Shown here in pieces: positions 1 to 40,313 of a stretch of DNA of 40,313 nucleotides. Under the pieces are notes generated by a model. That model saw only the letters and a program-made list of their open reading frames with translations. It was not told the DNA's origin and searched no databases. The position numbers and the translations under genes were made by a program. The stretch covers positions 1-40,313 of IMG/VR virus record IMGVR_UViG_3300020451_001732. The stretch is one strand, 5' to 3'. How positions within the stretch are numbered: the stretch's first letter is position 1; each line of letters opens with the position of its first letter. This DNA comes from a virus.

Positions 1-2
1 CA

Positions 3-386
3 ACTGTGGGTAGGGACTTTGAAGATGTTGCTCTGTATGATTATGAATTAGTTAGAGCAGACCTACTGAATCATTTCAACATACGCAAAGGTGAAAAACT
101 GGAAAATCCTGAAGTAGGCACAATCATTTGGGACTCTATTTTTGAACCAAATACTCAAGCAACCAGCGACGCAATAGTGGCAGACGTGCAAAACATAATA
201 CAACAAGATCCAAGAGTTGAACTTGAAAGTGTTGATGTTGACTATTTTGAGCATGGTTTACAAGTGACCATGAGTGTTTTATACAGACAACTTAATGTAC
301 AAGAACAATTAGCATTAAATTTTGATGAAACACAAACTTTAGGTGTCACAAGTAGCATGAGTCCAACCGCAAGTTCTGGTTATTAA
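3..386 (+). CDS. 25: gp25-like baseplate wedge protein (5' end cut by window)
   Basis: T4 gp25-family (also TssE/GPW) baseplate wedge component, which in T4 joins the wedge to the tail tube/sheath start. The reading frame is open to the left edge. The first in-frame start-like codon is a GTG at 6, but the family normally has more residues before the conserved block, so I treat the gene as truncated at the 5' end. Visible signatures are a helix followed by RKGEKLENPEVGT (family: kGER..NPe.G), then IFEP, then QDPRVELESV, which corresponds to the EPR-type motif with D in place of E. T4 gp25 is 132 residues; at least 127 are seen here. The protein ends in a Ser/Thr-rich tail and SSGY, an ending nearly shared with the next gene. 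A 57-base gap with a late-promoter match follows. Confidence 0.85.
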   Translation, partial: TVGRDFEDVALYDYELVRADLLNHFNIRKGEKLENPEVGTIIWDSIFEPNTQATSDAIVADVQNIIQQDPRVELESVDVDYFEHGLQVTMSVLYRQLNVQEQLALNFDETQTLGVTSSMSPTASSGY

Positions 387-387
387 T
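375..387 (+). repeat. 13-base direct repeat, copy 1 (end of gp25-like gene)
   Basis: TCTGGTTATTAAT spans the last codons (Ser-Gly-Tyr), the stop and the next base. An identical 13-mer closes the gp6-like gene at 3930-3942. It may reflect a shared C-terminal protein motif or a recombination junction. Confidence 0.6.
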
Positions 388-410
388 TATAATAGCACAT
401 TTTAAAAACG

Positions 411-418
411 TATAAATA
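411..418 (+). promoter_or_regulatory. T4-type late promoter match (TATAAATA)
   Basis: TATAAATA is an exact match to the T4 late-promoter -10 element. It lies in the intergenic gap, 25 bases before the gp6-like start codon. This position leaves room for a short leader carrying AAAGG at 433-437, 6 bases before the ATG at 444. T4-like phages use such elements with a gp55-type sigma factor for virion genes. In an AT-rich genome the octamer can occur by chance, but this is the only exact intergenic copy I found. Confidence 0.6.
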
Positions 419-443
419 TTTTCAAGTAATATAAAGGTTCCTA

Positions 444-3400
444 ATGAGTTCAACAGAACGACAAAATAGTTTATTGGTCAACCAGGATTGGACCAAAATT
501 TATCAGACTTTTAAAAAGGCTGACTTTACTTCTTATGATTTTGACACCATAAGAAGAACAATGATTGCTTATCTCAAGGAAAACTATCCAGAAACTTTCA
601 ATGATTACATAGAATCTTCGGAGTATATTGCATTAATTGATCTAATTGCATACACGGCTCAAGCAATATCATTCAGAGTTGATTTGAATGCACGTGAAAA
701 CTTTATTGATACAGCATCAAGACGTGAATCAATCCTTAGACTTGCAAGATTACTCAGTTATGCACCAAAACGTAACCAAAATGCAACTGGATTTTTGAAG
801 GTTAATGCAATAGCAACCACAGAAAATGTAACAGATTCAGGCGGAATAGATTTAGCCAATACTGCTATTGTGTGGAATGATGCGGCAAACTCAAACTTTT
901 TAGAACAATTCACTGTAATATTCAATGCCGCTTTGGCATCTGGACAAAAATTTGGCAGACCTATACTGTCTGGCACAATAGGAAACATTGCCACAGAACA
1001 ATACAAGTTAGCAACCACAAACAATGATATTCCATTGTTTACATTTACCAGAAGTGTAAATGGTGTCACTATGCCTTTTGAACTAGTGCCAGCAACATTC
1101 TTAGGTGAAGATTTTATCTATGAAGAATCACCTATTCCATCTAACAATTTTTCAATGATATACAGAAACGATGGAGCAGGATTTGGATCAGCACTTACAG
1201 GATTCTTTTTGTATTTCAAACAAGGAAGTTTAGGAAGTGTTGATTTTAATATTGCTGAAGCAACATCTAACCAAATTGTAAATTTACCTTATGATAATAT
1301 AAATGACAATGATGTTTGGCTGTACAGTTTAACAGATTCAGGATTATTAGACACACAATGGACAAAAATTCCAAGTATTGCTGGTAACAACGTGATTTAC
1401 AATTCAGTCGCAGTAAACAACAGAAATGTTTATACCGCTGTGACAAAAGCAAATGACCAAGTTGACCTTACATTTGCTGATGGTACATTTGGAAACATTC
1501 CGTCAGGCAACTTCCGTTCGTATTACAGAACAAGTAATGGACTACAATATCAAATTGTGCCTGGAGATATGCAAGATGTAACTGTAGATATACCTTATGT
1601 AAATGCAGATGGACAAAATCACACATTAAGTTTTACAGCAAGTTTACAACAAACAATTTCAAACGCGACCACCGCTGAAACAAACGCTTCTATCAAAGTG
1701 TTAGCACCCCAAAGTTATTACACTAGTGATAGAATGATTACTGGAGAGGATTATCAGGTTGTACCATTAACAATCAATCAAAGTATTGCTAAAGTGCGTT
1801 CAGTAAACAGAGCAATCAGTGGTACAAGTAGATATTATGACTTGAAAGATGTCACTGGTGCATATTCTGCCACTTCATTAGTGTTAGATGATGGCTTAAT
1901 TTACAATGAGAAAACAAATCCAACCACAACATTTACATTTACAAGTTCAAGTGAAATTTTGACCTTTTTAAGAAATACCCTAAATCCAATTTTAGCAAGT
2001 AAAGGTTTATATAATTTTTACCTAAGTGAATATGCACGAAAATCAGGTGGTACAAGTAGGAAATGGAACCTAACAACATCAGCAACCAACACGTCAACAG
2101 GATATTTTTATGAAGAAGGTCCATTATCCACAGGCGAAGCCAGTACAACAAACTTAAAGTATGTAATTGTTGGATCCCTGCTTAAATTTATTCCACCAAC
2201 AGGCAAATTTTTCAAAGATGATGGTACGTTTACTTCAAATTCAACAGAAGGAAAAGAAATTTTATGGACCAAAGTAACAAAAGTAGTTGGTGATGGAAGT
2301 AATCAAGGTATAGGAAATTTACTTGACGGCACAGGACCTATTACACTTGCAGACATTGTGCCTGACACAGCACAACTGACAGAGATAGTGTACCCAATAC
2401 AGACTGCTTTGACCACAGCACAAGAGACAGAAATTATTGGATACGCAGAACAGCATCTAAACTTTGGTTTAAGATATGATCAAGATGTTGTAGGTGGTGG
2501 CACATACCAAACAATTACAAGTGTGAATTTATCTGCTAGTAATATTTTTGCTACATCATATGCAGGTAATACAAGTTCAGCAAATTTAGATGCTTCTTGG
2601 TTTATTAAATTTGCATCAGATGGTGAAACATACACAGTAACATATAGAAATTTAGATTATCTCTTTGAAAGTAGGGAAAAAAATAGATTTTATTTTGATG
2701 AGACTACAAAAATTTATGATTCGCAAACAGGTCGAACAGTAAAGGATTTAATAAAAGTGTTGAAATCAAATGCTGGACCAGATTCCACAACTTTAACACA
2801 GGATTACAATTTTGAAATTACAGGGAATGCAGTTGACCTCGACGGATACAATGACACTCGTAAAATGAAAATTGGATTTTTAGATACAGATGATGATGGT
2901 GCATTAGATGATCCAGATTCATTTACTTCTGTAGTAGCACCAAATGATAACCCTACACAGAAATATATATTCTTTAAGAAAAATGCAGGTAATGGATTCA
3001 ATCAATATGACTTTACAACTGATAACTTTGTTGTACGTGAACGTGAATCAGAAATTAGTTCACCTAGTGATTATGAAAATGGACAACTGTTTTATTTTTA
3101 TCATGAAGATGAAAATGCAGTCAAACAGTATGATTCAACAACAGGATTACTTACAGCAACAACAGAATATATTGCTAGACAAGGAAGATCAGATTTAATT
3201 TATCAATACAAACACGGAGCACCCAAAGACAGAAGAATTGATCCTAGTGTTAGTAACCTGCAAGAAATTTACACATTAACAAAAGCATATGACACAGAAT
3301 ATAGACAGTGGATTGATGGTGGACAAGAAGGAACAGAACCAAGTTCCCCGACAGTTGAAACACTAACCACTGCTTATTTGAAAGAACTTTCCACGAAACG

Positions 3401-3941
3401 TGCCATATCAGATGACATTATATTTGTTCCAATCAAATATAGACTACTATTCGGTTCCAAAGCAGAAGATGATCTACAAGCAACATTCAAGGTTGTAAAA
3501 AACCCTGATCTTGTTATAACAGACAACGAAATAAAATCATCAGTCATTGCCGCAATCAATGATTACTTCATCCTAGACAACTGGAACTTTGGTGACACTT
3601 TCTATTTTACAGAACTTGCCACTTATATTCACGGTGTGTTGGCTCCAAACATAGCATCAGTAGTAATTGTGCCAAAAAGTGCAGACAATTTCTTTGGTTC
3701 ATTGTTTGAAATAAGAGCAAACGCAGATGAAATTTTTATCAGTGGTGCAACTGTTGATAATGTTGAAATAATAGATAAACTAACTGCAACAAACTTACAA
3801 TCCACAGGATCAGTAGTTACTTCTACAACAGCCGCGGCTGGCACAGAAGCAGTTACTTCAGCAACAGGAACGTCAGTGTCTACAACCAGCACCACTACTA
3901 CAACATCGTCATCGTCAGGTAGTGGAGGCTCTGGTTATTAA
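444..3941 (+). CDS. 6: gp6-like baseplate wedge protein
   Basis: Baseplate wedge protein of the T4 gp6/baseplate-J type, which in T4 forms the inner ring linking wedges around the hub. The N-terminal ~125 residues carry the strongly conserved block: YDFDTIRRTMIAYLKENYPE, DYIESSEYIALIDLIAY, FRVDLNARENF and RRESILRLARLLSY. A second family-like block near the C-terminus (about 994-1119) includes FILDNWNFGDTFYFTELATY and a stretch ending in DEIFISGATVDNVEII. The protein is 1,165 residues against 660 in T4, so the middle is expanded. The last ~45 residues are a Ser/Thr/Gly-rich low-complexity tail ending GSGGSGY. A GGAGG at 3924-3928, inside the codons of this tail, can serve as ribosome-binding site for the next gene, which overlaps by one base. 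Confidence 0.9.
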   Translation: MSSTERQNSLLVNQDWTKIYQTFKKADFTSYDFDTIRRTMIAYLKENYPETFNDYIESSEYIALIDLIAYTAQAISFRVDLNARENFIDTASRRESILRLARLLSYAPKRNQNATGFLKVNAIATTENVTDSGGIDLANTAIVWNDAANSNFLEQFTVIFNAALASGQKFGRPILSGTIGNIATEQYKLATTNNDIPLFTFTRSVNGVTMPFELVPATFLGEDFIYEESPIPSNNFSMIYRNDGAGFGSALTGFFLYFKQGSLGSVDFNIAEATSNQIVNLPYDNINDNDVWLYSLTDSGLLDTQWTKIPSIAGNNVIYNSVAVNNRNVYTAVTKANDQVDLTFADGTFGNIPSGNFRSYYRTSNGLQYQIVPGDMQDVTVDIPYVNADGQNHTLSFTASLQQTISNATTAETNASIKVLAPQSYYTSDRMITGEDYQVVPLTINQSIAKVRSVNRAISGTSRYYDLKDVTGAYSATSLVLDDGLIYNEKTNPTTTFTFTSSSEILTFLRNTLNPILASKGLYNFYLSEYARKSGGTSRKWNLTTSATNTSTGYFYEEGPLSTGEASTTNLKYVIVGSLLKFIPPTGKFFKDDGTFTSNSTEGKEILWTKVTKVVGDGSNQGIGNLLDGTGPITLADIVPDTAQLTEIVYPIQTALTTAQETEIIGYAEQHLNFGLRYDQDVVGGGTYQTITSVNLSASNIFATSYAGNTSSANLDASWFIKFASDGETYTVTYRNLDYLFESREKNRFYFDETTKIYDSQTGRTVKDLIKVLKSNAGPDSTTLTQDYNFEITGNAVDLDGYNDTRKMKIGFLDTDDDGALDDPDSFTSVVAPNDNPTQKYIFFKKNAGNGFNQYDFTTDNFVVRERESEISSPSDYENGQLFYFYHEDENAVKQYDSTTGLLTATTEYIARQGRSDLIYQYKHGAPKDRRIDPSVSNLQEIYTLTKAYDTEYRQWIDGGQEGTEPSSPTVETLTTAYLKELSTKRAISDDIIFVPIKYRLLFGSKAEDDLQATFKVVKNPDLVITDNEIKSSVIAAINDYFILDNWNFGDTFYFTELATYIHGVLAPNIASVVIVPKSADNFFGSLFEIRANADEIFISGATVDNVEIIDKLTATNLQSTGSVVTSTTAAAGTEAVTSATGTSVSTTSTTTTTSSSSGSGGSGY

Positions 3942-3942
3942 T
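3930..3942 (+). repeat. 13-base direct repeat, copy 2 (end of gp6-like gene)
   Basis: Identical to bases 375-387. Here the repeat also contains the first two bases of the ATG of the giant structural gene (3941-3943). Confidence 0.6.
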
Positions 3943-6900
3943 GGCAACAACAACACGCAGAACATTAGATCAATTACCTCAAATTTTTCAAACAGATAAA
4001 AATAAGAGATTTTTAACATCTACACTGGATCAACTCACACAACCAGGTAAACTTACAAAAGTTGATGGATATATTGGGAGTAAAACTAGTAAAGTTTTCA
4101 AAAGCACAGACAGGTACGTCAAAGAAGGTACAGCAGATAGACAAGATTATCAACTTGAACCAGCAACAACCTATGTGGACAAAGATGGCAACGTAGAATT
4201 TTCATGTGATTATTTAGATTTAATAAACCAAGTGAAAACTTATGGTGGACATACAGAAAATACAACTGATGATATAAATCATAGCAGAATGTTTCAAGGA
4301 GAATCATATTCTTTTGCTCCTCCAATTGACCTAGATAAACTTGTTAATTTTAGAGAATACTATTGGATACCAAATGGTCCCGCACCTGTACAGGCAGATA
4401 TTACTCAACCAGGAGGAGTATCGACATACACCGTAAAAAATAATTCAAGAGGTGGTTACACATTTAATAATGATGGTATAACAAATCCTGTGCTTACATT
4501 GTACAGAGGAAACACATATAAATTTGAAGTCAATGCCCCAGGACATCCATTCTGGATTAAAACTGTAAACAGTCTTGGACAAGATGACGGTGTACAGGGT
4601 GGCTATGTGAACAATAACGGTGCTGAACAAGGTACTGTCGAATTTGAAGTTCCGTTGTTGACTGATGGATCAACTACACATCCTACAATTTTATATTATC
4701 AATGTCAAAATCATCAAGCCATGCATGGAACCATTGTAATAAGAGACTTAGATGAAACAGTAGTAACTCCTAACGTAACAAAAGAGATAGTCGGTAAGAA
4801 ATATTATCAAGCATCAAATGGAGTTAAACTTACAAATGGATTAAAAATTTATTTCAATGGCGCTCTTGATCCTGCTGATACATTAAAGACAACCAACAAA
4901 CAGTTTTATGTTGAGGGAGTTGGAGAAGCAATTAAACTTGTTGATGTAGACAACATTGTAAACACTTACAGTGAACTTGTTACACCAATTGGCTCACCAT
5001 GGGACGAAAATGGCATACAAGAGTTTGATACTTTTTATTGGGACGCACAAGATTACTATCCAAATAAACAAGATTATTTCACTATAAACAGATCAAGTAA
5101 AGATAATAATGCTTGGTCAAGATTGAATCGATGGTTTCACCGAGATGTAATCAAAGATACTGCCAAATATAACAGTGATTCAACAACTACAATTTTACCT
5201 TTTGAACTGGAAGAAAAATACAGAGCAAAAAGGCCAATTATAGAATTTGATGCTGACTTACAATTATATAATCATGGTTCGATCTCAAAAGACCCTGTTG
5301 ACCTTTTTGACATAAGAGAACAAGATGCATTTTCTAATATCAAAGGAAAAACTATTGCCTACGTTGATGGAATTGATCTACGTCAAGGTGATCGTGTTGT
5401 TTTTTCTGCAGACTCAGATCCAGACGTAAGAAATAAAATTTGGGTAGTAGATTATACAACCTTTGCATCATTAGACAGCACAGTACAAAGAAAGATAAAT
5501 TTAATAGAAGCAGAAGACTCATCAACAGTTCTTAATGGGCATAGTGTATTAATCAAAAGAGGTGTAAACTTAGAGGGTCTTACATATCATTTTGATGGCA
5601 CTAATTGGATATATTCACAGCAACATCTAGCAGTAAATGAAGCACCTAAATTTGAACTGTATGATTCAAACGGAATTGTTCTTAGCGACAATGATACATA
5701 TAGTGCCAGTAACTTTATTGGAAGCACAATCTTTGCTGTAAATGAATCAGACAACGGTACATTAGACACAGAATACGGCAAAACAATAACTTATTCAAGT
5801 CTAGGTACACAATCAGACATACAATTTGATAATAATCTTGCTTCAGGATTTTTCCAATATGCAGATGCACAAGGAAAATCCTTATTCACATATTACGATA
5901 CAACATTTTACAGAAAAAATCAAACATTAGAAGATGTAACATATGGTAACGGCTGGCAAAAATATTATAAAACTACAGACCAATGGATAAGTGACGTACA
6001 AATTGTTGGTGATGAAAAAGAACTGTTCCAAATTAGAAGTTTTTCAAAAGCCGCTTACATCACAGACTTAACTGTAAGAGTTTTTGTAAATGGCAAAAGA
6101 GTTATAGAAGGCACTGATTATTTCCTTACACGATCAGATCTAGATAGTACTGTACGTGGAGATTTATTTGTACAATTTTACACTTTGAGAAAAGCAGGTG
6201 AAACAATTACAATTAAATGTAAATCTGCACAAAGTAAAAATGGGTTTGGCAAATATGAGATTCCTTTTAATATAGAACGTAATGGATTGAATGAAAGGGT
6301 AAATTTATTTACACTACATGAACTAAATGATCATGTGTTGTCAATTACTGATTCACATCCAGACTATGTAGGCACACAGCCAGGTGCAGGTAATTTGAGA
6401 GATATCGATGTGCCAAAAACTTATGGTGAAAGAATAATGACTCATGAAGGCTCATTACCTTTAGCATCGTTTTTCTTAAAAGATCAAAAAGCAAATTTTA
6501 TATCAGCAATAAGATATACGGCAACAGAATATGCAAGATGGAAAAAATCTTTCTTGCAAATGGCAGTAGACCTGCCGTTTAGCGGTAGTGTAAAAGATCA
6601 TGTCGACACAATAATTGTTGAAATGAGCAAAACAAAAACCCCGATGTTTCCATTTTACTATGATGACATGGTCGGATATGGTCGTGACAGATCAGAAATA
6701 ACATACACTATTGTTGATCCTGATAATGAAGTTTATGCTATTAACTCAGTATTTGATACAAGCACACTATCAAAACGTGCATTATACGTTTATTACAAAG
6801 ACTTATATGACAATGAAAAACAACTTATACAAGGAAGAGACTATATCTTTGATACCAAAAACTCAAGTATAATAATGTTAAGTCAAACATCCGATTATGG

Positions 6901-9900
6901 TTGGAACACAACTAAATTTGAAATTGGCGGAACACTTACAATATATGATTACAACAACACAAACGGATCATACTTGCCACCAACACCAGCAAAACTTGGA
7001 TTGGCTCCTATGTCGATTCCATATATGTTTTCCGATGACACATATCAATCAACAGATAGTACTGCGGTAAGAGTTATAAAAGGTCACGATGGATCTTTAA
7101 CAAAAACTTATGGTGACTTGCGTGATGATTTATTATTAGAACTTGAATTAAGAATATACAACAATATAAAAGTATCATTGCGTGATGATTTTATTCCGTT
7201 AATACAGGAACCAGGAGTGTATAGGAAAGCAATCGGTGTAGAAAGTTATACAAGAGAAGAATATAATTTAGTTCTAGATGGAGAATTTTATGATTGGGTA
7301 GGTCGTAATGGTGTTGATTATGTAACACATGGCAACTATGATGACACAAATCAGTTTACTTGGAACTACTCACAATTGGGCAATAGCGTCGATGGGGAAA
7401 GACTACCAGGACACTGGAGAGGTGTGTACAAATATTTCTATGACACTGATACACCACATACAACTCCATGGGAGATGTTAGGATTCACAGAAAAACCAAG
7501 TTGGTGGGAAGGTAGATATGGTCCTGCTCCTTATACTAGAGGCAACACACTACTTTGGGGAGACTTAGAAAATGGACACATACATCAAGGATCAAGAGCA
7601 TCCAGTAAAAACAATGTGTTTAGACGTCCAGGTCTATCTAACAATATTCCTGTAGATGACAATGGAAATTTAACAGCCCCAAGAGATGCCGGCACAATAA
7701 GAGGATCAAGCACAAACATTTCACAAAGAAGTGGAGCGTGGAAGTTTGGAGATCATGGTCCGGCGGAAACTGCATACCGTAGATCATCTGAATATAAATT
7801 TGCTCAAACAATGGCGTGTGCTTTATTGTATCCAGCAAAATTCTTTGGCGAAACATTTGATGTTAGTAGATTAGTAACAAATGTGGCTGGACAATTAGTG
7901 TATAAAACTTCTGGTAGATTTATGGAGCCAAACAAACTAATTTTCCCTTACATCGATGAAAACAATGATGGGTCTGTGAATAGAACAGCAGGTTACATCA
8001 ATATTATTGCCAACTATATTAGAGCCATAAATGGTAATGTTATCAATGACATACAAACTCCTGTACATAATTTGTCTATCAGACTGATGTACAAAATGGC
8101 AGGATTCACAAACAAATCAAATTTAAAAATTATATCAGGAAGTACAAGTCCATTATCAACAGCAAGAAGTATTTTTATTCCTGAAGAAAACTATAAAATA
8201 TTCATGAACAAAAGTACACCTATCGACACAGTAAATTATTCTGCTGTAATTGTACAACGTGTGACAATGGATGATAGTTCAGCAGGTTATCAAATAAGTG
8301 GATACAATCAAGCAGAAAGATATTTTAAAATTTTACCAAGCAAAGAAAATAACAATGCAACTTCGATTACAGTAGGCGGTGCAACAGAACCATTCCAAGA
8401 TTGGGTATCAGGCGGATTTTATGCAAAAGATACAGTGGTTAGATATGTGAATGTATTCTATAGAGCCAAACGTGATATTGCATCATCATCAAACTTTGAT
8501 ACAAGTTTGTGGACTAACATGGGATCAAGATTGCCAGTTAGAGGCGGTACTAGAGCATTAATTTACAAAGATTTTATAAACATACCTGAAACTATTCCTT
8601 ATGGTACACAATATAGAAATGTAGAAGAAGTATTTGATTTCATAATATCTTATGGTAGATATTTAGAGTCGATTGGTTTTATATTCGACAGCATGACTCC
8701 GGATATTAATGAGCCAGCAGACTTCCTATTATCAGGTAAAGAATTTTTATTTTGGACACAACAAAACTGGGCACCAGGCACAACAATAACACTAAGTCCA
8801 TCTGCATACGAATTACGATATAAAAATACACAAGGGGTTGCAGACAGTTTAGTAAATCAATACAGACCATATCCAGTTTTAAACCAAAACGGTTTGGCAG
8901 TATCAACTAAAGATTTAAGCACAATACGTGAAAATGGTGTGTTTATTGTTAAAACAAATCCTGAGTCAACCGGACTTTACAATATCACTTTGGACATTGT
9001 GCAAAAAGAACACGCCTTACTGTTTGACAACAGAACGGTGTTCAATGACATACTTTTAGATTCAGCAATAGGATTCAGGCAACCAAGACTATTTGTAAGA
9101 GGTTTTAAAACAGATGATTGGAACGGTGATATGTATTCGCCAGGATTTATTTTTGATGAAGCAAGATTAAACACTTGGGAACAATATAAAGATTACGATA
9201 TAGGTACTGCGGTTATTTTCCAAGGAAAAAATTATACAGTAAAAACAAAACATACAAGTAATCAAAATTTTGATGCAACTAAATTTAATTTTAAAGAAGA
9301 TGCACCAAGATCGCAATTATTGCCAAACTTAGATTATAAAGCGGATCAGTTTAGAGATTTCTATGAACTTGAATCCGATAATTTCGATGCTGAACAACAA
9401 AAATTAGCACAGCATTTAGTAGGATATCAAACAAGATCATATTTAGAAAACTTAGATTTGGATGAAACCACACAATATAAATTTTATCAAGGATTTATAA
9501 AAGAAAAAGGCACAATAGACGCTGTAACAAAATTATTAAATGCCCAAGTATCTGACACAGCAAATTATTCTATATTTGAAGAGTGGGCATTTAGAGTTGG
9601 CCTATATGGTGGGCACAGAACACAAAAAATGTTGGAATTTGTAGTTGATGAATCTAAAGGTGCAGAACAGGTTGTGCCTGTAGAATTATTAGATGGTGGT
9701 ACAAACTATATTACAGGTTCAAATTCAGTACAGGTCCGACCGGAAGATATGTACAGTTCCGAAACAGATTATCTTGGTTCTCCTTTTCCTACTTATGAAA
9801 CTTCAAAAACACTAAGAGAGATTTTTAAGTATGATGTTGCAGGGTATGTGCGAGAAGATCAGGTTGACGCCACAGTAGTTACAAGTAATGAACTTGTAGA

Positions 9901-12900
9901 CTTAGATTCTTCTAACTTTGAAAACGGGTCATTGATCTGGGTTGGTACTTACAAAGATAATGCAAACAAAACAAATAATAATTCATGGGATGTTTTAAGA
10001 GTAACTGAAACTGATGTAAGACTAACTGATTATAAAGTTATAAATGACTCAACTATTAATTTTACAACCACTATTCCACATGGATTAGCAGAGAATGATT
10101 ATGTATTCATAACCGGAATGCTGGAAGAACTAGACGGTATCTATCAAGTTAAGGAAGAATTTGATTCTACATACAATCAAAAAGCATTTAGTATAAAATG
10201 GAATAGACCATATGTTCCTACTACACCGGCAGGAGGAGACAGTTCTGCAGGTTTACTGTTTACATTCAATTCAATCAGGTTGAATGATACATCAGAAGTT
10301 GCTGGTGCAACGCCACCTTTAGGTTGGAAAGATGGGGATAGGGTGTTCATTGATAATAATTGGGAAACTACACCAACCAAATGGGAAGTACTTCAAAAAC
10401 AATCACCATACACAGATCAAACAGGACAATTAATTTTAAAACCAAATGGACAAAGAAGTAATGTTCAATTTGGATCAGTGATTGTATCGCCTTCAAATTA
10501 TCTTGCCGCGGCAAGTGTCATGATTGGTGCTCCAGGAGATGCTAACGGAGGTAAGGTTTACATTTTTGGACGACCAATTGGAGAGAAATCAGTTTTAACA
10601 CCATTGCGAGAAATTTCATCTCCTATACCAAACAAAGTTGGTACAGTATTTGGCAATGATGATCAATTCGGTAAAGCCATAGCAACCAATGATGATGGTA
10701 CAGTTATGGCAGTTGGTGCTCCATCATCCAAAGATATTCTCAAAATAGTTTTGACAGGTGATAACAATGATAGCACAGATTATATTCTTGATACATATTA
10801 TCCAATTGGTGTAACAGTAACTGGTTCAGATTCCGGTGCGTCTGGCACAGTGATGAATTACAGAGAATACAACACCGAAGATTCAACTGTGGTTCAGCCT
10901 ATAATATATGTAAAGAACAATGGATCAACAAATTTTGTAGTAGGAGAGCAGTTATTAAGTCCAGATTCTGGTGCCACAAGAATTAAAGATATTGACAATG
11001 CTGATCATACAGCACAAGGATCAGTGGTAATATACACACTCCAAGACAACTCTTATCAAGTGAAAGATATAATTGCATCACCACAAGGGTTTTCAAATGA
11101 AGAATTTGGCGGAGGTGTAGCAGTATCTGATGATGGCAATTATATATTTGTTGGTGCTCCAGGACATAATAACCAACGGGGATGTATATACGTTTACAAT
11201 TACAAACAAGACTTTAGTTCAGAGCAATATGATTTCTTAACACAGATAACTCCTGATCAAGCGGTGAATGGTTTACGTTTTGGAGAAAATATCAAATCAG
11301 ACACCAACGGAACAAAATTAATTGTTTCATGTCCTAAATCAGACAATCCAAAAGGTGATTCAACAGCATCAGCAGGTAATGTATTCATTTATGCACGTGG
11401 CACAAACACAACAAGTGATTTTAAACGTGTGCAAATATTAACTGAAGGCGAAAGTGATTTCAGCACAGTACCTACAGAAAAAAATAGATTTGGACACAGT
11501 ATGGATATGTCTGCTAACGGTGATTATTTGTTTGTATCATCAGTAGAAGCATCAGACACTTTTGAAAATCAAGGTAAAGTGTATGTCTACAAAATAGAAG
11601 AGACTAAATTGCTATCAGATGGTACCACAAGAAGTTGGACATTGCCATTTAAAGGATCATACAGTAATATTAATGATTCAACAACAAGAACTGATACTTT
11701 TTGGATAACAGTTGACGGTGAAATATTAAATGCTAATGACGGGTCAACAGCAAGATATTATTCATTAGATGATAGTTCAAGCACAGTCTATATTAATATA
11801 AATGATGAAATTATTCCGCCTGATATCAACATAAGGTCGTTTAGATATGTTTTACAACAAACACTGATTGCAGAAGTGCCAAAAGCAAATGGCGGTTTTG
11901 GTGCATTTATTTCTGCTAATGCTAATGGCTCAGAAATTGGAATTGCTTCAGACAAAGGTGACCAAAAAGTATTCACCACATTCGATGTAAGATTCAGAGG
12001 TGATGACAGCACCGGTGCAGATGGAAGTACAACAACATATGACTTTGCAACAACATTTGATAAAGGCGCCACAAGGTTTAGTACAACAAAAGCAGAAACA
12101 GGTAAAGTTGAGATGTTTAGAAGATACAATGATTATTATCTTAAAGATCAAGACATTACATCACTAGATGTAAAAACTGGCGACGGATGGGGTGATGCTC
12201 TGTCAGTGCAAGAAGACTTTGTTTATGTTGGTGCACCTGGATTTGAACTAGAACTAAATGATTCTACTATACTTGATGCTGGTTTAGTAAAAGAGTATGC
12301 AAGGACTGGAGATTTAGTTTATGGTTGGACAACTGATGGTTATGCTGGAAGTACAAATGTAGACGGCACAGTTGGTAGTGCAGAACTTGTAAATCCTTAT
12401 AGAGTAACAAAAAATTATCTTTTTGATAAATCAACATCTAAAACTGTTCAATTCTTAGATTGGATTGATCCGGCAAAAGGAAAATTGCCAGGTGATGCCG
12501 CACAAGAAATAAAATATGAATCCCCATGGGATCCAGCAATTTACACAATTGGTGATGACAATGTTACAGTTCAAGAGACAAGATCATGGGGTGAAAAACA
12601 AGTTGGAGAATTATGGTGGGATCTCGAAGACACAAAATTTCAATATTATGAACAATACAATAACAATTACAAAAAAAATAAATGGGGTGCATTGTTTCCA
12701 GGTACAGAGGTCAAAGTGTATGAATGGGTTGAATCAGATCTGTTGCCAGAAAACTATACAACAATCAGTAACTCCACAGCAGGTCCAAGTTTAAACATAA
12801 CAGGATTACCTAAGTATGATAATACTGTATATGTAGAAAGATCTAAATTTAACAATCGTAAAGGTATATTTGAAACAAAATATTATTTCTGGGTCAATAG

Positions 12901-15900
12901 ACCAACGTCAGTTCCAAACACACCAGGCAGAACAATTAGTGCAGAAAGAGTAGCAAGACTTATTGAATCACCTCTTACAACTGGATATGCTTATGTTGGA
13001 ATTACAGGCAATAATGAATTATTTTATGCAAATTGTAGAGCCTTTTTAAGTGGTACAGATACAGTAGCACACCTAGAATATAAAACCGTAGATGATGCAG
13101 TAGATGAACATAACGAATGGCAACTAATGGCAGAAGGTGATCAAAACAGTCTACCGCCGGATACATTGACAGAAAAATTAATTGATTCGTTGATTGGTTA
13201 TGACAAATATGCACAGGTTGTTCCAGATAGAGACATTTCTGAATCAAGGAAATATGGAATAGAAGTAAAACCTGAACGACAGTCCATGTTTGTAAATAGA
13301 GCAGGTGCAACAGAAGCCTTCTTTATCGAAGTTAATAAAATTTTAGCAAAATACAAATTTGCTCAAGGTTTTGACTTATCTAAATTTAATCTGTTTGATC
13401 CTTATCCTAGTGCAATACTTAAAGAATACAATGAGCAAGTTGGTTCTTTTGCTGAATTGAGTTATATTAATACTGACACAGTCACAGACAAATACAAAGT
13501 TTTAGTTACAAATGATGAAACAGCAAATTCATTTTGGTCATTGTATGAATGGCAAGGATTTGGAGAGGATTCTGCAGGACTTGAATTAGGTTGGAGACGT
13601 GTTAAGACACAATCATATGATACAAGAATTTATTGGGATTACAAAAACTGGTATGCAGATGGATATAGTGACGAGAGTGCACCATCATACACAGTATCGA
13701 CTGTGGACAAAGTACCAACTGTTCCTGCTATTGTTGGTGATACTATCAAAATTACAAGAGCATTAAACGGTGAGTTTGAGTTAAGATTAAAAACAGAAGA
13801 TGGATTCGAAACTGTTGGCCTTGGTAACGGTACAATTACAATAAATGAAACTGCTTATGCATACTCAGAAGGTGCAATAGGGTATGACAGTGGAACATAT
13901 GATGCTACAAACTTTGATCAAGAACCAACCGTCGAGATCAGAAACCTAGTTGAAGGTATTGTGAGAGACTTGTTGACAGAAGAATTAGCAGTTGAATGGA
14001 ACCAACTTTGGTTTACAATGATTAGACGTATTTTATCCGAACAAAAATATGTTGATTGGATTTTGAGAACAGGATTCCTCAAAATTAATAATACATATTC
14101 TACACTGAACACAGATTTTGAATATAGAAATGACCCAATTGACTATGTGTTAAATTATATTAATGAAGTCAAACCGCTACACAGTCAAGTAAGAGATTAC
14201 ACAGTAAATTATTCGCAACTTGAAACAATGGGTATGGATGTCACAGACTTTGACATTGAACCATACTATGATATAGCACAAGGAAAAATAATTTCTCCTA
14301 CTTTTGATAATAATCCTGCCAAATTTAGTGAACAACCTTACAAAATATTTGCTGACAACTATACTAGATACGTTGGTGAAATTACTATTTCAGATGGCGG
14401 AGCGGGATATACAGAAAAACCTACGGTAACCTTTACAGCAGGTACAAAAAATATTCCTTCACTATACTTCAACACTGAATTAGTAACAAATTATTATTCA
14501 GTATATCATTTTTGGGTAAAATCAAATGGGATACCTGCACACGCAATAGGTGAAAACTTAGAAGTTCCTAGTTCACGTGCTAAAAAACGTAACTATCAAT
14601 TTAAAATTAAAAGATCACCGGAAGTTAGAACAAACAAAACAGATGCCATAGGATTTATTGGTGTAGCAACTAACGGAGTACCGTTCCATAGTGCAAAAGG
14701 TACAGAAATTAATACTACAATAGATAGTACAACTATGTACAAAGATGAATGGTTGGATAGAAAACAGGCAGGGTTCATTGATTCGACTAATGCAAGAATT
14801 AATGTAAATCAAAGTCGTGCTTACTACTACCTTGCAGATCCAGGATCTTTATACAGTAAATCATCAAGCACACACAGTTCGTTAATAGGATGGGCCTTTG
14901 ATGGTTATCCAATCTATGGTGCTTATGCTTATACAACTGCAATGGATTCTTCAAGTGCAATAAAATTAATGAAATCCTCTTACAGATTGAAAAGCGGTAC
15001 TAGAGCAGATGGCACAGCATACAACGGCACATACACAGATGATTATGAATATGTGGCAGGTCTGGGTGATCTCGACCAACACAACGGAAGAACCTGTGTT
15101 ACACCTGAATACACAGCAGGAACCTACGCATACTTTGTAACATTAGAAGATGATTTGACTCCGGAATATCCATATATAATTGGTCCGCAGTTTTATGGTG
15201 TGCCTCAATCACAAACTTATACAGAAAATAACAGATATGGTGCATTCATTGATGTTGATGAAGTACAATTAGAAACAGCCTCTCAGGCAAGGGCAACTGC
15301 TTATGTTTCGGCTGGTGCTATTTCAAGAGTAATTGTAGACTATACAGGTAGTGGATACACACAAACACCAACAATTACAATCACTGGAGGAGGTACTGGC
15401 GTCACAAGAACTGCTAAATTATATGCACAACTTGAAAATGGAAAAGTTCGAGAGTTTGATACTACACTTGCATTTGATAGAATTAAAGGCACAAATGAAC
15501 TTACTACAAAGACTATTGTAGATTGGGAAATAAACACATCATACACAGCAACACAGAATGTAAGATACAATAATAGGATTTACAGAGTAACCACAGCATT
15601 TACAAGTTCTAATGTGTTCGATGATACTAATTTAGAAAGATGGCACGCGGCAGATAGAATATTCACATATTATGAACCAGGTGTTGGAATGCCAGGGTTA
15701 ATGGGAGATGGTTCTTCTAGTCCAGAATCTTATGCACAATTAATGAGTGGATTGGAATACGGAGGTGTACAAGTACGTTCAATCAAATTTGATACAGGTT
15801 CAAACTATGATATAGGAAGTGGATTTGATGCAGGCAAATATGATGCAGGTGTAATATCAGATGACACAGACACATACGCAGATTATGACACAAAACTTGA

Positions 15901-18900
15901 AGGTGGAAAATTTAATACTGATGTTGGCATCCGACCAGAAGAAATAATTGTACAGGGCGATGAATTCCAAGGAAATGAATACAGTACCTATGCACCAGAA
16001 GAAGTGGTTCCTGGTATAACATTTGATACTGTTGACATACAAGTTTATTCTAAACCAGCAGATGGTGGGCCACTTGTAGATATAAACACATTTATTGGTG
16101 ACGGATCAACTACAACGTTCTCTTTGACATTACTTCCGCAGACTGATGAAGCAATTTTTGTTTACAAAAATAATCACTTGTTGGATAATATACATGATTC
16201 AACTGCAACGCATTTTACAATAGATTATCCAAATAAAACAATAACATTTACAACTGCTCCAGCAGTAAATGATTACATTATGATACAAACATTTAGCACA
16301 GGTGGTGCTAATGTTGTCAATCAAACCACAGCAACTGGAGATGGATCAACTACGGTGTTTAATGTGGCAGGTGCAATTAACCGTGTGGGAAGAGCCTATG
16401 TTACTGTGAACGGAGCCAAAACAACTGTGAGTATTTCAGATGCTGGTGATAGTTCAAGTGTGAACTTGACTTTCAGTTCAGCACCAGCGGCAAATTCTGT
16501 TATACAAATTTTATTGACAGACACAACAACTAAAACATTTAATGAAGTAAAAACTGAAACATTCTTGTTTGACGGATCAACTGAAACTTACGTTTTACAA
16601 TCACCGCCTTCTTCAGCACCTCCTTTCCATTCAGCGGCTATTGTTACAAGAAATAATTTAAGACTTGTTCCGCCTGACACAGCATATTACACTGGTGATG
16701 GATCATCTACAATATTTGCTATTCCAACAGATCCAGCAGAAAGACAAAATATTGTGCAAGGTGATATTGAAGCACACATAAATGGTATAAGACAACAAGT
16801 AAATGCAGATTGGACATATGACACGTCAACATTCCAAGTAACATTTACATCAACACCGGCAGATGGTGATGCTATTGCAATCACAACCAAATCAGGACAT
16901 GATTACACAATCGACTCAACATCATTGAACTTGAATACAGGACAAGGAGGCTTTACTGCAGGTGACGTCATTAAAGTTACAACATTCTCAAATCATGATG
17001 AAATGCATATTGAAACGCAAGTGTTCAGTGGTGTAAAAAACACAGCGGCATTTTATGGTGCAAACAACTCTGCATCACAAATACTAAATGTTGGCACTGG
17101 CGGAAAACTTATTGACACATTCGAAACTTCGCAGAAGAAAGCAGTTCAATATCAAATTACAGCATTAGGATCAGATGGCAATACACAAATAGAAACACTG
17201 ACAGTATTGTCAGATGGAACCAACGTATTTTTAACATCACTAGGTAGAGTGTTTACTGGTTCAACTAAAACAATAGAATACGCATCAAGTATAGCAGGGT
17301 CAACGGTATCTATCACAGGTACAACATCAAGTGGCACAGCAGATGTAAGATTTTGGCAGACACACTTAGATGAATCTACTGTGGCAGTTAGTGGTACAAA
17401 TGAGGCAGTCATTGCTGTAGATATGAACGACAGTTCTGCAACTGTGGTGGATACAACAACAGATAACACTAGCCAAGCAACATATTTTTATTATGCTAAA
17501 GGTGATGTTGATGGACATGAATCAGGGTATGTGACTTTCCATTTTGATGGGACCACTGCAAATACAACACACTATGGCATCTTAAATACACAGGCCACTC
17601 AGTTTATGACATTTACTGGTGCCATGTCAGGTAGCACGGCCCAACTTAAAGCATCAACAGATGATCCAACTACATTGTTAAAAATGTACAGGGTGGCTTT
17701 GAGTTCTACAACTTCAACTTTCCAAGATGAAGGATCTAAGTTTTTTGCTCCTCAAACTGTGAGTGGTTCTGCAACAACACTTGACACAATACCGCAAGGC
17801 ACAACAAGTGACATATATCAATCTGCAATTTATTATTATTCTGCTGTGATTGGCGGTGGCGGTGACAGAGAAACAGGAATACTTACACTGGCGGCAAATG
17901 GACTAACTGCAAACATTAACCAATTTGGTATATTGACTAGTGATGAGCCTGCAAGTACAAGTTTATTAACATTCAGTGCAAGTATAGTTGGCACTAATGC
18001 TGTGCTTTCTTGTGCAGAAACATCATCCACAACTGCAAGTGTGACATTGTACAGAGTAGGCTATGACCAGGCACTACAGATTGAGCAACAAGTTTCAAAC
18101 ACTTACACGATGAGCAACATTATTTCTAACACAAATTACCTTTGGGTAACCTACAACGGAGAAAGATTAGTACAAGGTGTAGACTTCAGTGTAGAAGATG
18201 ACTCAAAAACAATTTCAATTCCTACACCAAGATTTGTAACAGATGGATCAAGTGTAGACAGAGTGGTAGTCACAGCAATCAGCACAGACAGACTAGCACC
18301 TGCAACAGGATTTAGAATTTTTAAAGATATTTTGGACAGATATCATTACAAACGTATTGCAAAAGCAAACATTACGGAACTATCTAGTCCATTACTGATT
18401 TCTGACACGACTATTTCAGTGCGTGACGGAAGTGTGTTGGCGACGCCTTCAACAACTTACCCAGGGGTTGTGTTTATCGATAAGGAAAGAATCGAATACA
18501 GCACAAAAGATGGGAATACACTATCAAATATTCGAAGAGGTACCTTAGGAACCGGAGCCAAAGCGAATTATATAAGTGGAACAGAGGTTGTTGATGCGTC
18601 GACCAACCAAACAATACCAAATTCAGGTGATGCAATTACAACAGACACATACACAGGTGATGGATCAACCACATTCTTTGACCTTACAACACAACCTGCA
18701 GAGGCAGATGAATTGACAGTATTTGTGTCTGGAGTGAGATTGCGTAGATTGAATGATGATTCAAGTGCTAACTATACCGTTGGTGGCGATAGTGCGAGAG
18801 GAATCACGTTTACAACTGCACCAACCAGTGGCAGAATTGTCAAAATACAACACAAAACAGGACAGATTTGGTATGATAACGGAACTGATCCTGCCACTGC

Positions 18901-18982
18901 AACAAATGCCAAAGGTATGCAAAATGCAACTTCGGTACCGGCTAAATTCTTACTTGATGGTGAGTCAAGATTGCCGAAATAA
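3941..18982 (+). CDS. Giant multidomain virion structural (baseplate/tail) protein, 5,013 aa
   Basis: Very large virion protein directly after gp6, in the position where T4 carries the wedge genes 7, 8 and 10. I do not recognise it as a homologue of any one of these. Segments in order: N-terminal phage-type region; cupredoxin-like domain at ~158-269 with a possible type I copper set His202, Cys255, His258, Met261; long unassigned region; seven FG-GAP-like repeats at ~2178-2785; two GxGYTxxPT repeats near 3481-3502 and 3797-3819 flanking a YHYH-like domain (~3507-3753, with GWAFDGYPIYGAY near 3650); an APEEVVPGITFDTVDIQVY motif near 4020 that is common in marine myovirus structural proteins; GDGSTT-type modules from ~4052; and an IEYS...IRRGTLGTG motif near 4850. 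The start overlaps the gp6 stop by one base. The frame is open for 15 kb without interruption. A virion role is inferred from position and domain style. Confidence 0.85.
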   Translation: MATTTRRTLDQLPQIFQTDKNKRFLTSTLDQLTQPGKLTKVDGYIGSKTSKVFKSTDRYVKEGTADRQDYQLEPATTYVDKDGNVEFSCDYLDLINQVKTYGGHTENTTDDINHSRMFQGESYSFAPPIDLDKLVNFREYYWIPNGPAPVQADITQPGGVSTYTVKNNSRGGYTFNNDGITNPVLTLYRGNTYKFEVNAPGHPFWIKTVNSLGQDDGVQGGYVNNNGAEQGTVEFEVPLLTDGSTTHPTILYYQCQNHQAMHGTIVIRDLDETVVTPNVTKEIVGKKYYQASNGVKLTNGLKIYFNGALDPADTLKTTNKQFYVEGVGEAIKLVDVDNIVNTYSELVTPIGSPWDENGIQEFDTFYWDAQDYYPNKQDYFTINRSSKDNNAWSRLNRWFHRDVIKDTAKYNSDSTTTILPFELEEKYRAKRPIIEFDADLQLYNHGSISKDPVDLFDIREQDAFSNIKGKTIAYVDGIDLRQGDRVVFSADSDPDVRNKIWVVDYTTFASLDSTVQRKINLIEAEDSSTVLNGHSVLIKRGVNLEGLTYHFDGTNWIYSQQHLAVNEAPKFELYDSNGIVLSDNDTYSASNFIGSTIFAVNESDNGTLDTEYGKTITYSSLGTQSDIQFDNNLASGFFQYADAQGKSLFTYYDTTFYRKNQTLEDVTYGNGWQKYYKTTDQWISDVQIVGDEKELFQIRSFSKAAYITDLTVRVFVNGKRVIEGTDYFLTRSDLDSTVRGDLFVQFYTLRKAGETITIKCKSAQSKNGFGKYEIPFNIERNGLNERVNLFTLHELNDHVLSITDSHPDYVGTQPGAGNLRDIDVPKTYGERIMTHEGSLPLASFFLKDQKANFISAIRYTATEYARWKKSFLQMAVDLPFSGSVKDHVDTIIVEMSKTKTPMFPFYYDDMVGYGRDRSEITYTIVDPDNEVYAINSVFDTSTLSKRALYVYYKDLYDNEKQLIQGRDYIFDTKNSSIIMLSQTSDYGWNTTKFEIGGTLTIYDYNNTNGSYLPPTPAKLGLAPMSIPYMFSDDTYQSTDSTAVRVIKGHDGSLTKTYGDLRDDLLLELELRIYNNIKVSLRDDFIPLIQEPGVYRKAIGVESYTREEYNLVLDGEFYDWVGRNGVDYVTHGNYDDTNQFTWNYSQLGNSVDGERLPGHWRGVYKYFYDTDTPHTTPWEMLGFTEKPSWWEGRYGPAPYTRGNTLLWGDLENGHIHQGSRASSKNNVFRRPGLSNNIPVDDNGNLTAPRDAGTIRGSSTNISQRSGAWKFGDHGPAETAYRRSSEYKFAQTMACALLYPAKFFGETFDVSRLVTNVAGQLVYKTSGRFMEPNKLIFPYIDENNDGSVNRTAGYINIIANYIRAINGNVINDIQTPVHNLSIRLMYKMAGFTNKSNLKIISGSTSPLSTARSIFIPEENYKIFMNKSTPIDTVNYSAVIVQRVTMDDSSAGYQISGYNQAERYFKILPSKENNNATSITVGGATEPFQDWVSGGFYAKDTVVRYVNVFYRAKRDIASSSNFDTSLWTNMGSRLPVRGGTRALIYKDFINIPETIPYGTQYRNVEEVFDFIISYGRYLESIGFIFDSMTPDINEPADFLLSGKEFLFWTQQNWAPGTTITLSPSAYELRYKNTQGVADSLVNQYRPYPVLNQNGLAVSTKDLSTIRENGVFIVKTNPESTGLYNITLDIVQKEHALLFDNRTVFNDILLDSAIGFRQPRLFVRGFKTDDWNGDMYSPGFIFDEARLNTWEQYKDYDIGTAVIFQGKNYTVKTKHTSNQNFDATKFNFKEDAPRSQLLPNLDYKADQFRDFYELESDNFDAEQQKLAQHLVGYQTRSYLENLDLDETTQYKFYQGFIKEKGTIDAVTKLLNAQVSDTANYSIFEEWAFRVGLYGGHRTQKMLEFVVDESKGAEQVVPVELLDGGTNYITGSNSVQVRPEDMYSSETDYLGSPFPTYETSKTLREIFKYDVAGYVREDQVDATVVTSNELVDLDSSNFENGSLIWVGTYKDNANKTNNNSWDVLRVTETDVRLTDYKVINDSTINFTTTIPHGLAENDYVFITGMLEELDGIYQVKEEFDSTYNQKAFSIKWNRPYVPTTPAGGDSSAGLLFTFNSIRLNDTSEVAGATPPLGWKDGDRVFIDNNWETTPTKWEVLQKQSPYTDQTGQLILKPNGQRSNVQFGSVIVSPSNYLAAASVMIGAPGDANGGKVYIFGRPIGEKSVLTPLREISSPIPNKVGTVFGNDDQFGKAIATNDDGTVMAVGAPSSKDILKIVLTGDNNDSTDYILDTYYPIGVTVTGSDSGASGTVMNYREYNTEDSTVVQPIIYVKNNGSTNFVVGEQLLSPDSGATRIKDIDNADHTAQGSVVIYTLQDNSYQVKDIIASPQGFSNEEFGGGVAVSDDGNYIFVGAPGHNNQRGCIYVYNYKQDFSSEQYDFLTQITPDQAVNGLRFGENIKSDTNGTKLIVSCPKSDNPKGDSTASAGNVFIYARGTNTTSDFKRVQILTEGESDFSTVPTEKNRFGHSMDMSANGDYLFVSSVEASDTFENQGKVYVYKIEETKLLSDGTTRSWTLPFKGSYSNINDSTTRTDTFWITVDGEILNANDGSTARYYSLDDSSSTVYININDEIIPPDINIRSFRYVLQQTLIAEVPKANGGFGAFISANANGSEIGIASDKGDQKVFTTFDVRFRGDDSTGADGSTTTYDFATTFDKGATRFSTTKAETGKVEMFRRYNDYYLKDQDITSLDVKTGDGWGDALSVQEDFVYVGAPGFELELNDSTILDAGLVKEYARTGDLVYGWTTDGYAGSTNVDGTVGSAELVNPYRVTKNYLFDKSTSKTVQFLDWIDPAKGKLPGDAAQEIKYESPWDPAIYTIGDDNVTVQETRSWGEKQVGELWWDLEDTKFQYYEQYNNNYKKNKWGALFPGTEVKVYEWVESDLLPENYTTISNSTAGPSLNITGLPKYDNTVYVERSKFNNRKGIFETKYYFWVNRPTSVPNTPGRTISAERVARLIESPLTTGYAYVGITGNNELFYANCRAFLSGTDTVAHLEYKTVDDAVDEHNEWQLMAEGDQNSLPPDTLTEKLIDSLIGYDKYAQVVPDRDISESRKYGIEVKPERQSMFVNRAGATEAFFIEVNKILAKYKFAQGFDLSKFNLFDPYPSAILKEYNEQVGSFAELSYINTDTVTDKYKVLVTNDETANSFWSLYEWQGFGEDSAGLELGWRRVKTQSYDTRIYWDYKNWYADGYSDESAPSYTVSTVDKVPTVPAIVGDTIKITRALNGEFELRLKTEDGFETVGLGNGTITINETAYAYSEGAIGYDSGTYDATNFDQEPTVEIRNLVEGIVRDLLTEELAVEWNQLWFTMIRRILSEQKYVDWILRTGFLKINNTYSTLNTDFEYRNDPIDYVLNYINEVKPLHSQVRDYTVNYSQLETMGMDVTDFDIEPYYDIAQGKIISPTFDNNPAKFSEQPYKIFADNYTRYVGEITISDGGAGYTEKPTVTFTAGTKNIPSLYFNTELVTNYYSVYHFWVKSNGIPAHAIGENLEVPSSRAKKRNYQFKIKRSPEVRTNKTDAIGFIGVATNGVPFHSAKGTEINTTIDSTTMYKDEWLDRKQAGFIDSTNARINVNQSRAYYYLADPGSLYSKSSSTHSSLIGWAFDGYPIYGAYAYTTAMDSSSAIKLMKSSYRLKSGTRADGTAYNGTYTDDYEYVAGLGDLDQHNGRTCVTPEYTAGTYAYFVTLEDDLTPEYPYIIGPQFYGVPQSQTYTENNRYGAFIDVDEVQLETASQARATAYVSAGAISRVIVDYTGSGYTQTPTITITGGGTGVTRTAKLYAQLENGKVREFDTTLAFDRIKGTNELTTKTIVDWEINTSYTATQNVRYNNRIYRVTTAFTSSNVFDDTNLERWHAADRIFTYYEPGVGMPGLMGDGSSSPESYAQLMSGLEYGGVQVRSIKFDTGSNYDIGSGFDAGKYDAGVISDDTDTYADYDTKLEGGKFNTDVGIRPEEIIVQGDEFQGNEYSTYAPEEVVPGITFDTVDIQVYSKPADGGPLVDINTFIGDGSTTTFSLTLLPQTDEAIFVYKNNHLLDNIHDSTATHFTIDYPNKTITFTTAPAVNDYIMIQTFSTGGANVVNQTTATGDGSTTVFNVAGAINRVGRAYVTVNGAKTTVSISDAGDSSSVNLTFSSAPAANSVIQILLTDTTTKTFNEVKTETFLFDGSTETYVLQSPPSSAPPFHSAAIVTRNNLRLVPPDTAYYTGDGSSTIFAIPTDPAERQNIVQGDIEAHINGIRQQVNADWTYDTSTFQVTFTSTPADGDAIAITTKSGHDYTIDSTSLNLNTGQGGFTAGDVIKVTTFSNHDEMHIETQVFSGVKNTAAFYGANNSASQILNVGTGGKLIDTFETSQKKAVQYQITALGSDGNTQIETLTVLSDGTNVFLTSLGRVFTGSTKTIEYASSIAGSTVSITGTTSSGTADVRFWQTHLDESTVAVSGTNEAVIAVDMNDSSATVVDTTTDNTSQATYFYYAKGDVDGHESGYVTFHFDGTTANTTHYGILNTQATQFMTFTGAMSGSTAQLKASTDDPTTLLKMYRVALSSTTSTFQDEGSKFFAPQTVSGSATTLDTIPQGTTSDIYQSAIYYYSAVIGGGGDRETGILTLAANGLTANINQFGILTSDEPASTSLLTFSASIVGTNAVLSCAETSSTTASVTLYRVGYDQALQIEQQVSNTYTMSNIISNTNYLWVTYNGERLVQGVDFSVEDDSKTISIPTPRFVTDGSSVDRVVVTAISTDRLAPATGFRIFKDILDRYHYKRIAKANITELSSPLLISDTTISVRDGSVLATPSTTYPGVVFIDKERIEYSTKDGNTLSNIRRGTLGTGAKANYISGTEVVDASTNQTIPNSGDAITTDTYTGDGSTTFFDLTTQPAEADELTVFVSGVRLRRLNDDSSANYTVGGDSARGITFTTAPTSGRIVKIQHKTGQIWYDNGTDPATATNAKGMQNATSVPAKFLLDGESRLPK
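10474..12260 (+). repeat. Seven FG-GAP-like repeats within the giant protein
   Basis: Seven degenerate repeats carry a phenylalanine/glycine start and a GAP-like end. Examples are FGKAIATNDDGTVMAVGAPS, FGGGVAVSDDGNYIFVGAPG, RFGHSMDMSANGDYLFVSS and GWGDALSVQEDFVYVGAPG. Repeats begin near residues 2178, 2243, 2388, 2446, 2516, 2651 and 2750. FG-GAP repeats form seven-bladed integrin-type beta-propellers, so seven copies fit one propeller. They are unevenly spaced, with insertions between blades. Confidence 0.65.
16090..18720 (+). repeat. Five dispersed GDGSTT-type modules in the giant protein's C-terminal fifth
   Basis: The signature GDGSTTTF or a near variant recurs near residues 4052, 4132, 4208 (FDGSTETY), 4250 (GDGSSTIF) and 4902 (GDGSTTFF). 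Most copies are followed by a beta-rich stretch with a short VxVNG- or VFVSG-like segment. This looks like a repeated small beta-domain of appendage proteins. Confidence 0.55.
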
Positions 18983-19000
18983 ATACATTGAGAACCAAAC

Positions 19001-19132
19001 ATGAATAATGAACCAAATAAAGAAGAGAAGAAAACACCCAAATTGGATGAAAATTCAGGGGTTTTAGTAGAAGGATTCATAGAAATATCTGACCCAGAAA
19101 CAGGTGAGATTATTCTACAACGGAGAGATTAA
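19001..19132 (+). CDS. 43-aa protein resembling the N-terminal piece of the next structural protein
   Basis: Short ORF: ATG at 19001, TAA at 19130-19132. Its stop shares one base with the next ATG, and its 3' end holds that gene's GGAGAG ribosome-binding site, so the two look translationally coupled. The N-terminal half is charged and rich in Lys and Glu. The second half, VEGFIEISDPETGEIILQRR, aligns by eye with IRGFIKISDVTDVNNPEILV at the start of the following protein: Gly-Phe-Ile-x-Ile-Ser-Asp, a short turn, then Glu-Ile-x-x-Gln. It therefore looks like a stand-alone copy of the head of that family, or the remnant of a duplicated gene. Its own ribosome-binding site is weak (TGAGA at 18989-18993). 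Function unknown. Confidence 0.7.
   Translation: MNNEPNKEEKKTPKLDENSGVLVEGFIEISDPETGEIILQRRD
19122..19127 (+). promoter_or_regulatory. Ribosome-binding site for the gene at 19132
   Basis: GGAGAG lies 4 bases before the ATG at 19132, inside the last codons of the 43-aa ORF. This supports the chosen start and translational coupling of the pair. Confidence 0.6.
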
Positions 19133-19743
19133 TGGACAAAACAAGAAACAATATTAGAGGATTCATCAAGATCAGTGACGTGACAGATGTAAACAATCCT
19201 GAGATTTTAGTCCAAAAAGAAAATGCTATTCATTATGAAAACTTTTCCCAAGCATTGGCGAATTCAGTTACAAATAGAACCACTGGATACATTGAAGAGA
19301 TGCATTTTGGTAACGGTGGCACCGCAGTAGATTCAACAGGTGTAATTACATATCTTACTCCTAACAACACAGGATCAAATTCAAGTTTATACAACCAGAC
19401 ATATTATAAAAGTATCAATGATTTGTCTGCATTGAATAATGACACAGCAAGAAACAAAATTGTGGTTAGACACACAACCGGCAACAAGTACACCGATATT
19501 ATTGTGACTGCTTTACTTGACTATGGTGAACCATCAGGACAAGCGGCATTTGACAATACAACTACTATGTCTGACACTTATGTATTTGATGAAATTGCTT
19601 TATATTCATGGGAAGGTACAGCAGGTGAAGGAAAATTACTTACTCACGTAATATTTCATCCAGTACAAAAATCTTTGAACAGACTAATACAGATAGATTA
19701 TACAGTAAGGATTCAGAGTTTAACAAACTTTGTGGACACATAA
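19132..19743 (+). CDS. Phage virion structural protein, 203 aa
   Basis: Resembles a structural protein family recurrent in T4-like marine myoviruses, typified by a GFI-x-I opening, a NAIHYENFSQALANS block and a GYIEEMHFGNGG block. All three are present here at about residues 9-65. The remainder is predicted soluble and beta-rich, with no signal peptide or membrane segment. Its place between the giant wedge/tail protein and the fibre genes suggests a baseplate or fibre-attachment role, but no activity can be read from the sequence. The start is fixed by GGAGAG and the one-base overlap with the upstream 43-aa ORF. A five-base gap leads to the next gene. Family resemblance is recalled, not searched. 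Confidence 0.7.
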   Translation: MDKTRNNIRGFIKISDVTDVNNPEILVQKENAIHYENFSQALANSVTNRTTGYIEEMHFGNGGTAVDSTGVITYLTPNNTGSNSSLYNQTYYKSINDLSALNNDTARNKIVVRHTTGNKYTDIIVTALLDYGEPSGQAAFDNTTTMSDTYVFDEIALYSWEGTAGEGKLLTHVIFHPVQKSLNRLIQIDYTVRIQSLTNFVDT

Positions 19744-19748
19744 GATAA

Positions 19749-21833
19749 ATGGCATATACCATAAACAAAACAGATGGAACTATAATAGAAACTGTTGAAG
19801 ACGGTACACTCGGTACATCATCTACAATGAAATTTATAGGGCGTAACTATCAAAGTTATGGTGAAGTCTTTAATGAAAATTTAGTTAAACTTCTAGAAAA
19901 CTCATCAAGTTCTTCACAACCAACTGCGCCTATAGAAGGCGAACTTTGGTGGGACAAAACAAATGATTTGTTGTATGTTTACACAGGCACATCATGGATA
20001 CCAACAGGTAGTCCACGTATTGCCACAACTGCTTCGGCACCAACAGCGAGTGTCCAAGAAGGCACATTATGGTATGACACAACAGCCAATCAACTTAAAG
20101 GATACAATGGTAATGGCTTTGATGTTATTGGTCCATTATTTACAGCAGGTGCAGACCAAACAGGTATATTTGTTGAAACAATAACCAAAACAGATGATAC
20201 TCTCAAAACTGTTTTATCAATGTATGTTGCTGGTGTAAGAACATCAATTATTTCGGATGAAACTTTCGTTGCAAAAAATAGTGTGTCAGGCTTTGCAGAC
20301 ACAACATTTAGACCAGGACTTAATATTCAAGATGCCGGCGATTCAACATTGTTTAGATTTGACGGAACTGCCACAAATGCAGACTTGCTAGACAATATAA
20401 GTTCAGAACAATTTTTAAGATCAGACACAAATGACACAACAACCGGCACAATAGGTATTGCCACAGACTCAGGTATGACTCTTGGGGCAGATGGTGACCT
20501 TAGTTTGACAGTGGATGGTTCCAATGTTTTATTTGCTAATGTAACATTAGATGGTGATATAAAATTTACAGTTAATGATGGTGGAGTAACAAAAACGCCA
20601 ATCACACTAGACGGTGCAACAGGGTCAGTTGGTATTCAAAATACATCTCCTAGTTCATCGTATGCCTTAGACGTAACAGGTTCAATACACGCAACTGGTG
20701 ATATTATAATTGATGGTGATTTAACACTAGGTGGTTCTGACACAGACACATTCACTATTGCTTCTGACATAGCATCACACATAAGACCAGACACAAATTT
20801 AACTTTTGATATTGGCTCAGATACAAAAAGATGGAGAAATGTTTATGTTGGAAACTTACAACTTGCAGATAATTCAGTAGCCACAAGTTCGTCTAATGCT
20901 GATCTCAAATTAGAAACAAACGGCACAGGAAAAGTCAACATTATAGACGGTGGACTAACAAGTACATCAGGTGACATTGACATACCAGCAAACATAGGAA
21001 TAACTTTTGGTGATGATGGAGAAAAAATTGAAGGTGACGGAACTAATTTAACTATTACTTCTTCGAATAATTTTACAGTAGATGCAGATGAAGATATTAT
21101 TTTAGACTCTAACGGTGGAGATATTTTCTTTAAAGATAATGGTACCACTTTTGGTAGCCTTGATAATGCTAGTAGTAACTTAATCATAAAATCAGGCACA
21201 ACCACAGCGGCAACATTCTCAGGTGCCAACGTAACACTGGCAGGTACAGTTGGTTCGGGTGCTATTACTTCAACAAGTACTATTGCAGGAACCACAGTAT
21301 CAGGTTCAACATCTTTACAAACTCCAAAGATTGAATTCACAGATGGTGATGATGCCATAACTATTGTAGATGGCGGAGCCATAACTGTTAATACAAGTTT
21401 AACATTGGCAAGTGGGTCGACTGTAACAGCAATATTAGATGAAGACAACTTTGCAAGTGATTCTGCCACAGCGTTAGCAACACAACAATCAATCAAGGCT
21501 TATGTTACCTCACAGGTTGGTGCTGTACCAAATGACATTTATTTCAGTTTAGATGTTAGAGGACTGGATATCACAGGATCAGGATCTGGCTCTGTTGTAG
21601 AACTATTGAATTCATTAGCACCAGCGGCAAACTTTGAATCAGGTGACAAGGCATATATTGCAAGTACTTCACAAAATGCAATTACAACTAACTCTTTCAC
21701 AAACAAAAGAGTCATTGGTATATACGTTTTGCAATCAATCAACACGAGTACCACTGTACAAAATCCAGACAGAGACAACAATCTAATTTACACTCATACT
21801 GGATCATCATGGGGTTACACTTCAGGAGCATAG
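19749..21833 (+). CDS. Tail-fibre-like structural protein A, 694 aa
   Basis: Probable tail fibre or fibre-like virion protein. The first ~130 residues form a module with MAYTINKTDGT, then NYQSYGEVFNENLVKLLEN, then two GELWWDKT/GTLWYDT units each followed by a YTGTSW-like strand. The same module opens the protein at 22928. A second shared block follows: FLRSDTNDTTTGTIGI, LGADGDLSL, DGDIKFTVNDGGVTKTPI and DGATGSVGI. The centre is a Gly/Ser/Thr/Asp-rich beta-repeat region with the fibre signature GSDTKRWRNVYVG, expected to form a trimeric beta-helical shaft. The C-terminus (DIYFSLDVRGLDITGSGSG onward) differs from the paralogue and lacks its chaperone-like end. The ribosome-binding site is weak, five bases after the previous stop. 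Confidence 0.8.
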   Translation: MAYTINKTDGTIIETVEDGTLGTSSTMKFIGRNYQSYGEVFNENLVKLLENSSSSSQPTAPIEGELWWDKTNDLLYVYTGTSWIPTGSPRIATTASAPTASVQEGTLWYDTTANQLKGYNGNGFDVIGPLFTAGADQTGIFVETITKTDDTLKTVLSMYVAGVRTSIISDETFVAKNSVSGFADTTFRPGLNIQDAGDSTLFRFDGTATNADLLDNISSEQFLRSDTNDTTTGTIGIATDSGMTLGADGDLSLTVDGSNVLFANVTLDGDIKFTVNDGGVTKTPITLDGATGSVGIQNTSPSSSYALDVTGSIHATGDIIIDGDLTLGGSDTDTFTIASDIASHIRPDTNLTFDIGSDTKRWRNVYVGNLQLADNSVATSSSNADLKLETNGTGKVNIIDGGLTSTSGDIDIPANIGITFGDDGEKIEGDGTNLTITSSNNFTVDADEDIILDSNGGDIFFKDNGTTFGSLDNASSNLIIKSGTTTAATFSGANVTLAGTVGSGAITSTSTIAGTTVSGSTSLQTPKIEFTDGDDAITIVDGGAITVNTSLTLASGSTVTAILDEDNFASDSATALATQQSIKAYVTSQVGAVPNDIYFSLDVRGLDITGSGSGSVVELLNSLAPAANFESGDKAYIASTSQNAITTNSFTNKRVIGIYVLQSINTSTTVQNPDRDNNLIYTHTGSSWGYTSGA

Positions 21834-21834
21834 G

Positions 21835-22335
21835 ATGTATAAATTAGTTGAAAATTATTGCACAGATCCAGAAAGAATTGTAAGACTTTGTGAAAAATAT
21901 AATGATATGTTTAAAATACGTGATGCTAAAGATGATTATTTTGGCACGCCAGAAAACCCAGGGAGTATCAAACAGATAAAACATTGGAGTATGCCAACTG
22001 AATTAAAAGAAGCAATTTTTGAAACTGTTCCTGATGAAGATGATGGATTTTGCACAGCACATCTCAACAAATATGAATCAGGTGACTTTTTGCCTAAACA
22101 CAAAGATACTTGGGAGGGTTATTACAAGTTCAAATTGGTTTTTTTACAGGCAGACCGTCCACACTTTAAATACTATGACAAAGAAGGGACAGCACATTTG
22201 GTTGATGAAAAACCAGGAGCATTAATGGATATGCACATATCAACACCACATGAAGTTACACCTATAGGTGAAGATGAAAATCCAAAATATAGTTTAGCAT
22301 TATGCTGGTTTCCAGTGTCTGCGGGAGTAATATAA
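21835..22335 (+). CDS. 2OG-Fe(II) oxygenase (prolyl-4-hydroxylase-like)
   Basis: Small iron- and 2-oxoglutarate-dependent dioxygenase, a family that hydroxylates proteins, lipids or small molecules. The double-stranded beta-helix core is visible. The iron triad fits His89 and Asp91 (KHKDTWEGYY) with His139 (STPHEV), and Lys151 (PKYSLALCW) is placed to bind 2-oxoglutarate as in prolyl 4-hydroxylases. Length is 166 residues, a single-domain form. AGGAG at 21824-21828 lies 6 bases before the ATG. The gene sits between two paralogous fibre genes, as such oxygenases often do near the tail genes of marine T4-like phages, which hints at a fibre-protein or host-surface substrate. The substrate cannot be read from the sequence. 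Confidence 0.85.
   Translation: MYKLVENYCTDPERIVRLCEKYNDMFKIRDAKDDYFGTPENPGSIKQIKHWSMPTELKEAIFETVPDEDDGFCTAHLNKYESGDFLPKHKDTWEGYYKFKLVFLQADRPHFKYYDKEGTAHLVDEKPGALMDMHISTPHEVTPIGEDENPKYSLALCWFPVSAGVI
22323..22327 (+). promoter_or_regulatory. Ribosome-binding site deciding the 22335 start
   Basis: GGGAG lies 7 bases before the ATG at 22335. It favours this start over the in-frame upstream candidate at 22302. Confidence 0.55.
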
Positions 22336-22907
22336 TGGCAAAAGAAAAAATAAATTTAATGTTTTCAAAGCCTAATGGTATATTCATGGGTGTGCTTACA
22401 AAAGAAATGGAAGAAGACCAACGTGTTGATGAAAGAGCAGTATTCTATATCAAAGAGGTTGAAATGGATGTTGATCTTGAATGGTATGATGGGGATTATG
22501 AAACTGGTTCTGTAAAACCTATGGATGATAGACCTACTATAAGAGAAAGAGAACTAGTGTATGGTGCAAACATGAAAGTTTTACAAAAGTTCCCTGTACA
22601 CAAACAAATAAATATAATTATAGAGATGCTGAATCAAAGCGAAGTGCCTAATACACCACGTTTTGATGAACTGCGGGACCGTATTGCGAGATACAGTAAA
22701 GAAGTAAAAGAGCAAATTGCAATTTATAAGTCAGATCCAGAAACTTATAGATTTATTTCAACTGCTGAAGAAACGGCCCAAATAGCATTGAAAAATCCTG
22801 CAGTAGATATTACTGAGGATGATACTGGGAAAGTTAAAGTGATTACAAAGCCTGAACTACAGATTGACGAAAATGAGCAAATGCTTGACCAAATGAAGAA
22901 AAAATAG
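22335..22907 (+). CDS. Hypothetical protein, 190 aa, charged
   Basis: I do not recognise a functional family. I place the start at the ATG at 22335, which overlaps the upstream stop by one base and has GGGAG at 22323-22327, 7 bases before it. A longer in-frame start at 22302 would run back into the oxygenase gene and has no such site. The protein begins MAKEKINLMFSKPNGIFMG. It has an acidic middle, a helical segment near 75-130 with many charged residues, and ends in a KK-rich tail after QMLDQM. There is no signal peptide or membrane segment. Lying between two fibre genes, it could be a fibre assembly factor or minor virion protein, but that is only positional inference. Confidence 0.75.
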   Translation: MAKEKINLMFSKPNGIFMGVLTKEMEEDQRVDERAVFYIKEVEMDVDLEWYDGDYETGSVKPMDDRPTIRERELVYGANMKVLQKFPVHKQINIIIEMLNQSEVPNTPRFDELRDRIARYSKEVKEQIAIYKSDPETYRFISTAEETAQIALKNPAVDITEDDTGKVKVITKPELQIDENEQMLDQMKKK

Positions 22908-22927
22908 TATAATTAAGGATATAAAAA

Positions 22928-24484
22928 ATGGCATATACAATTAATAAAACAGACGGAACGGCATTAGTCACAGTAGCCGATGGTGCCATTAACACAACCT
23001 ACAGTATAACACTGATTGGTAAGAACTATGCAGGTTATGGTGAAGTACTTAATGAGAACCAAATCAAACTGTCAGAGAACTTTGCAAACACCACAGCAAA
23101 TGCACCAGCATCTCCATTGACAGGGCAAACATTTTACGATACAACAACTAATCAATTAAAAGTTTACGATGGTGCACAATTTAAAACAACTGGTTCTGCT
23201 GTAAATTCACAAACAGGCCCAAGTGCGGCGGCACAAGGTGACTTATGGTATGACACAGCAAACGGTCAGTTATATGTGTATTCCGGATCGGCATGGATAC
23301 TAGTTGGTCCAACATCTGCATCAGGCGGAACGACATCAGGTACTATTGTATCAACAGTCACTGATACATCAGGTGTATCACAAACATACTTGGCACATAC
23401 AATTTCAGACAATGTGGTTGCCATTACAGCACAAAATTCATTTACACCTGGTACAACTATTACTGGATTTTCAACAATTACTGCTGGTACACAAATATCA
23501 AGCACAATTTCAGGAATTAAATTTACAGGCACAGCAACAGACTCAGATGCACTAGGTGGTATTGCCGCGGCAAACTATTTAAGATCAAATGCAAGTGATG
23601 TTACAACAGGCACACTTACAATTCAAAATGATGCATCTTTAGTTTTAGGTGCAGATGGTGATGTATCGATTGGTATGTCATCAAATGATTTGAATATACA
23701 AAATACAACTACAGACGGAGACATTAACTTTAAAATTAATGACAGTGGTGTTACTAAATCTGCGATTGTTATCGACGGAGCCACTGGTGACGTTACAACG
23801 ATTGCAAACTTGAATGTAACAGGTAACGTGACAGTATCAGGTACAACAACTTCTGTAAACACTACTAACATGGAAATTGTTGATCCATTATTATTCTTAG
23901 CAAAAGGTAAAACAGACACGGCAGTTGATGCTGGTTTAATTATTGATAGAGGTGTTTCTCTTAATGCAGGTATAATTTTTGATGAATCAGCAGATGAATT
24001 TGCTGTGATTTACACAACAGAAGATGGCACCACAGCAGGAAACGTAGCCATTTCAAGTTATGCAAATATGCGAGTGACTGCCACTTCCGCTCTATATAGT
24101 GACTTGGCAGAGCGATATCATGCTGATGCCGTGTATGCACCAGGCACACTTGTATCTTTAGGCGGGCAGAAAGAAATTACAGTTACTCGAAAATCAGAAG
24201 AAGATGGCTTCTTTGGTGTTATATCCACAGATCCTGCTTTCAAAATGAATTCAAATGCTGGATCAGATGAAACGCACCCTTACGTGGCATTGGTAGGAAG
24301 AGTGCCTGTAAAAGTAAAAGGTATAGTACACAAAGGACAAAGAATTATTGTTGGCCAGGAAGATGGCATAGCAGAAACAGAACAGCCAACTCAATCAGGC
24401 GATAGAGCAATAGTTGGCAGAGCATTGGAAGAAAAATTATACGAAGATACCGACTTCGTTGAATGTGTAGTAGGAGTAAAATAA
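22928..24484 (+). CDS. Tail-fibre-like structural protein B with a chaperone/peptidase-type C-terminus
   Basis: Paralogue of the protein at 19749. It shares MAYTINKTDGT, NYAGYGEVLNENQIKLSEN, the GQTFYDT/GDLWYDT units, and the later block YLRSNASDVTTGTLTI, LGADGDVSIG and DGDINFKINDSGVTKSAI. The C-terminal ~120 residues differ. LYSDLAERYHADAVYAPGTL, GFFGVISTDPAF, HPYVALVGRVPVKVKG and VHKGQRIIVG resemble the intramolecular-chaperone/Peptidase_G2-type ends seen on phage fibres, where the domain assists trimer folding and in some cases cleaves itself off. I did not identify the catalytic residues. AAGGA at 22915-22919 lies 8 bases before the ATG. At 518 residues it is shorter than its paralogue. 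Confidence 0.8.
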   Translation: MAYTINKTDGTALVTVADGAINTTYSITLIGKNYAGYGEVLNENQIKLSENFANTTANAPASPLTGQTFYDTTTNQLKVYDGAQFKTTGSAVNSQTGPSAAAQGDLWYDTANGQLYVYSGSAWILVGPTSASGGTTSGTIVSTVTDTSGVSQTYLAHTISDNVVAITAQNSFTPGTTITGFSTITAGTQISSTISGIKFTGTATDSDALGGIAAANYLRSNASDVTTGTLTIQNDASLVLGADGDVSIGMSSNDLNIQNTTTDGDINFKINDSGVTKSAIVIDGATGDVTTIANLNVTGNVTVSGTTTSVNTTNMEIVDPLLFLAKGKTDTAVDAGLIIDRGVSLNAGIIFDESADEFAVIYTTEDGTTAGNVAISSYANMRVTATSALYSDLAERYHADAVYAPGTLVSLGGQKEITVTRKSEEDGFFGVISTDPAFKMNSNAGSDETHPYVALVGRVPVKVKGIVHKGQRIIVGQEDGIAETEQPTQSGDRAIVGRALEEKLYEDTDFVECVVGVK

Positions 24485-25459
24485 ATGGCATATCAAACAG
24501 GTGATGCAATTTTAGATGATCATTATAATGGTTTTGTTTCTACAGATACAAACAATATCAACAGAATTACAGGCACAGGCACAGATGAATTTGGTTATGG
24601 CACTGGTGATTTGGCCACTGTTGATACATCTACCACAGTACAAGCATCACAATGGACTGCCTTATTAGCAAAACTTAATATTGCAAAGAGTCACCAAGAT
24701 TCCACAATAAACATTTCATCTTTTTCAGTTTCATCGGGTGATGTTATTGCGGCAATTGCCAATGTTGCAACTGACATTGGTACTGTTACAACAAACAAAG
24801 CCAACGTAAAAGCAGATGGCATAACTGCAAATGCATACACCACAAAAACATTTACAGGTTCTTGGACCACTAATGTAATCTATGAATTTAAACTTGCTTT
24901 TGCTGGTGGCGACGAGGCAAGATTCTTTTTCAATGCTGGTGGAACAATAACAACAGCAGTTGGATTAAGTGGACACACATCAGATGACAAGGCAAACGAA
25001 TGGAAAGACTTGTTGGAAACACTTACTGGTACATTTACATTTGATCATCAGACCTGTTCAATTGGTGGCAATGGCACAGCAAACACACTTACTACTTCAA
25101 AAGGATATTACGATCTTACAACTTCATATGTGGTGCATTTAAAAATGTTTGCAGATACATCACCTTATGCTGACAACTTTGCACAATTAGAGATCAAAGG
25201 TTCTGCTGTACACGCCGACGCCCGTGATAACCATGGAGAGACAATATTCTTCAAATGGACACTATCAGATGCGGCGGCCGACCAGGCTGACCAAGGGCAA
25301 GCCCCACAGGATGCTCTTGATGCCGCTGTAACGGCCCTTGACATTGTGGATGGAAATTTAGCATTTACTGGTAACTACAATCAACCTGATGCAACACACC
25401 TTGGATCAGTGCCATCAGGCTCAGTCACATACACTTCATTAACAGAAACTCAAGCATAA
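24485..25459 (+). CDS. Virion structural protein, 324 aa
   Basis: Resembles a structural protein recurrent next to the fibre genes of cyanophage-type myoviruses: an opening with DDHYNGFVSTDTNNINRITG, FGYGTGDLATVDTSTTV, QWTALLAKLNIAKSHQ, then a Thr/Ala-rich beta region and KTFTGSWTT. The second half has FKLAFAGGDEARFFFNAGG and many aromatic beta strands, then ends in low-complexity Thr/Ser. There is no signal peptide or membrane segment. The ATG directly follows the upstream stop, with AGGAG at 24473-24477. It closes the appendage block; a 41-base gap follows. Exact location in the particle is unknown. Confidence 0.7.
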   Translation: MAYQTGDAILDDHYNGFVSTDTNNINRITGTGTDEFGYGTGDLATVDTSTTVQASQWTALLAKLNIAKSHQDSTINISSFSVSSGDVIAAIANVATDIGTVTTNKANVKADGITANAYTTKTFTGSWTTNVIYEFKLAFAGGDEARFFFNAGGTITTAVGLSGHTSDDKANEWKDLLETLTGTFTFDHQTCSIGGNGTANTLTTSKGYYDLTTSYVVHLKMFADTSPYADNFAQLEIKGSAVHADARDNHGETIFFKWTLSDAAADQADQGQAPQDALDAAVTALDIVDGNLAFTGNYNQPDATHLGSVPSGSVTYTSLTETQA

Positions 25460-25500
25460 ATTTTATTGCATTTCAACAGCAAAATAAGTATAATATAAGT

Positions 25501-25818
25501 ATGGACTCTGCAGAATTATCAAACTTTGCCAAAATGCGTTTCAATCAATCTTTGGCCAAAAAAAATTTAGATGCTAAGATCGAATCGATTCTTACTCTTA
25601 CATATGGTGGTGGCCTGTTCAACATAGATTATTCTCTAATATCTTTTGTAAACGCCATGCATCAAAACAATCAAACTGAAATGGTTCTGCGAGACTCATT
25701 TAAAAATCCTGTCAAGATTGACAACATAAAGGATTTTTTAGATCAACTTATTGAAAGATATCAAGAAGTAACCAATGAATATTATGCAGAACATCAACAA
25801 AACACCAACACCAGATAA
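25501..25818 (+). CDS. Hypothetical phage protein, 105 aa
   Basis: Small soluble protein beginning MDSAELSNFAKMRFNQSLAK. It contains a helical basic segment, TLTYGGGLFNIDYSLISFVN and a C-terminal helix ending YYAEHQQNTNTR. The pattern Met-Asp-Ser-Ala-Glu-Leu, YGGGLF and a late NPVKID segment recalls small proteins near the structural genes of marine T4-like phages, but I cannot name a function. No clear Shine-Dalgarno site precedes the ATG. The 41-base upstream gap is AT-rich and contains TATAAGTA overlapping the start codon. Its 3' end overlaps the next gene by 44 bases. Confidence 0.65.
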   Translation: MDSAELSNFAKMRFNQSLAKKNLDAKIESILTLTYGGGLFNIDYSLISFVNAMHQNNQTEMVLRDSFKNPVKIDNIKDFLDQLIERYQEVTNEYYAEHQQNTNTR

Positions 25819-26632
25819 CGGAATAGTTCTTATTGCCTATCAGAGTCGGCATATAGACTATGTTAAACTTGCTACTGTATGTGCCAAGTTGATAAAGAAA
25901 CACATGATTAACAATCATATCACGCTAATGACTGATGAAAAGGTAGATGATCCTGTGTTTGACAATGTTGTATTTGCAGATCCAAATGGCCCAATATCTA
26001 ACAGAGCATTGGTAGGATCATCACATAATGATATTTGGATAAATGGAAATCGTCCAGATGTGTATGAAGTGTCACCATACAAAAATACACTTTTATTGGA
26101 TGTAGACTATTTTGTGTTTAATAATTCTCTTGATGCTTTATTTGGATCAATTGATACTTTTTGTTTCCATGACAAAGTGTATGATTGTGCAGATTCAAAA
26201 TCATTAGAATCACTTAAAACATTTGGACATTACAAGATGCCTCACCATTGGGCCACTGTTTTATATTTTACAAAATGCAAAGACAGTGAAGCATTGTTCA
26301 AGGCAATGAAAATGATCAGAGACAATTGGAAATATTACAGAAAATTTTTTAGAATACATGAAAGCAGAACATATAGAAATGATTTTAGTTTGGGAATAGC
26401 ATACGATATAGTAAAAGGATTTATGCGACACAAATCAAATTTTATTCCATGGCACTTGACAACACTACCTGTTGAGATTGAAGTAGCAGATGTAAATGAA
26501 ACCGGCATACAATTTGTATCAGTATCTAATAAGCGTATGAAATGTTCTACACTGGGCAATAATGTTCATGTGTTACAAAAAGCAAACAATAAAAAATTAA
26601 TGGAGCAACTAGAAAATTATGCCACAACGTGA
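25775..26632 (+). CDS. Glycosyltransferase-like protein (GT-A type), 285 aa
   Basis: Probable nucleotide-sugar-dependent transferase of GT-A fold. The opening NGIVLIAYQSRHIDYVKLA fits the first beta strand and helix. SPYKNTLLLDVDYFVF then matches the classic 'sPy..tLyLDaDv' segment with a DxD-like Asp109-Val-Asp111 for metal and nucleotide-sugar binding. A histidine pair follows in PHHWATVLYF. The rest is unlike well-known families, and the sugar and acceptor are unknown. Start: ATG at 25775, or the in-frame ATG at 25784; I used the first. The gene overlaps the previous one by 44 bases and the next by 14. It is paralogous in layout to the next protein, so the two may act as a pair. Confidence 0.6.
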   Translation: MNIMQNINKTPTPDNGIVLIAYQSRHIDYVKLATVCAKLIKKHMINNHITLMTDEKVDDPVFDNVVFADPNGPISNRALVGSSHNDIWINGNRPDVYEVSPYKNTLLLDVDYFVFNNSLDALFGSIDTFCFHDKVYDCADSKSLESLKTFGHYKMPHHWATVLYFTKCKDSEALFKAMKMIRDNWKYYRKFFRIHESRTYRNDFSLGIAYDIVKGFMRHKSNFIPWHLTTLPVEIEVADVNETGIQFVSVSNKRMKCSTLGNNVHVLQKANNKKLMEQLENYATT

Positions 26633-27485
26633 ACAACACAAAGAACAATGCGGATTTTTTACAATAGCACAAAACACTGAAGATTGTGATTATGTAAGAC
26701 TAGCATATCTGTTGGCATTAAGCATTAAAGCAACACAGTCTGAAATTAGATCGTTTGCTGTGGCAGTTGATGATCCTGATGCGGTGCCAGAAAAGTACAG
26801 AAAAGTTTTTGATTATATTATTCCTATAGGCACAGATGACGCTAAAGGCGACAAATGGAAATTAAAAAATGAATGGAAAAGTTTTTACTTGACTCCATTT
26901 AAGGAAACAATAAAGATAGAAGCAGATATGCTGATGACACAAGATATAAAAGATTGGTGGCCACTTATGCGTCAACATGAATTATTATTCACTAATAGAA
27001 TCACAGACTTTCGTGGCAACTTCAGCACAAAAAGATTTTACAGAAAAGTGTTTGACAATAACATGATGCAAGATGTGTACAACGGATTTATGTATTTTCG
27101 TTATACAAAATGGGTAAAAAAATATTTCGATGTGGTACGGTCATTGTTTAATGAATGGACATCTATAAATGATAATGTTCTTATTAAAACAAATGAACCA
27201 GTGCCTACAACGGATGTGGTAATGGGCGTGGCAGTAAAAATAATGAATGCAGAGTCCAAATGTATCAATCCTGGTATGTCCATTCCAAGTTTTGTGCATA
27301 TGAAAGCCAAAATAAATGGTGGTTATAAAAATGATGATCACTGGCCTAACAAGTTAGGTTTCTTTTGGCAGTCACCAAAGCACATAAAAATCAACTCAGT
27401 AAGACAACATCTGCCAATACACTATCATGATAAAAGTGTAGCAACAGATGAATTAATATCAAAATATGAAAAGGAGATAGCATGA
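26619..27485 (+). CDS. Glycosyltransferase-like protein (GT-A type), 288 aa
   Basis: Second transferase-like protein with the same layout as its neighbour: CGFFTIAQNTEDCDYVRLAY, a helix, FAVAVDDPDAVP, then LTPFKETIKIEADMLMTQDI. This aligns with the DxD segment of the upstream protein, but the first acidic residue is Glu (Glu101-Ala-Asp103), so the motif is imperfect. Later aromatic-rich stretches (WVKKYFDVVRSLFNEW, GFFWQSP) and an HLPIHYHDKS end are present. A transferase role is supported by the conserved layout, but activity is uncertain given the altered motif. Overlaps: 14 bases with the upstream gene and four (ATGA) with the downstream gene. Confidence 0.55.
   Translation: MPQREQHKEQCGFFTIAQNTEDCDYVRLAYLLALSIKATQSEIRSFAVAVDDPDAVPEKYRKVFDYIIPIGTDDAKGDKWKLKNEWKSFYLTPFKETIKIEADMLMTQDIKDWWPLMRQHELLFTNRITDFRGNFSTKRFYRKVFDNNMMQDVYNGFMYFRYTKWVKKYFDVVRSLFNEWTSINDNVLIKTNEPVPTTDVVMGVAVKIMNAESKCINPGMSIPSFVHMKAKINGGYKNDDHWPNKLGFFWQSPKHIKINSVRQHLPIHYHDKSVATDELISKYEKEIA
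27471..27476 (+). promoter_or_regulatory. Strong ribosome-binding site for the gene at 27482
   Basis: AAGGAG lies 5 bases before the ATG at 27482, inside the end of the upstream gene. It is the best Shine-Dalgarno match I saw in this stretch. Confidence 0.65.
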
Positions 27486-27877
27486 GTAATGATATAGAAG
27501 GTGATAATTTTTTTGCGGCTTTGAGTCAATTTCAAAATCAGCCAGAAAAAGTTATACAAAATAAAATATATTTCACAAAAGAAGGTGAAATAAAGAAAGT
27601 AAGTGCAGACCCAACTACCGATGATATGGGACTGGAATCTATAGACGTTGATTCAGATACTGCAACTGAACTTAAAATTAAAGGGACACTAAAACATTAT
27701 GTGGTCGACGGTGAATTAAAAGTTCGTCCAGCAGAAGAAAAATTGTCCAGTTCTGATTTTATGTTAGGTAAAACTGAAGTTGAAGCAGATATAGGGACAA
27801 TTACAGATGCAAATGATCCTACTATTGTACATGGCACAGGATCAGAAGTAGATGATAATCAATCAAAGTACAAATAA
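27482..27877 (+). CDS. Hypothetical acidic protein, 131 aa
   Basis: I do not recognise a family. It is an acidic, hydrophilic protein with many Asp, Glu, Thr and Ser residues and no hydrophobic core segment, signal peptide or cysteine. It begins MSNDIEGDNFFAALSQFQNQ, has an ELKIKGTLKHYVVDGELKV beta-hairpin-like middle, and ends in an Asp/Thr-rich tail. It may be partly disordered. The start is set by a strong AAGGAG and a four-base overlap (ATGA) with the upstream gene. The stop overlaps the next start by one base, so it is translated within the glycosyltransferase-like block. It could be a small partner or regulator, but nothing in the sequence shows this. Confidence 0.7.
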   Translation: MSNDIEGDNFFAALSQFQNQPEKVIQNKIYFTKEGEIKKVSADPTTDDMGLESIDVDSDTATELKIKGTLKHYVVDGELKVRPAEEKLSSSDFMLGKTEVEADIGTITDANDPTIVHGTGSEVDDNQSKYK

Positions 27878-28806
27878 TGTTGATTGATGTTGCTGACTTA
27901 GACGTCATATTCTTAAGTTATGACGAACCCAATGCAGATGAAAATTGGGCAGATTTAAAAAGTAAAGTTCCATGGGCAACCAGAGTGCATGGAATAGATG
28001 GATCGGATGCGGCTCATAGAGCGGCCGGAGAAGCCAGCAATACTGAACGTTTTATATTAGTAGATGGTGATAACAAAGTTAAAGAAAACTTTTTTAATCT
28101 ACAATTAAATTTAACATCAGTTTCACGCAACGCAACATTACGTTGGCGTGGTCTTAACAATATCAATGGTCTAATGTATGGTAACGGTGGGTTGTCATGT
28201 TGGACCAAAGACTTTGTTGCAAATATGAATTCCCATGAAAATTCTGACCCAACTGACAAAGCAAGTTTAGTTGAGTTTTGTTATGGCGGTAATCATGGTG
28301 AATATCTTGCTCTCAACGGATGTTTTAGTACAACATACAACAATAAAACACCATATCAAGCATGGCGAGCCGGTTTCAGAGAAGGTGTCAAAATGTGTTT
28401 AGATCGAGGAGACAAATACAACATCGAAACATTACAAGAACAAGCAGTCGCAAGAAACCTAGATCATTTGATTGTATGGATGAATATTGGCGCAGATGTA
28501 GACAATGGTACATGGGCCATGTTAGGTGCAAGACAAGGATGTGAAATGACCATGTGTACTGATTGGGATTGGGTACAAGTACGTGATTTCAAATATTTAA
28601 AAAGTTTCTGGGAAGAAAATTTACAGCAACATGAAAATGATCAAGACTTTGCTCAACAAAAATGTATAGACATTGGTGAAAAGATAAAATATAAACTTCA
28701 ATTGCCGATAATAGATATGCCTGCTGAACAAAGTAAGTTTTTTAAAGAGTTCTTTGTTAAAAAACAATCTAATGATGTTATGGAACTGGATAATGGTAGA
28801 CAATAA
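27877..28806 (+). CDS. Glycosyltransferase-like protein of a marine-phage family, 309 aa
   Basis: Belongs to a GT-A-like family frequent in marine phages. The layout is DVIFLSYDEPNADENWADLK (first strand and helix), PWATRVHGIDGSDAAHRAAG, then FILVDGDN with Asp63-Gly-Asp65 in the DxD position, then RWRGLNNINGLMYGNGGLSC (family: W/N-P-I-N-x-L-x-YG-x-GG). A large C-terminal half follows with WMNIGADVDNGTWAMLGARQ. The N-terminal half matches, motif by motif, the repeat unit of the ORF at 38278, which I take as the degenerate tandem form. The donor and acceptor are unknown. The start overlaps the upstream stop by one base; the 3' end overlaps the first radical SAM gene by 14 bases. Confidence 0.65.
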   Translation: MLIDVADLDVIFLSYDEPNADENWADLKSKVPWATRVHGIDGSDAAHRAAGEASNTERFILVDGDNKVKENFFNLQLNLTSVSRNATLRWRGLNNINGLMYGNGGLSCWTKDFVANMNSHENSDPTDKASLVEFCYGGNHGEYLALNGCFSTTYNNKTPYQAWRAGFREGVKMCLDRGDKYNIETLQEQAVARNLDHLIVWMNIGADVDNGTWAMLGARQGCEMTMCTDWDWVQVRDFKYLKSFWEENLQQHENDQDFAQQKCIDIGEKIKYKLQLPIIDMPAEQSKFFKEFFVKKQSNDVMELDNGRQ

Positions 28807-30196
28807 CGCAAAAGGTGATACGGTACACGAAACATCAGCAGGTTATGAGTCTGATTTTATGCGTTCTGCCCGTGAGGCACAAAAAAAGTTAGACAAAGTA
28901 TCTCCCAGTATGTGTTTGGCAAAATGGAATCAAGTGTCATTGCATTTACCTACAGGACTAAACAATTCTTGCTATCATCCGCCCTTACACAAAATGGAAG
29001 TTGGGAACATTCATAACACGCAGTATAAAAAAGAACAACGCAAAAAGATGTTAGAAGGTGAACGTCCTAATGAATGTTCTTACTGTTGGAATATAGAAGA
29101 TACAGGGCAACTGAGTGATAGACATTATAGATCAGGTGAACCATGGGCAATGATGGACTTTGATAAAATAATGGCTGATCCAATGGCAGATATAAATCCA
29201 AGATACGTTGAAGTTAATTTTAATCATGCTTGTAATTTCAAATGCAGTTATTGTTCTCCACAGTTTTCTACAACATGGGGGCAAGAGATAAATGAACATG
29301 GTGCTTATCCAACACAATCTCCTCATAATGCTCCGGAACATTTTGTTGGTGATCGTAAACCTATACCTAATAAAGATACGAATCCTTATGTAGATTCTTT
29401 TTGGGAATGGTGGCCTGATTTGTATAAGGACCTAAAACATTTTAGAATGACAGGCGGTGAACCGTTGATGGATAAAAATACATTTAGAGTGTTAGATTAT
29501 GTAATTGAGAATCCCAAAGATGACTTACATTTAGCAATAACAAGTAATTTTAATCCACCGTCTTCACAAGTATGGGATCGTTACATTGATAAACTGCAAA
29601 AAATATGTGTCGAGGGAGGAATCGAACACTTCATGCAGTATGTTTCTGTAGACACATGGGGGCAACACGCAGAATATATTCGCAACGGACTAGATTTTGA
29701 TGTTTTATGGACAAATGTACATAGGTTTTTAGAAAGAGTACCAGAAAGAACATCACTTACGTTTATAATAACCTATAATAATCTCAGTGTGCTAGGTATA
29801 AAAGAATTACTATGGAATATACTTGCTTTACGCAGACGTTACAGTAAAGATTATCAACGTATATGGTTCGATACTCCGATATTGCGTGAACCTGCATGGC
29901 AAAGTATAAAATTATTGCCAGAAGAATATCAAATGATACACCAAGAAGCCATTGATTTTATGCAGGACAATATAGAAACAAATGAAAATAGATTGCATGG
30001 ATTTAAAGATTATGAAATACAACGTATGCAAAGGGATTTAGAGTGGTGGAAGACAGGATTAGAAGTAAAAGAAATGCGTAGACACAGATCAGATTTTGTT
30101 AAATTTTTTTCAGAACATGATCGTAGACGAGGAACAAACTTTTTGGATACATTTCCCCAGATGGCGGAATTTTGGCAGTTGTGTAAAAATGCGTGA
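28793..30196 (+). CDS. Radical SAM protein 1, Twitch/SPASM-containing (type A)
   Basis: Radical SAM enzyme: a [4Fe-4S] cluster cleaves S-adenosylmethionine to start radical chemistry. The cluster motif is C147-x3-C151-x2-C154 in HACNFKCSYC, with GGEP at 221-224 for SAM binding. Before the core, an N-terminal cysteine/histidine region (CLAKW, SCYHPPLHKM, ECSYCWNIED) resembles a Twitch/SPASM half-domain that can hold an auxiliary Fe-S cluster; here it precedes the barrel rather than follows it. The C-terminus ends with the shared signature FLDTFPQMAEFW. I use the ATG at 28793 (467 residues) over a TTG at 28754, because GGAA at 28782-28785 is spaced 7 bases and overlap is smaller. First of five such genes in a row; substrate unknown. 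Confidence 0.85.
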   Translation: MVDNNAKGDTVHETSAGYESDFMRSAREAQKKLDKVSPSMCLAKWNQVSLHLPTGLNNSCYHPPLHKMEVGNIHNTQYKKEQRKKMLEGERPNECSYCWNIEDTGQLSDRHYRSGEPWAMMDFDKIMADPMADINPRYVEVNFNHACNFKCSYCSPQFSTTWGQEINEHGAYPTQSPHNAPEHFVGDRKPIPNKDTNPYVDSFWEWWPDLYKDLKHFRMTGGEPLMDKNTFRVLDYVIENPKDDLHLAITSNFNPPSSQVWDRYIDKLQKICVEGGIEHFMQYVSVDTWGQHAEYIRNGLDFDVLWTNVHRFLERVPERTSLTFIITYNNLSVLGIKELLWNILALRRRYSKDYQRIWFDTPILREPAWQSIKLLPEEYQMIHQEAIDFMQDNIETNENRLHGFKDYEIQRMQRDLEWWKTGLEVKEMRRHRSDFVKFFSEHDRRRGTNFLDTFPQMAEFWQLCKNA

Positions 30197-31532
30197 AAAA
30201 GATTTAGATTATAAAGCAAGAGTCTTAGACACAAAGTCTGACTCGTTCTGTGGTGCCAAATGGTACAATGCCACTATATGGTTAGGGTCAGGTATGACAA
30301 CATCATGTCATCACCCGTTGCCACACAAAATTGATGTAGAAGCAGTTAAGAAAAATCCTAAAGCATTACATAACACACCTGAAAAGAAACAACAACGTAA
30401 ACAAATGAAGTGTGGCGACAGACCTAAAGGTTGTGAATACTGTTGGAAGATAGAAGACATGGGGCCTAAGCACGTTTCAGACAGAATATATAAATCTAAA
30501 ATATACAGCGATGAAGATTTACAAACAGCATATGATACTCCAGAAGATCAAGATGTAGATTTACAAACACTTGAAATATCATTTGATAGAACTTGCAATT
30601 TTGCTTGTTCTTATTGCAATCCTGCATTTTCTACAACCTGGGTGAAGGATATAAAAAATAATGGCAGATATGAAAGTTTAGAATCAGACGGAAGAAATCA
30701 CTTTACACACATACACGAAGAATCACAACTGTATGGGTACCAGGAAGAAAATCCTTACATAGAAGCATTTTGGAAATGGTGGGAGTCAGACTTACATAAA
30801 ACTTTACAAGAACTAAGAGTCACAGGCGGAGAACCATTAATGAGTGCTGATATGTGGAAACTGTTTGACTGGTTTAAAGATAATCATGGAAAAAGCGATA
30901 TGAGACTTGCAATTAATTCAAACTTGGGAGGTAAAGACTCTCTCATAGATAAACTAATTGCTAAATCACAACACGTTGAACATTTTCATTTGTACACATC
31001 TTGTGAAGCAATTTTTGACCAAGCAGAATACATTAGAGATGGATTAGTATGGAGCACATGGACAAAAAATGTAGAAAGAATTTGTTCAGAAGGTAACTTA
31101 GAGGGATTTCATATGATGTGTACTGTAAATGCATTATGTTTATTCAGTCTTACAGATTTTCTTGACTATTGTGTTGAACTAAAAACCAAATATGGTAAGG
31201 ATTTTCCAACATTTACGTTAAATATTTTGAGATTCCCAAGTTTTCAATCACCACTTGTATTGCCAACTAAAGCAAAAATAAAACAAAGGCAAATATTACA
31301 AGATTGGTTAGAAAGAAACATGGATAATAAATTGTTGCACGAGATGGAAATAAATCAGGTGAAAAGATTAATAGAATATTTACAAAGTGTTGAGACTCCG
31401 CATTCAGAAGCATTTGAAATGCCAAAGTTATTAAACGATTTTAAACATTTTTATATGCAATATGACATAAGAAGGAACAAAAATTTTGATACAACTTTCC
31501 CTAAATTAGCAGAATGGTATAATAGTATATGA
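30189..31532 (+). CDS. Radical SAM protein 2, Twitch/SPASM-containing (type A)
   Basis: Close relative of protein 1. The N-terminal cysteine region has FCGAKW, SCHHPLPHKI and CEYCWKIEDM. The radical SAM motif is C136-x3-C140-x2-C143 in RTCNFACSYC, with GGEP near 213-216. Shared with protein 1 are an ENPY-type segment and WEWW/WKWW aromatic clusters before GGEP, and the ending FDTTFPKLAEWY. I place the start at the ATG at 30189 (447 residues), eight bases before the previous stop ends; a longer frame starting at 30096 lies wholly inside the upstream gene. Spacing and pairing suggest a recent duplication of type A. The four-base overlap (ATGA) with the next gene points to coupled translation. 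Confidence 0.85.
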   Translation: MREKDLDYKARVLDTKSDSFCGAKWYNATIWLGSGMTTSCHHPLPHKIDVEAVKKNPKALHNTPEKKQQRKQMKCGDRPKGCEYCWKIEDMGPKHVSDRIYKSKIYSDEDLQTAYDTPEDQDVDLQTLEISFDRTCNFACSYCNPAFSTTWVKDIKNNGRYESLESDGRNHFTHIHEESQLYGYQEENPYIEAFWKWWESDLHKTLQELRVTGGEPLMSADMWKLFDWFKDNHGKSDMRLAINSNLGGKDSLIDKLIAKSQHVEHFHLYTSCEAIFDQAEYIRDGLVWSTWTKNVERICSEGNLEGFHMMCTVNALCLFSLTDFLDYCVELKTKYGKDFPTFTLNILRFPSFQSPLVLPTKAKIKQRQILQDWLERNMDNKLLHEMEINQVKRLIEYLQSVETPHSEAFEMPKLLNDFKHFYMQYDIRRNKNFDTTFPKLAEWYNSI

Positions 31533-32863
31533 CAGACAACAAAATAAACAAGGAAGACATAGAATCATATTATAAAACCTATGACTATAACAGTCGCAGA
31601 CCTGTGTTTATAGAACTAGAAATGTTAGACTCAAAACAGGAGGAATTGTTAATGCGTAGTGATACTTTCTGTATATATCCATGGACACATATTCACGCAT
31701 GGCCAGATGGTTATGTGTATCCATGTTGTGGTACTGACATTAATCCTTTAGGAACATTAAAAGAAAATACACTAGAAGAACTATGGAACAGTGAAAAACA
31801 AAAACAATTACGACTAGATATGCTAAACGGAACAAAAAATGAAATATGCAGACGCTGTCATGAGCAAGAAGAATCAGGATTCTTTAGTATGCGTAATAGT
31901 GCTAACAAACATCTTGGACATCACATAGAAAGGGTCAGTAAAACACAACCAGACGGTTCGTATGACGATTTCAATATTGTTTACTGGGATGTTAGATTTA
32001 GTAATTTATGTAATTTTAGATGCAGGTCATGTGGACCAAACTTCAGTTCAAATTGGTTTGATGACGCTGTTAAAATAAATGGAGGTAAACCAATAGGACA
32101 GAAGAAAGTAATATATGCAGGAAAAGATAAAGAAGATGTTTGGGAACAAATGAAACCACATATACCTTACTTAGAACAAGTTTATTTTGCCGGCGGTGAG
32201 CCAATGATAATGGAAGAACATTATCGAGTACTGAAAGAATTAGTACGATTAGAAAAATTCGATGTGAAGTTAATTTATAACACAAACTTTTCAATGATGA
32301 AATACAAAGACCTTGACGTGTTAGAGTTTTGGAAACTGTTTGATTCTGTGTCTGTAGGAGCATCACTAGATGCCGCAGGCCCAAGAGCAGAACTAATTCG
32401 TAAAGGCACAGACTGGGATCAAGCCTGTCGCAACAGAGAACGTATGTTAAAAATATGTCCTGATGTAGATTTTTATGTATCACCAACATTGAGTTTAATG
32501 AATTCACTTCATGTTCCCGATTTCCATCGTGAATGGATCGATCGGGGGTTTTTGAGACATCTAGACCTTAATATTAATATCTTGCAGGGTCCAAACTATT
32601 ATCGTATAGATGCTCTTACTCCCGATTTAAAACAACAAGTCAAAGAAAAATACTTAGAACACATTGACTATATAGAACCACACGATCCATTGACACGAGC
32701 CACTAATGGTTTTAAATCTGCGATACAATTTATGGAGGCAAATGATAACACTCCATTGTTGCCTGAATTCAACAGGGTAATGACTAGACTAGATGGTATA
32801 AGAGATGAAAGTTTTTATAATGTTTTTCCAGAATTAAAAGAGTTGGAGCAGTATGTCAGATAG
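31529..32863 (+). CDS. Radical SAM protein 3, Twitch/SPASM-containing (type B)
   Basis: Radical SAM enzyme with a textbook Twitch/SPASM-like segment at the N-terminus: FCIYPWTHIHAWPDG, VYPCCG, LGTLKENTLEELWNSEKQ and CRRCHEQE, about residues 47-115. The core motif is C161-x3-C165-x2-C168 in LCNFRCRSCG, with GGEP at 222-225 and an NTNFS segment. The end FYNVFPELKELEQY matches the shared C-terminal signature. In canonical SPASM/Twitch enzymes the domain lies after the barrel; here it is first. The start overlaps the previous stop by four bases (ATGA). Related enzymes modify peptides or anaerobic sulfatases, but no precursor peptide is obvious here. Confidence 0.87.
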   Translation: MTDNKINKEDIESYYKTYDYNSRRPVFIELEMLDSKQEELLMRSDTFCIYPWTHIHAWPDGYVYPCCGTDINPLGTLKENTLEELWNSEKQKQLRLDMLNGTKNEICRRCHEQEESGFFSMRNSANKHLGHHIERVSKTQPDGSYDDFNIVYWDVRFSNLCNFRCRSCGPNFSSNWFDDAVKINGGKPIGQKKVIYAGKDKEDVWEQMKPHIPYLEQVYFAGGEPMIMEEHYRVLKELVRLEKFDVKLIYNTNFSMMKYKDLDVLEFWKLFDSVSVGASLDAAGPRAELIRKGTDWDQACRNRERMLKICPDVDFYVSPTLSLMNSLHVPDFHREWIDRGFLRHLDLNINILQGPNYYRIDALTPDLKQQVKEKYLEHIDYIEPHDPLTRATNGFKSAIQFMEANDNTPLLPEFNRVMTRLDGIRDESFYNVFPELKELEQYVR

Positions 32864-34103
32864 AAAACTTTGTCCTCTTCCATGGGTAAGTGTTGAAACA
32901 TCGCCATTTGGTGAACTGCGTCCTTGCTGTTTATATGATGACTACATCAAAAAAGATGATGGCACAAACTATAATATTGCTAAAGGTGACAGCATTTCAG
33001 ATGCGTTCAACAGCACATCAATGACAGAATTACGGCAAGAGTTTTTAGATGGAGGACAACCGGACGGATGCAGGAGATGTTGGTCTGAGGAAGATGCTGG
33101 TATTATTAGCAAAAGATTAAGAAGTGTTGAACAGTATGAAAAACAAAATATAAACTTTTATACAAATGAAGCAGACAAAGTTCGATTCTTAGACTTAAAA
33201 CTAGGAAATATTTGTAATTTAAAATGTAGAATATGTGGAAGTTGGTCTAGTTCTAAATGGGCGGCCGAGGAAATATCATACTTAAAGGCAGATAAGAATT
33301 TTGAAAGGACACAAGTTTTACAAGATCAATACAATTATAAAAGGAAACTTTTAAAAGATGGTGCATGGCCAAGAGAAGTTAGTGCTGTGTGGACTGAACT
33401 AGATTCAATAATGGAAAATATTGATTTAATGGAGTTTACAGGCGGCGAACCTATGATGATTCAAGAACAATTTGATCTCTTGAAAAGTGCTGTAAAAAAT
33501 GGACATTCAAAAAATATCAAAGTGCATTACAACACAAATGGAACTCATTATGTGCAGGACGCCATAGATAATATATGGCCAAATTTTAAGACTGTTGAAC
33601 TAGCATTTAGTATAGATGATGTTGGACAAAAATTTGAATATCAGCGATACGGGGCTAATTGGAACGAAGTAAACCAAAATATAACAAATTATCACAAACT
33701 TGCAAGTGAATCATGGTTTGCTTCACAAGTGTGTATGACGTTCAGTGCTTTTAATATATTAAGTGTAGGTAACTTGCTTGAATGGGTAGACACACAGCCT
33801 TTTGGTCATGTGTATTTTAATTTAATGCATGATCCAAAACATTTTAACATGAAAGTTTTGCCAGATGTAGCAAAAGAAAAAATAGCAACAAAGATAATGC
33901 AACAATCTATAAACACAAAATACTATGAAAATGTGAAAAATCTTTGTAACTTTTTATTACAAAAAGATCAAGAAATAGAGGACAACAAAGAAAAGTATTG
34001 GGCAGATTTCAAAAGACACCTTGCACAAACTGATAAATTTAGGAATCAAAATTTTGCAGATACTTTTCCTGAACTATATGTGTTGATAGAAGAATGGCTG
34101 TAA
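32853..34103 (+). CDS. Radical SAM protein 4, Twitch/SPASM-containing (type B)
   Basis: Opens directly with the N-terminal cysteine domain: LCPLPWVSVETSPFGEL, RPCCLYDDY and CRRCWSEEDAG. The radical SAM motif is C121-x3-C125-x2-C128 in ICNLKCRICG, with GGEP at 197-200 and YNTNGTHY, the segment that in related enzymes precedes the sixth strand of the barrel. The end FADTFPELYVLIEEW again carries the shared C-terminal signature. At 416 residues it is the shortest of the five. The gene overlaps its upstream neighbour by 11 bases and its downstream neighbour by 10. Sequence drift from protein 3 is large, so this is an old duplication rather than a recent one. Confidence 0.87.
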   Translation: MSDRKLCPLPWVSVETSPFGELRPCCLYDDYIKKDDGTNYNIAKGDSISDAFNSTSMTELRQEFLDGGQPDGCRRCWSEEDAGIISKRLRSVEQYEKQNINFYTNEADKVRFLDLKLGNICNLKCRICGSWSSSKWAAEEISYLKADKNFERTQVLQDQYNYKRKLLKDGAWPREVSAVWTELDSIMENIDLMEFTGGEPMMIQEQFDLLKSAVKNGHSKNIKVHYNTNGTHYVQDAIDNIWPNFKTVELAFSIDDVGQKFEYQRYGANWNEVNQNITNYHKLASESWFASQVCMTFSAFNILSVGNLLEWVDTQPFGHVYFNLMHDPKHFNMKVLPDVAKEKIATKIMQQSINTKYYENVKNLCNFLLQKDQEIEDNKEKYWADFKRHLAQTDKFRNQNFADTFPELYVLIEEWL

Positions 34104-35407
34104 AAAAGAATCCCAATGAATATTTGTGTATGGCTCCTTGGACGCACACCTATCTTTCTCCGCAGACAGAAAGAAGAATGTGTTGTACAAGTGTAGAACC
34201 AGCACAAAATTTTAAACAATACATAGACGCCGAAGAAGGAAACAACAAATACGAACCTTTGACTTTAGAACAACATTGGAATTCAGACCATATGAAGTCA
34301 GTCCGTAGACGTATGATGGCTGGTGAAGAATTGCCAGAATGTAAAGTATGTAACAAGCAACTTTTAAATGCAGACGTGTACAGAAGTTGGTTCAACACAA
34401 TGTATAAAAAATATGAGGACGACATTTGGACTAAAACAAATGAAGATGGCGAAACGTCGATGAAACCTATTAGTTATGATTATAGATTTTCAAATCTATG
34501 TAATTTTAAATGTAGAATGTGTGGTCCAATGTTATCTAGTAGTGCTGAAGCAGAAGCAAGACTAATGAAATCCTGGCACATTAAAGGGGACCCATGGATG
34601 ATGCCACCACTGAAAAAAATAATTACAGAGTTTCAGGATACACAAATCGAAAAAGAATTTGCAGAAGCAATCGAAGATAAACGTATGGAGGAAATATACT
34701 GGGTGGGTGGCGAACCACTTATGTATGAACAACATTGGAAATATCTCCAACGTATAATAGAATTAGATTATCCTGAACAAGTCATGCTGAGATACAACAC
34801 AAACTTATCCAGAGTAAATTATAAAAAACAAAATTTATGGGAATTACTCTCACATTTTCCTAAATGGAATATAATGGCAAGTCTTGATGCTACTGGTAAA
34901 ATAGGTGAATACATCCGGACCGGTCTACAATATGATAAGTTTATAGAACATTTAGAACAAGGACTAAAAACAGCAACAGGACAGCATCAACGAATTGATT
35001 TAGATTTAACTATTACCACACCTGGTTTACTAGACCTAAAAAATATGTTTGATTTGAGTGTAAAATACAGAACTATTTTATATACAAAAGTTGTATTTAC
35101 ATTTTCAAATGATTTGATATTAAGTCCTATATCTGTCCCTAAGGAAATATTACACGAAATAATAGATGATGTGCTAGAGTATGCAAAACCAAAAGCAACA
35201 TGGAGGCAAGAAAATTTTATTAACACACTTGAAGCAATAAAGACAAGACCAACTACACAAGAAGAATACCATAACAGTTACAGTCAGGGATGGAAAGAAG
35301 GCAAAGCAAGGATCAAAAAACTTGAAAACTTCCGCAAAGACAGTTATACTTTAGATAATATATTGGAACAACACAAAGGACTTACAGCATGGTACCAATC
35401 AATATAG
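34094..35407 (+). CDS. Radical SAM protein 5, Twitch/SPASM-containing (type B)
   Basis: Fifth consecutive member. N-terminal cysteine domain: LCMAPWTHTYLSPQTE, RMCCTS and ECKVCNKQ. Radical SAM motif C136-x3-C140-x2-C143 in LCNFKCRMCG; GGEP at 205-208 in YWVGGEPLM; RYNTNLSRV follows. Unlike the other four it lacks the FxxxFPxL ending; it closes with a Lys/Glu-rich helix and AWYQSI. The C-terminal part has YSQGWKEGKARIKKLENFR, a charged helix not seen in its neighbours, so its partner or substrate may differ. The 3' end overlaps the SGNH hydrolase gene by 19 bases, which ties the radical SAM array to the tailoring-type genes downstream. Confidence 0.86.
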   Translation: MAVKKNPNEYLCMAPWTHTYLSPQTERRMCCTSVEPAQNFKQYIDAEEGNNKYEPLTLEQHWNSDHMKSVRRRMMAGEELPECKVCNKQLLNADVYRSWFNTMYKKYEDDIWTKTNEDGETSMKPISYDYRFSNLCNFKCRMCGPMLSSSAEAEARLMKSWHIKGDPWMMPPLKKIITEFQDTQIEKEFAEAIEDKRMEEIYWVGGEPLMYEQHWKYLQRIIELDYPEQVMLRYNTNLSRVNYKKQNLWELLSHFPKWNIMASLDATGKIGEYIRTGLQYDKFIEHLEQGLKTATGQHQRIDLDLTITTPGLLDLKNMFDLSVKYRTILYTKVVFTFSNDLILSPISVPKEILHEIIDDVLEYAKPKATWRQENFINTLEAIKTRPTTQEEYHNSYSQGWKEGKARIKKLENFRKDSYTLDNILEQHKGLTAWYQSI

Positions 35408-36138
35408 TATCATTTGGAGACAGTTTTACATTTGGTAATGAATTGCCCGGAGACAATCCTGGCCCAAGCACAATGACATGGGCGGGCAAACTGGCATACA
35501 AATTTGATCGCTACTATGAATGCAGAGCAGAAGGTGGCAATTCTAATTCTGCTATTGCACGTTCTGTGATAGATTGGTTAGCACACAAACAAAAGGATCA
35601 AGAATGTATGGCAATGATTATGTGGTCTTTTCCTGGTAGATATGAGTATTTGTTCAATCATGACAAGCAATGGCACAATGTTACGCCATGGGAAGCAGAT
35701 CCTGATATTGATGTATTAAAGAAACAATATAAAAATTTTAGTGAAGAAACATACAAAGAAAATAAAGAAAAACTGGAAAAAATTAAAGGAACACCCATAC
35801 AGTTTCATGCAAAGTCACATTTTGAACACATTGATAGTCATGAATATGCATCTTATATGTCTATGAAAGACATACTACTAGTGCAGAATACATTGAAAGC
35901 ATATGATGTTCCTTATATGTTCTGCTTTGCACATAACAGTATATTCAACTTAGAACCAAGCAACACACTATTATATTCGTTGCTTGATCAAAGTAAATGG
36001 TTTCAATTTGAAGACAATCTTGGATTTATGCAGTGGGCAGAAAAAGAAAATTACGAATTTGGTTCAACACATCCATTAGAAGATGCACATGAAGGCGCGG
36101 CAAATCTTATGGAACAATGGATCGATGATAATTACTAG
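35389..36138 (+). CDS. SGNH/GDSL-type hydrolase
   Basis: Probable esterase or acyl hydrolase of the SGNH fold. Block I is IVSFGDSFTFGNE with Ser12 as candidate nucleophile. GGNSNSAIAR matches the block II/III region, and HPLEDAHEGAANLM near the C-terminus holds the candidate catalytic His of block V. Family members remove or transfer acyl groups on sugars and cell-wall polymers. There is no signal peptide, so it acts in the infected cell unless packed in the particle. Start: ATG at 35389 within the end of the last radical SAM gene (19-base overlap). The position next to transferase genes fits a sugar-tailoring role, by inference. Confidence 0.75.
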   Translation: MVPINIVSFGDSFTFGNELPGDNPGPSTMTWAGKLAYKFDRYYECRAEGGNSNSAIARSVIDWLAHKQKDQECMAMIMWSFPGRYEYLFNHDKQWHNVTPWEADPDIDVLKKQYKNFSEETYKENKEKLEKIKGTPIQFHAKSHFEHIDSHEYASYMSMKDILLVQNTLKAYDVPYMFCFAHNSIFNLEPSNTLLYSLLDQSKWFQFEDNLGFMQWAEKENYEFGSTHPLEDAHEGAANLMEQWIDDNY

Positions 36139-36139
36139 T

Positions 36140-36256
36140 ATGATTAACACAATCAAACAGTGGTGGAAAAACGTAATGTTCAAGCGGAAGGCCCGCAAAG
36201 AATTTAAGAAAAAAATGAAAGAACTTAAAAAACGTGACCCATTCATCTATCACTGA
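36140..36256 (+). CDS. Small basic protein, 38 aa
   Basis: Short ORF from ATG at 36140 to TGA at 36254-36256. It starts one base after the SGNH hydrolase stop and overlaps the methyltransferase start by 23 bases, so it fills what would otherwise be the only gap of this block. The product is extremely basic and helical: MINTIKQWWKNV, a Lys/Arg-rich helix, and the ending LKKRDPFIYH. I recall small marine-phage proteins ending in a similar KKRDPFIY motif, which favours a real gene over chance, but this is memory rather than a search. The Trp pair and charge suggest binding to nucleic acid, membrane or an acidic protein. Function unknown. Confidence 0.65.
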   Translation: MINTIKQWWKNVMFKRKARKEFKKKMKELKKRDPFIYH

Positions 36257-36800
36257 TTATCATGCAAGTCTATTAGACCTACCAATAGAAAAGGGCGTAA
36301 TTAAAACAGATATCGACGGCTGGTTGCAACCAACAGAAGCACACTTTCTATATAAATGTGCTTATGAATCAGCAAATATATTAGAACTAGGTCCGTATCA
36401 TGGATTGTCTACAACCATAATAGCACAGGCAAAAATTGATTCTGGTAACATCGGTACAATTACAACTGTTGATGTATTTTCTAAAAATATTGAAAAAACA
36501 AAACACAATGTAGAAAAAATTGCACCTGATGTAAAAATAAGTTATAATATAGATGACGCAATAAATTTTGTAGTCAAACAAAATGAACTACCTATGCCGG
36601 TATTTTATGATATGATTTTTATAGATGCTAATCACACGTATGAATGGATGAAACTTCTTACACAAAAAGTAAAACCATTGTCTGATGGTATTATGCTATT
36701 TCATGATTACTATCATCGATCAACCGGAGTTAAACAAGCAGTGGCAGAAGTGTTAGGAGAAGCAGATAAAAAAATTGGTTCTATAGGAGTGTACGAGTGA
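36234..36800 (+). CDS. Class I SAM-dependent methyltransferase
   Basis: Small Rossmann-fold methyltransferase (Methyltransf_24-like). Motif I is ILELGPYHGLSTTIIAQA near residues 49-66. TTVDVF is the acidic end of the second strand, DMIFIDANHTYEWM holds the fourth-strand Asp and a candidate metal/substrate His, and MLFHDYYHRSTGVKQAV follows. Such enzymes often methylate sugars or small metabolites in surface-glycan clusters. The start is a GTG at 36234; no in-frame ATG or TTG precedes motif I, and the frame gives 188 residues. It overlaps the 38-aa ORF by 23 bases and the next gene by four (GTGA). Confidence 0.8.
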   Translation: MTHSSITDYHASLLDLPIEKGVIKTDIDGWLQPTEAHFLYKCAYESANILELGPYHGLSTTIIAQAKIDSGNIGTITTVDVFSKNIEKTKHNVEKIAPDVKISYNIDDAINFVVKQNELPMPVFYDMIFIDANHTYEWMKLLTQKVKPLSDGIMLFHDYYHRSTGVKQAVAEVLGEADKKIGSIGVYE

Positions 36801-38278
36801 AGATACTGGGACTTAGTGCTTTGTTTCATGATGCCAGTGCCGCATTTATAGAAGATGAAAAAATTATTTGGGCCGGTCATGCAGAAAGATATAACGGGAA
36901 AAAATTAACAAAACATCTTAACAGTGATCTTATAGATGAAGGGTTACGCAGAGGCGGAAGGCCAGACGTAATTGCTTGGTATGAAAATCCATGGAAGAAG
37001 AAAGTACGTCAACTATATGCAGGAGAGTATAAAGAAGCATTTTCATATAGCAATTTACCAAGCCATTATTTAAAATGTTTTCCACAACTAAAAGGCATTC
37101 CTATAAAATATTGTGACCATCATTACAGTCATGCCTGTGCTGGATATTTTACATCTACGTTTAATGAATCTGCTATTGTTGTTATAGATGCAATAGGTGA
37201 ATGGGATACTGCAACAATATGGCACGCAAAAGGAAACAAAATTAAAAAAGTAAAAAGTTATAGATATCCAAATTCCTTAGGACTATTATATACTGCCTTC
37301 ACAGTTAGAGCAGGACTGCGTCCCGTGGATGAAGAATATATTCTAATGGGTATGGCAGGTTGGGGTGAACCAAAATATGCAGGTGATATAATGCGTGATT
37401 TTATACATTTAGATTTTGGTGATTACAAAGACAGCGACGTGTTTTTGCTGAAACAAAATGTACATCGTGGTATAGGCGAATGGTTTCCGAAAGCAGATTT
37501 GATGGACCTCGCGGCCAGTATTCAAAAAGTTACAGAACAAACAATAGCAATGATAATGCAACAAGCAAGTCAACTAGTTGACAGTCCTAATTTATGTTAT
37601 CAAGGCGGAGTAAGTTTGAATTGTGTAGCAAATCATATACCTACAAAATGGTTTGATAACGTATGGATTATGCCTAATCCAGGAGATAGCGGTAATGCAT
37701 TAGGTGCCGCCCTAGCACAAAGAAATGATTATGTTGTATGGAAAACTCCTTACTTAGGAACAAATATTCCAGGTCTGTATCCAGTCGACAAAGCATTAGA
37801 CTTATTGCTAAAAGGTGAAATATTTGGTATTGCAAGTGGCCAAGCAGAGTATGGCCCAAGAGCATTGGGTAACAGATCGTTGGTGGCTGATCCACGTGGT
37901 TCGGAAATAAAGGACCGTGTAAATGAAATAAAACGTAGGCAAAAGTTTAGACCATTTGCGCCAGTAATACTAGAAGAATATGTACATGATTATTTTGATA
38001 TTCCTGCAAAAACCAGTCCTTATATGCAATTTACAGGTGTCTGTAAGTACCCGGATAAGTTTCCTGCAATCACGCATATAGACGGCACTAGTCGCGTTCA
38101 AACGGTGTCTAAAACGCAAAATAAGGGCCTTTACAGCCTGATAAAAGCCTTTATGGATCAAACGGGTTGCCCAATGATTTTGAATACATCTTTGAACATA
38201 AGAGGCAAACCTATGGTCAATACAAGGGAAGATGCTGATGCTTTTGAAAAGGAGTACGGTATTACCGTAGTTTCATAA
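36797..38278 (+). CDS. Carbamoyltransferase, NodU/CmcH family
   Basis: Transfers a carbamoyl group from carbamoyl phosphate, via an ATP-dependent intermediate, to a hydroxyl of a sugar or natural product. The N-terminal Kae1-like half shows LGLSALFHDASAAFIED, the metal-type motif DHHYSHACAGYF (His108, His109, His112) and VVIDAIGEWDTATIW. The C-terminal half shows EYGPRALGNRSLVADPR (about 351-367), RPFAPVILEEYVHDYF and ILNTSLNIRGKPMVNTREDA. It is 493 residues, a little shorter than TobZ-type members (~570), with all main blocks kept. Start is a GTG at 36797 in a four-base overlap with the methyltransferase stop. The acceptor is likely a glycan made or altered by the neighbouring transferases, by inference. 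Confidence 0.9.
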   Translation: MKILGLSALFHDASAAFIEDEKIIWAGHAERYNGKKLTKHLNSDLIDEGLRRGGRPDVIAWYENPWKKKVRQLYAGEYKEAFSYSNLPSHYLKCFPQLKGIPIKYCDHHYSHACAGYFTSTFNESAIVVIDAIGEWDTATIWHAKGNKIKKVKSYRYPNSLGLLYTAFTVRAGLRPVDEEYILMGMAGWGEPKYAGDIMRDFIHLDFGDYKDSDVFLLKQNVHRGIGEWFPKADLMDLAASIQKVTEQTIAMIMQQASQLVDSPNLCYQGGVSLNCVANHIPTKWFDNVWIMPNPGDSGNALGAALAQRNDYVVWKTPYLGTNIPGLYPVDKALDLLLKGEIFGIASGQAEYGPRALGNRSLVADPRGSEIKDRVNEIKRRQKFRPFAPVILEEYVHDYFDIPAKTSPYMQFTGVCKYPDKFPAITHIDGTSRVQTVSKTQNKGLYSLIKAFMDQTGCPMILNTSLNIRGKPMVNTREDADAFEKEYGITVVS

Positions 38279-40313
38279 TGCATGACATTTTTATATGGGA
38301 TAAACCTACGTGTGAACAGGAAATAAACAAAATAAAAAACCAGTTTCCGTTTGCTAACACAGTAGAAGGCAACTGGATAGAAGCATTTAAAACATCTGCA
38401 CAAGAAAGTAAAACAAGATATTTTTGGTTACTAGACCCAGCAAATAACCACAGTGATTTCGACTTTAGATGGGAACCAGTGCCATGGGAGAGTACACACA
38501 CTCATACATTTGCTAATCAATACCAACGCCTGAGTGGCACAGTATTAGGCAATCGCAAACAAATTTTAGATTGTATTGACATAATATCCGACGTGGGTAC
38601 TATTCCTAATCTACATTTTCACGATCAAACAATTATTAGAGTTGAATCACATGATTGTTTTGATATAATAGATGGCGATTATATCACTGCAATTAAAATA
38701 GGTGCAAGGAAAAGCACAACTGATTTTTATTGGATATTGGATCCGGGTAACAACCATGATAACTTAGACATGAATTGGGTGCCTGACAAATTTGAAGAGA
38801 AACATACTTGGGCATTCAGTAATGAATACCAAACTATAAGTGGCACAATGTTGTTGAATAAAAAAAATATTATGGACACACAAATTATGAGTTTTGAAGA
38901 CATTCCGAACTTGCATACCCATTCTAACAAATTAAAAAGTAATGAACAAAAGAAACAGGTATTCTTCTATGATCATACAACAGACTTTATAGATTTTGTA
39001 AAAGAAGCGGCACAACATTCTGACTCAACTTTATTTTGGATTTTGGATTTTAATAACGATCATAGTAATTTTGATATGGAGTGGCGCCCAGAACTTTGGG
39101 AAAGCAAGGATACACATATATTTTCAAATCAGTATCAAAAATTTTCATACACAATGTTGGTTAATAAAAACTCAATTTTAAAAAATATTACAAATATAAC
39201 AAGCATTGACAATTTGCCAAATGCACATTATAGAGATGATATTGTTTTACAAAAAAATGTATATCATGATAAATTTATCATTGCTGATAACAGTACAACT
39301 GGTCAGGATGAAATAAAGAAACTGCAAACATTGTATCCTAATGTAAAAATCTTAGATGGAAGTTTGGTTGATGTTATTAATCAAGGAGCACAGTTGTCAA
39401 CCACAAGACAATTTTGGATTATTGACCCCTGTAATAATCATGACAACTTTGATTTCGGTTGGGTTCCAGAAGCATGGAATGACAAAGACAGTTGGAGTTT
39501 TGGAAATGAATATCAGGTTGTGACAGGCACAATGTTACTAAACAAAGAACAAATACAAACAAAGATTGTTGAAACATTTAATGACATTCCATTTTTAAAT
39601 TATCATACAAAGATAAAGTTACAAAAAACAAAAGGACAATATGATGTTTTTGTGATGGAAGATTATAAGAATGCAGAAGAATTGGAAAAAATTATTAAAC
39701 AATTTCCTAATGCAAATTTAATCCCTGAAAATAATTATGAGTCTGCATATTATAAAGCACAGGCATTATCTAGCACAAAACATTTTTGGTTATTGGATCC
39801 AGCAAACAGTCATAACAATTTAGATTTTGATTGGATGCCAGCACCATGGGAACAAAATACTGTACACGCATTTGGGAACCAGTATCAGAATTTCAGTGCT
39901 ACTGTATTAGGTCACAAAGATGTAGAAGCAACCAATCTTAAGTTTCATAAGGAGATGAAACTAACAATAGGACAAGGACAGAAGGATATTTTTTATTACA
40001 CTTCTGATCAAGACTTTATAACAAGATTAAAAGAATGTGCTGAACAGGCAACCAGTAGACACTTTTGGTTGTTAGATAAATCTACAGACAATGATAAGTT
40101 AGACTTGGACTGGGCACCTGCTCCGTGGGAACTGGATCATACTCATGCTTTTGGCAATCAATATCAAAAGTTTTCACACACAGTTTTTGCACATACAGAC
40201 ACAATAAAAAATAATTTAGATATAATAAAGGACTTTAATACAATCCCTAATGTACATTTCCACGATGACGTCACACTTACAAAAACTGTACAAAGTTATG
40301 ATATTTTTGTGTA
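38278..40313 (+). CDS. Tandem-repeat glycosyltransferase-like protein (3' end cut by window)
   Basis: Reading frame from ATG at 38278 (one-base overlap with the carbamoyltransferase stop) to the window edge with no stop: 678 complete codons. It consists of six complete degenerate units and the first strand of a seventh. Each unit has a DIFIW-type strand, a helix, a FP-x-A step, then FWLLDPANNH, D[FL]D[FLM]xWxPxxWE, HxFxNQYQxxSxT and often an IPNLHFHD end. FW cores start near residues 49, 151, 253, 379, 503 and 596. The layout matches the N-terminal half of the protein at 27877, with DPANN where that one has DGDN, and NQYQ...T[VM]L where it has NNINGLMYG. I infer a chain of GT-A-like domains with mostly lost or changed metal motifs, perhaps a binding or scaffold protein. 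Confidence 0.75.
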   Translation, partial: MHDIFIWDKPTCEQEINKIKNQFPFANTVEGNWIEAFKTSAQESKTRYFWLLDPANNHSDFDFRWEPVPWESTHTHTFANQYQRLSGTVLGNRKQILDCIDIISDVGTIPNLHFHDQTIIRVESHDCFDIIDGDYITAIKIGARKSTTDFYWILDPGNNHDNLDMNWVPDKFEEKHTWAFSNEYQTISGTMLLNKKNIMDTQIMSFEDIPNLHTHSNKLKSNEQKKQVFFYDHTTDFIDFVKEAAQHSDSTLFWILDFNNDHSNFDMEWRPELWESKDTHIFSNQYQKFSYTMLVNKNSILKNITNITSIDNLPNAHYRDDIVLQKNVYHDKFIIADNSTTGQDEIKKLQTLYPNVKILDGSLVDVINQGAQLSTTRQFWIIDPCNNHDNFDFGWVPEAWNDKDSWSFGNEYQVVTGTMLLNKEQIQTKIVETFNDIPFLNYHTKIKLQKTKGQYDVFVMEDYKNAEELEKIIKQFPNANLIPENNYESAYYKAQALSSTKHFWLLDPANSHNNLDFDWMPAPWEQNTVHAFGNQYQNFSATVLGHKDVEATNLKFHKEMKLTIGQGQKDIFYYTSDQDFITRLKECAEQATSRHFWLLDKSTDNDKLDLDWAPAPWELDHTHAFGNQYQKFSHTVFAHTDTIKNNLDIIKDFNTIPNVHFHDDVTLTKTVQSYDIFV
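38284..40294 (+). repeat. Six tandem protein repeats of about 95-125 residues
   Basis: Units start near residues 3, 126, 227, 331, 455 and 569, and a seventh begins at 673. Core comparison: YFWLLDPANNHSDFDFRW, FYWILDPGNNHDNLDMNW, LFWILDFNNDHSNFDMEW, QFWIIDPCNNHDNFDFGW, HFWLLDPANSHNNLDFDW and HFWLLDKSTDNDKLDLDW. Divergence at the DNA level shows these are old duplications. Confidence 0.85.

What the first reader, a model, noticed from the sequence alone, without database searches (positions are those of the whole stretch)
3941..18982. A 5,013-residue virion protein with cupredoxin-like, FG-GAP and YHYH-like domains
One uninterrupted 15 kb frame in the position of T4 genes 7/8/10. It joins a small cupredoxin-like domain, a seven-unit FG-GAP region and a YHYH-like domain flanked by two GxGYTxxPT repeats. 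These are domains of secreted or adhesion proteins, so this may be both a baseplate part and a host-contact protein. It is far larger than any T4 wedge protein.
Basis: partly seen in the sequence, partly recalled or inferred. Interest (0 to 1): 0.62.

Follow-up and report, generated by a model that had tools for sequence, protein, structure and literature searches.

The report
Giant phage baseplate protein with cupredoxin
A bacterial virus related to known jumbo phages makes one 5,013-residue protein that sits where the tail-end baseplate wedge is built; such giant proteins are already known, but this one carries a small domain shaped like blue-copper proteins with all four copper-holding residues intact, which also occurs in lab-cultured cyanophage tails and appears not to have been described.

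Summary
The ORF is real: 3941-18982, 5,013 aa, uninterrupted, directly after gp25 and gp6. The size is ordinary for its family. Homologues lie directly after gp6 in jumbo phages (PA5oct 3,857 aa, Phosso 4,555, Atu_ph07 4,449, RaK2 3,326, CBB 3,340; PA5oct's and CBB's found in virions by others), and 45 complete IMG/VR relatives span 3,676-5,160 aa. It is a conserved ~2,600-residue wedge scaffold with variable modules. The named modules check out, with corrections. (1) Residues ~154-274 are predicted to have a cupredoxin fold (rusticyanin, Z 10.5), with the complete type-1 copper set H202/C255/H258/M261; relatives keep it whole or lack C, H258 and (but one) M. The domain also sits in cyanophage tail proteins (7 of 8 checked keep the set) and in marine bacterial proteins; the five isolates lack it. 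I found no paper describing it. (2) Seven FG-GAP units, general in the environmental branch, absent from those isolates. (3) A YHYH-family domain, a rare insert (4 of 85 relatives) that has lost the YHYH histidines, so the published hydrolase prediction probably fails here. T4 gp7 similarity is undetectable. Best reading: a gp7-position wedge organiser displaying surface-contact modules. Copper binding is predicted, not shown.

The parts
3941..18982 (+). giant wedge-position virion protein, 5,013 aa
   Evidence: single ORF; phrog_10938 E 5e-257; homologues after gp6 in jumbo phages
6..386 (+). gp25-like baseplate wedge subunit
   Evidence: Pfam GPW_gp25 E 9e-9
444..3941 (+). gp6-like baseplate wedge subunit, 1,165 aa
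   Evidence: phrog_10646 E 2e-299, phrog_219 E 5e-19
3941..4390 (+). conserved N-terminal scaffold block, aa 1-150
   Evidence: 31-39% identity to RaK2, PA5oct, Atu_ph07, SCTP-2, Phosso
4400..4762 (+). inserted cupredoxin domain, aa 154-274
   Evidence: predicted model Z 10.5 to rusticyanin; absent in the five named isolates
4544..4546 (+). predicted Cu ligand H202
4703..4723 (+). predicted Cu ligands C255, H258, M261 (C-x2-H-x2-M loop)
4778..9871 (+). conserved scaffold block, aa 280-1977
8381..8533 (+). CBM5/12-like module, aa 1481-1531
   Evidence: fold match Z 6.9 over 45 residues
9173..9268 (+). second CBM5/12-like module, aa 1745-1776
   Evidence: Pfam 24.9 bits, just below the curated 26.2; profile A3
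10469..12241 (+). seven FG-GAP units, aa 2177-2767
   Evidence: Pfam FG-GAP_2 E 9e-14; unit positions
12326..14398 (+). conserved scaffold block, aa 2796-3486
14399..14425 (+). first GxGYTxxPT motif, aa 3487-3495
14597..15154 (+). YHYH-family domain without the YHYH motif, aa 3553-3738; rare insert
   Evidence: Pfam E 2e-42; motif lost; in 4 of 85 relatives
15347..15373 (+). second GxGYTxxPT motif, aa 3803-3811
15524..15607 (+). weak CBM5/12-like module, aa 3862-3889
   Evidence: Pfam E 9e-4, below the curated cut-off
16094..18982 (+). C-terminal region with GDGST-type repeats (aa 4052, 4132, 4251, 4905)
   Evidence: C-terminus shared with relatives
19132..19743 (+). syntenic 203-aa protein, possible wedge partner
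   Evidence: 36-54% identity to PA5oct gp357, Atu_ph07 gp177, Phosso 293, SCTP-2 139

Best explanation
The gene encodes the gp7-position baseplate wedge organiser of a RaK2/PA5oct-type jumbo phage. A conserved scaffold (aa 1-150, 280-1977, 2796-3486) joins gp6/gp25 to form each baseplate wedge. Modules inserted between scaffold blocks (cupredoxin, FG-GAP units, YHYH-family domain) and the C-terminal repeats project from the rim and touch the host envelope or other tail parts. Shown here: family, synteny, block-and-insert structure, predicted cupredoxin fold and the intact ligand set. Inferred: incorporation in six-fold copies (wedge symmetry), outward display, host contact. On the copper site: the most likely step is that the cupredoxin domain binds one Cu ion, as its marine bacterial relatives probably do, and that the bound metal stabilises or tunes a binding surface; redox use is less likely.
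For: Homologues directly after gp6 in PA5oct, Atu_ph07, RaK2, Phosso and CBB, and after a large upstream ORF in SCTP-2; a long ORF ends just upstream in 76 of 79 loci. CBB gp236 was found in virions with 21 peptides (PMC5259590); the PA5oct gp355 record notes ESI-MS/MS. Core identity 24-39% to isolates, with inserts confined to set places. Cupredoxin fold: Foldseek probability 0.99-1.00 and only blue-copper-type proteins among the 50 hits shown; Z 10.5 to rusticyanin. Ligand set kept or lost as a block. The same domain with the ligand set is in cyanophage tail-fibre or gp9-like connector proteins and in marine bacterial proteins, two of them with lipoprotein-like N-termini.
Against: No solved structure matches the scaffold beyond the small CBM-like module, and T4 gp7 is not detectably similar, so the gp7 role rests on position. 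The window is a 40-kb fragment, so a separate gp7-like gene elsewhere cannot be excluded. Virion presence is shown only for distant homologues that lack the cupredoxin. Most family members that carry the domain (47 of 67) have lost the ligands, so copper is not essential to the family. The copper state changes only about 3 times on the tree, so independent support for co-loss is thin (2 independent starred pairs).
Confidence: 0.75

Rival explanations
1. The protein is not a wedge organiser but a giant tail-fibre or adhesin-type protein that merely sits next to gp6; the wedge uses another, unseen gp7-like protein.
For: No similarity to T4 gp7; many modules are adhesin-like; the fragment does not show the whole genome.
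Against: The scaffold, not only the modules, is conserved across very different phages and always placed after gp6; the list of T4 homologues in CBB passages read includes gp6, gp25 and gp53 but no gp7, gp8 or gp10 (PMC5259590).
Confidence: 0.15
2. The copper ligands are an inherited relic: the domain is a structural beta-sandwich spacer and copper plays no part in the virion.
For: 47 of 67 domain copies in the family lack the ligands yet keep the domain; five environmental relatives and the five isolates lack the domain altogether.
Against: In the clades that keep it the set is complete in 19 of 20 copies at 40-53% pairwise identity to the window, and 7 of 8 cyanophage copies keep it; a relic would be expected to decay piecemeal.
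Confidence: 0.35
3. The giant ORF is an assembly artefact or fused reading frame.
For: Metagenomic fragment.
Against: 45 distinct complete relatives of 3,676-5,160 aa in other samples and isolates with single ORFs of 3,326-4,555 aa.
Confidence: 0.01

Closest known systems
Giant virion protein after gp6 in RaK2/PA5oct/CBB/Atu_ph07-type jumbo phages (phrog_10938)
   Same: Position after gp6, homologous core aa 1-150, 280-1977, 2796-3444, single very long ORF
   Different: The five isolates compared lack the cupredoxin and FG-GAP modules and are shorter (3,326-4,555 aa); no YHYH-region similarity to them was seen
T4 gp7 (1,032 aa)
   Same: Gene order: directly follows gp6; expected wedge role
   Different: No detectable sequence or profile similarity (hhalign probability at most 0.4%), five times longer
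Cyanophage S-SSM4 CYXG_00059 (6,932 aa, after gp6)
   Same: Giant protein at the same position; shares the YHYH-family domain and GxGYT-type repeat region
   Different: Scaffold not homologous by BLAST
Rusticyanin, small laccases, Cu nitrite reductase (cupredoxins)
   Same: Predicted fold and H/C/H/M ligand set; C-x2-H-x2-M spacing as in amicyanin (from my own knowledge)
   Different: Inserted in a phage virion scaffold; Pfam cupredoxin models do not reach significance
Cyanophage gp9-like tail-fibre connectors (phrog_677)
   Same: C-terminal cupredoxin-type domain with the same ligands
   Different: Separate, much smaller proteins with the domain at the C-terminus, not inserted

Membership tests
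RaK2/PA5oct giant wedge-position protein family | lies directly after a gp6-type gene | tested here: met
RaK2/PA5oct giant wedge-position protein family | homologous core | tested here: met
   phrog_10938 E 5e-257; BLAST E down to 5e-147
RaK2/PA5oct giant wedge-position protein family | present in the virion | not testable with these tools
   shown for CBB gp236 (PMC5259590) and noted for PA5oct gp355
T4 gp7 | sequence or profile similarity to gp7 | tested here: not met
   hhalign probability 0.2-0.4% for three scaffold profiles
T4 gp7 | gp7 fold and (gp6)2-gp7 core bundle | tested here: inconclusive
   model of aa 1001-1995 has no whole-fold match in PDB; other scaffold blocks not folded
Cupredoxin / type-1 copper protein | cupredoxin beta-sandwich | tested here: met
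   predicted model: 2cal Z 10.5, 2.2 A over 96 residues; 769 of 998 chains with Z at least 5
Cupredoxin / type-1 copper protein | His, Cys, His, Met ligands in order and spacing | tested here: met
   H202, C255, H258, M261
Cupredoxin / type-1 copper protein | binds Cu, absorption near 600 nm | not testable with these tools
   needs the recombinant domain
FG-GAP beta-propeller | about seven FG-GAP units | tested here: met
   seven units; Pfam E 9e-14
FG-GAP beta-propeller | propeller fold | not tested
YHYH domain (PF14240) | profile match | tested here: met
   146 bits against cut-off 25
YHYH domain (PF14240) | YHYH motif and predicted metal-binding histidines | tested here: not met
   AYYY in place of YHYH; HSSLIGWAFDG kept
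CBM5/12 (chitin-binding type 3) | curated score and fold | tested here: inconclusive
   24.9 against 26.2 bits; fold match Z 6.9 over 45 residues

The most novel reading that the evidence does not exclude
Many marine tailed phages, including cultured cyanophages, carry a blue-copper (type-1 Cu) centre in their tail or baseplate, used during host contact or triggering; virions would be copper proteins and part of the marine copper budget.
Probability: 0.25. Interest if true: 0.85.

Novelty: new variant of a known kind. Interest (0 to 1): 0.5.

Why it matters
This work splits one into scaffold and exchangeable modules, and shows that one module is a predicted cupredoxin with an intact copper site shared with cultured cyanophage tail proteins. 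That makes a simple question testable on lab phages: do phage virions carry copper, and does it matter for infection? There is a precedent for metal in tails: proposed iron-binding domains in an Alteromonas phage tail fibre (PMC11705849, abstract seen).

Tried and rejected
T4 gp7 homology by hhalign with single and multi-sequence gp7 profiles: nothing. Whole-fold search of scaffold aa 1001-1995 in PDB and BFVD: only CBM5/12-like modules stand out in PDB, and the best BFVD hits are members of the family. Assembly error as the source of the giant size: rejected by dozens of independent full-length relatives. Systematic splitting of homologues: rejected; the one split case, L065, is a single frameshift with continuous similarity. 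Exceptional size: rejected. A phmmer scan with the whole FG-GAP stretch found only 4 of 85 relatives and was misleading; the Pfam unit model finds 42 of 49. A scan of genome contigs with alignment A2 failed for lack of a conserved stretch, so a single sequence was used; its bait included ligand residues, so the 11 of 11 ligand count in cellular copies is biased. The gp9-based scan, whose bait excluded the domain, gave 17 of 18 copies with the set (the other is truncated), but many of these loci are close relatives. Literature search for a tail cupredoxin found nothing relevant; the library holds only open-licence papers, so absence there is weak evidence.

Full report
What is there. The frame 3941-18982 is a single open ORF of 5,013 codons, 557.5 kDa and pI 4.7, with steady codon-position composition along its length. 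It starts at the stop codon of a gp6-like gene (444-3941), which follows a gp25-like gene (6-386). The window is an IMG/VR viral fragment of 40,313 bp, so the rest of the genome cannot be checked.

The giant size is a family trait. tblastn against phage records finds homologues immediately after gp6 in jumbo phages: PA5oct gp355 (3,857 aa), Atu_ph07 gp180 (4,449), RaK2 gp465 (3,326), Phosso 294 (4,555), CBB gp236 (3,340), and SCTP-2 gp140 (3,807, after an unnamed large ORF). The PA5oct record notes ESI-MS/MS detection, and CBB_236 was found in virions with 21 peptides and 7.7% coverage (PMC5259590). The PHROG family is phrog_10938, E 5e-257. Among 80 loci fetched, 45 distinct complete ORFs span 3,676-5,160 aa, median 4,645. 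Of 53 complete ORFs one is split, by a single frameshift. 76 of 79 loci have a long ORF ending within 150 nt upstream, nearly all of gp6 size. Cyanophage S-SSM4 has an even larger protein after gp6, 6,932 aa, whose scaffold is not homologous by BLAST but which shares the YHYH domain and the GxGYT-type repeat region.

Architecture. Aligned to relatives, the protein is a conserved scaffold (aa 1-150, 280-1977, 2796-3486, and parts of the C-terminal third) interrupted at set places by modules: (a) aa ~154-274 cupredoxin; (b) aa 2177-2767 seven FG-GAP units; (c) aa 3553-3738 YHYH-family domain between two GxGYTxxPT motifs; (d) small CBM5/12-like modules at aa 1481-1531, 1745-1776 and weakly 3862-3889; (e) C-terminal GDGST-type repeats. 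FG-GAP_2 matches 42 of 49 aligned members, and the corresponding interval of the five named isolates has no Pfam match. YHYH occurs in only 4 of 85 relatives, at the same place. The cupredoxin interval is filled in 67 of 77 N-termini and empty or unrelated in the five isolates.

The cupredoxin. An AlphaFold2 model of aa 139-286, built from 19 window and IMG/VR sequences, has mean pLDDT 77. Foldseek's listed PDB hits are all blue-copper-type proteins, probability 0.99-1.00; VIA-align gives rusticyanin 2cal Z 10.5, 2.2 A over 96 residues, then two-domain laccases and copper nitrite reductase. The four type-1 copper ligands are H202, C255, H258 and M261, spaced C-x2-H-x2-M. Of 67 copies in this family 20 have C/H/M; 19 of those have the first His; of the other 47 none has C255 or H258 and one has the Met. 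On a tree of the scaffold the state changes about 3 times and the window sits in a clade that keeps the ligands, so the co-loss rests on few events.

The domain elsewhere. 285 phage records, nearly all cyanophages, hold it, in gp9-like connectors (phrog_677) and tail fibres. P-SSM2, Bellamy, S-SSM4, P-TIM68, P-SCSP2, P-GSP1 and MA01 keep H/C/H/M; S-B43 does not. A scan baited with a gp9 region outside the domain gave 17 of 18 copies with the set, the other truncated. Marine bacteria carry it at 39-52% identity, in two cases in proteins with lipoprotein-like N-termini, and 11 of 11 complete copies keep the ligands, with a bait bias. I found no paper describing a cupredoxin in a phage tail. Copper binding itself is not shown.

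The YHYH domain. The Pfam match is strong (E 2e-42), but AYYY stands where relatives L015, L034 and L061 have YHYH, and the preceding HPQ-type histidine is gone. Iyer et al. (PMC7824862) predict a Zn-dependent hydrolase from conserved histidines and an aspartate; in this copy that prediction probably fails and a binding role is more likely (inference).

Relation to T4. T4 gp7 follows gp6 and has 1,032 aa. Profile comparisons of three scaffold blocks with 16 gp7 sequences give probabilities of 0.2-0.4%. A model of aa 1001-1995 (pLDDT 76.5) has no solved whole-fold match; its best BFVD matches are members of its own family. So the protein occupies the gp7 position and very likely works as a wedge organiser, but membership in the gp7 family is not established.

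Verdict. The new element is the copper-competent cupredoxin, testable on cultured cyanophages.

Noticed in passing
window 28754-35407: Five consecutive ORFs with similarity to radical SAM families (some weak), followed further on by a methyltransferase (36234-36800) and a NodU-like carbamoyltransferase (36797-38278). Radical SAM genes also follow the baseplate block in Atu_ph07 (gp171) and Phosso (290).
   Followed up: partly
window 28754-31532: ORFs 28754-30196 and 30096-31532 overlap by about 100 nt, both listed with TTG starts; true starts probably lie further in.
   Followed up: no
window 19132-19743: 203-aa protein of unknown function (phrog_11259), 36-54% identical and syntenic across PA5oct, Atu_ph07, Phosso and SCTP-2: a possible unrecognised wedge component.
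   Followed up: partly
window 19749-21833 and 22928-24484: Two downstream proteins share an N-terminal domain of about 80-130 aa with PA5oct gp358/gp359 (gp358 annotated gp10-like); probably tail pins or fibres built on a common attachment domain.
   Followed up: partly
L121-L124, L126, L127: Marine alphaproteobacterial contigs (Rhodobiaceae, PS1 clade, OCS116 and others) hold proteins of about 430 aa with the same cupredoxin-type domain towards the C-terminus and a shared N-terminus; function unknown.
   Followed up: no
L065:13061: Giant ORF broken by one frameshift with continuous similarity on both sides; sequencing error or real split not decided.
   Followed up: yes
L118:12788-33586: S-SSM4 CYXG_00059: 6,932-aa virion protein after gp6 with a scaffold unrelated to this family by BLAST.
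   Followed up: partly

Follow-up and report, generated by a model that had tools for sequence, protein, structure and literature searches.

The virus record IMGVR_UViG_3300020451_001732 carries five adjacent genes for radical SAM enzymes in which a Twitch-type domain stands before the barrel, and sequence comparison identifies the five as old, distinct paralogues that are inherited together. As judged from its conservation, the array is real and functional-looking; it is routine in its virus group and belongs to a described enzyme family. The whole IMG/VR record of 40,313 bases was analysed, and is referred to here as the window.

Five radical SAM enzymes with an N-terminal Twitch domain

Five adjacent open reading frames, termed R1 to R5, occupy positions 28793-35407 on the + strand, neighbours overlapping by 4-11 bp:

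R1, 28793..30196, + strand: N-terminal-Twitch radical SAM enzyme of the S-C-x-H-P sub-type; NF033640 326 bits; orthologues in most cassettes
R2, 30189..31532, + strand: N-terminal-Twitch radical SAM enzyme of the S-C-H-H-P sub-type; NF033640 321 bits; sister clade of R1
R3, 31529..32863, + strand: N-terminal-Twitch radical SAM enzyme of the C-C sub-type; NF033640 402 bits; the bacterial relatives are nearest to this type
R4, 32853..34103, + strand: N-terminal-Twitch radical SAM enzyme of the C-C sub-type; NF033640 347 bits; lowest conservation among R1-R5
R5, 34094..35407, + strand: N-terminal-Twitch radical SAM enzyme of the C-C sub-type; NF033640 300 bits

An earlier note on this DNA had described five adjacent overlapping genes here, each with CxxxCxxC, GGEP and an N-terminal cysteine array, and both the coordinates and the motifs proved right. 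All five proteins match the NCBIfam model NF033640 ('twitch domain-containing radical SAM', N_Twi_rSAM) with 300-402 bits, where the curated cut-off is 170; the alignments extend over about 385-398 of the 398 model positions and have E-values of 2e-89 to 4e-120. As these E-values are accompanied by seven cysteines that are 100% conserved in each orthogroup, a chance resemblance is excluded. Pfam PF04055 (radical SAM) scored R3-R5 over and R1 and R2 under its cut-off; the CxxxCxxC cluster motif and a GGEP-type SAM motif are present in every one of the five and place them in the radical SAM superfamily. Enzyme class and cassette are thus established.

Each protein has a four-cysteine array at its N terminus, formed in R1 by C41, C60, C95 and C98, the second within the 'SC-x-HP' motif, and in R3 by C48, C66/67, C107 and C110, with a CC pair. 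In R1 these residues and the radical SAM cluster cysteines C147/C151/C154 are invariant (n=137 sequences), as are the cluster cysteines of R2 (n=135) and R5 (n=124), and the same holds for all seven cluster cysteines in every one of the five types (124-137 sequences per type). Pfam SPASM matched the N terminus of R3 (49 bits, residues 48-111) and R4 (23.7 bits) and stayed just under cut-off for R5; R1 and R2 were not recognised by this model. The N terminus of a profile built from 70 family members matched the C-terminal Twitch of BtrN (residues 183-258, E 3.6e-5), and further along the profile there was a weak alignment to the N-terminal core of BtrN; relative to BtrN, the domain order is therefore swapped. 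NF033640, Pfam SPASM and the BtrN Twitch profile match hence all bear out the earlier reading of a Twitch/SPASM-type domain ahead of the barrel. A seven-cysteine SPASM array with two auxiliary clusters was not found; only four N-terminal cysteines are common across the family, and a one-cluster Twitch type rather than a two-cluster SPASM type is therefore predicted.

BtrN, a 2-deoxy-scyllo-inosamine dehydrogenase, oxidises an aminocyclitol, and its four-cysteine auxiliary cluster has been proposed to take the electron (PMC9012708). The likeness to R1-R5 consists in the Twitch sequence match and in a similar arrangement of four cysteine ligands, whereas the Twitch follows the barrel in BtrN and precedes it in R1-R5. 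By cysteine pattern and profile match, R1-R5 share a predicted four-cysteine Twitch of the BtrN type. The N-terminal Twitch is part of the family name of NF033640, but that model is silent on the five orthogroups, the cassette and a function. To our knowledge, a substrate is known for none of its members.

Five types conserved in one group of viruses

Altogether 225 viral loci were fetched, of which 176 were distinct after removal of overlapping loci; as they were fetched by similarity to proteins of the window, all fractions describe that virus group and not viruses at large. Each of R1-R5 has its own orthologue in the fetched loci (n=225), and all five orthologues occur together in 117 of the 176 distinct loci, or in 67 of 78 when only well-covered loci are counted (R3 present, at least 7 kb on either side). 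The commonest gene strings are R1-R2-R3-R4-R5 (44 loci) and R1-R2-R3-R5-R4 (35 loci), and many other loci deviate solely through extra copies or truncation. Apart from this R4/R5 swap and some inserted genes the order is fixed. Five genes without an intervening gene, as in the window, are found in only 20 of the 117 complete cassettes; the others have at least one extra gene inside the run.

The tree recovers R1, R4 and R5 each as a supported clade of its own. The clade of R2 is likewise supported and takes in a single unassigned viral protein, and R3 makes up one loose group into which bacterial relatives fall. R1 and R2 are sister groups, and the sub-types SC-x-HP (R1/R2) and CC (R3-R5) coincide with a deep split, so the mixed sub-types noticed earlier are real. 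The array had also been called amplified. A recent tandem amplification is rejected: the other paralogues share only 21-28% identity with R3 and lie in separate clades, whereas orthologues are 43-61% identical (median) across viruses. Pairwise distances co-vary among R1-R5 with r of 0.41-0.89, and those of the NodU-type gene F2 (see below) co-vary with R1-R5 with r of 0.63-0.93 (0.93 for F2 and R1), the permuted maximum being 0.18 in both cases. Which residues are invariant differs between the five orthogroups, and this supports the suggestion of several related but distinct reactions.

All 50 of 50 whole viral records tested hold between 5 and 21 copies of NF033640, and in 20 of these 50 a T4-type major capsid protein scored over cut-off. 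Fe-S assembly genes of the ATC/IscA type were present in 12 of 35 records. In the window, baseplate wedge genes of T4 type lie upstream of the cassette, and the nearest cultured relatives of its gp6-like protein are jumbo and T4-like phages. Cultured phages are nearly devoid of the five-gene cassette and its family: distant matches to the radical SAM queries were confined to two Vibrio phages and a marine single-cell virus, and a search of 50,697 phage records with F0, the gene directly upstream of R1, gave no hit. Among cells, NF033640 scored over cut-off in 1 of 149 sampled genomes of Planctomycetota, and a bacterial genome scan with a single protein returned two bacterial loci, the cellular range being only lightly sampled.

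Relation to published modules

The five-gene array had been thought unusual. It is routine in this uncultivated T4-like group (117/176 loci), and T4-like phages with modules of many radical SAM genes have been published before (PMC2853527, PMC5332604, PMC7029224). The Campylobacter phages CP220 and CPt10 encode 11 and 12 radical SAM proteins and an interchangeable five-gene module, which resembles the present one in lying by nucleotide-sugar-transferase-like and amidinotransferase genes and near a baseplate gene (PMC2853527). The CP220 proteins, however, are not members of NF033640 (annotated lengths about 250-340 aa; best score 31 bits, barrel region only), and we rejected a common family. 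Among T4-like marine genomes, a Tara genome is described that combines 12 radical SAM genes with genes for Fe-S assembly (PMC5332604), and pelagimyophages with radical SAM cassettes within a host recognition cluster (PMC7029224). Compared by description, the portions of these two papers available to us hold no account of five orthogroups, of the Twitch order or of a NodU link. A published description of a five-type Twitch cassette was not found in the literature outside subscription journals and preprints.

Gene neighbourhood and late promoters

The cassette is flanked by genes for fibre-type and glycan-related proteins:

T4-type late promoter TATAAATA, 411..418, + strand: upstream of the baseplate gene at 444
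F5, 24485..25459, + strand: fibre-type gene; first in the transcription unit among marine relatives
F3, 25501..25818, + strand: conserved 105-aa protein; in 69/117 complete cassettes
F1, 25775..26632, + strand: probable glycosyltransferase-like protein with an LLLDVDYF motif; in 88/117 complete cassettes, often in two copies
Upstream partner, 26619..27485, + strand: probable glycosyltransferase-like protein; homologues in 156 fetched loci
F0, 27877..28806, + strand: NDP-sugar transferase-like protein of GT-A fold, carrying an invariant D-x-D-N motif; immediate upstream neighbour of R1
F4, 35389..36138, + strand: SGNH-hydrolase-like protein (DUF6071); Pfam DUF6071 1.1e-5, just under cut-off; in 73/117 complete cassettes
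Methyltransferase, 36234..36800, + strand: SAM-dependent; Pfam Methyltransf_24 7.6e-11
F2, 36797..38278, + strand: NodU-type O-carbamoyltransferase; Pfam Carbam_trans_N 2.4e-38, Carbam_trans_C 1.6e-53

F0 stands upstream of R1 in 104 and F2 downstream of the cassette in 99 of the 117 complete cassettes; the methyltransferase is not conserved with the cassette, being found in one other locus. Some loci add an NAD epimerase (F14) and a DegT sugar aminotransferase (F16). F1 had no match in Pfam or PHROG and the protein at 26619..27485 none in Pfam, and both are probably glycosyltransferase-like from motifs judged by eye, GT8-like ones in the latter. The model of F0 (pLDDT 90.9) gave Foldseek matches almost all to GT-A enzymes, the best being SunS (2.4e-4), with low TM-scores. 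Together with the NodU-type enzyme, the epimerase and the aminotransferase, this fold was counted in favour of glycan partners. Of the 1685 proteins encoded in the cassette regions, not one shows three or more TM-like segments; a flippase or polymerase is therefore absent from these regions, which argues against polysaccharide export and for a cytoplasmic target. Neither tRNAs nor Rfam matches were found at the locus, and tandem repeats were limited to one weak 21-bp repeat.

No intergenic gap exceeds 100 bp in 114 of 117 cassettes. The late-promoter motif [TCG]ATAAATA immediately precedes F5 in 28 of 58 loci; it is also found upstream of another fibre-type gene, F7, in 12 of 56, and before none of 588 R1-R5 genes. 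TATAAATA itself occurs once in the window, against 5.2 expected, the T4-type late promoter motif being otherwise about three-fold depleted; no late promoter was found immediately upstream of the cassette in the window itself, and freshwater-like relatives mostly do not have the site, two points that weigh against the functional proposal made below. Gapless synteny and promoter positions thus support, at the level of sequence, one operon of cassette and fibre-type genes, in agreement with the earlier note.

Proposed function

From the partner genes, the gapless run, the late-promoter placement and the absence of multi-TM proteins we infer a late-expressed module of T4-like phages that would build and radically tailor a glycan on a tail-fibre or other virion protein, a proposal to which we give an even chance. 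Soluble glycosyltransferases would put a sugar chain on the tail fibre, the most likely target, or on another virion protein from the same transcription unit. R1-R5 would then each perform a different radical reaction on the glycan or on sugar precursors (a sugar carbon could be dehydrogenated, epimerised or deoxygenated, for example), and the NodU-type enzyme would carbamoylate the glycan. The mechanism would be the same throughout R1-R5: SAM would be cleaved at the CxxxCxxC cluster, the resulting 5'-deoxyadenosyl radical would abstract a substrate hydrogen, and the electron would pass back to the Twitch cluster at the N terminus, which, as in BtrN, would have four cysteine ligands. Sugar substrate, virion-protein target and each single reaction are all parts of this proposal.

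The fold of the enzymes leaves room for a peptide substrate. An AlphaFold2 model of R3 (pLDDT 95) had anSMEcpe, SkfB and a sactipeptide maturase as top Foldseek matches, and most characterised SPASM enzymes act on peptides. R1-R5 could hence directly modify side chains of phage proteins by thioether links, epimerisation or oxidation, the glycosyltransferases acting separately on the same fibre protein; this would agree with a transcription unit headed by fibre-type genes and with protein-modifying enzymes (SunS, polypeptide GalNAc-transferases) among the best fold matches of F0. In structure comparison, enzymes of sugars (BlsE, DesII) and of peptides (anSMEcpe, SuiB, SkfB) resemble the barrel equally well, at Z 12-13; the barrel therefore does not choose the substrate, and we rejected naming one from it. 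A solved-structure relative spanning the entire protein was not found for any of R1-R5. Within the overlapping genes of the cassette no precursor peptide is coded, and the small protein adjoining F0 is poorly conserved and without a shared core, so that a RiPP precursor inside the cassette was rejected as well. With carbamoyltransferase, epimerase and sugar aminotransferase pointing to sugars, we regard direct modification of side chains as unlikely.

The same glycan-type gene content would also suit enzymes that remodel a polysaccharide or lipid of the host surface, for superinfection exclusion or receptor masking, instead of the virion, and the reported position of the pelagimyophage cassettes in a host recognition cluster points the same way (PMC7029224). 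Against it, the 1685 proteins include no membrane-embedded flippase, polymerase or ligase, and late promoters next to fibre genes are a better fit for virion assembly; we consider host-surface remodelling quite improbable. A role as auxiliary metabolic genes, in the metabolism of the host or in counter-defence (examples would be low-oxygen metabolism and nucleotide analogues of the viperin kind), is a very remote prospect despite the metabolic fitness benefit that Timms et al. suggested for the Campylobacter phages (PMC2853527), as the fixed linkage is to fibre, glycosyltransferase and carbamoyltransferase genes and not to metabolic ones, and a prokaryotic viperin or anti-phage function was rejected on weak, partial-barrel matches (NCBIfam 20-33 bits, cut-off 180; PADLOC pVip 21-37 bits).

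The glycan-tailoring proposal can be taken further, to an obligate five-enzyme assembly line that would give a large uncultivated T4-like group a radical-modified, carbamoylated tail-fibre glycan, an undescribed virion decoration; this we put forward tentatively, leaning against it rather than for it. In every whole viral record tested, 5-21 enzymes of one family are retained, five of them as a fixed set; the near absence of the cassette from cultured phages may explain why it has gone unstudied. The BtrN match leads to a testable chemistry and the gene context to a testable target, the tail fibre. If the proposal is true, five new enzyme activities would come from the cassette, and radical SAM chemistry would be a standard finishing step for the host-recognition organs of many uncultivated aquatic T4-like phages.

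Between the glycosyltransferase-like genes and F0, the GT-A-fold protein directly upstream of the five-gene radical SAM cassette, the window carries a small protein gene (27482-27877). A small protein is encoded at this position in most loci, with poor conservation and in two main forms, the families F9 and F11. Downstream of the cassette, an open-ended ORF (38278-40313) of at least 678 aa consists of repeats, each roughly 100 aa long, with a 'FWLLDPANNHSDFDFRWEPVPWE' motif, and searches of this ORF against Pfam and PHROG gave no match. Of the 117 viral loci holding all five radical SAM orthologues, 45 have a member of family F10, which looks related to this ORF, downstream of the cassette. 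A further family, F12, was detected in 45 loci, mostly downstream and on the minus strand, with the following member from the fetched viral locus L074:

L074:4611-5849, F12 family protein, 413 aa

The one PHROG match of F12 was weak and led to a PHROG of unknown function. By eye the family appears amidinotransferase-like, a type of gene also present with the five-radical-SAM module of Campylobacter phage CP220.

Elsewhere in the window, a 166-aa protein (21835-22335) has the look of a 2OG-Fe(II) oxygenase when inspected by eye (H-x-D...H), and Pfam and PHROG searches returned no match for it. Adjoining the baseplate genes is a single ORF of 5013 aa (3941-18982), for whose first 2353 aa a weak hit to the carbohydrate-binding module CBM_5_12 was the sole match.

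The T4-type late promoter word TATAAATA occurs at 411-418 of the window and in related loci. Across the loci it was observed 52 times compared to 158 expected, about three-fold rarer, and its occurrences lie chiefly upstream of fibre-type genes; depletion and placement together suggest that stray late promoters are selected against.
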